NCBI RefSeq assembly: GCF_000003815.2
Contig: NC_049983.1
Coordinates: 25,317,744-25,381,743, forward strand
Source of the DNA: Branchiostoma floridae
Taxonomy: Eukaryota > Chordata > Leptocardii > Amphioxiformes > Branchiostomatidae
Reading direction: 5' to 3'
Length of the DNA stretch: 64,000 bases
The translations under genes were made by a program, and so were the position numbers. Positions 1 through 64,000 of the stretch are shown here, in pieces. Within the stretch, counting starts at the first letter, position 1. Every line of letters starts with the position of its first letter. Under the pieces are notes generated by a model. That model saw only the letters and a list, made by a program, of their open reading frames with translations. It did no database searches and was not told the DNA's origin.

Positions 1-770
1 ACTACGAATTGCGTAAAATTAAATTGGCTGATTACGCTCTACGTAGAACTTATGGGGACACATGTTATAACCATAACGGTCGCAACACACAAGTGTTTGG
101 AGACCCTGCCGCGCCACAACATGTCCCAATTAGTTTCGCTGGCCACGAGTTTAACGCGTAACGAAGAATGAAAGCCCGTTGTGTCGGCCTCTGTAGTCGT
201 TAACAGTTGTCATTTTTCATGAAAACGTCGCCAGTCTTGACGATAGCCTCGAAGCCAGGGTCAACACTGGCCAACGTGCCTCAGCTGTAGGCCCAACATG
301 GCCCAAGTAAATCTTACCACAGGCTCCCTGAGTTTACCCTGGATGCCAGACTTTTTCCAGGTCCCGAACAGACCAAATGACTAAGATCCGGAAGAAGGGT
401 AGCCTGTGATAAGATTTCCCTGTAATTATGTTGGCCCTGAATCTCGGAGTTAACTTGTATAGGCCCTGGAAAAAGTCTGGTACCCCGGCTAACTCAACAG
501 GCGTCCACACGTCCCTGTATAAACACTCAGGTCCAATCCCTCATGTTGGCGGCTGTTGTGTTGACACTTCTACAATGTGTGCACGGTGACAAACAGGCAC
601 TCAACATCAAGGAAGGAAGTTGAAGAGAAAATTTAAAGCTAGCCCCTCGTCAGAGTCAAGAACAACCGATTAGTTTTGATAGTTGATTGGATCCTTGTGT
701 GTAAGGGGGACGGTGCTGGAGTTCTTCTGACCGTCAGGGAAGTTTTACGGCCATACTACAGTGCTGAAAT
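1..770. other. 5' flank of NAALADase copy A
   Basis: No coding exon seen. From about 535 to 770 it is homologous, in inverted form, to 41988-42230 upstream of copy B (for example GTTGTGTTGACACTTCTACA), so the duplicated block includes the promoter-proximal region. No convincing TATA box. Confidence 0.6.
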
Positions 771-3700
771 ATGGGGAACATGTCCAGGAATCGCGTGATT
801 CTAATCTCGGTAGTTGTCGGGGTGCTGGGGATCGTTGTCGGCGTGCTGATCGGGTACTTCTCCCGAGGATCGGCTCCGTCCACCGGGGAGTTCGCCGACT
901 TCCTCTCGGAGGGGGACGCGTGGGTCGCCGAGGCGCTGAGGGACGAGATCAGCGCTGAAAACATCGAGGAAAACTTACGGTAGGATGTGTACCAAGTAAA
1001 CTATGTTACAGTGTACAGGCCTGCCTGAGAGGAGGGTAACGACCTCTGAATTTAATATGAAATGAAATTTCTGCTCAATATACGTGCAAAACGCAAGAAC
1101 AGACCACACAGTTGATTAGGGGTTGGTCAGTAACGTTAGAACTTTGTATCGAAAATGAATCCAGAGCTACGATATTTAAGACTATATATATATTTATTTG
1201 CAAATCCATGCCCGTAGGCTAATTGCAATGATACAGACAGTGAAAAGTAACAAGTGTCTATTCTAAATACACACACGTCAGCTATCTATGTACATGCTTC
1301 TACTTTCTTTACTGGGTGGTTTGACTTCTTCTTTGGAGGCAGTGGCTGATGAAAAGTCCCACTTCTTTAATGATTAGTGGGTTCTGTGATTTTAACAGAA
1401 ATATAGTTTTTTTGAGGTCTACTAACTGGTGAAAAGTTGGAAATAATGTTTTGATTGTGTCAAAAAGGTTGTTTCTTTCGTCCTCATAATGGGGGCAGTT
1501 ACATATAAAATGTATTTCATCTTCCACTGTATCCGTCGCACAGTATTTACACAATCTATCTTGAACTGGCACTTTTTTATAACGACCCTTTTCTATCTCT
1601 AGTGAGTGAGCACTGATTCTTATCTTACATACATTGAATCTCTTGTCAGCGTCGTTCTGGTATAGATAGGTTTCCATGGCATATTCGGTTTTGATATGTT
1701 TGTAAAATCTTAGTTTGCCGTTATCTTTAGACAATTGCTGGAAAAAGGTTTGGACATAACGTTTACATAACGTATATAACGTTTCTCTGCATCGTGTTCT
1801 TATCTATATATCGGAGTAGGTACGTGTACATATAAACGTTTTGTTACCACAATTGGTCTCGCAGATTTTGGCCCTTTTCCAAGAGTCCTCAACTCCGTAA
1901 GCACCCTGTATCTAAACAGTATTGTAGCTATGGGTGTAAATATCAATCTCCAAGCACACGCGTGCTGGATTTTGGCAAGCACGATTAATGATCATTAATG
2001 GAGACAATATTTCATACACAAAATCATATGCCTGAGACTTTGAATAATCTCCGAGCAGAGTGGTATCTGTATCTGTATCTATATAGCTGGTATAACCGCC
2101 CTTCGGCGTAACACACCAGCTATCATGGTACCGGAGGTATTCTAGCGCGTTTTTGCTGGTCCTTGTAAGTTGTAGCCGGCCATGGCCTCCCGAAACTCTC
2201 CTCTTATCTTCTAGCCGAAGGTTGAACTAGAGCTAGAACAGGATCAAGATGAATTCCAGGCCACTCCCAACCCAGCGCCGACCTTGGTTGTGAAGTTGTC
2301 GGGAGCAAAGTTAGTAGAGCTAGGTCGTTGGAAACGTCCTTAATGTGTGACACTGACAGGGGCATAACGTGCGTGGCATGATAAAGTCAAGCTTTAATAA
2401 GCACCTCTTTCATGTTCCAAGCAGAAGTTGAGTCGGGGTAATAGTGCCCGGGATTTCGTACCTCTTCCTCGGCGATAAGAAATTCTCCTACAACACTGCC
2501 GCAGTATACCCCCGACCCAACCTCTGCTTGGAGAATAGATCATAAAGGAGGCCCAATAAGTCCACAATAGTGAGAGCTTGTTAAACACAAGCTAATAACG
2601 TGTCCATTTACTGTGACATCATGTTGACGATGTACATGATGGTGTACAAACAGGAGGCGTCGTAAAGTTATCGCGCGGCACACCGCAAACCGCCAGTCTG
2701 GTTCACGCCCACAACCAAATTCCTCTGCACCTCAGTAACACGAGTGCGGATATTCAAGTCCGTATCAGTTCCGTGTTTACATCTAAGTGCAACGAACCTC
2801 TTGCTTGAGTGAGGCAAAAGTCCACCTGGCCTCACGGTCAATGTCCCGAATCTAAAAGCGTATATATGTTTGGGGAGGCCAAACCGTTACTTCGTCTTAG
2901 CTTAATTTGGGGGGTCAAACTACCATCTCAAGAAGTTGTTTGGATGCTATATTCATTTTACTCAGTTATTCTTTCTCTCTTTCTTTCTCTCTTTCTCTCT
3001 TTCTTTCTCTCTCTCTTTCTTTCTTTCTCTCTTTCTCTCTTTCTTTCTTTCTTTCTTTTACTTTGGCAGCTTGGAAAACGACTAAGCTTACCAGTGTCTG
3101 CTTGGAGATTACAACATCCCGTCCTCTGCACCCAGCTGGACAATGTAAAAGTGAGACGCGCAAGTCTGGATATCGTTGGCCAATTAACAATCACTTGACA
3201 GGTCAGGGAAATGCTGACATAGCTGTGGTGCAACACGCAAACATACAACCTCGTTAATCTCCAAGCAGATACTACGATAGCATAACATAGTGTGTCAAAG
3301 CTGGCAGAGGAGTGAAGCTGGCCAAGGAGTGTGTATGCGACCGGTGCCCGTTTGACTCCCTTAGGCCGGCTATACTCCTTGGCCAGCTTTGATACTATCT
3401 TATGGCACCGTAGTATCTGCTGGGAGATTACAACCTCGTTATTCTCACGTTGAGACTGGTTTAGGCAGACTGCGATCACAACTGGACATAGGTGCTCTAC
3501 CGGGCAGTACGCAGGCTGTTTTGTTGTCTGTTTGTCAGGCACTATGGCCCGTAAGGACGAACAATTGACAGTACATTAAACAAAAAAAAACAACAAAAAA
3601 ACAATCATCTACTACTTAAGATAAAAATACAGGATTCACACTGTTTTTGGTTTTTTGCACTTTCGAGTGTGAACCCTACGTGGGCCCGTGGAACACCTTG

Positions 3701-6700
3701 CTGCTCTCATGGTATTTTCCCGGTCGGGCACCGGGTTGAATTCAAGTCGAACGTAAAATGAACCCGGGACCCAGTAGCAAACAGACGCCATGACCTACCC
3801 GTGGGGTACACAGAGGGGTGCACCCGGTATCCAATAGTCCACTGGGACAAATTTGTGGCTTCGGAGCCCGGCTGCAATTGGGACCGTAGCCTTAATTGCG
3901 ATATATCATTCTTTTCAGATATGTAAACACTTCAAGCTATAAACGTCTCATGCATGCATCTATAGAAAACACTTTTCCCAACAGCAATATCGACAACAAC
4001 CAAAGAATGGTTTAAGGGCGAGCTTTTGATTTCACGTACAGTCATAAACATTAAGTATAGGCACAAAGTGATGAATCTTGCTTCCAGAAAAGGCTCCAGT
4101 TCAATGTCCCATTCTTTGTTTGTTTAAGCGATGATATATTGTAAAGCTTTTCGCGTTCGTAGCAATCAAGCCAGTCTTGAATATTTTGAAAGGAAAACAT
4201 TACAACGCCTTATATGAAGGCTATGATTAACCCTAAATCAACGTTAACTATAGATACATCGACTAGCACACTTTTGTGTGGTACTCTGTTACCGCTGTAT
4301 AATTTGTCCTCTCATCCTACTTAATGAGTTTTGGATTGTAGACTTCGGCCGAAATAGGTTGAAGAATTGGCCAGGAGAGTTAGTCCTCAGAAAGGCTATC
4401 TGTTTCCCTGTGGTGTCAAAACTCCCCTGGTAAATATTCTCTCCATAGCCAGCGTAATTAGTCTGTTACTAAGTGTTAGAGACTATGATTGATACTGGTA
4501 CGTTAATAGCACTAACCCGTACTCTACGTCACTCTAAGGTACCTGACGTCAGGACCTCATCTCGCGGGCACGCCCGAGAGCAAGGCGTACGCTGATTGGG
4601 TGGTGCAGAAATGGCGGGAACAGGGCTTGGACGACGCTTACGTCACCAACTACAACATCCTACTGTCCTACCCGGACAGGGACAGTCCCAGCTACATAGC
4701 ACTGCTAGATGAGTAAGTACAAATACATAGCAATGCTAGATGAGTAAGTATAGCTACATAGCACTGCTAGATGAGTAAGTACAGCTACGTAGCACTTCTA
4801 GATGGGTAAGTACAGCTACATAGCACTGCTAGATGAGTAAGCACAGCTAAAAAGCGCTGCTAGATGAGTAAGTACAGCTACGTAGCACTGCTAGATGAGT
4901 AAGTATAGCTACATAGCACTGCTAGTTGGGTAAGTATAGCTACATAGCACTGCTAGATGAGTAAGTACAGCTACATAGCACTGCTAGATGAGTAAGTATA
5001 GCTACATAGCACTGCTAGTTGGGTAAGTATAGCTACATAGCACTGCTAGATGGGTACGTACAACTACATAGCACTGCTAGATGGGTAAGTACAGCTACAT
5101 AGCACTGCTAGATGGGTAAGTAAAGCTACATAGCACTGCTAGTTGGGTAAGTATAGCTACATAGCACTGCTAGATGAGTAAGTACAGCTACATAGCACTG
5201 CTAGATGAGTAAGTATAGCTACATAGCACTGCTAGATGGGTAAGTACAGCTACACAGCACTGCTAGATGAGTAAGTACAGCTACATAACACTGCTAGATG
5301 GGTAAGTACAGCTACATAGCACTGCTAGATGGGTAAGTAAAGCTACATAGCACTGCTAGATTAGTACGTACAGCTACATAGCATTGCTAGATGAGTAAGT
5401 GCAGCTACATAACACTGCTAGATGAGTAAGTACAGCTACATAGCACTGTTAGATAAGTAAGTGCAGCTACATAGAACTGCTAGATGAGTAAGTACAGCTA
5501 CATAACACTGATAGATAGGCAAGTACATCTACATAGCAATGCTGGATGGGTAAGTACAGCTACATAGCACTGCTAGATGAGTAAGTATATATAGCACTCC
5601 TGATGGGTACGGGCATCTATATAGCCCTGCTACATTGGTAAGTATAGCTACATAGCATTGCTAAGTGGGAAAGTACATGGCAAGATGTGTAAGTTCGGCT
5701 ACATTGCATGTGTAGTTACGGATACATATCCCTGCTAGATATGTTAGTGTAGCTACAAAACTCTGCTAGATGGTTAGATGTGAGTACAGCTACATAGCTC
5801 TATAAGCACAGTCACATATTCCTGCTAGATCGGTAGTTACTGCAGCTATGTAGCCCTAGATTACTAAATACAAGAATACCCATGACCTTATGGCCCCTTG
5901 TTACCATAGAAGTGTAGCTACAGAACTCTGCTAGATGGTTGGATGTGAGTATAGCAACACAGCTCCATAAGCACAGTCACATAGCACTGCTAGATCGGTA
6001 GTTACTGCAGCTATGTAGCCCTAGATTACTAAATACAAGAAGCCAGTCTTAGCTCTGCTTTTACATCCATGCTATTTTTTTGGCTATTATTTGCTTCGTA
6101 CTTTGTAACATTGGAAAATGGTTTCTGGTGATCAAGTTACACCTAACCTTATATGACCCGTTGTTGCCATAGAAACGACAGGGAGCGGTTCCGGACGGCC
6201 GTGTTTGAAGAAGCGGTTGACGCGGAGACGGAGCAGTGGCTGTCGTCCATCGTGCAGCCCTTCAACGCCTACTCCGCGCCCGGCACTGTGCAGGTGAGGG
6301 CAGTGGCGTAATAACTACGTGTTTGGCACTAGCCTGGTTACCAAACCCCAGCCCGATCTCAAGTATCTATCGTGCAGGGGTCTGGCAGGATGACATAGGA
6401 ACTCTTCTCAATTTTGCCCATATAGTGGGCAGAAAACTCCACCAATAGAACAGTAGCAGGATCAACAGGAGGTAATTACACCCTACCATGACTGGTTAAA
6501 GACCCCCAACTGTATTTTTTAAATCCATAACAGTGACCACTAAGTACCTGATTCGCTACCGTGATAGCCTGCTGACCAACTGTGCTGTGTTGTAGCTGGC
6601 TACCTGTGGTGTGAGTGGTCATCAATCCTAGGTTCTCCTCCCTCTGATCAAGGGCCTTCGAGAACCTTTCTACAGCCATCCTGCCAGACCCCAACACGAA

Positions 6701-9700
6701 AGATATTTGAGGTTGGGGTATGGTATCCAGGCTAGTTTGGCACAGAATCCAAGAGGTTCCGGGTTCAAATCCTGCCTTGTCACGGATCTTGTATCCTTGT
6801 TAAAGGCAATTAACGAGACTTTTCTCGCTTTACTCAGGTAGAAATGAGTACCTACATGTAGCTTCGACTAGGGACTGTCGGATTGAAAGGAGGTCCCGTG
6901 TTTGAGGAGAGCCACATCTGGAGCACGTTGAAGAACCCACCACACATGAAAAGAGTAGCGTATAGGTGGGGGCAGGTCCTCAGCGGTACATCAGTCGATT
7001 ATTTAATGGATCGATCGGCCAATCAATGACCGATCTATCAATTAAACGATCAATCCGTTTACATCATCATCTGGTCTTAGCTTGTTGACGTACACATGGG
7101 TCCAGGGGTTCTATCAAACAATATTGATTTCACAGAAGCTTATTCTGTTGTGGCGTCACGTGACTATGACGTCTCTATGTGTTCGCAATGTTGGTGGTTT
7201 GAAGTAAAATGTTCTTGTGTATTCTTGCTAGCACTACCAGTAAGGTTTAACATTTGTGTGTAGCTTTACCTTGTAGATTGTAAGCTTCTACAAAATGATA
7301 CAGAGATGTTGACAGTATAGTATGGCCTGTGGCCTATGTTTGTCCCGGTGCGCGCTGGCATAGGAAGGGCAGGCGTCGGAGGCACGGCGCGTCGTACCAC
7401 TGGTGCTCATGCTTCTTAGTGACGTTGCTGTACTTGGGAGAGAATACAACGCAATCTTCCACGTAGTAGAAGTTGTTTGGCTGTCCTGGAGCCCACAGGG
7501 TGTAGCCGCCAAGCGCCGTACCGTCCAGCCATTCGAAGCTTCCCTCCTCACTCTGATCGTGCAGGCCGAACCAGAAGGACGAGCGGTTGTGGACGGAGGT
7601 GTACAGGGAGATCAGGAAGGCGTTGGTCTCGGCGTCTCGGGGCATGGCGAGGGTGCCGCCGTCTTGGCGACAGAAGAGAGCCGACTGCCAAAAGTTCTTG
7701 TCTATGTTGAACGCTTTATAGCAGGTGTCACCCGACTTGGCGTATCCTTCGTGACAGTCTATATCCTCCGCCTTAACCGTCATATTTTGAAGACACTGGT
7801 TAAAGATTTGCTCTCGCCACTTGCTCTTATTTTCATCGTAAGATTGTGGCATCTTATCCATTTTCTCAAGACACTGTAACAATGCATTGAGTAATAGGCT
7901 TTTCTGACTGTTCAAATTATGTTTCAAAGCGTCTACAGTGACGGTCAGTTGCGATATTTCCCCTTTCGTGATGGATACCACAACGGCGAGTGCTAGCACT
8001 ACGGCGACCAGGGCGACCACTACAGCAGTGCAGGAGGTCACGCAGATTGGGTGGGAGCGGATGAAACTACAGACAGCACGGAAGCCGCTTACTTCACCCG
8101 GGAGTATTTCATCTGTGGACGTGTCGCCATGGAGAATGACACTTATGGTGTTATCATCCCTTTCTTGGAGTGACTCCGCCTTCTCTCTTTGGAGTGACTC
8201 CGCCTGCTTCGCATCTGCTTGGAGTGGCTTCTCTGCCGACTGCCGGTGTGGATGGGCTCTTTGGTTCGGAGGCGCGCTCTCCGAAATCTGTAGCTCCACG
8301 CTAACCGCTTCCGGCTCTGTTACCTCGTCAGTAGAAGATTGCCGCCAATGCCGGTCTTCCTGAATGCGCTGCCACTTGACCTGTGCGGTGTTGTCACGGC
8401 GGACACGCCCGCGCGAACCACCCTGATGGCCGGGAGGGGGTAGGGACGGCGGCCCGATGGTTTGGCCGCTGCCGGGCCCAGAGGGACGGAACAGAACAGG
8501 GTGTGCTTCCTCGTACATTTTGGCTGTACTGACTGACAAAAAAAAAACGCAGTGTATTACAGCAAATAATATATGAATGTGTTACCTAAGATACAATGAT
8601 TAGTCTGAAGAAAAGGTTGCACCTTTGCCCTTATATGGAAAGACAGGTGAGGTTTGACGTAGGTGTTTTGTCTACAAGTAGCAGACTAATTTCCTTGGGA
8701 AAGAAATCAATTTTCCATCAGCCATGGACTAGTTGCTGGGACTTGCAATTTTCATTTCTAGTGTGTCTTTACATACATAAGAATCTAAGACTTCGGGGTT
8801 TAAGGCATTTTACACCAATTTTCCCACCTGACGTAGGTGAAAATGTGTACCTAGCTTTGGTTAGGGGCGTCCTCTCAGATGGGGCATTAATCTCCGTTTT
8901 TTGTAGAGTATTTGAATGTTCCGAACATTTACTTGATTTTGCGTTAAAATCTTAATTGGATCAACAAGTTGATGTTTGAAGGTACAGTTTGCCACCGTTA
9001 AAACCACTACAGTAGGAGAAGCCGTTTAATTGCACACCCCATTTCATTTGCCAGCATATTTCGTGCAATTATCAGGCTGGTGCAACAAAGTGAGGTCATT
9101 CAGCTGGACTGCACCACCACGAGATTCTGGGATTCCGTTCAATCAAGGAGGTTAAAAAAAAGACCTCCTTGGTTCAATTAACAAAAGAGTGCGGTAATCC
9201 GCTGTGTAATGAACTGTATAATGACGTTAATCATCGTAAGTCACGTGCACGCACAAAGCTGTTTACATTACTTTCCGTTTGCTCTGAAGAATTTGCTACT
9301 CTCTGTTCGATAGATAAATTCAACTACATGTACATTCTGGGACTTGATAGCCCCAAGGAGTTAACCTCCTTGATAGCCCTTACTGTGCGCAAGTAGCCAA
9401 ATATATCCACGAATGCTTATACCGTGGAACTAATAGTGTAAATGACATGCTAGACCCAATATGTTGATTTATTCATACCTATAGAAATACATATATGTCT
9501 GTTTAGTTGTACTGTAATTAGTTGTTATAGACCCTTCGAAAGTCACTGCATCTTTGTCGTGTCATTAAAGATTCTATGTTGAAACTTGCCACTGTAGTAA
9601 CTACCGTAAATGTCCCTATTTTTGCCATGTTCCAGGGATGTTACAACTCGCAACTGTAGTAGCTACTGTAAATCCCCCTACTTTCGCCATGTTACTATCA

Positions 9701-12700
9701 ATATTGCCAGTAGTATCTACCGTAAATGCCCCTATTTCCGCCCTACTCCAGGGAGATGTGGTGTACGTGAACTACGCACGCGTGGAGGACTACGAGCGCC
9801 TGCGGGACCAGCTGGGCATTGACGTCACGGGGAAGGTCGTCATCGCGCGCTACGGGAAGATATTCCGCGGAGAAAAGGTAGGGGGCGCTTCTCATCCGTC
9901 TTTGTACCGTCAACTAGCCTAGTATCGCATTGCTTTGGCAGTGTTGCCATGCACTGTACTATGTACAATTGCCGAGAAATCTGTATCTGTATCTGTATCT
10001 ATATAGCCGGTATAACCGCCATTCGGCGTAACACACCAGCTTCGCAGGCACGCGGCGCGGCAGCAGCTGGTTATATTACACTGAACCGGATCCGTCACAC
10101 CTAGCTTTTGCACATCTAACTGCAAGCGTTCTTTAAAACTATCCAGAGAAGATGCCGGTATATGCCCCTACTGTACTTGGTGATAACAAATTCCAATCTA
10201 CGATAGTTCTGGGAAAATACGAATTTTTGAACACATCAATCCTAGCTTGGAAACTCTGGTACTTGAAGTCATGGCTGTTTCTTGTTCTTTTTTGAGCTGG
10301 TATTAGATACTTATCAGTCGGTACGTCCACCAGTCGGTACGTCCTTCTGTCTTCAAGTGATGTCCACTGTAGATCTGTTTTCATTTTGGTAACACTAGCA
10401 TCCCTGTTGTAGTTGTTTGTACAAAATCGGGCAGCTTGGTTCTGTACCCTTTCAAGTTTATCTTTGTCTTTCTTTGTATACGGATCCCATACTGTTGCAG
10501 CATATTCAAGGTTAGGTCTTACCAGTGACGTGTATGCAAGTGATTTTACGCGGGCTGGGCATGCCCACAAGTTACGTTTGATCACTCCCAATGTCTGTTT
10601 AGCCTTGGTTGTTATTTTGTTAACATGGACACCCCACTTCAGCCCAGTTGTTAACGTAACACCTAGGTATGGGTGGCTTTTTGTGGTTGCTAATGTCTGA
10701 CCACAAAACTGGTAAGGGGACACATTTGGTGTTCGTTTGTTCGTTATGTGCATGATATAGCACTTATCAGGATTGAACTGCATAAGCCATTTCCTTTGCC
10801 ATTCTTCCAGGGTGTTCAGATCTTTCTGAAGAAGTTGTGAGTCATTCTTTGCAGATACCTCTATATATAGCATTGAAATCATTCATTCACTACAAACAGT
10901 TATATCTACAGAGGAACTGTTGCTTTTAGTTAAATTTCACTAGACAAAAGTTGTATGGTCATGTCATGAACATAAAATATCTTCCAAGCAAACTTCACCT
11001 AACCTAAAAGAATATCAATACATGGACTTGTACGTTGTTTATAGTATTACGCACTCCATATACGTGTGACCGGTCCCTTACAAAGTAGTCGGGAACAAAG
11101 TCGTCGGAGAGTCCTAAATGTGTGACAGGGAATCTTTCGCTTCCTTCAAGCAAAATACCCACAGACGTGGGTCCAGCGGGACATTCAACTTTGACATTAC
11201 CCACAAAGCATCGCGCTCCAGCACACATCCGCACTCCAAACCGCGAACTGGCTCATTGTTTTCATTTTTGTCCTTTTAGGCGAAATACTCGCAGAAGTTC
11301 GGCGCCGCCGATCTGGGGGAAAGTCATAGTAGGGTGCTAAATGTGTGACAGGGGCTTAATAGAGAACTTTATGTTTCCTATAGGCAGAATGCCCACAGAC
11401 GTGGGTTCAGCGGGGCTTTGACGTGGGTTTAACTTTGACATTACCCACAAAGCATTACACTGCATATCCGACTTTCAAACCACGAACTAGCTCTTTCCCC
11501 CCCCCCCCCCCATTTTTTTCCTGTAGGCGAAATACTTGCAGCAGTTCGGCGCCGCCACCGGTCTGATGCTGTACACGGACCCGGAGGACACGGTGGGGAG
11601 CGGCGGGGAGGCGGACATGTACCCGCGCGGCTGGGAGCAAAGTCGTAGGAGAGTCCTAACTGACTCATTGTTGTTGTTGTTGTTGTTGTTTTCCTATAGG
11701 CGAAATACTCGCAGGAGTTCGGCGCCGCCACCGGTCTGATGCTGTACACGGACCCGGAGGACACGGTGGGGAGCGGCGGGGAGGCGGACATGTACCCGCG
11801 CGGCTGGGAGCAAAGTCGTAGGAGCTAGAGTCCTACTGACTCATTGTTGTTGTTGTTTTCCTATAGGCGAAATACTCGCAGGAGTTCGGCGCCGCCGGCC
11901 TGATCCTGTACACGGACCCGGAGGACACGGTGGGGAGCGGCGGGGAGGCGGACATGTAGCACTCCAAACCGCGAACTGACTCATTGTTATCGTTATCATT
12001 TATCCTCCAGGCTAAATACTCGCAGGAGTTCGGCGCGGCCGGACTGATCCTGTACACGGACCCGGAGGACACGGTGGGGAGCGGCCGGGAGGCGGACATG
12101 TAGCACTCCAAACCGCGAACTGACTCATTGTTATCGTTATTATTTATCCTTCAGGCTAAATATTCGCAGGAGTTCGGCGCTGCTGGACTGATCCTGTACA
12201 CGGACCCGGAGGACACGGTGGGGAGCGGCGGGGAGGCGGACATGTACCCGCGCGGCTGGTACCTGCCGGGGTCAGGTGTGCAGAGGGGAAACATCCTCAA
12301 CAGCGCAGGCGCAGGAGAGCCGCTCACACCGGGATATCCCGCTAAAGGTAGGGCGACTCACATGTCATAAAAAAAAAACGTCTTAAGATGCGCATGTGCA
12401 ACGTGATTTATTCTGGGTAATATTTCGAATTCTATATATTACCCACAATGCATCACTCTGCACATGCGTACTTCAAACCGTGACCTAGCTATTAATTTCA
12501 TCTATCTTCAAAATTCGAATTTCATAGATAAAGAATTATGATTCTTTCATGACGTTCTTGTTATCTTTTAGATAGTACATTTACGTCCTGCGTCATATTC
12601 TACGTTGGAAATCAAGAGTAACATTATTTAAAGTTTGGACGCTCAACGGTTGCTCGGGGTATGTTTTTAGGCCCTACCCTCCGTCGATTTTACAATCGGG

Positions 12701-15700
12701 CGACCTTCCTTCGATCAACAAATGCATTCGATGCTAGTCGACTGTGTAACTGGGGTTTTAAACTGTGTTTACATGAATCTCTCGCTGGCGGAGAAGAAGG
12801 GGCGCTAAGAGCAAGATTTATTCAAACAGTAGCTTTAGGGCTGTAAAGCTACTTCTCACCGCTAGGCGTCGTAGCAAGAAGGTGTGGTCCAAAACGTGGC
12901 TGAGTTTGTTTAAACTCGTTATTAATGTATTTTTTCCCTCCGCAGACTACATGTTCCGGATTGAGCAGAACGAGACAGACGCGCTGGCGAGGATACCCGT
13001 ACATCCCATCGGCTACAGCGACGCCTGGCACATCCTCAAGTACTGCAGTTTCTTTTATGCTACATATGGCAGTGGAATCTCCGGTTCCGTGTGTTTAAAT
13101 TAACAAAGGGTTAAGCATTTGTATAATTGACGTTTAGCACATACATAGCTGTCCGAGAATAGCGTCAGTTCATCTATAGTATGGTTGATCTGTCATTTGA
13201 AAAAAAAGGCTCTAGTGGAAGATTAGAACTACATTGTTTTATGTAGCTCTTGCTTATTTTCATCACCATTTGGATCAAGGGGAGTAAACGTATCTCCACA
13301 ACAAATCAAAAATGTAGGAGCCTTAACATATTCGCTACTATTCACTTTTCAGTGCGATCGGAGGCCCAGCCGCCCCGGCAGAGTGGGCGGGAGGACTCAA
13401 CATCACCTACCGCCTGGGACCGGGCTTCGACTCGGCAAGCTGGGCTCGGTAAGGACTTCAAACTGTCTAGTTGTCTTATAGAGTCACCAGCAAGAAACCC
13501 TGAGTACTTTAAGTGTCGTATTTGAAAAACAATCTTAAAGTTTGCAACACCTCGGATAAGATCGAGTGGATTTAACAAAAATAAATCGTACATTATTGTC
13601 CGCCATATTGGTTCCATGTCACATCATTTACTCACCAACATAGCGCACGGTCGTCATCTTGGATCCCTGCAGGTCACCAACATGGCGTCGATGTCTAGTC
13701 ACATTTGTGAGCTCTGAAGTCCAGTGCAAACATTTTCAATTTGATTTGTCAAGTATATCCTTGTCAAATCATATGCTTGACAAACACTTTCGTATCCTTG
13801 ACATACGTTTTTGCGCCTCCCCAGGTCCATAAAGATGAACATCCGCGTGCGGAACGAACGGAGAGACATCTTCAACACAGTCGGCGTCATCAGGGGGAGA
13901 GTGGAGCCTGGTGTGGATCATTTACTTATCAAGAAAGGCAGCCGACATTTAATGAATAGCTGTTTTGTTGGCCACGTAAAGTGACGAACAAGACAGCACA
14001 TGTCAAACCTGGATAAAAAAAATCTGATATATTTAGGACAATGGATATTGGGGCGTAGCACCATCCAATTGCTATCAGCGAGTGTTGGACCACCGGATGT
14101 AATCGGATGGTTCCCCGGCTAAACTTCATCTTATCGATCAGCATTTATGTCAGTCTGGCGCATGACCGTATACCGGACTCACTGTTGTAACAATATTGCA
14201 TTAAAGTTTGCCATAAAGTTTTTCAAACATCTTTCCAGACCGTTACGTGATCATGGGGAACCACCGTGACTCCTGGACCCTGGGCGCGGTGGACCCGACC
14301 AGCGGCACCGCCGTTATGGTGGAGGTGACCCGGGCCTTCATGAGGATGGTCGAACGGGGTGAGCTTTGATGAAATCTTTACTCAAAATACCATCTTGTAG
14401 ACTTTAAAAAAATATGAATTATATTACCATGTACCATTACTTCGAGGAGAATTGCACTTAAAGTCAAGTCTAGCTAGTTACAAAGAGAACGTAAGATCTT
14501 GCTCACATCACGATTACTAGTAACTAAAATGTCTTGAACTTAAGACCTTTGGGCACACAGCTACTGAATTTATGGACATGGAACTGCAATGTGATTTGGA
14601 GTTGGGTGGCGGAGAAATTTTGATAGCTCTCGAATGGTTGATCACATTCCCTCTACGATAGGTCGACGGTCAACAATAGATCATTGTTAACGGGAGGTGC
14701 CCCAACACGGTACGCTTTTTCTTGCGCTCAAACTCATGGCGCTCCATCGCTAGTTGCCTGAGAGTGGTCAAATTTTGATGACTGAATTTTTTACTCATAG
14801 ATTTGAACAACATACTTGAATAAGAAATGCATTCATGTGGTTCATGAACCTTTCGCGCTGCGTGTTACGAGCGGCAAACACTGAGAGACAATTTCGTGTA
14901 TGTAACCTTCCAATTTTGTGCTACGCGGCACAGTGTGCCTAACTCGGTACGCTTTTTTTTATATTTTGCTCTCTTCAGAAGTAAGTGGTAAATCTCCGTA
15001 CACAGAAAAAAATTAATAGTATGATATTTTAGCTTTCTTTTGACAGTAAAATCGTGACTGTATGTACTTCTTGTCTCACATGAGGAAGGCTGTACCTAGA
15101 ACAATCTAGCTGATGTTTTACGGGCAACGGGCTGAATACACTGATTGTGAATGCCCGACTAAAAAAACCATTACGAAAAAACGACACCGCCAAGATCAAC
15201 AAAACTCTGTCTGATTATATGAAAATATCATCTACATCTCTCTGTCAAGTCTTATTTTCATAGACAGCACGAATCATTTGTTACAGTCAAATAAATCTTT
15301 GGAGCGTTCTCTAGTCTGCCACCTTCACGGCCACACTCCCTTGGGAGTACAATGGTGGCAATGTTTATGTCGCTTCCTTTTGGTTACTTTTCTACTCAAC
15401 AAACATTTGAAGACCCATATTCATAGTGTTTTATGGAGATTTATTTATGTGTATCATGGCAGTTGTGTGACTGCTTGGATGAGTTCGTATAGTTAGCGAC
15501 ACGAGCCGCCAATACGCAGAGGCCGGTGACCGCAGTGGTTCAGCACTGTCAACATTACTGTTAGAATTCTGCTCTTAAAAAACATGAAGTAAATATGTTA
15601 AAGTATACTTGGAATGCAAATTAAAGCTGTGTGCATGGACTTGGTTTATTTACCTTTGTAATCAGCATAGTCAGTGGCAACAAACACGGTGTACTTATGG

Positions 15701-18700
15701 ATAATAAGATCAGCAAAAAATCCGTACCGTCTTACGACGGGGACCGTCTTAGGGCGGCCCCCGTTATCAATCATGCTCTTAAAAATGTGTACCTTAATGG
15801 ATGCAGATAATGACTTACGCGTTCCGTTACAGAAACGTTTTGTCGTTATTTCCTACAGGCTGGAGACCGCGGAGATCGCTGGTGTTCTGTACCTGGGACG
15901 GGGAGGAGTATGGGATACACGGTTCCATGGAGCACGTAGAGGTACACAACTTTTTCACGCAAACTGAGAACGTTGCTCATGTTTTAGTATTGTGGAGCAA
16001 GTTCTAAGACGTCTTATGTCATACCCAGGCCTACATAGCGCTCGATAAAGGTGTTCCGGACCGGGTGATAAAAAGCCGTATCACACAGGCTTCGAAGTTT
16101 TATCACACAGGCTTCCATCGAATAATTCAAACGCACTCTGCGCACGCCGGGTCCGGCGCGTTCGAAAATTCGAATACCTGATTCGGACGTTGGAATTTAT
16201 TTTGTAACATTTTTTTTTCGAGGACACAAACTTTTCGCAACTTCTGGCGCATTTGAAAAAAAGACGGTGTATTCTATATTCATTTTCCACTCCTTACTTA
16301 ATCAGCTCCTTCTTTCAGGAGTTCCACAAAAAGCTGGCGTCGAGGGCGGTTGTCTACATCAACATCGACACAGCAGTCAGAGGTGAGCTGCTGATGCTCA
16401 TGAATAGATCAATGACGTGTCGCGACGTCACTGATTATTTGGTTCTTAAGATTCAGGACTGTAACTGAATTCAGGTACGTCCAAAGACATCAGCCGGTAC
16501 GCCGAAGGGCGGTTATACTGGCTATATAGATACATATACAGATATAGATCAGCTCATTTGAATACCATTAAGAGGCACAACCACACTTATGCTGTTTTTC
16601 ATCAGCAATGTCAAACTTAGTTGCTGTCACACATGTTTATAAAAGAATAAAGCACTTTTGGTCAAAATGCACCACAGTTACAATTTTGATTCATATTTCT
16701 ATCACAGCGACCTACACGTTGCGACCCAGAATATCCCCATCTGCTCGGCAAGAAGTACGGGAAGCCACCAAACGGGTAAATCATTTCCTCTGAAAGAAAA
16801 TTAATTTGCTAACTCTCGTTACTAGTTGATTACGTGACTGGTAATGTTTCATATGGAATGTAAAGGTTAAGTTTCGCTCCAGGACATACTAATACATGAT
16901 CCTTTATCATGGGTGGCCCAGTACATCTGGTACGCGACCATGCCAACGCGTGACTCGGTCAAAAGTGAAAAGGTCAATGGTCATAAATAACTAGAAGTCT
17001 ATCGTTCCTTTTGAAAAGTTCATCAATTGCAATCTTCACGTATTGTGCTTTGTAATTCGTAATGTTCCATGGCCTCTATGAAGATCTGAGAGAGACAGAG
17101 CGTCCTAATTTTCGCGTTTTTAACAGAAAATAGAAATAGATAGAAAAATATTATTCACCATTTCTTACTGTTCTCCAGTTGCCATGGCCGGAAACCGTCC
17201 CAGAAGGCACTACGATGTACGACGTTTGGCGCAAGCGCAGTCCGATCGACCCAAACGACGCGGATACACAACCAAGGTACATTATAAAATATTAATATAT
17301 CTCACTCAATAACCTCATACACCATTCGGAAGAAGTATGAGCAGCGACGCCGACCGGAATTGTGGTGGATTATAGTCAAACAGGAAGGCCCGTGAGACAT
17401 AGATAAATCACGTCTGGATAGTGTTTATGTGCGAAGTGACACATTGTTTGAGACGAGAACTGTTTACAATTTAGGGGCCTTCACTTTTGACATATTACCC
17501 ACAATTCCTGCCACTGCGCATGCGACATCGGGAACCATGAACGTGCTTATAGCCTTGCTACCCAATAACTTGTTAACGAGCTCTCAGTTCAGTTCCGAGC
17601 TCTTATGGCTTGTGTATGACTTACAAGAAATGTTTCCTTTCGCTCCAACCAGAATCAGTCTCCTGGGCTCAGGCAGCGACTTTGCCGGCTTCGTGCATAG
17701 AGTTGGGGTGTCCTGCATTGACCTCAGCTTCACCTTTGACCCTGTGAGTCATTTCCTCTCATTCACTTAAAGATCAATGTTTCGTCTTGTAGAAGGAAGA
17801 AACTTAAACGGTTCTTTTCATTGTTTTTTTTACAGCTCTTGACAAGAAACATCAAATCCATTTATATCTTATATCTACTTACACTCTTTTTTGGTCATCA
17901 TGTTGAACAAAGTTTATATAAAATGACTGCAAAAGAGGTTTACATGTGAGTCGTACCTCCTGCAGGCACTTGGTGTGTCAAACTACCCCCTGTACCACAC
18001 TGGGTACGAGACCTTCCATCTCCAGGCCGACATCATTGACCCTGGGTTCAAGTTCAACCGCGGCATCGCCCAGCTGGCGGCTGACCTGGTCAGGGGGTTC
18101 GCTGACCCCGTCATCCTGCCCTTTGACCTGATGGAATATGCTAATTACCTTGGAGTCATGCGCTCTGACCTGCAGGCGGAGTACGGCACCGATTTGGCCA
18201 ATCAGGGCATTTCTTCAGGTAAGTATGGATTTAAACAAACATAGAGGTTTTTGTTCATTTTCATAGGAGTTTCTATATGTTCTACTGTTAAAAATGCATC
18301 TTTTAAAAGTCCTTAAAATTCTCCACATTAAATAGAAAGAGTGTTTAACAGGTCAGTTTGATGCTGTTTTTTACTCCAGACTCTCTGGACTCGGCCATCC
18401 AAAACTTCACAGACGCCGCCCAAGCCTTCCACAGCCGGCTGCAGGCCATCGACAAGAACAAGTAAGCTGGGAGAGGGAATCTGTCTCGTGAGGGTAACGT
18501 TGTTAGAAAGAGAGCAACATTCTAAGAACCTTAAACATGGTTTGGTTCCTGCCTTAAAGATAGACGTCAACATTTCGATAACGATCCGAAGTGTCCACTC
18601 TATGCAAGTCGCTTTTCTTTCTTTTCTTAATGTCCCACCTGAATATGAATATCCTTTATCTAAACTGGATGACCTCGTCGATATGCATCGCTCTCACCTC

Positions 18701-19498
18701 AGGTACTATGTGGGATCTTGGGAGAAAAAATACATATATACTCGTAAACACTGTAATTTCACTGCTGAATAAACAAACAATCTAACAATAAAAAGCTTCA
18801 AACTTTAAACCAATAACGCAATTTTATTTCCCTACGTACCCTCCCAGCCCGTTCGAAGTGCGCATGTTCAACGATCAGCTGATGCAGTTGGAGCGCGCCT
18901 TCATCGACCCGCTAGGCCTGCCGGGAAGACCCTTCTACAGGTACGTACATCAAGGTCAAACAACGTTGATATCACCAAGGACGAAACCCCATGTACAGAA
19001 TTTTTGGTTTATTCTGTGTCCTTCTCCGAGAAGACTGTTAATCTACTTCGAAGTGGTGACCTCACGGATATAATAATTCTTCAATGGGTCAGAGGGCATA
19101 GGTGCTTAAAAGTCAATACCGCGCAGCGTTTCGAAGATTTTCTTAGCCCTGAGAGAACAGAGAATCTGGAGTTACAAAGAATTTTTTGTTCCATACCTCG
19201 TTTGTTTGTTGACATAACTCATTTGTTGTTGTTTATAGAGAACCTGGAGTTGCAAAGAACTTTTGTTACATGTCTTGCTTGTTTGTTGACATTTGTTGTT
19301 GTTTACAGACACACCTTGATGGCGCCCAGTAAACACAACAAGTACGTGTCGGACCCCTTCCCCGGCTTGACCGACACCATCTTCGACGCCGAGCGGTCGA
19401 CAGACCCGGCACCCGCCTGGAGGGAGGTGGCCAAGCAGATGTCAATCATCGCCTTCAATATCCAATCAGCGGCCAGCACCCTGATGACGCCGGCTTAA
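771..19498 (+). CDS. NAALADase / glutamate carboxypeptidase II-type zinc peptidase, copy A (18 exons)
   Basis: Exons: 771-979, 4539-4712, 6173-6293, 9752-9877, 12155-12347, 12946-13039, 13353-13448, 13825-13910, 14239-14358, 15859-15941, 16319-16382, 16708-16775, 17179-17276, 17653-17743, 17966-18218, 18380-18461, 18848-18940, 19309-19498. Phases join to 2241 nt (746 aa plus stop; human GCPII is 750 aa). The start ATG has an in-frame TGA two codons upstream. A short cytosolic N-terminus is followed by a membrane anchor at about residues 7-30, giving a type II ectoenzyme, then PA/protease-associated, M28 peptidase and C-terminal dimerisation domains. The zinc and catalytic set is present: H375 (in GNHRDSW), D385, E422/E423 (WDGEEYG), D451 (NIDTA) and H552 (YPLYHTGYE). 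S1' residues in VIARYGK and HNKY are kept. The segment aligned to the GCPII arginine patch reads [10 protein letters not shown], so two of its three arginines are missing; substrate preference may be closer to NAALADase-like peptidases. Family assignment is sure; the orthologue is not. Confidence 0.95.
1150..1740 (-). pseudogene. LINE 3'-end fragment (CCHC-like C-terminus), intron 1 of copy A
   Basis: The minus-strand ORF (1734-1309) has the C-terminal module of many LINE ORF2 proteins: [30 protein letters not shown] and [12 protein letters not shown]. Its 3' flank has GCAATTAGCC and GGGCATG followed by TTGCAAATAAA, shared with the fragments at 42500 and 56460. The N-terminal polymerase is missing. 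Confidence 0.75.
2055..2130 (-). mobile_element. LINE 3'-terminal scrap with TATCTG tail
   Basis: GTATCTGTATCTGTATCTAT then AGCTGGTATAACCGCC and TTCGGCGTAACACACCAGC match the 3' end of the retrotransposon at 9985-10130. No coding part remains. Confidence 0.65.
2968..3060 (+). repeat. (CTTT)n/(CT)n microsatellite, intron 1 of copy A
   Basis: Pure pyrimidine run of about 90 bp. The charged Lys/Arg/Glu ORFs read from the other strand here are artefacts of it. Confidence 0.97.
3254..3430. mobile_element. Stem-loop MITE (CTCCAAGCAGA ends), intron 1 of copy A
   Basis: TTAATCTCCAAGCAGATACT at the left pairs with AGTATCTGCTGGGAGATTA at the right. TCAAAGCTGGC and GCCAGCTTTGATACTATCTT pair internally. 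ACAACCTCGTT flanks both sides as a direct repeat. Related copies at 29463 and 47668. Confidence 0.75.
4690..5650 (+). repeat. 31-bp minisatellite of exon 2/intron 2 junctions (copy A)
   Basis: About 30 imperfect units of 31 bp begin at the end of exon 2 and run into intron 2. Each unit repeats the exon end (CATAGCACTGCTAGATGA) followed by GTAAGTAC or GTAAGTAT, so most units carry a full GTAAGT donor. Units decay towards the distal end. Only the first donor (4713) keeps the frame: any later one would read GAT GAG TAA. The same array lies in intron 2 of copy B, so it predates the gene duplication. Confidence 0.95.
6297..7050 (+). mobile_element. tRNA-derived SINE in intron 3 of copy A, split by a MITE
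   Basis: The head GGGCAGTGGCGTA begins four bases inside the donor of exon 3. After the MITE at 6330-6735 it resumes with GGTTCCGGGTTCAAATCC, a good pol III B box. The body continues to about 7050 and matches the minus-strand SINE of copy B (38110-38435), so the insertion predates the duplication. The 3' boundary is approximate. Confidence 0.75.
6330..6735. mobile_element. hAT-like MITE inserted into the intron 3 SINE
   Basis: Terminal inverted repeats start TAGCCTGGTTACCAAACC and end GGTATCCAGGCTAG. TTTGGCAC (6322-6329 and 6736-6743) flanks it as an 8-bp direct repeat, and the uninterrupted SINE in copy B has a single TTTGGCAC. An 8-bp target duplication is typical of the hAT superfamily. 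If the element starts one base earlier, the duplication is 7 bp. No transposase is encoded. Confidence 0.85.
7334..8518 (-). CDS. C-type lectin-like type II membrane protein, nested antisense in intron 3 of copy A
   Basis: One uninterrupted coding exon of 394 aa. The ATG at 8518-8516 (AAAATGT context) is the first in-frame ATG; the ORF is open a little further upstream but without a Met. A Pro/Gln/Glu-rich, probably cytosolic region (1-160) precedes a membrane segment at about 161-184 ([17 protein letters not shown]), a stalk, and a C-type lectin domain at about 254-390. The domain has six cysteines (CHEG, CYK, CRQ, EDC, APC, FLC), so it is the long form. It also has WLDG, QPNN at the usual EPN/QPD position, EDC, and WYD in place of WND, so calcium and sugar binding are possible but not certain. 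On the coding strand a T-rich tract ending in CAG lies about 20 nt before the ATG, suggesting a 3' splice site and an unseen 5' UTR exon. The gene is absent from the matching 0.7-kb intron of copy B. Confidence 0.85.
   Translation of the reverse strand: MYEEAHPVLFRPSGPGSGQTIGPPSLPPPGHQGGSRGRVRRDNTAQVKWQRIQEDRHWRQSSTDEVTEPEAVSVELQISESAPPNQRAHPHRQSAEKPLQADAKQAESLQREKAESLQERDDNTISVILHGDTSTDEILPGEVSGFRAVCSFIRSHPICVTSCTAVVVALVAVVLALAVVVSITKGEISQLTVTVDALKHNLNSQKSLLLNALLQCLEKMDKMPQSYDENKSKWREQIFNQCLQNMTVKAEDIDCHEGYAKSGDTCYKAFNIDKNFWQSALFCRQDGGTLAMPRDAETNAFLISLYTSVHNRSSFWFGLHDQSEEGSFEWLDGTALGGYTLWAPGQPNNFYYVEDCVVFSPKYSNVTKKHEHQWYDAPCLRRLPFLCQRAPGQT
9169..9580 (+). pseudogene. LINE C-terminal fragment, second family, next to the lectin gene
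   Basis: Degenerate plus-strand match to the 51630 fragment ([20 protein letters not shown], then [11 protein letters not shown]-like DNA in another frame) and the same 3' UTR ending GTCGTGTCATTAAAGATTC. At least one frameshift. It lies between the lectin gene and exon 4, in the segment that copy B lacks. Confidence 0.7.
9985..10885 (-). pseudogene. Non-LTR retrotransposon reverse transcriptase fragment in intron 4 of copy A
   Basis: The minus strand encodes the part of a LINE reverse transcriptase just after the catalytic YADD box ([63 protein letters not shown]). It is 5' truncated; the YADD itself is missing. Reading stops near 10139, and a shift of frame resumes the usual C-terminus ([11 protein letters not shown]), so it carries at least one frameshift. 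The 3' end is a short GATACA/TATCTG repeat tail at about 9985-10005. Dead copy. Confidence 0.88.
11280..12154 (+). repeat. Five tandem partial copies of exon 5 with its 3' splice site (copy A only)
   Basis: Acceptor plus the 5' part of exon 5 recur at 11280, 11527, 11700, 11867 and 12011, before the intact exon at 12155. Spacing is 173, 167, 144 and 144 bp for the last five. Each begins after a pyrimidine tract and AG with GCGAAATACT or GCTAAATACT. The 11527 and 11700 copies run about 110 nt, to CGCGGCTGG, then switch to GAGCAAAGTCGTAGGAG. The 11867 and 12011 copies stop at GACATGTAG, an in-frame stop. The 11280 copy is only about 35 nt. None has a recognisable donor, so they look like decoy acceptors rather than alternative exons. 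Copy B has one exon 5 and no array. Confidence 0.92.
16495..16555 (+). mobile_element. LINE 3'-terminal scrap, plus orientation, intron 11 of copy A
   Basis: GGTACGCCGAAGGGCGG, TTATACTGGCTATATAG and an ATACAGATATAG tail are the reverse complement of the same 3' end seen at 2055 and 9985. Confidence 0.65.
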
Positions 19499-20131
19499 CT
19501 GTCATGTGCGAGGTCCAATCGTAGGAGAGATATATTCATAGCTTCCAATCAGCTACCAGCACCCTGATGACGCCGGCCTAACCGTGCCAACTGTCAACTG
19601 TGATGTCTAATCATAGTAACGGACCATTCTAGCGTCATGTTTTTTCTTCCAATCACCAGCGGGTATACGGCTGACGCATTTTAAACATATAACTTGAAAT
19701 ATCGCAAGAGCCTTTAGTTCAAGTTTCCGCAGCAATCTTTCTCAGGTGTTTATCTTCTGTGCTCGTTAGTAAGTTTTGATAAAACTTTTTTTTTCAATTA
19801 GCTGAATGTATGTACTTTCACAGAACAAAAATGCTTCATATGTGTGGGTAAGCAGTTGCAAGTGAAAGGCTCACGGATTGTTTGATTATTTATTTTCAAT
19901 TGTACGTAAGACATGTCTGAAAGTAACATGCCGTGGATTTAATGTAAATCATTAGGAAATCATAAAGAAGACTCCATGTAAACGGCCTGAACTCAGACAG
20001 GACCGGCTTCATTTATGGCATCCATTTTCCCGAGAAGTAAGACAAGAGTGAGAAATTCCTGAAGACGCCGGCCGGCCACGGTCACAAATTCAGACACATT
20101 TGGCTGTGTTTTATTGCTATTATTGTGCTTA

Positions 20132-20137
20132 AAATAA
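20132..20137 (+). terminator. Poly(A) signal AATAAA, probable end of copy A mRNA
   Basis: First canonical AATAAA downstream of the stop at 19498, giving a 3' UTR of about 0.65 kb. A T-rich stretch follows at about 20180. No transcript evidence. Confidence 0.5.
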
Positions 20138-23100
20138 AGTTGTATTGGAACCTTTTGCATAAGTTAAGTTGATCTGATTAAAACCTCGTTTTTTTTTAAA
20201 GACCATATTTCTTTCTACCTGTGTACGTGTGTATATGTTAGCGTCCTTTCTGCAAACATAACTTAAAAAATGTACCCTGCGAACGTGGAGTTCGCGTCCA
20301 GGATCGAACCAAGACGAAAACCAAAGCAAGACTGCCTTTGACGTATGTTCGTCATAAGCCAAGTTCGATTTCTATCACGGGATATTTAAAAGAGGACTAC
20401 TATTCAACATATTTCTGCCAATGAAATAGTGATTGTGTGACGGAGGGGCGCCATGTTAACGTTCAGCCGCCACGCCATGCCGAGAGTTCTATGCAGTTTT
20501 CTTTTCCTTCCGCAAGAGAAAGTAGTCCGTTCCATGACTCCGCGCGTCAACACCCCTCACAAGAAAGCTTGTCACTGAAGTATACAACTGCGTATGTTCT
20601 TAATTTCAAGTCATTCACAGTATTCTAGCCTCCTTGTTAGCTCAGATAGATTTTTGAACCGATTTTGTATCGTTTTCCTGTCATAAATACGACCCCAAAT
20701 CAGGTGACTTTCGCGTAAATTCCCCTGTTGTTTTGAACCTGTTGTAGATTTCAAACCAACAGGAAATCACCTGCGTAAGAAAGAGCAAACCTTCTAGTTT
20801 CTAAAAGTATAAGATTTATTACAGATTATTTGGGCGTAATGCATTTGCCCCGATATTCCGTATAGTCATGTCATAATTTTGATTCCAGAATAGAACGCAC
20901 CGGGTTTGACGATTTAGCAATTATCCAACCGGGACAGCTCCTCTTTCCGTAAATTTTAAAGTTTATCACCAGAATTTTGTTTACGGTGGTTCCCAGTTTA
21001 TGAATTCCGAGTTTCAAGTCAATATACCAATCCGAAGTGAACTAAATCTAACTTCAAAATTTCTAACTGACTGCCGTAGCGAACAGCGCGCCGTTTTGAG
21101 ACAGATGTACGTTCCATGAACCCCGGGCGTCGGGACTACCTACCAAAAAGCTTGTCGCTCGAGTTTACAACTATGTACAATCAATATTTCATCACCTTTA
21201 CAATATTTAAGGTTTCTATTTTACTCCTACGTACTTTTTAAACCGACTTTTACCTGTACCCGTTTGATGATATGATCTGAAATCAGTTGATTTTAGCACA
21301 AGTTCCCCGCTGCGTTTTACCTTGCAGCAGATTTCAGAACGAAAGAAAGTCTAGTGCGTAAAATAGACCGAAATCTCTTCTTTCAGGTGGTATATGGCAC
21401 ATTATCAATTTCGAGGGCGAAAAAGGCCTAAATTTAAACCGCGCGAGGCCACCTCATCAGAGGCGTCCGAAAAGGAACGCTTCCGTGCTAGCATCAGCGC
21501 CCGTTCCACAGAGCGCACGCCGGACCCGCACCATTGCATTTACGTACTAGTTACCGTAAAACTAAGATACCATTTGCTAATTCGATTCACTCCGTTTTCA
21601 CGTGTAGTTTTTCCTTAGCCATCCTTTGAAAACACTGGAGAGGTATATTGGTTCCGATACTTGTGTTAAAAGTCGATTGCATTCGAATCAACCAAACCAC
21701 CGACTGGCAACATTTGGATTTAAAACAGTCGAGAAGGTGACCTCAGTAAACATGGAATTACAAACCTTTCCAGATTTCAAACCAACAAGATTTGCACAAG
21801 AGGTATAGTAGAAAATGCAACAATTCTGGCACACTAGTCATTGAAAAAAGAATCGAAGGCGTAATGCATTTGCCCCGAAATTCAAATTCGTCGAAAATTT
21901 AGCTCAGAATGGCACCACCATTTTGCCAATTTCATCGTGTAACAAATATGATCAGGAAACTAGACATAATAGTTATAAAAACCGACAAAAATGGATCATA
22001 TCGAGATTACATGATATTCCTCTATGACAGATATAACACAATCTTGGTAGAAAGGCCGCCAATCAGGTCTAAAGCAGCTGTAAAACTCGGATGAAATTTC
22101 ATCCACCTGACGAGCGAGAAGCGTTTCCTTAGCAACGTGTTGCTAAGGACCGCGGAGCGATTCGAACTGCATAGAAAACCTGTTCGAAAACTGTTCTATT
22201 CAGGTCATGGCGTGCCGGCTGACGTTGGTATGCCAATATGGTTACATGTTCTAAGCTCTGATTGGTTCACCTCAAATAACCTGTGCTTTGATTGGTGGAC
22301 TGTCAAATATCAGCTGAGAATAACGATCAAAATGGTGGGTGTTTTTTTGTATATATTTGTGTGTGTTTACAGACTCATGAATCGCGTCTACGAGCAATCT
22401 AAGTACTGTAAATGTAGCCAAGTCTCTTTAAAAAGCAACTTCTGAAGGTAATATTTGTGGCAGACACTTCTGAACAGGGCGGTCTAGTAAAACAGTTGAA
22501 ATCTAGTGAAACGGGATAATTTGAATATCTGAAACACTTTAAATCAATGTGTATTCAGCAAACTTTATTGGGCATTGTATATCACAGTCAGTTGAGGGTA
22601 TGAAAATGAATTAGATATGATTTCTTCAGTGTAAAACTCGCAGCCTGGTGGAGAGAAGATTAATTGGACCTGCCTCGCGGCCCGCCCACCTTTTCTCGGC
22701 GACACGTATGCAACTTCACTTAACTATTATTTGCTCCTTAGACTGTGGGAAATGGCTTTTTGAACATTTTAGAGGGTTATAATGTCGAAATTTCCCCCGA
22801 ATGCCGATAGGAAACTCGCACTGGTCCTTCGGGGACAGTCGTCGGTCTGGCGGAAAAATTAAACGCTGCTTTTAACGACTGATCATTCATAGTGGAAATC
22901 GTGTAGAATTTGGAATGACGTGAAACGACGTAGATTTTTTTCCCAAACCCTAAATCAGAGTTGAAAAATTAAATTTCAAATGTCAACTTTCTGGCCATTT
23001 TCTTTAGGCCATGTTGATTTGATTATATGGATGACATCCTCCGGGAACTCCAAAACTGATGCGAGCGAGCGAATAAAAAAAAATTTTGGCCAAAAAAAAA

Positions 23101-23929
23101 AGTTGCCTTCAGTATGAAATCAAAGTGGCCAGGAAGGTTGAACATGGACTAAACACACATAGTATGGTATAGTCTGTATAGTCCCTACACCTAACTGTTG
23201 GTTAGGGACCAGTACATCATACGGGTGCAAAACATTTTTTTCTTCTTGGACCAATCCGAAAAAAACAGACCTGAAAAACAACAACAGAGGAACAGGTTTC
23301 GCCAATTACAAAATGGACACATTATGTCGGCAGCCATTTGGGGTCTAACCGGGGTCCAAGAAGACAACAAGAGCGAAGTCAAGTAGAGTTTATAGTCAAT
23401 TGCACCAAGTTTCTACAGTCAAAGGTACAGAGACAGTTAGCCTTTATTACATTAGTGGAGATGGGATTTTAAAATACAGTGAGAATCCAATAATCCACCA
23501 AACAGATTCCTTTGTGGCAAAATTGACCAATTACCATTGTTTTGAGTATTGCCAGTTCTCAAGTTTCCACAGACGATCAGATCCAGGTTCATGTACGGAT
23601 CTGGAAATGATCCTCTGGACCTGAATTTTCTGTACTGGTACCTCCCCCAACCAACAATAGATTTTTATATTTCAGCCATACCATAGGTATGGTGAAATAT
23701 ATTGTATTCGTAATGTTTCTTTCTTTCTTTCTTTCTTTCTCCTGTCAAATCTTCAGAACACGGTATCTCCGTTGTTCCTCAACCGAATGACTTGAAATTT
23801 GGTACAAGGGTAGGGTGGGCCAATACCCTCGGACGTTTTTTTCATTTTTTCCATATCTGCCTCTTAAATGATTTTATTAAGGTTTTTTGGTCATCTTAAG
23901 ACCAAAACTGTATATTTGGCCCCCCTGTA

Positions 23930-24440
23930 CCCTGGTATTACAACCAAATGAGCTGAAATTTGACAGAGATGTGCCTTGATAATGCCCCCATATAAATTTG
24001 ATAACACTGTTGGTGTACAGTACAACAAAATGCTTATTTTTGCGATTTTTTTACCAATTTTTTACCAAAAAAGGACACTTTTGGCCCCTGTACACTGGTA
24101 TTACAACCAAATGAGCTGAAATTTGACAGAGATGTGCCTTGATAATGCCCCCATATAAATTCAATAACACTTTTGGTGTACAGTACAGCAAAATGCTTAT
24201 TTTTGCGATTTTTTTACCAATTTTTGACCAAAAAAGGACACTTTTGGCTCCTGTACCTTGGTATTGCAACCGAATGAGCTGAAATTTGACACAGATGTGC
24301 CTTGATAATCCCTTCATATAAATTCAATAACACTTTTGGTGTACAGTGCAACAAAATGCTTATTTTTGCGATTTTTGGCCAATTTTTGACCAAAAAAGGA
24401 CACTTTTGGCTCCTGTACCCTGGTATTACAATTAAATGAC
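23930..24440. repeat. Tandem array of ~163-bp units
   Basis: Units start with GGTATTACAACCAAATGAGC at about 23934, 24097, 24260 and 24422. They share GCTGAAATTTGACAGAGATG, TTGGTGTACAGT and AAAAAAGGACACTTTTGGC. Three full units plus a partial one run straight into the larger duplication at 24440. Located in the spacer between the two NAALADase genes. Confidence 0.9.
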
Positions 24441-25914
24441 CTGAAATTTGGTATAGATAGGCATTAGATACTTGGTAACAAGATTCAAGTAAAATTTTTG
24501 ACATAAACAACTTTAAAATGATTAATTTTGGCACTTTTCTGAGGGGAAATTTGTTTTCTTTTGGCCTCCTGACGTGACCTTCCGTGACCCCGCACAGAGC
24601 CACACCTGTGCGCGTCAGCCGGAGAGTTAATTGAATCAAAGACCTAGCCAATCAGCGAAGAGGAGGCCAAAGGCTAATTAATATTCATAAGCGGGGCCTC
24701 ATGATCCCGTATATAGCAGTGTTCCCGCCAGGGGGAGCGAAGCCCGCCTAAGGCTCTCGCATTTTAGACTATTCAGAAGGCTTTATATTGTATCAGTTCT
24801 TAGGGGCATATCTATGATAATCGCAGCAGTCACTTAACTTAACTTCTCTTCAGGAGTTTAGCGTAACACTATTTCAGGTCAAACCGCCAAAGGCAACTAA
24901 AAACAAACTTTAACGTTACTGAGTTCAACAGTACTTATATCTTGTTATCCGAAGTTGAAACGCTAGCGATGGTATTTTCGCTGCGCTGTTACGTTAGCTC
25001 CGTGCGACTGTTGTTGACGGTCTTATAACGGTATATTTTGCACCCCTGTACCCTGGTATGAGTAACATTTGGTATAGATAGGCATAAGATAGTTGGTAAA
25101 ATGATCCAAGTAAAATTTTTGGCATAAAGTACTGTAAAAGGCTTAATTACAGCACTTTTTTTAGGGGAAATTGGTTTTCTTTCGTTCTCCATGCCATGAC
25201 CTTTCGGACGTTCACCCCACAGAGCCGACATCTGCACCTGCGTCTAGCCGGCAGGAGGAGTTAATTCAATTAATGGTTCAGCCAATCAGCGAAGAGGAAA
25301 GCGAAGGCTAATCAATATTCATAAGCGGGACCACACAATACGTTAACTTGAAGACTCAGGCCGTACAGACTTCTCACCAGGATTTTTTCAAAGCGTCGGA
25401 CAGGGGTCCGGGGGCCGCCGAATGTCCCTGGCGGGGTCCAGGGGCAGGGCCACCTGTGGGGGGGGGGGGGGGGGGGGGNNNNNNNNNNNNNNNNNNNNNN
25501 NNNNNNNNNNNNNNNNNNNNNNNNNNNNNNNNNNNNNNNNNNNNNNNNNNNNNNNNNNNNNNNNNNNNNNNNNNNNNNGGGGGGGGGGGGGGGGGGGGAC
25601 CCAGGTGGGCGAAGCCCCCCCGGAAGCTCTTGCATTTTAGACTATTGAGAAGGCTTCTTTTATCAGTTTTTTTAGGGCCATATCTACGATAATCGTAGCA
25701 GTCACTTACTTCTCTTCGGCAGTTTGACTTTAAAATATTTCGGGTCAAAGCTTCAAAGACAACTAAAACCTCATAAACAACAAACTTTACTTAGGCTAGC
25801 TCAACAGTATACAAAAATATTGTACGGGTTGCCATCCTTAGTTGAAGCGCTTATTTATAGCGCTAGTATCTTCGCTGCGCCGTTAGCCGCCGTGCGACTT
25901 TTGTTGACGGTCTG
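24440..25914. repeat. Tandem pair of ~0.6-0.8-kb units spanning the assembly gap
   Basis: The unit at about 24440-25023 recurs at about 25060-25914 in the same orientation. Shared landmarks are GGTATAGATAGGCAT, CAGCGAAGAGGA, AATATTCATAAGCGGG, GCATTTTAGACTATT, GCAGTCACTTA, CGCTGCGC and GTTGTTGACGGTCT. The second unit contains the poly-G runs and the N gap. Confidence 0.85.
25479..25578. other. Assembly gap of exactly 100 N between poly-G runs
   Basis: 100 Ns flanked by G runs on both sides. A round 100 suggests a gap of unknown size. The join between the two NAALADase copies depends on scaffolding across it. Confidence 0.99.
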
Positions 25915-28302
25915 ATATCCCTACGTTGCCGCCTCGCTGATATTCCCATGGACATGCTTCAAGAAAAATACCCAGCAAAAAACGCTGTTCTGCGTCAAAT
26001 TCTATTCTATAAAACATGTGGGACTCAGTTTTACAGTCTAAATATTTTGTAGAAGCACCGTAAAACAATGCAATGTAAAACATCACGTAGCATGAAGTTC
26101 GCTGTCAACTGGCACACAGCACATGACTGTTTGAAACTCTAAGTCTAATCAACAGCCATGTTTGATTGATAGCCGGCGATCCTTTGATGAAGTCGGCGAA
26201 AGGTGCGTTAGTTAGAAAATCTGCGTTTAGTTTTGATACGTAATTATAAGTTAGACAGTGGCGAGAATGATTATTTTCTCATCAATATTTCTCTTCAGAA
26301 TTATTTGAACTTAATTGTACATCTAAACAATTGGCTTACCTGTGCAATGTTTATATGATTAATGATCAGTGTACTGAAATCATGTGTAACGTATGGCTCC
26401 TAGTCAATAGATCAGCATTTTCTCTATAGTGACCACCTGTCTATAGTGGCCACATTTCCTAGTGCTGTTGTTGTTTGACATAAACTTTGAACATTTAAAT
26501 TGTAAGTAACTTTAAACTGCCAGAGTTTCAGCCCAATAAAACACTCTCAGCGCCAGGGTATGAACAGACTGACCAGACAGACGAAAATAAATCCTCGAAC
26601 AAGGTTCAATCGTATCTTCCGGGTCTGGCAGGAAGTTGTTAAACTAAAATAAGAATAGGCTCGATGGCTGATTGCATACAAAGTAAAACAGTTTAACAGT
26701 TTTACAGCTTGAAGAAAACAAACGCTCCTACAGTACCTGCACCTGCTTGATAATTATTAAATCGTATGCCCTACTTGAATAAAAAAAGTTCACTGCAATA
26801 ATAAATGTACCCACATCACAAGGAGCTTATACTTTTTTAAACTTACACCTAGTTATCGTACTGAAAATTGTTAATGACATTACATGAAGTCATTCAACAA
26901 TTTTCAGTCATGATGAAAATTTTCTGAATGGAAGGTGTGATTATTGTCATTTTCTGAAAAATAGAAGCAAGCTCTGTTTTTACCTGGAATCAATTCACAA
27001 TACCAGTCCACTTTGGGGGATAATGTACTGTTAAGAAAAAAATAAGAGGATGTTCCATTTTTGCGCAGGGGTGATTTGGAACAGTCCAATGTTCCGTGGG
27101 AATGGGTATGGCTGAAATATGCTGTATTTGCTCTTAAGCAAATGTCGGCCTTTCTAGTTTTTCTTTCTGTCCTTTCACATCTTATTCTTTGACTTTGGAT
27201 TCATTTTGGCATTCTATGGCATTAGTTATCTGTCTTCTGATACTTTTTTTTCAATCTACGGAATATTTGTACTCATTTTACAGCTGCTTTGCACAATTTA
27301 TTGTGTGGTCGAAAACTTTTTTTTTTTTTGGAAATGGCCGAAAATTGGTGCGAGCGCGGATGTCATCCATATAGTCAAATCAACGTGGCCTTATGTGCAT
27401 AAACAAGTTGAACAAGAGTTCAACGATCCCATACGTGCGCCAAGCAATATCATATAGCAAAAATATTTGAAATAACGAAATGGCCACATGTACATTAACT
27501 TACATGTGTCACAAATATGAAACCTACACCATTTTCAATGAAGTAACACGACGCAAAGACGCTTTTTGTCACTTTATTTTCTTTCTTCAAATTGCACATG
27601 TTGCAAATATCAACAACAAATGTTCCTCTCGAACCGAGTTTCCTTTGTGATGAGTATGAAATTCCTGTCAATCCCTATCAAATGATATACTGTATGCATC
27701 TTCCTCATTCATTGATCATGCAAATTATATTAGTTTGCATAACTTACATATAATAATGTTGGTCTTCATCTAAATTATTGGCAGGTGAAAACTATGAAAA
27801 TCCATTTGCTACTCCTTGAGTTGCCCCATTTCAACGTCTGCAACTAAAATTCATGCCGTTACTACTCGCTGACTTCGAGCGAGCTGGCTTTTATTTCATG
27901 GGGGGGGGGGGGTCCCTTTCGCGGCAAACAAACTTTTTAGGCAAACTCTACTTTCCAGGCAGAGGTTAGGCTCCGGCTGTTTTTTTAAAACGTTTTAGTC
28001 GTTTTTATTGGGCTTTCTATTTTGTATTGTATCTTGTACAGAAAACTCTGCTTGGAGAGTAGGCAACCTCCCTTCCACGGCAAACTGCCTTTCGCGGCAT
28101 CAGAAAAACTTTGCCAACGTGAAACATCGCGAACCAAGGCCATAAAATAAAAACCAGCCGCGTTTGAAGTCTGTGAGGGAAGCTAAAACTATACCATGTG
28201 AAGGTACACATACTACATCAATTTGCTTGCTGCGACACCAGCGTCATTTGGGTGCTATGAATAGTGTTTTCCTACGATTGGACCTAGCCTCGCATATGAC
28301 AG

Positions 28303-31300
28303 TTAGGCTGGCATCATCAGGGTGCTGGCCGCTGACTGGATGTTGAAGGCGATGATTGACATTTGCTTGGCCACCTCCCTCCAGGCGGGTGCCGGGTCTG
28401 CCGACCGCTCGGCATCGAAGATGGTGTCTGTCAAACCGGGGAAGGGGTCCGACACGTACTTGTTGTGTTTACTGGGCGCCATCAAGGTGTGTCTGTAAAC
28501 AACAACAAATGAGCAATGTCAACAAACAAAAAAGGCGTGGAGCAAAAGAGTTCTTTGCAACTCCAAATTATCTATAAACAACAACAAACAAGCAAATTCA
28601 ACAAACAAAAACAAAAAGAATAAAAATTTCTTTGCAACTCCAGGTTCTGTATAAACAACAACAAATAACGAAAGTCAACAAACAAACAAGACATGGGACA
28701 AAAAATTTCTTTGAAACTACAGATTATCCATAAACAACAACAAATAAGCAATGTCAACAAAGAAACAAACGAGACCTGGAACTTAACAGTTCTTTGCAAC
28801 TCAAGACTATGATTTTCTTCACTCAGGGATAAGAAAATCTTCCAGACTGTGCGGTATCGACTTTTAAAGACCTATGCCCTCTGACACATTGATGAAGCGA
28901 TATGTCCGTAAGGTCATCGCCTTGAAGTAACTTCTCGGGGACGATCACAGAAAATACAGAAAATTCTGTTAATGGGATTTCGTTAAAATCAACGCTTTTG
29001 ACCTTCGCGTTCCTACCTGTAGAAGGGTCTTCCCGGCAGGCCTAGCGGGTCGATGAAGGCGCGCTCCAACTGCATCAGCTGATCGTTGAACATGCGCACT
29101 TCGAACGGACTAGAAGGGGCGGACAGGGAAGCAGAAATGCGCCATTGGTTAAAAGTTTGAAGTTTTTCATTGTTAGATTATTCATTCAATCATCAGAGTA
29201 ATTACAGCATTCATCTATATGTTGTTTTTCCGATATCCCACGCAGTACCTGTGGTAAGAGCGAAGCATATCGACAGGGCGATCCATTTAGATAAAGGATA
29301 TTCATACATTCATCCATACTAGTAGCACTAGTAGGGCATTTAGAAAAGGAACAAAAGCGACTAGCAAAGACTGGACACTTCAGATCGTCATGGCAAAAAC
29401 CAAGCCATGTTAATGGTTCTTGGAATGTTGCACTTTTTCAAACGACTTTTCTACTATTAGATTCCAGTCTCCAATCAGACCTACGGTGCCTTAGAAATAG
29501 TATCAAGCTGGCAAGGGACTTAGTATAGCGGCACCAGGTGTCCGTTTGACTCCCTTTGGCCGGCTATCTCCCTTTGGCCGGCTAAACTCCTTTGCCAGCT
29601 TTGATACTATCTCTAAGGTACCGATGGGTCTGCTTGGAGACTACCATATCCCAGCTTACTTGTTCTTGTCGATGCCCTGCAGCCGGCTGTGGAAGGCTTG
29701 GGCGGCGTCTGTGAAGTTTCGGATGGCCGAGTCCAGAGAGTCTGGAACAAAAACATGAAATTGACCAGTTACACACGATTGGTATTGATTATTTTGGAAA
29801 ATTTTGTGGATTGGAATTTTCAACATGAGGCTCCGAAAGATGCATTTTTAACTGTAGAACATAACGAAACTCTTCTGAGAATAAAAAAACAACAACTATC
29901 TTTTAAAGTTTTACCTCTATTCTTGTTTAAATCCAAGTTTACCTGAGGAAATGCCATGATTGGTCAGATCAGTTCCGTACTCCGCCTGCAGGTCAGAGCG
30001 CATGACCCCCAGGTAATTAGCATATTCCATCAGGTCAAAGGGCAGAATGACGGGGTCAGCGAAGCCCCTGATCAGGTCAGCCGCCAGCTGGGCGATCCCG
30101 CGGTTGAACTTAAACCCAGGGTCGATGATGTCGGCTTGGAGATGAAAGGTCTCGTACCCGGTGTGGTACAGGGGGTAGCTCGACACGCCGAGAGCCTGCA
30201 GGAGGTACGACTCTCATGTAAAACTGCTTTTTTAGTCGTCGATGAAGATAAAACATCCAGGTAATAAGATATGCCAAAAAACTCAAGCAACTAGATGTCA
30301 AACATTTCAACTAGCATCCACTAGTTTTCGTCAGTTTTCGTCAGTGATCATTTCCAAACTTCATTAATTTATTCGGTTGCCCGAGTAACTGCTTTTTGAC
30401 GTTTTTTTTCAGTCGTAGTATACAAACTTTGACCATCATATGATCACAAAAGGGTGTAAGTAGATATCTTAAGCTACAAATGGGTATTTGTGTTTGCTTG
30501 TCGAGAGCTGTAAAGAAACAATAAAAAAACTGTTAGTAACATATACATCTAGGATCTACCATTGGATTCAAATTTCGTTCCTTGCTTCTACAAGACTAAA
30601 CATTGATCTTTAAGTGAATAAGATATGACTCACAGTGTCAAAGGTGTAGCCGAGGTCAATGCAGGACACCCCAACCCGATGCACGAAGCCGGCAAAGTCG
30701 CTTCCTGAGCCCAGGAGATCGATTCTGGTGGGAACGAAAGGAAGCATTTTTGTACGTCATACACAATGACGTAAGAACTCGTTTGCATGTTCTATGGCAT
30801 AAAAGCACGATATTAAAGCATATAAAGCAGACGAAGGCCATAAGCTCATTCATCGTTTCGAGTACACCCGCTCAGAGACACAAGGCTTGTGGGTATAATG
30901 CTAAAGGTTAAGGCCCCTGACTTGTAAACAGTTCTCGCATTGTCTCTATTTGCATAACAATGTGTAGACATTTTTTTCTATTTTGCTTTTGGACAGACGA
31001 GGACAATGTGACACTGCACTCAAGTTTTGTAACTTATATTAACAGTGTCACATACACGGTACAGACAGAAGGTAAAGATAGCCCCGACCGAAGTCAGGTA
31101 CCCACCTAGGACTAGGTCAAGTGAGGAAGGTCGTGTTAAGTGCCTTTCCCTAAGGGAACAACGTCGGGGGCACGTCGGGGATCGAACTCAGGACCTCTAG
31201 ATTCCGAGCCGAACGCTCTACCAGTTACATACGCCACGCCCGACGCCACTATACTAATCGCCACTAAGACGTGTTTTATTTATGTCGTATGGGCCTTCCC

Positions 31301-34300
31301 GTTTGACACATTACTCACAATTCTTGTCGCTGGGCATTCCTACCCGGAATGTTGTACGAGCTTATTTCGAGGAATACATTTAATTTAATATTTTACAACG
31401 TACCTTGGTTGTGTATCCGGGTCGTCCGGGTCATTGGGACTGCGCTTGCGCCAAACGTCGTACATCGTGGTGCCTTCTGGGACGGTTTCCGGCCATGGCA
31501 GCTGGAGAACAGGAAAAAAAATGGTGATGATTTTTTTCTATCTATTTCTGTTTTCGTTTACCAATGCGAATGATAGCGCTCTCAGTGGAATCAATTTTCA
31601 GAGAGCATATATCTAGATGGGTTATAGTCAACAAATCAATTTTCTTGCAGAAAAGATGAAGAAATATACTTGCCCGTTTGGTGGCTTCCCTAAATTCCTG
31701 TCGGGCCGACGGGGATACTTTGGGTCGCAACGTGTAGGTCGCTGTGATAGAAATATGAATCAAAACGGCACACAGTGTAGCAGTTAGATATGCCCCATGC
31801 AGAATTTTTACTGAGTAGCATTTGACCAACTGTATACGTATATCAGTGCTTTATTCTTTACAAACATGTGTGACAGCACCGAAAGAGCGGTTCGTTTGAT
31901 ATTGCTGATAGAAAGCAACAACAACAATGTGGCTGTGCCTGTTTGTTTGTTTGTTTGTTTGTTTGTTTATTTATTCATGAAAGCTCAAATCGGCCTGCAG
32001 GCCGCTTTTCATTGAGGTCAGGAGAGAAGAGGCAAGGGTCAGACAAAGTGTATAACAGAGATACAGTTACATAGTTTAGAGTCCTTATATGTCCTATAAG
32101 TCTATATCTACAATTGCAAAAAAAATACATACATACAAATAAAGATACTGCTACATGATTCAAGTCCGTTCATCGTATTTCTGTTCACCGTTCATCTGTT
32201 AATCGTTTTCAATTGAGTTGATGTCTTTGGACGTACCTGAATTCAGTTACAGTCCTGGCACAAGGTGTAGATATTAGTTTTAAGAACCTAATGATAAATG
32301 ACGTCAGCGACACGTCATTGATCTATGAGCATCAGCAGGTAGCTCACCCATGACTGCTGTGTCGATGTTGATGTAGACAACCGCCCTCGACGCCAGGTTT
32401 CTGTGGAACTCCTGCAAGAATGAGCCCGTTAACTTAAAAGTTAACAGTGAAAGGCATGCAGAGCAGTGAACACTAATGGAAATCTGTATTGGCGATAATG
32501 TAAACATAGGCAAGATCGGGGTGTCATAATCTCATCCGTGAACATTCCAGGTCATAAGAACTCACCCCACACAGCAGCCCGCGATCTCATGTGTCCAAAA
32601 GTCTGATTTTCAAAAATTCCGACCAGCGAACCTCATCGCAGCTGTCAAATATGCCGCCATCCTGACTTCTCATGACAGCAATTTAGGGACTGACCTCTTC
32701 AAATTAGGGGTCAGCACAGGCTAAAAAAATAAACCAAAACCTTGTTTTTTTGCCTAATCTGAACGTCTGCACCCTGCACTGTCTCACCAATAAGAAATGT
32801 TTCTCATATTTTCCTGCTTCAAGTCGAAAATAGGCTAAAACTCAAATTGGACCTTCTGCGGCTGCATCAATTAGGGTCATTGCCCTGCAAAATGATACGC
32901 ATTGTGTACCTCGCACACGGTAGTGTCACATGGTCAAGTGATGGAACGAAGTAGACACATGGAGAGGTGCTATATCGGCTAAATTCAGGACTATTATGCA
33001 ATGGCCGTATATCCAAACTGACGTCAGGACGAGCAATTTGCGGGAAATGTGACGTAAAAGACAGCAAAACTAAACAAAGACATAACCCATGAATATAACC
33101 TGTGTACATCTAATGGTATACACTTTGATTAACAGCCCTACCAGGACCCGAATTGGAAATGTGGCCGTAGCACAAGTGAAGAAAGGTAAGTTCCATGTAC
33201 CTCTACGTGCTCCATGGATCCATGTAGCCCATACTCCTCTGCGTCCCAACTGCAGAACATCAGCGATCTCCGCGGTCTCCAGCCTGAAGGAGACAATGCC
33301 AAAACGTCTTGTAATCAACGGAACATGTTAAGGCTTAGATTCCAAGTGCATCGGCACACAGAAGGTACAAGGTTTTTCCGGTGGACTGCCGAATACCCTT
33401 GATGCTCCCCAAGGGTAGGCCACGGCGTCTAGGTGTTATCGGATCGGGTCACGGGTTCATTCTTTTCAGTCCGACTTAGATTCAATCCCGGTAGCTTAAG
33501 ACTTAACTTTAAGTGCAATTCTCCTCGAAGGAGTGTACATGTATGTAAAGGGCAATATAATTGAGGTTTAACAAAAAGTCTACAAGATGGTATTTTGAGT
33601 AAATCTTTCAAAACTCACCTCGTTTGACCATCTCCATGAAGGCCCGGGTCACCTCCACCATGACGGCGGTGCCACTCGTCGGGTCCACCGAGCCCAGAGT
33701 CCAGGAGTCCCGGTGGTTTCCCATGATCACGTAACGGTCTGGGAAGATGTTAGGAAAATTCTCATCAAAAACCTTCGTTAGACACTTTAATGCAATATTG
33801 TTACAACAGTTTGTCCGGCAATGAGACTGACATCAATGCTGAACGATAAGATGAAGAGTACGCCCCGGTTAGCTTGTTACCATCCTAATACTACGGGGGC
33901 TCCTTACACTCGAGTAATTGCTGGTAGTAATATTGGGCGGTGCCCAGGCTACGTCCCAGTCTCCACCTCTCACTCTATCACTTCTCCTTTTCCATGTGTA
34001 CATGTGCTGTGTTGTTCGTCACTTGTCGTGGACAACAACAAAACAGCTATTCTTGTAATCTCGGCTGAAATTCTTTGTTCAATTATTGTTTCTAATGTTG
34101 TTATATCTGTATTCATGTATTCAAATGTATGTTAAGTGGCACTGTTAAAATAAGTTTTTTAACTTGAGTGCAGTGTCACTTTGTCCTGTCTGCTTTTATG
34201 TTGAATAAAAAAAAAAATTCTTTATAACTGAATCATCCCAAACCTGGCTCGACTCTCCCCCTGATGACCCCGACTGTGTTGAAGATGTCTCTCCGCTCGT

Positions 34301-37300
34301 TCCGCACGCTGATGTTCATCTTTATGGACCTGGGGAGCGCGAAAATGGAAAGTGCTCGTCAAGGATAAGAATTCTGTCTATGTCCCAAATCAAGGACACC
34401 TAGACTGCGTTACTCCTTCCTACACCATATTATCAGACTATATAACAATTCAGCTCAAGTGTTTTTTTATGTACTGTTCATGTCTTGCCTACTGTGTCTA
34501 GTTATTACCTTCGCAAAGAAGGTTATATTTTGGGTAGCGTTTGTATGTGGGGGTGTGTTTGTAGATGACCAGCATAACTCGAGATAACGCCTAAGATTTT
34601 TTTAAAGATATGACACTTGAAGTACTTAAATTGGTGGTGGTGACTTTAAACGACTATCAGACAATCTATTAAAAGTCCGTCCGTACCGAGCCCAGCTTGC
34701 CGAGTCGAAGCCTGGTCCCAGGCGGTAGGTGATGTTAAGTCCTCCCGCCCACTCTGCCGGTGCGGCCGGGCCTCCGATCGCACTGAAAAGTAAAGAGCTA
34801 GTGGAACATTTGTGCCAAGGCTTCCCTATTTTTGATTTTGCAGTTTTCGTAGAGGTCTGTTTACTCCCCTTGATCCAAATCGTGATCAAAATAAGCAAGA
34901 CCTATAGTTCTATTCGTTCCTATTCGGGGCTTCTTTTAAAATGGTATCTATCAGCCATACTATAGATGAACTGACACTAATCTCTGATATCTATATATGT
35001 GCGAACAGCGATTTTACAAATTTTTCACCCTTTGTTAATTTAAACACACGGGACCGGAGATCAACTATGATATGTAGTACAGAAGAAACTGCAGTACTTG
35101 AGGATGTGCCAGGCGTCGCTGTAGCCGATGGGATGTACGGGTATCCTCGCCAGCGCGTCTGTCTCGTTCTGCTCAATCCGGAACATGTAGTCTGCAGAAA
35201 GAAAAGTACAGCTTATTGCTACTAAGTCAGCCACGCCTTTGACCACATTTTCTTACTACAACGCCACCTAGCGATGAGAACTAGCTTTCCAGCCCTAAAG
35301 TCCATGTCAGTCTGATTAAATCTCGCTCTTAGCGGCCCGACCGACAGTTATCACCCCCCTCCCCCATTATTCCCGCCAGCGAGAGATTTGTGTAAACCCA
35401 GTTGACTAGCTTCGAACGACATTGTTAATCGTCAAAAGGTCATCCGACTTCAAAATCGACCAAACTTGAATTGGTGCATCACCGTTTACCGCTCTGTCAT
35501 TTTTTAGTCGCTCTGCTGTCGCAGCCTTCAGTACTAGTGGAAAGGGAACCTTACATCCGCTGGGAAAGAAATAACTATGAGCTAGTTCACGGTTCGAAGT
35601 GCGCATGCGCAGTGTGATATATTGTGGTTAATGCTTCAAACTTAAACTCATCACCCAAAATGTATCACAGCGCACATGCAGATCTCTAACCGTATGGTAG
35701 CTTATTTAGATGACCGTTAGCCGTCCTACCTTTAGCAGGGTACCCCGGTGTTAGCGGCTCGCCCGCGCCTGCGCTGTTGAGGATGTTTCCCCTCTGCACA
35801 CCTGACCCCGGCAGGTACCAGCCGCGCGGGTACATGTCCGCCTCCCCGCCGCTCCCGACCGTGTCCTCCGGGTCCGTGTACAGGATCAGGCCGGCAGCAC
35901 CGAACTCCTGCGAGTATTTCGCCTGAAGGAAAAAGCAAAAGAAAGTTGCTAGTTCAACGTTGCGTATGTACAGTGTGATGCTTTGGGGGTAAAATGTCAA
36001 ACTAGAATGCCCCACCAAACCCATGTCTGTGGGTTTGTCGCCTATAGAAATCCGAAATTTCTCTATCTCTATCAAAAAATATTAGAATATTAAAAGTGGA
36101 AATAATCTGGATGAGACAAAGCGTCTCTGCGGCATCGAATAGAGTTGCTTCTTTTCATAACACAGATGTGCCCCCAAAATTGTCTTTTATAATAGAAATT
36201 CTACAACCCTGACTCAGGCAGGCGTATATTGCTTACGTTGCCTATAGGCCCCTGTAACACATTTAAGACCGGTGTGACAGCGATCTGGCCCCCCCAGCGA
36301 TCTCGCCCCCCCGGGGGGCGAGATCACTAGCGTTTTCGCCCCCCTTTAGCGTTTTCGCCCCCCCTCCCCCCAGAACATTACTAGTATTCCTCGGAGGGGT
36401 CTTAAGAGCAGCTGGTTACTACATATTAGGTGCGCTACCTGGTACTATACTGCACCTGGGAGTAACATAGTTGGTGTGTTACCTGGTACCTATATGGCAC
36501 CTTATTACCATAAGATGTCATACCTTGTTCGGTGCAAACACTACATTGAAAGGACATTTTTTTTTTGCAGCTGACATGGCAGAGGTGGCATAGAAAACAA
36601 TGCTATTGTGAACGTATAAATCAACACCGTCTATGGCACGGAATACGTCAGCTATATGTTTTCAATTTGTCACAGTATTTTCTTTCTTGTGCAGAAAACA
36701 TTTCCAAAGCACTAAGAAAAACACAATTGAATAATAGTTTCTCATTATAAACACTATCTACGCACAAGTTCATGTACCTGTTGCTAAATGCTACAAAAAA
36801 CTGGTAAAGTACCAGTCTTAAGAAACACGGGTAAAACACCAGTTCCTAAATACTAGAAAAACAGTCATATTGGAGGTGAAGATATCCATAGGGTAGGTGC
36901 ATATAACGTACCAGTTTCTAAATACTAGAAAAACAGTCATATTGAAGGTGAAGATACCCCTTGGCCAGGTGCATATACCAAAATGTGCATTATTCTAATG
37001 AACACCTTATTTGCATAATCAATAAAGACATGAATTAGTTCTTTTGTGGTCAATTCATAATAGAGGCTTCATATTGGAGATATATAGGTTGCTTGAGGAC
37101 AGGTGAATACAATGAAATATATCTCATGTCGAGACTCAGGTACATGCAATAAAGGGAATACAAGGGACCCAACCCTCCTTGTCTGAAACAAGTTCAACTA
37201 TCTTATTGCCATGTACTTACGTTAATATTAATACTATGGATGGAGTTATGTATCAAACTTGTGTACTTATATCATTCTGAAACTGCATTGTGTGATTTAT

Positions 37301-40300
37301 ACCAATCAACTTCTAAAATATCATGTAAACCCGTTTTTTTTGGGGGGGGGGCGAAATCGCTAAAGGGGGGCGAGGTAGGGGGGCGAGATCACTAACCGGG
37401 GAGGGCGAGATCGCTAGTGATTTCGCCCCGGGGGGGGGGGGGGGGGCGAGATCGCTAGTGATTTCGCCCCCGGGGGGCGAGATCACGGGGGGGCGAGAAC
37501 GCTGTCACACCGGTACCCTCTTGTTACTTTGCTCCTAATTACTCCCCCAACCAAAGTAGGTGCCTAACCTTTAGAAGCGCCCCCTACCTTTTCTCCCCGG
37601 AATATCTTCCCGTAGCGCGCGATGACGACCTTCCCCGTGACGTCAATGCCCAGCTGGTCCCGCAGGCGCTCGTAGTCCTCCACGCGTGCGTAGTTCACGT
37701 ACACCACATCTCCCTGGAGGATGGCGGAAATAGGGGCATTTACGGTAGCTACAACAGAGGCAGGTTGTACCATGATTAACGCTATGATAGTAGTTTTTAC
37801 GGTGGCGCAGACTGTACCTTCACATTTCAACTTGATTTTTACTTAAAATCAAAACAGATGTTTGGAACAGTTCCTTCATATGACAAAAAGCTCTGAGGTT
37901 GAGAAGTGACTTTCCCAATGGCAAAACACCAGGACCTGCTAGGAATTTGAACCTGGGACCAGAGAGAACACATGGAACCATGTTAAAAGCAATTAAAAGT
38001 TACAATACAAACAAAATCGATTTACCGGTCGATCCATCGACTGACTTATTGATTGATTGATTGATTGATTGATCCATTGATCAAACGATGATGATCTAAT
38101 CTTCTTTTTCTTTCTTTTTGAGTCAGAAGATTCTGTAGCCTTTAATTATTAACTGACTTAGATCCACTCACACCGGGAAGGACGCCTACTACTCTTTTCA
38201 ATGAGTGTGATGGGTTCTTCATCTTGATCGAGGTATGGCTCTCCTCAAACACGGGGCCTCCATTTAATCCGAGGGACGTCCCTAGTCGAAGCTAGGTACT
38301 CATTTCTACCTGAGTAATGGAGGTTAGTCTCATAAAGTGCCTTTAACAAGGATACAAGATCTGTGACAAGACACTGGATTTGAACCCGGAACCTCTTGGA
38401 GTCTGTGCCAAACACGTAGCCATACGCCACTGCCCCACCTGCACAGTGCCGGGTGCGGAGTAGGCGTTGAAGGGCTGCACGATGGACGACAGCCACTGCT
38501 CCGTCTCCGCGTCAACAGCCTCCTCAAACACGGCCGTCCGGAACCGCTCCCTGTCGTTTCTATGGCAACAAGGGTCATGAGGTCAACTTGATCACCAGAC
38601 ACAATTTTGACACGGTTGCAAAATACTAGTACTATGTTAGTGCTAGGGTTGTACTTCCTGTGCTTGGATATTTAGGGCTACGTGGCTGAAGTAACACATC
38701 TACTGATATCTACATAGCAGGGTTATGGGGCTGTACTTACATATCTACCAGGCTCATATAACCGCGCATCTAGCAGGTGTATATAGCTGTACCTGCCAAT
38801 CTAGGAGCGCTATGTGGCTGTGCTTACCCATTCAGCAGCGATAAGTAGTTGTGCTTACTCATCTAGTAGTGCTATGTAGCTGTACTTACTCATCTAGGTG
38901 TGCTATGTAGATGTACTTGCCCATCTAGCAGTGTTATGTAGCTGTACTTACCCGTCTAGCGGTGCTATGTAGCTGTACTTACTCATCTAGCAGTGCTATG
39001 TAGCTGCACTTACTCATCTAGCAGTGCTATGTAGCTGTACTTACCCATATAGCAGTGCTATGTAGCTGCACTTACTCATCTAACAGTACTATGTAGCTGT
39101 ACTTACCCAATTAGCAGTGCTATGTATCTGTACTTACCCAACTAGCAGTGCTATGTAGCTGTACTTACTCATCTAGCAGCGCTATGTAACTGTACTTACC
39201 CATCTAGCAGTGCTATGTATCTGTACTTACTCATCTAACAGTACTATGTAGCTGCACTTACCCAATTAGCAGTGCTATGTATCTGTACTTACCCAACTAG
39301 TAGTGCTATGTAGCTGTACTTACTCATCTAGCAGCGCTATGTAACTGTACTTACCCATCTAGCAGTGCTGTGTAGCTGTACTTACCCTACTAGCAGTGCT
39401 ATGTAACTATACTTACTCATCTAGCAGTGCTATGTAGCTGTACTTACCCATCTAGCAGTGCTATGTAGCTGTACTTACCCATCTAGCAGTGTTTTGTAGC
39501 TGTACTTACTCATCTAGCAGTGCTATGTAGCTGTACTTACCCATCTAGCAGTGCTATGTAACTGTACTTACTCATCTAGCAGTGCTATGTAGCTGCACTT
39601 ACCCATCTAGCAGTGCTATATAGCTGTACTTACTTATCTAGCAGTGCTATGTTGCTGTACTTACTCATCTAGCAGTGCTATATTGCTGTTCTTACTCATC
39701 TAACAGTGCTATGTTGCTGTAATTACGTATCTAGCAGTGCTATGTAGCTGTACTTACCCGTCTAGCAGTGCTATATTGCTGTACTTACTTATCTAGTAGT
39801 GCTATGTAGCTGTACTTACTCATCTAGCAGTGCTATGTAGCTGTACTTACCCAACCAGCAGTGCTATATAGCTGTACTTACTTATCTAGCAGTGCTATGT
39901 AACTGTACTTACTCATCTAGCAGTGCTATGTAGCTGTACTTACTCATCTAGCAGTGCTATGTAGCTGTACTTACTCATCTAGCAGTGCTATATAGCTGTA
40001 CTTACTCATCTAGCGGTGCTATGTAGCTGTACTTACTCATCTAGCAGTGCTATGTAGCTGGGGCTGTCCCTGTCCGGGTAGGACAGTAGGATGTTGTAAT
40101 CGGTGACGTAAGCGTCGTCCAAGCCCTGTTCCCGCCATTTCTGCACCACCCAATCAGCGTAGGCCTTGCCCTCGGGCGTTCCCGCGAGATGTGGTTTTGA
40201 CGTCAAGTACCTTAGAGTGACGTTAAGTTAGGATTAGCGTCTAGGATCCCTGTCTCTAACAGACTAATAATGCTGGCTATGGAGGGAGTATTAACCAGGG

Positions 40301-41987
40301 GAGTTTGAACACCACAGGGAAACAGATACCTTTCTGAGGACTGACTCTCCTGGGCAATTCTTCAACCTTTATCTGCCAAAGTCTGCTATCCACAACTCCA
40401 TAGGAAGAATTGAGGAAACATTATACAGCAGTAGCAGGGTACAGCACAAAAGTGTACTAGTTTGTGTGTTTAAGGTTGATTCCGGGTAAACCATAGCATG
40501 TTTATAGGGCTTCGGGCCGCGTTGTTTATGTTCGCCTTGTTTTTAATATTCAAGACTGGTCTTTCTGAGCAATCTGATTGCTACGAACACGAAAGATTTA
40601 GAACACATCAACTTAAACAAACAAAAAAGGAAGGGAGGAAGGAAGGAAAGAATGAAGGAAAGAAGGAAGCAAGGAACGAAGGAATGCAACTACTTGAAAT
40701 GATAGTTTGAACCCCCAAAATCAAGCGAAAACGAAGTAATGGTTTGGCCTCCCCAAACATCTGCTTCGAGATTGGGGGCATTGACCGTGAGGACCTGGCC
40801 AGGTCACGTGACTCCAGCTTCACACAGGCGTGGTGTCTCACTGCACTTGAGGCATCGGTGCGGCACTGCGGGGTTCGAAAAAAATACTCAACGTATTTCA
40901 GAGATAAAGAACGAAATTTCTGACGTTTTGTGTATTTTGTTGTCTTCTAAGTCATACTGCCCTAAGTGCAGTGAGATACCGCCTTTAGGGATCATCCAGA
41001 ACCAAATCCTTCTGCGACTCCGTAACAGGAGTGCGCATATTCAAATCCGTATGAGTTACGTGTTCACACTATTTCAGCCAGGTCAAATATTGCAGTCCGT
41101 TTAATCATGCTTGCCGAAATCCAGCACGCGTCTGCTTGGAGTTGACATCACACCCGTGGCTACAGTGCTGTACCAATGCACGTTGTTTTAATACTAAAAG
41201 TGCTTGCTGAGGTGAGAACTCTTGGAAAAGGGCCAAAACCTGCGAGACGAGTTGTGGTAACACGCGATTACATTATGGTAAGGTACGTGAGTACACGTTC
41301 CTCGGGACTGTACGCATACGTACCTGGTCAGATATATAGATAAGAACACGATCTAGAGAGACGTTTTACAGTCGTAAACATCGCAGTTCTGGATTCATTA
41401 TCGACCGTTACTGACCAGCCCCTAACCAACTGTGTGATTTCCTCTTTCGTTGTGCATGTATGATATTGAGGAGACATTTGATATTCATTTCATATCAAAT
41501 TCTGAGGTCATTGATCCTCCCCTTCCCTCTCTCTTCCTTCCTTCCTTCCATCTCTCTGTCTCTATCTCTCTCCCTCCCTCTCTCTGTCTCTGTCTCTCTG
41601 TCTCTGTCTCTCTGTCTCTCTCCGTCTCTCGTTCTCTCTCTCTCTCTCTCTTGACATATATGAGTGAATACCACAGCTTCCCTTGCGAATAATAGAAAAT
41701 AAAAGCAGACTGCAGGCCCACGCCGTACGGAAAACAGCAGGCAGACCCTCTCCACCATGGCATAGTTTACATAATGGTTCTTACCGTAAGTTTTCCTCGA
41801 TGTTTTTAGCGCTGATCTCGTCCCTCAGCGCCTCGGCGACCCACGCGTCCCCCTCCGAGAGGAAGTCGGCGAACTCCCCGGTGGCCGATCCTCGGGAGAA
41901 GTACCCGATCAGCACGCCCACGACAATCCCCAGCACCCCGACCACTACCGAGATGAAAATCACGCGATTCCTGGACATATTCTCCAT
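28303..41987 (-). CDS. NAALADase / glutamate carboxypeptidase II-type zinc peptidase, copy B (18 exons)
   Basis: Convergent paralogue of the gene at 771-19498. Exons, high to low: 41987-41785, 40210-40037, 38559-38439, 37713-37588, 35922-35730, 35191-35098, 34782-34687, 34329-34244, 33738-33619, 33283-33201, 32411-32348, 31741-31674, 31501-31404, 30724-30634, 30195-29943, 29741-29660, 29109-29017, 28492-28303. Total 2235 nt, 744 aa. Every exon has the length of its copy A partner except exon 1, which lacks two codons after the membrane anchor. An in-frame TAA lies three codons before the ATG. Ligands are all kept (H373, D383, E420/E421 in WDAEEYG, D449, H550), so an active enzyme is expected. 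Changes from copy A include G to K and N to D in exon 2, several in exon 10, and IDPNDAD to NDPDDPD in exon 13. Intron 12 starts with GC (CGG|GCAAGT) instead of GT. The introns are mostly shorter and carry their own insertions. Confidence 0.95.
29463..29648. mobile_element. Stem-loop MITE (CTCCAAGCAGA ends), intron 16 of copy B
   Basis: Ends AGTCTCCAATCAGACCTACG and GGTCTGCTTGGAGACTA pair. The internal palindromic arms GTGCCTTAGAAATAGTATCA and TGATACTATCTCTAAGGTAC flank a GGCCGGCTA repeat. Intron 16 of copy A lacks it. Confidence 0.75.
31080..31254 (-). mobile_element. tRNA-derived SINE in intron 13 of copy B
   Basis: The minus strand has a pol III A box-like stretch (TAACTGGTAGAGCG) and a B box (GAGTTCGATCCCC) with tRNA-like spacing, then a non-tRNA body. 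A full tRNA fold is not supported. Intron 13 of copy A lacks it, so it arrived after the duplication. Confidence 0.8.
36268..37516. mobile_element. 1.25-kb element with G/C-rich terminal inverted repeats, intron 4 of copy B
   Basis: Begins ACCGGTGTGACAGCGATCT and ends with the inverse (AACGCTGTCACACCGGT). Subterminal blocks alternate GGGGGCGAGATCGCTAGTG with C8-10 runs on the left and the inverse on the right. The AT-rich interior holds a near-perfect 77-bp tandem duplication (about 36832-36975) and no transposase ORF. It is absent from intron 4 of copy A. Likely a non-autonomous DNA transposon. Confidence 0.82.
38110..38435 (-). mobile_element. tRNA-derived SINE in intron 3 of copy B
   Basis: On the minus strand the head GGGGCAGTGGCGTATGG directly follows the exon 3 end (donor GTGGGG after 38439). 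The B box is GGTTCCGGGTTCAAATCC. It is the uninterrupted counterpart of the copy A SINE. A (GATT)n run at about 38045-38080 adjoins its 3' side. Confidence 0.75.
38860..40060 (-). repeat. 31-bp minisatellite of exon 2/intron 2 junctions (copy B)
   Basis: Minus-strand counterpart of the copy A array, longer at about 38 units. It starts at exon 2 (donor after 40037) and runs down to about 38860, where units become degenerate. Unit sequence and register are the same as in copy A; copy number and point changes differ, as expected for a minisatellite that kept evolving after duplication. Confidence 0.93.
40618..40690 (+). repeat. (GGAA)n microsatellite, intron 1 of copy B
   Basis: AAGGAAGGGAGGAAGGAAGG-type run about 60 bp long. 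The flank (GTTTGGCCTCCCCAAACA) is the inverted counterpart of 2868-2890 in copy A, so the two microsatellites occupy the same ancestral intron position. Confidence 0.93.
40832..40980. mobile_element. MITE, CTCACTGCAC-type ends, in intron 1 of copy B
   Basis: 149 bp with ends GGTGTCTCACTGCAC and GTGCAGTGAGATACC, an almost perfect inverted repeat. The interior matches the related elements at 48628 and 50834. No coding capacity. Confidence 0.8.
41518..41653 (+). repeat. (TC)n/(TCTG)n microsatellite, intron 1 of copy B
   Basis: About 135 bp of TCTCTG, CCTT and TC repeats just downstream of exon 1 of copy B in the sense direction. No counterpart at the matching place in copy A. Confidence 0.95.
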
Positions 41988-44283
41988 ATTTTGTTACTGT
42001 AGTCTGGCCGTAAAACTTCCCTGTCTTCCCTGTCAGAACTCGAGCACCGTCCCCCGTACACACAAGGATCCAATCAGCTATCAAGACTAATCGATTGTTC
42101 TTGAATCTGACGAAGGGTTGGCTCTAAATTTTCTAGATCTTTCCCACTTCCTTCCTTGATGTAGAGAGGTTGTTCGACGCCGTGCACACATTGTAGAAGT
42201 GTCAACACAACAGCCGCCAACATGAGAGATTGGACCTGAGTGTGTGCACGCCTGTCGAGTTAGTCTCTCTCGGTACCAGACTGTTTCCAGGGCATCTAAA
42301 GGCCAACTCCTAGGTTCAAGCAAGGGCCAACATGCCAACATACGACAGGCTTCCCGTCACCAGGGTCTAAGTCATTTGACCTGTGTGGGTCACTAATAGA
42401 CGTGGGGTAAGCTCTTCTTTTTCATCGATGTTGTTGCCTGTTTGTCACCGTGCGCACATTGTAGAAGTGTCATTCAATACTGTACATCTAAAGCAGTGGG
42501 AGACGAAACACATTTTATTTCCAAAAATCGAAAGAATCACCCTGTTTGGAGAAGCCACAAAGACTTATCCCAACTTCCCCACATTGACAGACGAACAGAA
42601 AACCAATTTTCTCTTGAAATCGCGGAACCCTCAAATTTTAGAAAAAGTGGGGCTTTTCGTCTCCCTCTGCTTCCAGAAAAGAAGTCAAACCAAACCCGTT
42701 TAGAAATAGCCATTGTTACTTGTATAATGTATCTACTTTGTTTATACTATGTACTTGCAATTAGCCCTCGGGCACGAACTTGCAAATAAACTTCTTATCA
42801 AAGAGCCTAGCCTGGGTACAATTTCCACTTGAGCTTATTGCACTCACTGCAGGTTACTCACAACCGCTCAAGGCCAGTCTTTGCGTACTTACACCTTGCG
42901 CAACCGTGCGAGTAACGTGCGTTGAGACGTAACGTGAACCTGAAAACCATTGATTTTTTGTTCACAAACACTTCCGGTATGACCTTTTCAGGAAATTAGA
43001 CTGCCACTTCATTGTAAAACATTATCGGACTACATTCAGGACAGATCTGAGAGCATGTAATGATTTGCCCAATAAAAGTCTGTTACCCTGATGGCAGAGT
43101 ATTATGATTACGGGACATTTTGCAATAGCATATGATATGACTCTCTCACTGGTCTTGCCAGTCGTTCCCCACGTTTTCAGAAAAACGTGGCGGACGTGTC
43201 CTCCCAAAAAAACGTACGGACCAAAAGCACGTACGGCGGGCTGCGCCCTGAGCTGGCTACGGTCACATTCCCAAACCAGGGAGCGCAAACTATAACGTAA
43301 AGACATCAAAACGCATAGAACATACTACGCTGCAGCTTGTTTTCAGTTGTGTTGTTTCACTTTTCTTCTATACCGTTCACTAAGTTGGGATAAAATTTTA
43401 GCTAGTATTTAATTAAGATCATATATTCTTACAAAAGAAAAACGTTTTATCTTCAAGAAATTTTTTTTTCTTTTTACTTGTAGGTATTCAAAGAAACGAT
43501 AATTGCAAGTGAGATACACGCAATTTGTTTGATTATTTATTTTCAATTTTACATAAGACATTTGTGAAAGTAACATGCAGTGTGTGATTTATGTACAATC
43601 ATGTAGAAATTATAAAACGGATTCCATACAAATGTCACCACTGTAACGATTCTAATACTGTGCTATTTTAGATACAATAATAATCAAGCAATCAAATTAG
43701 TTCATCGTCCATTAGATAATTTTGGTTTAAATTTGTTTGAGGACGATGAACATGTTATGTTTGATTTCTGTAAATGTGCAACAATTTTCCCTTGTTATAT
43801 AACGTACCATATCACAACAGATCTCTAGAGCAACAACGTTGGCACAAAATTTGTCATGGATTTAAATTGTATAACGGTAAAGGACATAACCAACAACGCT
43901 ACACTTGCGCTTGTCTTATCATGCTGTTGTTGACATTATTATCATCTTCATGTACAACCCTGTTTTTAGTTTTCGAAAACCCAAACAAGACTGTGACTTT
44001 AAATCTTCCACTACCTATGGCTATGCTCTCGGTGAATGTACAATTTGATACCACGCGCGCGGACACACATAAAGTGACAGACGGACTAGACCTATCCAAA
44101 GCAAAATAGCCATACCTTATTATTTTGCGACAACTATAACTACGTAAGGATTCATATTAACGGCCGTATCTGTCCAAATCTCATAGACTAGAATACCCAG
44201 CGTTTTTATCGCTTTCAATTTTACCCAGATTCACAGTCCCAGTGGCATTTTTTTCTGCTTGATCACTTTGAGTTGAAAACGTA
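41988..44283. other. Interval between copy B and the CARD-DEATH gene
   Basis: 41988-42230 matches the copy A 5' flank; this is the presumed promoter region of copy B on the minus strand. The LINE scrap at 42500-42810 follows. At about 43690-44100 the plus strand reads FEDDEHVMFDFCKC, possibly another degraded LINE C-terminus. The rest shows no recognisable feature. Confidence 0.5.
42500..42810 (+). pseudogene. LINE 3'-end fragment upstream of copy B
   Basis: Encodes NFLLKSRNPQILEKVGLFVSLC, closely like the fragment at 1150-1740, then the family 3' motif GCAATTAGCC..GGGCACGAACTTGC and AATAAACTTC. Orientation relative to the adjacent NAALADase copy differs from that of the 1150 fragment, so they are separate insertions. 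Confidence 0.7.
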
Positions 44284-44524
44284 TTTGCTGTCCTACGCTC
44301 CCATATTCAGTGCCAGTTTTCTTGTTCGATGATAAACCTTTTTGCTGGCCCACGCACCCATATTTCGTGCCAGTTTTTTCTGTATAGTGAGAAACGTATC
44401 AGCAGTCCTACGTGCCCATATTCAGTGCCATTTTTTTGTCGGTTTGATAAGAAACATGTTCGCTGTCCTAAGCACCCATATTCAGTGCCAGTTTTTTTAT
44501 TTGATGAGAAACCTGTTCGCTGTC
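44284..44524 (-). repeat. Tandem repeat of the CARD-gene stop-codon and 3' UTR segment
   Basis: The last codons of the gene (ACTGGCACTGAATATGGG, then GTGCTTAG) recur downstream at about 44484, 44420, 44360 and 44293, with periods of 52-67 bp. Each unit includes GGACAGC and a YGTTTCTCATC-like stretch. The first unit after the stop contains AATAAA on the minus strand (44502-44497), only about 23 nt past the stop codon, so the 3' UTR may be very short. Confidence 0.8.
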
Positions 44525-47500
44525 CTAAGCACCCATATTCAGTGCCAGTTTTTCCTCATGCTCGTCCTCCTCCTGTTCCTGAATGTTCCCCAGCTTTAGT
44601 AACGACACGGCCTCTGGGCTGATCCTAGCCGGCGAGCCGTTCCCGCTGACCACCGGGTCCGAACCGTTCGGGCTGGACAGCCGGCCCTCAGACGTCGTGC
44701 GAGACTCCGACCCGTCTCTTAGCGACCGCGCGGAACTCGAGGCACGAGAGCTGACATCTCGTTCCCTGCCCAGCCCGCTGTCGCCGTCAGACGATCTCCT
44801 GTCGCTCAGCTTCCCTGACTCCGGCCGGTACATCATCTTCCCCATCTCCTCCGCGTGCGTCGCCGCTTCGATCGTTCTTAACTTGTCTCGCCGGCTTCTC
44901 CGACTTTCCTGTAGGTCTCTGGTGGGATTCATGCCTGTGAAGACAAAGAAACAGGTACACTAAAGTCAGCTATTACACTAGAAACTTGAATTTCCGAGTA
45001 TGCTTGTGCAGCGACAAGGATTATGGGTGATATGTCACAGGTAAAAACTCCTGACACATACACAAATCGTGTCTGGACATTATTACACTAACTAAGACGT
45101 CCCTTCACCTTTGACATATTACCCACAATTCCTATCGCTGCACATGCGTACTCGGAACCGTAAAATTGCTAATATTTGGGCTGAAGGGATGATCCATCTT
45201 TCGTTACCGAGATTTATAGATGAATAAAAAAAGAAGACGTGTGATGTCTCACCTCTCGAGCTGAAGTATGTCGAGCCGTAGCTGTACCTGACGCAAGGCT
45301 GGATCTCGCCCTCCCCCACCCGGGGCTGCTCGCCCCCCTCCCCCTGGTACCCCGGGTCCTGGTCCAGCTCCCGGTCCTCCTCAAGCTGTCTGATGACGCG
45401 CTCAGCCTCCTCCTCATCCTGGTACTTCTGCTTCAGGTCTGAGTACAGGCTCTGCACGAGGTCTGGTAGGAACAGATGTGTTTGTTAGTGTGTCTTTGTG
45501 TCTGTGTGCGTCTGTTTGTTTCTTATTATCCTGGTACTTCTGCTTCAGGTCTGCGTACAGACTGTGCACCAGGTATGGTGGGAATGCGTGAGGTTAGAAT
45601 GTCTCTGTCTGTCCAATTCCCAAGGCAAACAAACTTGAGTATTGTCGTGAGGAAGTTGAAACGCAAACAGGTGATCACATATTGGTCTTGTAAGAAACCT
45701 TTGCTACAGTACGTTTAGGGTCGTTATTATGGATTTAAGCCCTCATGAAACTATGAGTCAAGTTTTTATCTGTATCGAGTACACGTTGCTTACCGGCGAC
45801 TTTCCCGCAACGTATTCTCTTCAGCGCCGACATCAGCTGTTTGATGAGATCATCTTGGTCTACCCGCGCCCCCACCCATAGCGTTAGGGCGTGTAGTACC
45901 TGGAACAGTTAATAAACAAACAAATAAACAAACAACCCAGGACCCTGGTCTACCCGCGCCCCCACCCACAGCGTCAGGGCGTGGAGTACCTGGGTACAGT
46001 AAAAAAAAAAAACAAATTCACGTGCGCCCCACCCGTAGCGTCAGCGCATACAGAACCTGCAAACAGTAAATACATATATAAACAAATTAACAGACTAATA
46101 TTTGGCTCTCTGGTGGCTTTTTTGGTATTGCAGGGGACAACTTTGTTCATGACATGGGTAGAGAAGATGATGAACTGTGACAATTTAAGCAAATATGAGG
46201 ACCTTTGCATTAACAATTGGAAATACTTTGGATATGTCATTCGAAAACGTTTATACCAATGGCGAATGTATGGGGTCGTGGAACTCTAGTTACACAGGTG
46301 CAGTACCTGGTGCGTCCGCAACTTGTTCTGGCGCTTGCACGTCTCCAGCTCTCTTGGTGTGACGCCGAGAAGCCTGACCAATCGCGTCCAGCCTTGTGGA
46401 AGGTATTGGACGATGTTGAGGGAAACCACCTTCAACAGCTGAAGGAAATCTGGAACAGAGATTGCCATTGGATAATGTTAGTGTGTTACTATTACTGTGA
46501 CATTATCCACATGCCTTCTATACAACAATGGCAAAAGAATGATACTAGTACTTGAAAGATCCACAAGTCTTACATGGAAGGTGTTAAATCTAAATTCTAA
46601 GATGTTTTATGTTCCTTGCAACAAGATCTGGCCATCTACAAAGTTTTAAGCAAAAACAGAGTGATTGCACATGTCCTAACTAGTTTTCTTGGTGAATACG
46701 GCAGAAAATGCATCATTTTCAAACTGGGAGCCAACAGCAGCAAGCCCATCGTTGTGTACCGAGCCATAGTAAACGCTAGTTTGCAAGACTTCACGGCCAG
46801 AAAAAAGCAAATTCACAGCCAAACCAGCAAAAACCCTCAAAACATAACCTTGTCAGCAAGCCGTTGCTATATAGCGGCGGCGATGAAAAGATTTCAAAAT
46901 TGGATCACTTTGAATACAGCTGCATGCAAACCCTACACCCCCCTCACAACTCAAGCAAAGAGCGTGCATTACAAACCTTACAAACGAATGTAAACTTTAC
47001 ATTCAGACATTTCAGTGTTTAAAGTGCCACTCAATACTTTTCCTACAACTTATATACAAGTACACGTGTCCCTGAATCTAACCCAATTACACAAAGGTGG
47101 GCAAAATGGCTTAGAGTGTCACTCACGAACATTGTTTCTTTCCCTGTTGTTTATTTGTAAAGTATAAGAGAGTTGTTTACACGCGCGCCCGAGCATGACA
47201 GGTTCGTGTAACGAAACCTCTGTGTTCTGTAACAAGATACCCTGACTGACAAAAGGCGGGAATGACGTCACCGTGTCGTGGGTCAACATGGCGCTTTGTG
47301 GGGCTGGGTACAGTACAAACATGGCCGGGTATGGTGGCAGACCTCCTAGGGTAGGATGAAGTAAACATATTTCTGTAATACTTTGTACACCCTTCTGTTG
47401 CCTGTGTTAGTTTGATTTGGTTTAGCTAATTAGTATTTGATGTATTTTACCTTTGTTTGAGAAATTTGCTTAAGCTCGTCTTTGTTTATTCTTATATAAC

Positions 47501-50500
47501 GTTAGCTTTCTGTGGCGCTGTAGTATACATTATTTTGTACTTGAGTGTAGTCTTGTCTTTGTCTACTACAGTTCTAGACTAATGAGAAATATAAAAATAT
47601 GGTTGGAGTCTTTATGGTTTTTATGGTTAGGAATTTGCTTCATGTTCTAGAGAAATACGTACTAGAAATTAGTCTCCAAGTAGACCCAACGGTGCCTTAG
47701 AGATAGTATCAAAGCTGCCAATGGAGTATAGCCGGCCAAAGGGAGATAGCCGGCTAAGGGAGTCAAACGGGCACCTGGTGCCTTGCCAGCTTTGATACTA
47801 TTTTTAAGGCACCGTAGGGTTTGCTTGGAGACTACTAGAAATGTCAATTTGTCTTAGTTAATCTCTTTCATTTGGCATCAGCCCCTCCTGATCAAACCTC
47901 AAAGAAGCAGAAACCAGACAGCCTCCATATAGCTTGGTTTTAACGTAGAGAACATGGTTGGAGTTGGCATTCTGATTCTTTAAAAATGCCAGAAATTAAA
48001 GAAAGCTCACTTTTTTTTATCGAACCCTTCCATATCTGGTAACGTTCTTTCGTAGAAATGATCATTCATTTGTTTTATTTTCTTAGGAAACAAGTTCCAG
48101 AAATGACATAAGTCTTATTTCTTTAGCAAGCCTGATAAAAACACACCATTAGTAACAACACAGAAAATGGAGTCTTGGCTCTGATAGCCATGATATGGCA
48201 TAAATCATCAGCACAAACAAAAACAAACAACCCTACGCACCATCCCCCACCATAGACATGACGTGTCCGTCTAACAGTTCGGCCAGGTAGCCCTGCCAGG
48301 CCCCGTGCCGTGATCTGAGCCCGTCGCAGAACGCCAGGAAGCCCCGCTCACCCTTCGCCGCCAGCCGCTTCAGGAACGCCTTGTTCACGGCCGTCTCCTT
48401 CAGCTGGAAGTAAAGGGGAAAACATGGTCAGCACCAAGGACAGGACCAAAGATAACACTATACGTGTGGATTCATCGTCTCATCTATCCCTTAGTTAAAC
48501 TTTTTAACCACTGGTGTACCACAGAAGATCTGTTTCTTTACCATGCAAACAGGTAAATAAATAAACAGATAAACAAACAAACAAACACACCTTGTCAGCC
48601 TTGATGACCTGCACGTCGGGTAGCGTAAAGGTTCACTCTCACTGCACATGCTTGCGTCACTGAGGGGTTCGTTCACTGCGTCACTGTTTTGTTATTTCCT
48701 CCGATTTTTTTGGATTTAGATATTGCGTAACGCGCAAAAGTATGACTGAAGACGACAAAATACACAAAAGTAAGAAAATTCGTTCTTTATCTCTGAAATT
48801 CGTTGAGTATCTTTCGAACCATATGCATTGACGCAAGCTTCACGCAAGTGCAGTAAGAGTACACCTTTAGCGCACCCTTGCCGATGAAATAGTGGAACAG
48901 CCTGGAAGGTGGTGCTGTGAACAGCTCGGTGATACAACAAACAAACAAACAAACAAACCTTGTCAGCCTTGATGACCCGCACGTCAGGTAGCGTGAGCGC
49001 TCCTTTACCGATGAGATAGTGAAACAGTCGGGAAGGCGGTGCTGTGAACAGTTCCGTGACCAGCTCTTTCCGGTACCGGTGCAACAGCAGCTTCTGTTCT
49101 AACGTCAGCGGGTCGGACGGCAGGGAGTACAGGCCTGGGGCAGGGGGAGGGAATGGAGCATTGGTTAGGCTTTGCGTGCAGTGCAATAAGACGCGTTTAT
49201 CTACTGGGTGTGAAATAAAGTTTCACGTAACATTTTAAAGAGTATTTCTATACATATGTATAGATAGATAGATATATGTATATAAATATATATATATATG
49301 TATATATATAGAGAGATTGATTGATACACACTAGTACTAGTAGACATAGATGCCATAGATATTAAGAAAGATACGTGGATAGACAGTTAGATGGATAACT
49401 AGATAGGTAGGTAGATATATAAAAAGACAGACCGAGATTTTATATAATTTTGTGAGTTTTTAATGGCTTAAGAAAAAAAAGATGTAGTCATCTTCTTTTG
49501 CTTTATTGTGTTTGTTTATTGACTTTAGGGAGTTGACCTAGACTAGGCTAGATCGACGGCAACACAGTCCCAGTACCACAGAGATGGCTATAAACAACGC
49601 CTGACCTATTTTTAGCTTTGTTTGCTACTATTTGCGTTTCTGTATCAACCCGCAGATGACACGGATTGAAACAAAGGGCGGTGTTCGTTTTAGGTATCTC
49701 TTATGTTGCCGAAGCTGTCCGTGACTAGGACAGCTCTGTTGACGTCCCGGTTTGCTTTTGTCATCCCTTCCATCATCAAAATTTGTTACTGTTTGCATTT
49801 CTGTATCAACCCGAATGGAACATAGTTTGAAACAATGAACGGTGTTGATTTTAAGGTATCTCTTCTTTAGCCGAAGCTGTCCGTGGCTAGGACATCTCTG
49901 TTGACATCCCGGTTTGCTTTTGTCTTCCCGTCGATCTCAGATGGTAATGCGGTGGAATTCATTACTGTTTGCCTGTCTGTATCAACCCGAAAATGACATA
50001 GTTTGAAACAATGGACAGTGTTGAATATAAGGTATCTCTTATTTAGCCAAATCTGTCCGTGGATAGGCCAGCTCTGTTGACATCCCGGCTTTCCTTTGTC
50101 TTCCCGTCTGTGTCACATGATAATGCGGTAGAATGTGTTACTGCTTCCGTTTCTGTATCAACCCATAGGTAACATAGTCTACAACAAAAGCCGGTGTTGA
50201 GTTCAGGTATCTCTTATTTAGCCGAACTGTCCGTGGCTAGGACAGCTCTGTTGACATCCCGGTTTGCTTTTGTCATCCCTTCCATCATCAAAATGTGTTA
50301 CTGTTTGCATTTCTGTATCAACCCGAATGGAACATAGTTTGAAACAATGAACGGTGTTGACTTTAAGGTATCTCTTTTTTAGCCGAAGCTGTCCGTGGCT
50401 AGGATAGCTTTGGTGACACCCAGGTTTCCCTTTGTCTTCCCGTCCATCTCAGATAATAATGCGGTAGAAGTTTGTTACTGTTTGCATTTTTGTATCAACC

Positions 50501-53437
50501 CGAAGGGAACATGGTTTGCAACAATGGGCGAATATTGAGTTCAGGTATCTCTTATTTAGCCGAATCTCTCATTGACTAGGACAGCTCTGTTGACATCCAA
50601 GCTTTCCTTTGTCATCCCGTCCGTCCCAGATGATAATATTTCACTTCTGACCCGAATCTGTCGACTCAGTAATCCCAGACCGTCGCCCGAGCGACTGTTT
50701 CATGTTGATGTGTCTACAGACGGGTGCATATGGAATAGTCTATGGCACAGTAACGTGTCTAGCGGTGAGAAATTCCGCCTCTCGATCGAAGGGTTGGGGG
50801 TTCAAGTCCCGGAAGAGATAATAGAACACTAAAGGTGGTATCTCACAGCACATGGGGCACCGGTGCGGCACTGCGGGGTTCGAAAGATACTCAACGCATC
50901 TCATTGATAAAAATTTTCTTACGTTTTGTGTATTTTGTTGTCTTCTAAGTCTTACATGTACGTATTACGCAATATCTAAATTATAGAATCACACACCAGT
51001 GCCGCAGTGAAATAACCCCGCAATGCCGCACCGTTGCCCCGAGTGCAGTGAGATACGAATGTACCACCTTAACGTGTCTGGCGGTTAGAAATTCCGCCTC
51101 AGGATCAAAGGGTTGGTGGTTCAAATCCCGTTGTAGAAAACAGAACAGAACAAAAACAATAATGACATGTCCAGTGTGTAATCGGACTCGACACCTGTTT
51201 TTGACTAAATGTTTCCATAACTTTGCTATAAGGCCAGTAACAATGCAGTTCAATTATTTTGATTATAAGCCCCATAGCCCTACGTATGACCTATTTATGA
51301 GTTAAATCTGAACAGCTGGTTGCTATTTGTATCTTTTGAAAAAAATGATGAAATGGCCATACGATAGGGTAGTACCTTTAGCTTAAAGTTTGAATTTGTT
51401 ATCCACCTTATGGTACCTAGTGGTACATATGGCAGCAACTGTACTTGCTATTTCTGCAGTAAGATATAGGTTTAAAGCAAGGGATTTCTAGCCCTTTCCC
51501 TCTAACTTGCTTGACGAACCTCCTCGAACAAGTGACTTCCATTTTACTTAACGTTACGTCCCTTTAAGTTCCGAAAGAATGGATAACAGTATCATACGCA
51601 TGTGGTATTGTTGCTATATTGTAGGTTATATATATGATGAGGTTTTGTCCATTCTGCCCAAATGAGATCGAAGACGAACGCCACTTTGTTATGGATTGTT
51701 CTCGATATAATGATAAACGCACAGAGCTGTTCACATTACTTTCCGCTTGCTCTAATGAATGTGCTACTCTCTGTTCGATAGATAAACTTAACTACATTCT
51801 GGGAGGCGATAATCCTCACTGTGTACAAGTAGGTAAATATATCCACGATTGTTTATACCGTAGAACCAATAGTGTAAATGACATGCTAGGCCCGTATGTA
51901 TCCATACCTATAGATATCCATATATATGTGTTTAGTTGTACTGTGAGTAGTTGTTATACATGTAGACCTTACGAAAGTCGCTGTACTTTTGTCGTGTCAA
52001 TAAAGATTGTATGATGTTTTGCGATTACTACGTTTTCGTGCTCACAAATTGTCACATATGATGACCCAATACGGAAATGGACCGTTCCTCATTGTTGTCA
52101 CTAGCCCTATATAACACGTACTGCGAGTCACTACCGGTCACACGCTTTGTACTGAAGGCAAGTCGTCCGTTACAAATCTGTTTTAACAACACGGTAGGGT
52201 CAAGAGAAAGACCCGTCTCTTAGCAACGATGTCTTAAGAAAACCAGCCTGCCTTACCGTTAATGTCTTGTCTTTGTAAACCACTGAGGTGTAAGAAATTA
52301 CACACGTGAAGATGCCATAATTAGCGGCGCGTCGTTCTGACTGGACACTCGTACCAAAGAATACGTAACACGTAATACGTTTCCTTTTGGTCTATATTTT
52401 TCTATTAGTAGCGCAAATCGGATAGTACCACGTTTTGTCAATATAAAGAAGAACATGATATATTATATTAAAGGCCTTTCATCTATTAAAGATTTTTTTT
52501 AAATACAGTGGAAGGTATGGCGGAACAGGTGTTTCTTGTTCGGAGACATACCTTTCTTGTATCTTTATGCTATTATCAGCGAAGTACAGGCCATGCAGAT
52601 AAAGCAGAAATACCATTGACTGGCAGAATTGGGACCCAGAACCCGGCAAGCTCGGTGGGTCATTGTTTGCAAGTCGGATTCAACACGAGAAGAACAAAGC
52701 GAGACATCGGTGTCAATGTATTCTTCAATACAACCGTGTAATATTCAGCCATGAAATATTCAATAGCAAGTCCAGTAGTTGTAGGGAAATATGAATATGG
52801 GTACGGATGAAACGTTTCTTAAATTGGCTCACGTCAAGATTAGAAGCTAAAAGATACCTATCTAACATCAAGAAAAAAACACCGTTCACTTCAAGGTTGA
52901 GGGTTTTATGTTTGGATTATAATGTGCTAACTCGGTTAGTCAGTATTTGAGTAATAATATATATAAATTCATATACCAGCCGACAACTACAGTATCCCTG
53001 AAACAATTCACTTTTGTGGTGGGATGTGAAACGACACTGCGTGCAAATTCTGAGAGTGGATGTATTTGTTATGATTCTTGAACAGGATACATGTACTTCG
53101 TATTGCACCGAGTAACCTATTCTAGAAGGTAGCTTTGAAAACAGAATATCAGGGTACTGATTGAGATCTAACGAGGTGACCCTTTACCGGTAGAGACCGT
53201 AATCAGAGGCTATGTCAACCCGTAGAATCGTCGATTGTGCCGACAGAGATCTTGATTACGATGTCTCTGAACAGTCTCTGATCGCGATCTCCGCCGGTAA
53301 AATCCTTAGCGCTACCAGATCGAGATATTTACCCTAACATACAGTTTGAATATACAAACAGGTAACAAACGAGAAGATAGAATCACGGTAAGGTGAAGTG
53401 TACCTCTGATCGGGATGGTCCTCCGTTTTCTGGACAT
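44525..53437 (-). CDS. CARD + DEATH domain adaptor with long charged C-terminal tail (RAIDD/CRADD-like architecture)
   Basis: Seven coding exons, high to low: 53437-53404, 49134-48959, 48403-48241, 46449-46307, 45899-45794, 45462-45253, 44934-44525. They join to 1242 nt (413 aa plus stop) with matching phases at all six junctions. The 34-nt first exon starts in a CGACGATGT context and encodes MSRKRRTIPIR. Exons 2-3 form a CARD-like six-helix unit at about residues 24-118 (HRYRKELVTEL, GKGALTLPDV, KGERGFLAFCDGLR, YLAELLDG). Exons 4-5 form a DEATH domain at about 130-208 (GWTRLVRLLGVT, ELETCKRQN, ALTLWVG, IKQLMSALKR). Exon 6 is acidic and coiled-coil-like, then Gly-rich. Exon 7 (about 136 aa) is Ser/Arg-rich and ends in an acidic stretch. 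CRADD has CARD then DEATH but no such tail. The role is inferred as an adaptor in caspase or immune signalling. Intron 1 (4.3 kb) carries a satellite-like array and MITEs. Domain calls rest on motif reading, not profile scores. Confidence 0.8.
45528..45590 (-). repeat. Partial copy of CARD-gene exon 6 start
   Basis: About 50 nt matching the start of the intact exon (45462 downward), encoding VHSLYADLKQKYQD, placed just upstream in the intron. The position equivalent to the acceptor reads CATACCTG, so the AG is lost and the copy should not be spliced. Confidence 0.8.
45943..46060 (-). repeat. Two tandem partial copies of DEATH-domain exon 5 with its 3' splice site
   Basis: The intact exon starts at 45899. 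Upstream in the sense direction, copies start near 45989 and 46056. They repeat the acceptor and the sequence for VLHALTLWVGARVDQ (about 45 nt) and VLYALTL (about 35 nt), then diverge. Spacing is about 90 and 67 bp. Intervening AACA-rich tracts differ in length. Confidence 0.85.
47668..47838. mobile_element. Stem-loop MITE (CTCCAAGCAGA ends), CARD-gene intron 3
   Basis: Starts TTAGTCTCCAAGTAGACCC and ends GGGTTTGCTTGGAGACTA. The internal arms GTGCCTTAGAGATAGTATCA and TGATACTATTTTTAAGGCAC are inverse. Third member of the family in this window. Confidence 0.75.
48590..48935 (-). pseudogene. Partial duplicate of CARD exon 2 within intron 2
   Basis: 48590-48627 repeats the 3' end of exon 2 plus its donor (GGCTGACAAG then GTGTGT). 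48867-48935 repeats its middle (sequence for SRLFHYFIGKG). The two parts are separated by the MITE at 48628-48866. The intact exon is at 49134-48959. It lies downstream of the real exon in the sense direction, so the reading frame of the gene is unaffected. Confidence 0.85.
48628..48866. mobile_element. MITE, CTCACTGCAC-type ends, inside a duplicated CARD exon fragment
   Basis: Ends AAAGGTTCACTCTCACTGCAC (first 20 bases diagnostic) and GTGCAGTAAGAGTACACC. It interrupts a partial copy of the CARD gene's exon 2, with TAGCG repeated on both sides as a likely target duplication. It therefore arrived after the exon fragment was duplicated. Confidence 0.75.
49620..50650. repeat. Satellite-like array of 161-176-bp units in CARD-gene intron 1
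   Basis: AGGTATCTCTT recurs at about 49692, 49854, 50030, 50205, 50366 and 50542. Shared blocks include CTGTATCAACCCG, CTGTCCGTGGCTAGGA and TGTTGACATCCCGG. About six diverged units alternating between about 162 and 176 bp suggest a higher-order pair. No ORF. Confidence 0.88.
50740..51150 (+). mobile_element. Two tRNA-like SINE heads in direct orientation flanking a MITE
   Basis: Heads at about 50745-50830 and 51068-51150 share AACGTGTCTRGCGG, AAATTCCGCCTC and a B box (GGTTCAAGTCC or GGTTCAAATCC). The MITE at 50834-51068 sits exactly between them. All lie in intron 1 of the CARD-DEATH gene. The arrangement may be two SINEs, or a duplicated SINE head with the MITE at the junction. Confidence 0.6.
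50834..51068. mobile_element. MITE, CTCACTGCAC-type ends
   Basis: Starts GGTGGTATCTCACAGCAC and ends GTGCAGTGAGATAC then GTACCACC, an inverted pair. The interior contains GGTGCGGCACTGCGGGGTTCG, shared with the element at 40832-40980. Non-autonomous; no ORF. Confidence 0.75.
51630..52015 (+). pseudogene. LINE C-terminal fragment, second family
   Basis: RFCPFCPNEIEDERHFVMDC, YNDKRTELFTLLSACSNE and [18 protein letters not shown] form the LINE C-terminal zinc-knuckle-like region. The 3' UTR ends with GTCGTGTCAATAAAGATTG. It is closely related to the copy at 9169-9580. It lies in intron 1 of the CARD-DEATH gene. Confidence 0.75.
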
Positions 53438-54983
53438 CGTCGCAGTTGTGTTTTTACACTCCTGCAGTCACGTCCCACACGTCCCTACTGCGCCCCCGTC
53501 ACCACGGCCAGCCGGGTTATAAACACCACGGGCAGTGTTTACACACGGAACAGGTGTTCTACCGTTGTACGACACCTGTCGTAGACAGGGGGCGTCTCTA
53601 TGGGTAGGACTCTCTCAGTACCCAGTAGGCCTACGGAGCATCCACAGTACTAAATTTTACAAAACATCTCCCCTTTTCCTTCCATGCGGTCTGACTTGGG
53701 TCGGTATAAAGGTGGTAGTAAACATGTGTACCGTAGGGCCGCGCGCCTTGGAGACGGGGGTGGGGGTGGCGGCGGTGAGAGGTGTTCCCCTGGTATACCT
53801 GTGCGGCAGAGAACAAAGGAGCGAGTCACCTGTCGGCAGTGTGGATGTCGGGATCACGTCAACATAAACACGCGCGGGCATACTGAGGCCGCCTGGCGGA
53901 CGGATAGGGTGTCAGGGATCAGTTCGGGCCAAGTGTTGATGTTTTTTTACCCGCGCTTCGTCGCGTGTAGGCGTGGCTTACGGTCGCTACGGGCAACCAC
54001 CAATCAGAGGCCGACCCTAGTCTCTACCAGAACCCAGCCTGGCCGAATAGTAATAGGAGAATTTGACCAAGTTAGGTATAAAAGACTATAGGAGTTAATT
54101 GACCTGGCAGTGAACTGTTCTACCGCGGGAGTGCTAGCTGGATAGACTGCAAAGATTGAATGAAAACCCATCATAGCTTATTTGACCCTATTTGGCCAAA
54201 TTTTTCACCATGAAGAGTGTAGGAGAGAGGGGTGCTAGTTTTTTATTGATGATGGCTGGCGCTAGATCAAGTTAAAGAGAGTGGTTTATTTTCTTAGAGA
54301 CACACAAGAATCCTCATTCGAAGACAATGAGCCAAACCTATTGCCAAAACAAATGTTTAGAACTGAGTCTCTGTTGCTATAGCGAGAACACCAACATGGG
54401 AGATATCCCCATCTACCATACTTATAAAACAAATTAAAGGCCATCATTTTCGAAATATAACACAAAACAGGGTACATTTGTATGGAAAAAATAACCCTAT
54501 ATGAAACCAATAGTATATACCTTAAGCCTATTGCGAGGAGTAAACTAAGAAAGAAACATAAATAAGGGGTGCAACATACACCGCCTTGAAAGTCTATAAA
54601 TCAAAATTGAAGACAAAATCTTAAGCCTATGAGGATAAGGATCTATCCCAGAATTCCCCAATACACCCTCCACAATACACACTCCCAGGTGGCTGACTGT
54701 GACCCACAAGCATATAGACTTGCCATGTTGCCTTTTGAAGTAAGGCACCTGGTACAACATAACCAGTAAATTTTTGTTTTCTTCAATTGTCAACAGACGC
54801 AATTAGTCTACGTCTACGAGAATGCATGATTGTTGCAACTTCTGTACGACTTTATAAACTGTGTGATAAACACTACCGAAACATTGATGCAAATATTCAC
54901 ATCAAAAATTGTGTCCAAACTTTACCAAACTGCCAGCATAGATATCTCTCTGGGATGTCGTCAACAGTGAATCGTTATCGAAC

Positions 54984-55373
54984 ATTGGGCCGTTCCATTA
55001 ATAAATGTGGGGTTGGGGGAGCTGATGACGAGGTCGGCTTTTACAATAGGGGTGTCAAGGAAACTTTGGATTTGGATTTTTTCAAACGGGGGATCGAGAT
55101 AAGTCTGGATTTGGGTTTTCTACGCCGCTTTTTTAGTTACTATACTGCAAAGTCAAGGCAGTAGAATGGAAATGAAGAGGGGGTAAGGTTAGTAGGGTGA
55201 AATAAAAGGGGAGTAGAGGCATTTGGAACTCGTCTGAAATAAAAGGGGGTCGAAAGGGGGATGAAATTAAAGGGGGGTCGAGCTATCGGAGGAAATTCAA
55301 AAGGGGGGTTGTAGCAGTTGGAAAATCCCCCCCCTCCACATTTATTTTTTTTAATATTTGGAACGGCCCAAAT
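54984..55373. mobile_element. 390-bp MITE with TTGGGCCGTTCCA ends
   Basis: The left end TTGGGCCGTTCCATTAATAA and the right end TTAATATTTGGAACGGCCCAA are inverse. The next block CAAATGTGG-type sequence also pairs. The interior is GGGG-rich with short internal repeats (GGGGGATCGA, GGGGGGTCGA). Confidence 0.78.
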
Positions 55374-56459
55374 TTAAGACGGGCTTCATATCAGTTACTG
55401 TTGGTGGATGACGGTGTCTCATGTTGCTGCTCAAGCCCAGGGCAGGTCGGAAGAGTGCTTTGTGCAAGGCAGGGTACCGAGTGGGTGGTGAGCGAGGGAG
55501 GAAAAGCCGCTTCCTGTGTTTCTGTCTCTTAGGCTCTTAGGGCGTGGTCACAAACGTCGTGCGATCGTCGTGCGATTTTTATGCCATATGTGATGTTTTA
55601 AGCAGGCCGTGACAGAACCAACCACCAGATTTAAGTTTTATACCCCTGGCGTCTTTTTTTAAAACTGCACGGGCTGATTTCGTTTCAAAGTTTAGAGGAA
55701 AGTAACGCAAGAACGTGTTGACCGATCTAAATGATTGTTGGAAGGTAGATTTAGTTTAAATTATGATGCACATCATAAGATACTTGTAGTGCAAATAAAC
55801 AACTATTTTGAATTATTAATGAGGAAAATCCTCTGCATTCCATAATAGGACACTCAAACTTGTCATATATGTAGCGGAGTAAGAGAGTAATGTCTATAGA
55901 TATGAATTATGCAAATAAAGACATCATTTGCATAACCCATGAGAAAATGCTATAATTACACAGTGATAAATAATGGGAATTTCATACCCCCGAAAATAAT
56001 TTCCTTAGGTTGAGAGATCATAGATATGAAGGTTTAAGAAAGTGTGTTCTATCAAGCAACTTGCACACAAACTTGTCTATAAACATGTTTTATTCAATCA
56101 AAAAGGAATAGTAAAAGGTATATAAATGATACAAGAAGATTATTCATTAAGTTAGTTTCATGTTTTTTAATTGATACTCCCTATAGTGATTCTCTGTTAA
56201 ATTGTTGACTTTATTTTGTTTTTGTTATAAAGAGGAGAGAACTTCATTGCACGACAATTGTACATGGTACAATGTATGGCAACAACTATTACAAAAGTAC
56301 AAGATAGAGGTATAGAATGAAGCTTAACATCCTAGTTAACATAATAATAAGTGCTATTATAATATAATTCTTTGGTACAAGGTTACAATGGAGTAGGCTA
56401 ATCAGCAGTCCTTTATATATTTGCCTATTTTTGCATTAAGAACTAAGGATAAGCGATCA

Positions 56460-56890
56460 TCCACTGGAAATTGAAGCTGGTAGATATAACCGAACTCCTC
56501 CTGATGATAGACTATGTATATTTTGCGATAAGAGTTTCATGTATGTAGAAAACGAAGTACACTTTGTCCTAGAGTGTTCGCTGTACAAAGATCTGCGAAA
56601 TGCATTCGCTAATGCTACACATATAGATAAAAAATATGCGCACCTGACGAAGGAAAATCTGTTCAAATACCTTATGTCATCATCTAACTACGATATACTG
56701 GAAAAACTCTGTAAGCTCGTCCACGCATGTTTTAAGAAGAGAGAAGAAGCATGTAAACTGTAATATATATGTATAGCTTTCCGATTACATACTATGTACC
56801 AAACTGACTGCATTTAGCCCCAATGGGGCATGAATATGCAATAAACTTCATTGTCATTGTCATTGTCATTCATTGTCATTGTCATTAATG
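56460..56890 (+). pseudogene. LINE 3'-end fragment with (TTGTCA)n tail
   Basis: Plus-strand reading gives RLCIFCDKS, ENEVHFVLECSLYKDLR and LVHACFKKREE, the same CxxC...E.HF..C module as the other fragments. A 3' motif (TTTAGCCCCAATGGGGCATG, ATAAACTTC) follows, then a TTGTCA/CATTG hexamer run at about 56845-56890. Confidence 0.78.
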
Positions 56891-57780
56891 GTGTTAGAAA
56901 TGTGAATAAATCATTACGTAAAATAGCGCATCTAGACCATCACATTATGAAGTGAAATTCATCTTCAATATAATTTTGACAGAATGGACTGAATCTTTGC
57001 TTACATGACGAATATATCCCATGTTGTGTAAAGTTGCTTTCTGCTATGTAACTTTTGTGTTCAAGCATATTGTCTATCTTTAGTTAAATTAGGATTATTA
57101 TGCTTATAATAGTTCATATTTTTCTTACATGTTTATATTTCTAATTCAATACGTACTTCTATATGATACTTAATTGGATTTATTGTTAATAGGTCATTGC
57201 TAGATTGGCCATCCTTGCACTACTGTACTATTACCATCTATGTTCTTTAGTCATTGTATTATTTCTTGTGTAAATAGACAAGCAAATAAATAAGCCTCTT
57301 TAGCTCTAGTAGGTAAGTTAGTCGACGTACAGGGTTAAACCACACCGGGGGTGCGGGGTGACATGCCCTTTCTTTGACTGATACAAGACGGGATGTTTAC
57401 ATATTTCAGCCTATCATTATTGATTGATCTTACATGTACATAGAAACTTAAAACAAGCTTAATCATGTAGACATTCTTGTTTTGATGGAAAGTTTGAAGA
57501 AAAATCTATGTACAAAGACGTTTTGTAAAGTCCTTTATATTAACATGGAAGTGTTGGCAAAGTTGTAAAAAAATGTCAAATTTTCGGACAATAAAGCAGA
57601 CGTCTACAGATAACAACCACGGACAAATTTAACTTCTACAGACACAGGAAATCTTTACTTTAATTGACTTCTACAGACACTAGTTAAAGATTTCTTATGC
57701 TTACACTGAAGTCTTGGCAAAGTTGTCAAATTGGTATACTTTCCTGACAACATAGTTGACTCCAACACACACTAGAAATC

Positions 57781-60693
57781 TTAACTGTGACAGCCAAACC
57801 GAGGAGCATCATCTGCTGGACTCCCATCGTCATTTTCATAGACGACATGAGCTTCTGCAGATTTTGCCTGTTTACCGCTATCATTGTAAATGACAGGTGA
57901 GGCTTCAAACGCTTCTTCTCCCTTGACATTCTCATATATAAATTGGGAAGAAGCATATGCTACTGCCTCAGCCTCATTGCCAGACTCACGGGTGAACCGA
58001 GAAGGGGTAGATACTACTGCATCATCACCATCGCCATAATTTCCGTGGATAATATGAGAAACTGCAGATTTTGCCTGTTTACTGTTATCATTGTACATGG
58101 CTGGCGAGACAGTAGTCATTGCTTCATCACTGTTATTTCCATAGATACGGGGAGATAAAACACATGTGCTTACATCTGTCTCAGCCTCACAACCAACCAC
58201 ACGGTTAAACTCGTAAGTAGGAACTACCTCCTCACAGCCATACTGATTGATAGCCTGAGAGGCATCAGCTGCTGTTTTCTCATCATCATTGACATACACG
58301 TGCTCATCTTCAGCACCAACTACAGTCTCCTCGTCAGTATTTTCATACGTAAAGGGCTGGTGAACTATCACTGCCTGGGCTGAACAATCTGATTCATTTC
58401 GACTTCCTGCTTTTGGACATTCAGCCTCTTCAAAGGGAGAACTTGCTACCTTGTGTGCTTTCTGGATTGTACCTGTTTCTCTTTCATTGTCACTTAATGT
58501 TATGTTAGCTTGTTCGTTTGTATCGGCTTCATCACTATTCTCATATATGATATCCTGGTCGTTTTTACCTGTACTTGTGGGGCAGTAGGTGTTGCCAAGG
58601 GTTGGCGATGTACCCCCCAAGTGCCCATTGGGTGCAGGGGCCAAATGGGACTTTTGGGTCCTACGTTGAAACAGAACTAAAGCAGCGCCAAATATAATCA
58701 GGATTGCGAAAAATGTACCTAAGCCAACTGACAGGGAGAAGACCACCGGATCAGCATTGCTTTCTGTCTTTCCAGATGGCAAGGATGCTGACGAAGTAAT
58801 AAGTTTGGGGGAAGGTGAAGACGGGCCTTTGATGTCAACAGTTAGTGTGGCAGATGCAGATCCAACTGGAGTCGCTACAATGCAGCTGTACAGACCAGCA
58901 TCTGCCACAGTAACATCTGTTACAGTAATGGTAAAAGTTGTACCATTCACCTCTACAATTACTCTCCCATTCGACTCGTCAGCGCTTGTGTTGTGGCCAG
59001 ATGGGAGAATAACCGTAAAGTTCGGTGAGGGGATTCCTGAAGCTTCACAGACCAAACGTAGATTGTCCCCCAAAACTGATGTATTATTCTTGACCCTCTG
59101 AAACCTCAAAGAGATTGGGTCTTCAGGCAGCGTGGAAAATATAAGGCTTGTGACTGCAAATCTGTTTGCACTGCTAAGTCGTGTTGGTGATGATATGGCT
59201 GATGGAATTTGCCTATCAGCGTACAATGTGTAAGGTGCGGCGCCGATAGGGCTTGTTGGGGTAAGTACTGAGCCTGTAGCAACAGGGCCGTCTGTACTGC
59301 TAAGTGTTGTAGTTGTTGTTATACCATCAGCAGACAGAGTAGAAGGTGCGAAGCCAATGGGGCTTGTTGGGGCAATTGTTGAGCCTGTGCCAATGGGGCT
59401 GTCTGAGGTTATTGGTATTATCGGTGTTGGCATTCTAATCTCAACAGACAGTGTCGCAAATGAAGAACCAGCATAATTTGATGCCATGCAAACGTACAAA
59501 CCTGCATCTGTTGCAGTAATATCTCTTACAACGATGCTACCATTCTCACTCACAGTTACTCGCCCATCTGACCCAGCAGTTGCGTTGCGGCCAGATGGAA
59601 GAATGACCGTAATGTCTGGTTTAGGAATCCCTGAAGCCTTACAGATTAAATGAAGCGCATTTCCACTGAACAGTGTGACATCTTTGCATCTTTGGAAACC
59701 CACAATGTTCGGTTTTTCACACATCAAATTTCCGAGCTCTATAAGTTGAAGCTTTAGCCCTCGGAACTTTCCGGGTTCCTCACAAATAATTTCGCTTTCC
59801 AAAAAATGAGACTTGAATGGAATCATCCTACAGTCACACTGCCAGGGGTTGTCCTGCAGATATAAAGTAGCAAGTCTGGGTAGGTTTTGGAATGTGCCAG
59901 GTTGAATGGTTGTCATTTGATTACATATCAGGGATAAGCTCTGTAGACTTGGGAGATTTGAAAAGGTTCCAGGTTGAATTTCAGTTATATGGTTATCCCC
60001 TATATATAAATCCTGGAGCAGGGGCATCTTTGAGAACAAATCAGAATCAATGTTAGTTATCTGATTTGAGTTCAGGGCCAACGTTCGGAGCTGCTGTAGA
60101 TTGGAGAATAAATCCGGAGGGATTTTAGTTAGGTTATTGACATGCAAGTACAATCGCTTCAGCATGGGTAGCTTTGAGAGTGCGCCAGGCTGAATGTGGG
60201 TCAGGCCGTTGCCTAAAAGGTCCAAACTTTCAAGACTGGGTAGATTTGAGAATGCTCCAGGCGGAATGCTAGATAGATGGTTGTGGCGCAGGAACAATTC
60301 TTTGAGCTTAGGTATATTTGAGAATGTACCGGACTGAATGCTTTTTAGCTGGTTGGAATCAAGGTGTACATATGTCAGGTGTACAAGATCTGAAAATGCT
60401 CCAGGCTGCACAATAGATATCTGATTTCTATTCATATATAGTCCTTTTAAACACTTGTACCTGGAGAGGTCAGACGAAGACAGGCTTGTGATGGCATTGT
60501 CCTCTAACTTAAGGCTAGTGATACTTGTGGGTAGATGCTGGGGAACACTGATGAGACCTCTGTTGCTGCAGTCACAGTCTGATGGACATCTGTTGCTGCA
60601 GGGCGTGGTTGGTTCATTTTCATTCCAGAGCCACCAGGACCAACCGGGACCAACCAGCAAAAGGACCAGTAGTTTTTTTAGCATGTAAGCCAT
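57781..60693 (-). CDS. LRR-Ig-Ig transmembrane receptor (LRRIG type), single coding exon
   Basis: 970 aa from the ATG at 60693-60691 (AAAATGG context). On the coding strand the sequence TCTTCTATAG lies just before it, so a 5' UTR intron is likely. An in-frame upstream extension of 25 codons is judged non-coding because it crosses this site. Order: signal peptide 1-20; cysteine cap LRRNT at about 31-50 (CPSDCDC); nine to ten 24-residue leucine-rich repeats at 52-278; LRRCT from NPWQCDC (278-328); Ig domain 1 at 329-420 (DAGLYVC); Ser/Thr/Pro stalk at 420-525 with an internal repeat (APTSPIG, TPTSPIG); Ig domain 2 at 525-620 (DAGLYSC); membrane helix at about 655-678; cytoplasmic tail of about 290 aa. 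The tail has six YxN motifs (Y717, Y783, Y800, Y851, Y920, Y952) in acidic settings. YxN is the consensus recognised by GRB2-type SH2 domains when phosphorylated. LRR-Ig receptors are known to be expanded in amphioxus; ligand unknown. Confidence 0.92.
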   Translation of the reverse strand: MAYMLKKLLVLLLVGPGWSWWLWNENEPTTPCSNRCPSDCDCSNRGLISVPQHLPTSITSLKLEDNAITSLSSSDLSRYKCLKGLYMNRNQISIVQPGAFSDLVHLTYVHLDSNQLKSIQSGTFSNIPKLKELFLRHNHLSSIPPGAFSNLPSLESLDLLGNGLTHIQPGALSKLPMLKRLYLHVNNLTKIPPDLFSNLQQLRTLALNSNQITNIDSDLFSKMPLLQDLYIGDNHITEIQPGTFSNLPSLQSLSLICNQMTTIQPGTFQNLPRLATLYLQDNPWQCDCRMIPFKSHFLESEIICEEPGKFRGLKLQLIELGNLMCEKPNIVGFQRCKDVTLFSGNALHLICKASGIPKPDITVILPSGRNATAGSDGRVTVSENGSIVVRDITATDAGLYVCMASNYAGSSFATLSVEIRMPTPIIPITSDSPIGTGSTIAPTSPIGFAPSTLSADGITTTTTLSSTDGPVATGSVLTPTSPIGAAPYTLYADRQIPSAISSPTRLSSANRFAVTSLIFSTLPEDPISLRFQRVKNNTSVLGDNLRLVCEASGIPSPNFTVILPSGHNTSADESNGRVIVEVNGTTFTITVTDVTVADAGLYSCIVATPVGSASATLTVDIKGPSSPSPKLITSSASLPSGKTESNADPVVFSLSVGLGTFFAILIIFGAALVLFQRRTQKSHLAPAPNGHLGGTSPTLGNTYCPTSTGKNDQDIIYENSDEADTNEQANITLSDNERETGTIQKAHKVASSPFEEAECPKAGSRNESDCSAQAVIVHQPFTYENTDEETVVGAEDEHVYVNDDEKTAADASQAINQYGCEEVVPTYEFNRVVGCEAETDVSTCVLSPRIYGNNSDEAMTTVSPAMYNDNSKQAKSAVSHIIHGNYGDGDDAVVSTPSRFTRESGNEAEAVAYASSQFIYENVKGEEAFEASPVIYNDSGKQAKSAEAHVVYENDDGSPADDAPRFGCHS

Positions 60694-61950
60694 TTTACCT
60701 ATAGAAGAGAGAATCGTTGTACAGTGTGATGAAATGCTACGACCAACACTTGTTCCGATTTCCCTCAAAATGATGAAAAGAAGAAGCAGCCATCTGTTCA
60801 GTTAATTACACGTCCTTTCTGAAAGAAAAAAAGGAGATACAATATGTTATGTAGTGTCACGGAACTAAAACCACATTTTGCTTCCGCAAGAAGAGATGTA
60901 TACACATTTTGGTTATCTTTAACTTTCTAACACATGTCATAAGTACTAAATTCTCATCATTCACCACTAAAGGATTATGGCATTTTCTTATTATTCATGC
61001 ACAAAAGGCCATTATTTTATGTTCCACCTACCATAAATTACATCTGTTACATGTAGGGAAGTCTCATTATAGAACATCCAGGACAAATAGAATTTGTATA
61101 ATAAGATTTCTTCCCAAAAGAAGGCTGTCAATTTCCTACATCCTACAATCACTTCTTAACAATAATATATACTGTTGTACAGCTAATTTGATTTTGGTCC
61201 CTTTAGCTTTGCGGTTATTACTTAGTGCCTGGTCCCCCAACCATATTTTAAAAACAGTTTGAAGGACACAATCCTACGTAAAGTAGTCAATGTGTTTACG
61301 GTGTTGCCAAGGTGCTTGATGCCACATTAAAGACAGACGTGCCAAATGTCAGACTAATCAATAAAAATGATCTTGATTCACAGGTGCGAAGACAGAGATC
61401 CAGACAAAAACAACTTGTTCAAAGTATGAAAATCTCATATTAATAAAGAAGGTTATGGTAGCATTTGCAGATGGATTGTGTTAATGATCCAATAATTTGA
61501 TTGATATATGTTTAATCATGTTTAACTTTACTCAACAACCAGAAGAATGAATTTCCCATCTTTCACCACCAATGAATTATAGTATTTTGTAGTTATGTAA
61601 ATCAGGTCCACATTTGCATAACTGACATCTACCGATATTCCTTTTTCAGCTCTCAGTCTGCGACCTCAAATTTGACAGATCGCTCAACGAATTCTGAAGA
61701 AAAGAAACGAATCTTTTTTGCACTTTGTGTGCTTTGCTGTCTTCTCAGTCACACTTTTACGTTTTGTATGATATTCCCTTTCGGGGGGCAAAACGTTTTT
61801 ATTCGCACGCTCGCATCGGTTTTGGGGTTCCCAGAACATCTCATTCCTATAATCAAATCAACATGCACAGGGGGAGAGGGATCCCAGATTTCAAAGAAAG
61901 CAATGGTCTTTATGAGCTACAATCGGTTAGCAATAAGAAAAAAAAATCAG
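60694..61950. other. 5' flank of the LRR-Ig receptor
   Basis: An upstream UTR exon of the minus-strand receptor probably lies here, because a 3' splice site sits just before its ATG, but I cannot place it. The plus-strand ORFs in this stretch are compositionally non-coding. No promoter motif stands out. Confidence 0.4.
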
Positions 61951-63280
61951 TAGCTGTTCTAATGTTGAAAGCAGGCGTCGGCTTGATCTAACACATGTGC
62001 CGAACCATTGGTAGACTAATCTGCCTTTTCGAAATCTTTATACAGTAGATTTATTTTGACACTTCATCTATCTCGGTGTAACTGAGACTAAGAGGACAGA
62101 TATGGAAACCGCCTATCCAGACACTTGCGAATCAAACAGTTATGAAATTCTTCAAACCCTTCTGGAACCACAGAGTGCACCATATTAACACTATATCAAT
62201 GCGTTCACTGAGAGACGCTCAACATAGCAATGTCTTAAACACGAAGAGAACAAAAATAGATCCCCCTCCTTCTCCGAAGAAATAATACTGATCGTTGATG
62301 CAGTTTTGTTGACAGATGTTGTCGGCCTGCTCGATGGCAGCCTCAAATATCTTTTTTTTTACCATACAACGTTGCAGTTACGTGTTCGATAAGTAGTCCG
62401 ATTAAAAACCAAAAGGCAAACCAACCAGTTTCTCCGGTAGTGTCCCGGACAGGTCAGCAGGTATTGTTTTTGGAAAATCAGACCGTCTGACTCCGGCTCG
62501 TAAGGTGACAAAATAAGTACTTTTGGGAAACAAATGCTTTTCAAAACAGCTGCAAAATTCGGCGGTCTACACCGTTCTACCCAAAGGGGTATGTATTCTA
62601 TTTTAGAGCCTAACACTACCAAAAGATTGAATTGTTTAATATTCATCTTTTACTCTGCAAGCAGTAATCAATAGCTGTTCTAATGTTGAAAGCAGACGTC
62701 GGCTTGATCTAACACATGTGCCGAACCATTGGTAGACTAATCTGCCTTTTGGAAATCTTTATACAGTAGATTTTGTTTCTGACACATCATCTTTCTCTGT
62801 ATAACTCATAGTAAGATAGAAGACAAATGAAAACTTGCACCTATGAATGAACCTATTAAAGTACGGATTTTTAGCCTGTTATGTAGTGTACATTGTGTCG
62901 CTTGCTAGTTGTGTTTCGACACAAACATTGACACCGCCTATCCAGACATCTTCGAATCAAACAGCTATGAAATTGTCCACACCCTTCAGGAATCGCAGAG
63001 TGCACCATATTCTATATCAATGTGTTCACTAAGAGATACTCAACCTATCAATGTCCTAATCACGAAGAGAACAAGAATAGATACCCCTCCTCCTCCGAAA
63101 TAATACTGATCGTTTGATGCAGTTATCAGCCATACAACGTTGCAGTTATGTGTACTATAAGTAGTCCAATTAGAACCAAAAGTCACACCAACCCGTTTCA
63201 CCGGTAGATGCGTCCCGGACAGGTCAGCAGGTTTTGTTGGATGGAAAATCAGACCGTCTGACTCGAGCTCCTGCTGTGGG
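61951..63280 (+). repeat. Diverged direct repeat with a shared peptide-like tail
   Basis: About 61951-62500 and 62671-63280 match (TAGCTGTTCTAATGTTGAAA; TCGGCTTGATCTAACACATG; CCCGGACAGGTCAGCAGG). Both encode a similar stretch. Copy 2 has an open frame (62909-63103) with TAYPDIFESNSYEI, QESQSAPYSISMCSLRD and KRTRIDTPPPPK before its stop. Copy 1 has TAYPDTCESNSYEI but a short insertion brings in a stop after SAPY, with KRTKIDPPPSPKK in another frame. This may be the last exon of a receptor-tail gene and its broken copy, or a repeat. Not identified. Confidence 0.6.
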
Positions 63281-63327
63281 TGCGGTCAGATCGCCTGGCC
63301 CGCCTCATTAGCGTCTGGGTTCTGAGC

Positions 63328-63360
63328 TGACGTCACTTGGAGCATGCGCAGTGTGCGGTT
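63328..63360. promoter_or_regulatory. Perfect CRE (TGACGTCA) next to an NRF-1-like site
   Basis: TGACGTCA at 63328-63335, followed by GCATGCGCAGTG at 63343-63354 in a locally GC-rich stretch. Such pairs are common in GC-rich animal promoters. A transcript starting here on either strand is possible, but no exon is visible before the window end. Confidence 0.35.
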
Positions 63361-64000
63361 TGCGACGTGACTAATTAAGTTATTTTTGCAACCAAAAAGA
63401 AAACAATAGCAGCACTCAGTGCGTTGATTGGTTCGCTCTCATGGAATCTAGTTTGGGGAGAATGTATAATCAACTGATATACATTGCAAATTATAAAATT
63501 ATATACAACCTCGAAAAAGGTTAACATAATCTGGCTTATGATCATGGTGCTCTCTTTGATTTGAATTTTGATGAAACATGAAGTCGAAGTAAATAGGTCC
63601 TTTTTCTACAACGGAGAACAGGAATCTTATTTTTCAAACTCTTGGGGAAAAGTTGTTCTGACATTCAAACATCATAATTATCTCTACTGATGTAGTGGCT
63701 TAATAGTACATTCACAATCTTACGCCGAGCAAGATGGTCAATAAAATATGTCTTCATCAAGGTCTTGCGCAGCTTAAATCACGTTGGCAAACTCCTCCGA
63801 AGAAACCTCGTGTTCGCAGACACCCTTAACCCAAGGACGTTTTTCTTTTCTTTTTTAACCTCTTTGCTTACCCCTACAGCCTGTACGGTGTATCATCAAC
63901 ACTGCCTGTCACCCGATCCAGCCAGCCGACACGGGATCTCCCGCCGCGCAAGGACCCGTTGCTACCCACGTTGCTAGGGCGCCATTTTGTCGTCTGACCC

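Follow-up and report, generated by a model that had tools for sequence, protein, structure and literature searches.

How does a cell keep choosing the first of many look-alike 5' splice sites? Two minisatellite arrays pose this question in the window, by which we mean the whole 64,000-nucleotide stretch of Branchiostoma floridae DNA that was analysed. In each of two paralogous genes, the first donor of intron 2 (donor 1) would compete with copies of itself set at 31-nt steps, 28 of them in one gene and 39 in the other. Since these competitors are identical, near-identical or better-pairing, position and exon context would be left to decide the choice. If donor 1 is used faithfully, nature has set up an experiment on splice-site choice here, with ready controls: the paralogue pair itself, single-copy paralogues, and METAP1-like, TALPID3-like and dynein arrays elsewhere in the genome.

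An inverted pair of GCPII/NAALADase-like genes

Comparing the window with itself, we found two GCPII/NAALADase-like genes that are inverted relative to each other, gene 1 on the plus strand (similarity over 368-19548) and its paralogue, gene 2, on the minus strand (42384-28248). Leaving aside the array and one stretch upstream, we counted 15 separate places where a stretch of reading frame is conserved; they run from exon 1, which has a hydrophobic stretch, to the TFR-dimer exon. The coding part of gene 1 exon 1 is at 771..979 on the plus strand (its start codon is uncertain, and the hydrophobic stretch was read by eye); 71 aa of this exon are common to both genes at 93% identity. The exon ends in AACTTACG/GTAGGA (the slash marks the boundary), and its final CG with the first G of exon 2 encodes R.

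Exon 2 is 174 nt long (4539..4712 on the plus strand in gene 1; 40037..40210 on the minus strand in gene 2), is backed by homology to human glutamate carboxypeptidase 2 (GCPII), and in gene 1 is followed by the donor at 4713. We placed its acceptor at CACTCTAAG/G, which both genes have, because an alternative AG of gene 1 is absent from gene 2. Exon 3 is at 6173..6293 on the plus strand in gene 1 (acceptor CATAG/A) and at 38439..38559 on the minus strand in gene 2. When joined, exons 2 and 3 of gene 1 align to human GCPII with E 2e-15 and are gapless at the junction. Hence, GCPII homology supports the joining of exon 2 to exon 3 at donor 1.

The Pfam search matched PF02225 (E 5e-12) and PF04253 (E 1e-11) on the gene; the match to PF04389 comes from a single exon and stands at 21.1 bits vs a curated cut-off of 21.3 (E 3e-4), and a fourth gene stretch matched no family in this search. 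Taken with the GCPII similarity, the peptidase M28, PA and TFR-dimer domains indicate a GCPII/NAALADase-like gene, so that the NAALADase identity given in the first-pass annotation holds.

Over the 199 codons of exons 2-5, genes 1 and 2 show 24 nucleotide and 2 amino-acid differences (dN 0.0044, dS 0.172), and the end of intron 1 has diverged by 20%. By these substitution rates, both paralogous proteins are constrained with the arrays in place. Hence, since both genes are constrained despite their arrays, it can be argued indirectly that donor 1 works.

The repeat unit is a copied exon 2/intron 2 junction

The first-pass annotation described an array in gene 1 whose unit takes 23 nt from the end of exon 2 and 8 nt from the start of intron 2, with about 30 consecutive near-consensus donors up to position 5650. 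This anatomy was borne out. Unit 1 (4690-4720) consists of 23 nt of exon 2, which ends at 4712, and GTAAGTAC, and the gapless exon 2-exon 3 join against human GCPII places the exon end at the same point of the unit. Array 1 (4690..5588, plus strand) has 29 ungapped 31-bp units with a donor site in each; GT is kept in 28 of the 29, and the exact GTAAGT in 25. TRF extends it over 4689-5677 (period 31, 32.1 copies, 87% matches, score 1439), and the earlier end point was therefore roughly right. Beyond the ungapped units lies a degenerate distal tail (5589..6020, plus strand) of mismatch-rich units, covered by TRF to 5677 and by self-similarity beyond, with a far end near 6020 by eye.

A second array, absent from that annotation, occupies the equivalent junction of gene 2 (40059-38820, minus strand; TRF 38767-40060, 41.7 copies). 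It has 40 ungapped units of the same 31 bp and the same composition, with GT in 39 and the exact GTAAGT in 35. The finding is thus confirmed and is larger than first noted, being a feature of the gene pair. Intron 2 measures 1460 nt in gene 1 (4713-6172) and 1477 nt in gene 2 (40036-38560); these lengths are nearly equal despite the 11-unit difference between the ungapped arrays.

We searched the whole 513-Mb genome with a 30-mer of the unit, allowing up to 3 mismatches, and found 61 matches (27 plus, 34 minus), a count that is a lower bound, as all our genome counts of repeats are. The backward sequence gave no match genome-wide at the same tolerance. Reading each unit as a repeated micro-exon (21 nt from CAG to the next donor, frame kept; by eye) was dropped because we saw no polypyrimidine tract in the units when reading them by eye.

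The arrays match the mirages of amphioxus genes

The first-pass interpretation, sound in anatomy, frame and gene identity, left unnamed the known class to which such arrays belong. The founding description of this class, the mirages, is reportedly a paper on Adh. Mirages are tandem repeats across exon-intron boundaries of the amphioxus genes Adh3, BflGb6 and BflGb9 (globins), troponin C and PGBD5. Published accounts call their length unstable, report that they leave regular splicing undisturbed and suggest that they may give rise to new introns (PMC3087553, PMC3902484). Their units measure 10-72 bp in Adh3 and 150-160 bp in the globins, where RT-PCR backs them (PMC3087553).

In both of our genes, the repeated unit straddles a genuine exon-intron boundary, from -23 to +8 relative to the exon 2 donor, and its 31 bp fall inside the reported range. 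Turnover is visible as well from the comparison of two paralogues: 29 vs 40 units, a common unit pool, no positional homology in a global alignment and a decayed distal tail. Judged by these features, both arrays are mirages, that is, boundary-spanning minisatellites; like the published cases, which duplicate a 5' or a 3' boundary, they are minisatellite-like and carry splice signals in many units. They have more copies than the published counts (3 and 6 units in BflGb6, 2 to 7 in PGBD5) and differ from the mirages described in those papers in their inverted paralogue pair, their conserved donor cores and the immediate stop behind donor 1. Among the titles and abstract openings of the open-licence literature, we found no report of a mirage-like array in the GCPII/NAALADase family. 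Arrays of this type have been described in lancelets before, and the present two are large ones.

The coding sequence is older than the array

A protein search of the genome gave 15 matches. Three loci other than the pair gave an exon-2-like match, each with a donor at the equivalent place: L033 on C6, L034 on C7 and L035 at C5:17.3M. Within the 3.2 kb examined, the junction is single-copy in L033 and L035. L034 has duplicated this junction independently, giving two copies of ~170-180 bp with 83% identity (1601-1769 and 1774-1955 of the reverse complement), and the second donor there also has G at -1. In L036, L037 and L039, the match continues through the junction position without an intron; in L038, L040, L042 and L043, it stops short of that position; L041 turned out to be exon 3 from the gene at C5:17.3M. 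Hence, because the paralogues have their donor at the equivalent place and two of the three are single-copy there, the array was added later to a coding sequence that already existed.

The 69 units fall into 51 distinct types, 3 of which are common to both arrays, and 16 of 43 sequence variants are common as well, including the linked pair -4T/-1G. These common types, variants and linked pair support, without proving, that the array was probably present before the inverted duplication, unless there was later exchange. Unit-by-unit homology between the arrays was treated as absent (global alignment, p 0.36). With none left, the units appear to have been reshuffled independently within each array, although permutation gave p 0.03 for one unit offset of the two arrays, which counts against such independence. 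We found no support for an exon that acts as master copy and renews the array along a gradient of decay; decay is mainly at the distal edge, and its correlation with position (Spearman) was 0.01 in array 1 (p 0.95) and 0.30 in array 2 (p 0.06).

We propose that the minisatellite was born when the junction of exon 2 and intron 2 was duplicated in tandem, most likely after the split from the C6, C7 and C5:17.3M paralogues and before the inverted duplication, and that repeat turnover has since reshuffled the units inside each array. The model of Rogers derives new introns from duplicated AG/GT proto-splice sites (cited in PMC3087553). Boundary duplication gives spare splice sites both in that model and in the GCPII-like arrays, but in the latter we saw no new intron and, by eye, units without a polypyrimidine tract.

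The first donor is probably used and the copies removed with intron 2

Donor 1 (TGA/GTAAGT, 4713..4718, plus strand) is the sole frame-keeping donor, as had been noted before: in both genes, read-through past it yields the residues LLDE and then directly a stop. As all other donors lead to this immediate stop, the earlier idea that the array buffers donor choice is weakened, and a buffer is unlikely. The array could also compete for U1 snRNP, as the first-pass annotation proposed.

The explanation that we favor, and consider likely, is a mirage at the exon 2/intron 2 junction that is spliced out with intron 2, with donor 1 used by exon definition and the copies unused. Under exon-definition rules, donor 1 would be tied to the nearby exon 2 acceptor and to the 174-nt body of the real exon, and each later copy would be preceded by just 23 nt of exon-like sequence. 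The copies would at most bind U1 without being cut, and splicing of intron 2 would remove the whole array. We infer that donor 1 is the only donor used, that exon definition is the cause and that the copies have no needed function. The array would then be chiefly a tolerated product of repeat expansion; tolerance with the first donor always used, which the first-pass annotation offered as one option, fits the constraint on the two paralogues.

Hiding of the decoys by RNA structure was considered and rejected. Donor 1 is unpaired with a probability of 0.52 and 0.42 in local folds and of 0.38 and 0.53 in longer folds, much as the other donors are (local means, 0.46 and 0.46).

Donor cores change less than the rest of the unit

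One result lies outside tolerance. In the 67 intronic copies, positions +1 to +5 of the donor have 5 mismatches in 335 cells vs 137 in 1742 elsewhere, which is about five-fold fewer mutations than in the rest of the unit. This core is the least-changed of 31 circular windows, a rank test with a floor of 1 in 31, and the column test gave p 0.004. On neighbour-joining trees, parsimony assigned the core 3.0 changes vs 12.3 expected (binomial p 0.001). The constraint is visible in each array alone, weakly in array 1 (3/140 vs 52/728 elsewhere; p 0.014, and 0.05 without the -1 column) and at p 2e-5 in array 2 (2/195 vs 85/1014; 3e-4 without the -1 column). The copies are not independent and come from one locus pair, and counting distinct variants gave p 0.068; the wider donor site (-3 to +6) showed no conservation (p 0.45). 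Tolerance predicts equal columns or the loss of strong decoys. Hence, the donor cores speak against pure tolerance, and mere tolerance may not explain everything; their conservation provides a hint, open to testing, that the copies may not be inert.

We scored decoy strength, roughly, as predicted pairing to the 5' end of U1. Of the 67 intronic copies, 26 pair more than 1 kcal/mol more strongly than donor 1 (10 of 28 in array 1, 16 of 39 in array 2), 36 are within 1 kcal/mol and 5 are weaker. The stronger pairing is due to G at -1. This is the most-changed column, and its A to G change would turn a glutamate codon into a glycine codon if it were in the real exon. The presence of such strong decoys, too, goes against pure tolerance. 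Donor-core conservation within the arrays and the many decoys that pair better than the presumed used donor are what is new here.

U1 is known to protect transcripts from premature polyadenylation. Selection could maintain the intronic donors as a tandem U1 platform that is not cut and that serves exon 2 definition or such protection, a reading that we think unlikely. It gains from the least-changed donor core, lower in each array alone, from a most-changed column whose change strengthens U1 pairing, and from the GT kept in 67 of the 69 units. It also has a precedent in human PAH, where U1 downstream of the natural 5' splice site aids exon definition (PMC5933811). The enhancer in PAH intron 11 is likewise a U1-binding sequence just 3' of the used donor, but it is one region for which exon inclusion was shown experimentally (PMC5933811), whereas the GCPII-like arrays have tens of copies and are known from sequence. 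Against the platform stand the single locus pair with its non-independent units, the p value obtained from distinct variants, and the drop to p 0.05 in array 1 without the -1 column. An array in a dynein heavy chain gene (described below) lacks the constraint, with +5 changed in 4 and +3 in 2 of the 18 units read, and a METAP1-like array varies too little for the comparison. Donor-core constraint is thus not established as a general rule in other arrays. We give little credence to the fuller proposal that selection keeps tens of intronic U1 sites, many of them better than the real donor, as an uncut platform behind exon 2 in both paralogues. If a platform did exist, repeat expansion would have created a class of splicing elements, the boundary minisatellites, and the arrays would be a natural proof that the first among many equal donors can be picked.

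Transcript decay, misassembly and satellite insertion are unlikely

The array could instead lower mRNA output, with downstream donors used in part of the transcripts and the resulting TAA leading to nonsense-mediated decay. The immediate stop at every donor but the first in both genes would suit such a regulator, as would the 26 of 67 decoys that out-pair donor 1 with U1. We consider it quite improbable, however, as the published mirages are reported to leave splicing undisturbed (PMC3087553, PMC3902484) and, in the dynein array, the read-through frame is open at least into the first intronic copy.

Misassembly by collapse or inflation of a repeat is very improbable. Assembling long arrays with the right number of copies is difficult, and the exact copy number of ours may be wrong; yet there are two arrays, in inverted paralogues, their 69 units are of 51 types, and the class is known from amphioxus genes, with RT-PCR for the globins (PMC3087553). 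Insertion of a satellite or mobile repeat that was then recruited as an exon end is extremely unlikely, the length and homogeneity of the arrays notwithstanding, as 61 of 61 genome matches of the unit lie inside the two arrays and the exon end is conserved coding sequence in the paralogues and in human GCPII.

Other mirages and the genomic background

Gene 1 has a second mirage at 11516..12259 (plus strand), made of the acceptor and 5' part of exon 5 in ~4.7 copies of 144-173 bp. The real exon 5 (12155-12347) begins with the last of these copies, and the gene 2 counterpart is a single copy (35922-35818). A possible small 3' mirage lies in the intron before exon 4 (9576..9693, plus strand), where a 62-bp repeat in 1.9 copies resembles, by eye, the sequence adjoining the exon 4 acceptor.

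For the rest of the genome, we used a pattern of three GGTAAGT at 10-40-base spacing and counted, ourselves, 13 loci among the first 100 matches listed. We examined 3 of the 13, picked for length, list position and coding look, and all 3 arrays sit at an exon end, so that mirages are soon encountered in this genome. The METAP1-like array (L045, C3:34095000-34098999) is in an intron and has ~41 copies of ~46 bp with GTAAGT by TRF; the exon joined to the next one matches METAP1 gapless at the junction, with a one-residue gap three residues before it. The dynein heavy chain array (L046, C1:220500-223500) has 36-bp units with ~18 donor-bearing copies at the exon end. Its coding piece matched a PDB sequence (E 6e-7) and no family in the Pfam search. 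At this locus, a larger exon piece also looks duplicated by eye. The TALPID3-like array (L044, C1:413500-417000) has 6 copies of 46 bp at an exon end and, like the NAALADase array, an immediate TAA behind its first donor; the Pfam match of its coding piece is below the curated cut-off (E 7e-5), and the piece matched no solved structure in the PDB. Other minisatellites lie near this locus.

The three-GGTAAGT pattern had 1236 matches vs 328 for the backward 7-mer. A genome-wide enrichment of donors in minisatellites was nonetheless rejected: per locus there was none, with 13 loci vs 19 for the backward control, both counted by eye among the matches listed (C1 to C3:34.1 Mb). Removing 9 ATGG/GAAT-like short repeats leaves 10 of the 19 control loci. 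A background sample combined the window with 20 stretches of C5, each 10 kb long, for 264 kb in all with 12,037 N. It gave 50 TRF rows with a period of at least 10 and at least 3 copies, some of them overlapping, so that they are not 50 arrays. The only rows with GTAAGT are the two of the window, and GTGAGT is in 5 rows of one stretch.

Similar units (TGAATGGTG...TTCAGCACCAAGGACAG...) were seen in arrays or array pieces at C1:28.449M, C2:5.734M and C3:30.119M. Within the window, C-rich repeats of the CTCGCCCCCC form lie in or near gene 2 introns (37390-37520 and 36270-36345), and 49621-50637 is a tandem repeat of 176 bp in 5.9 copies.
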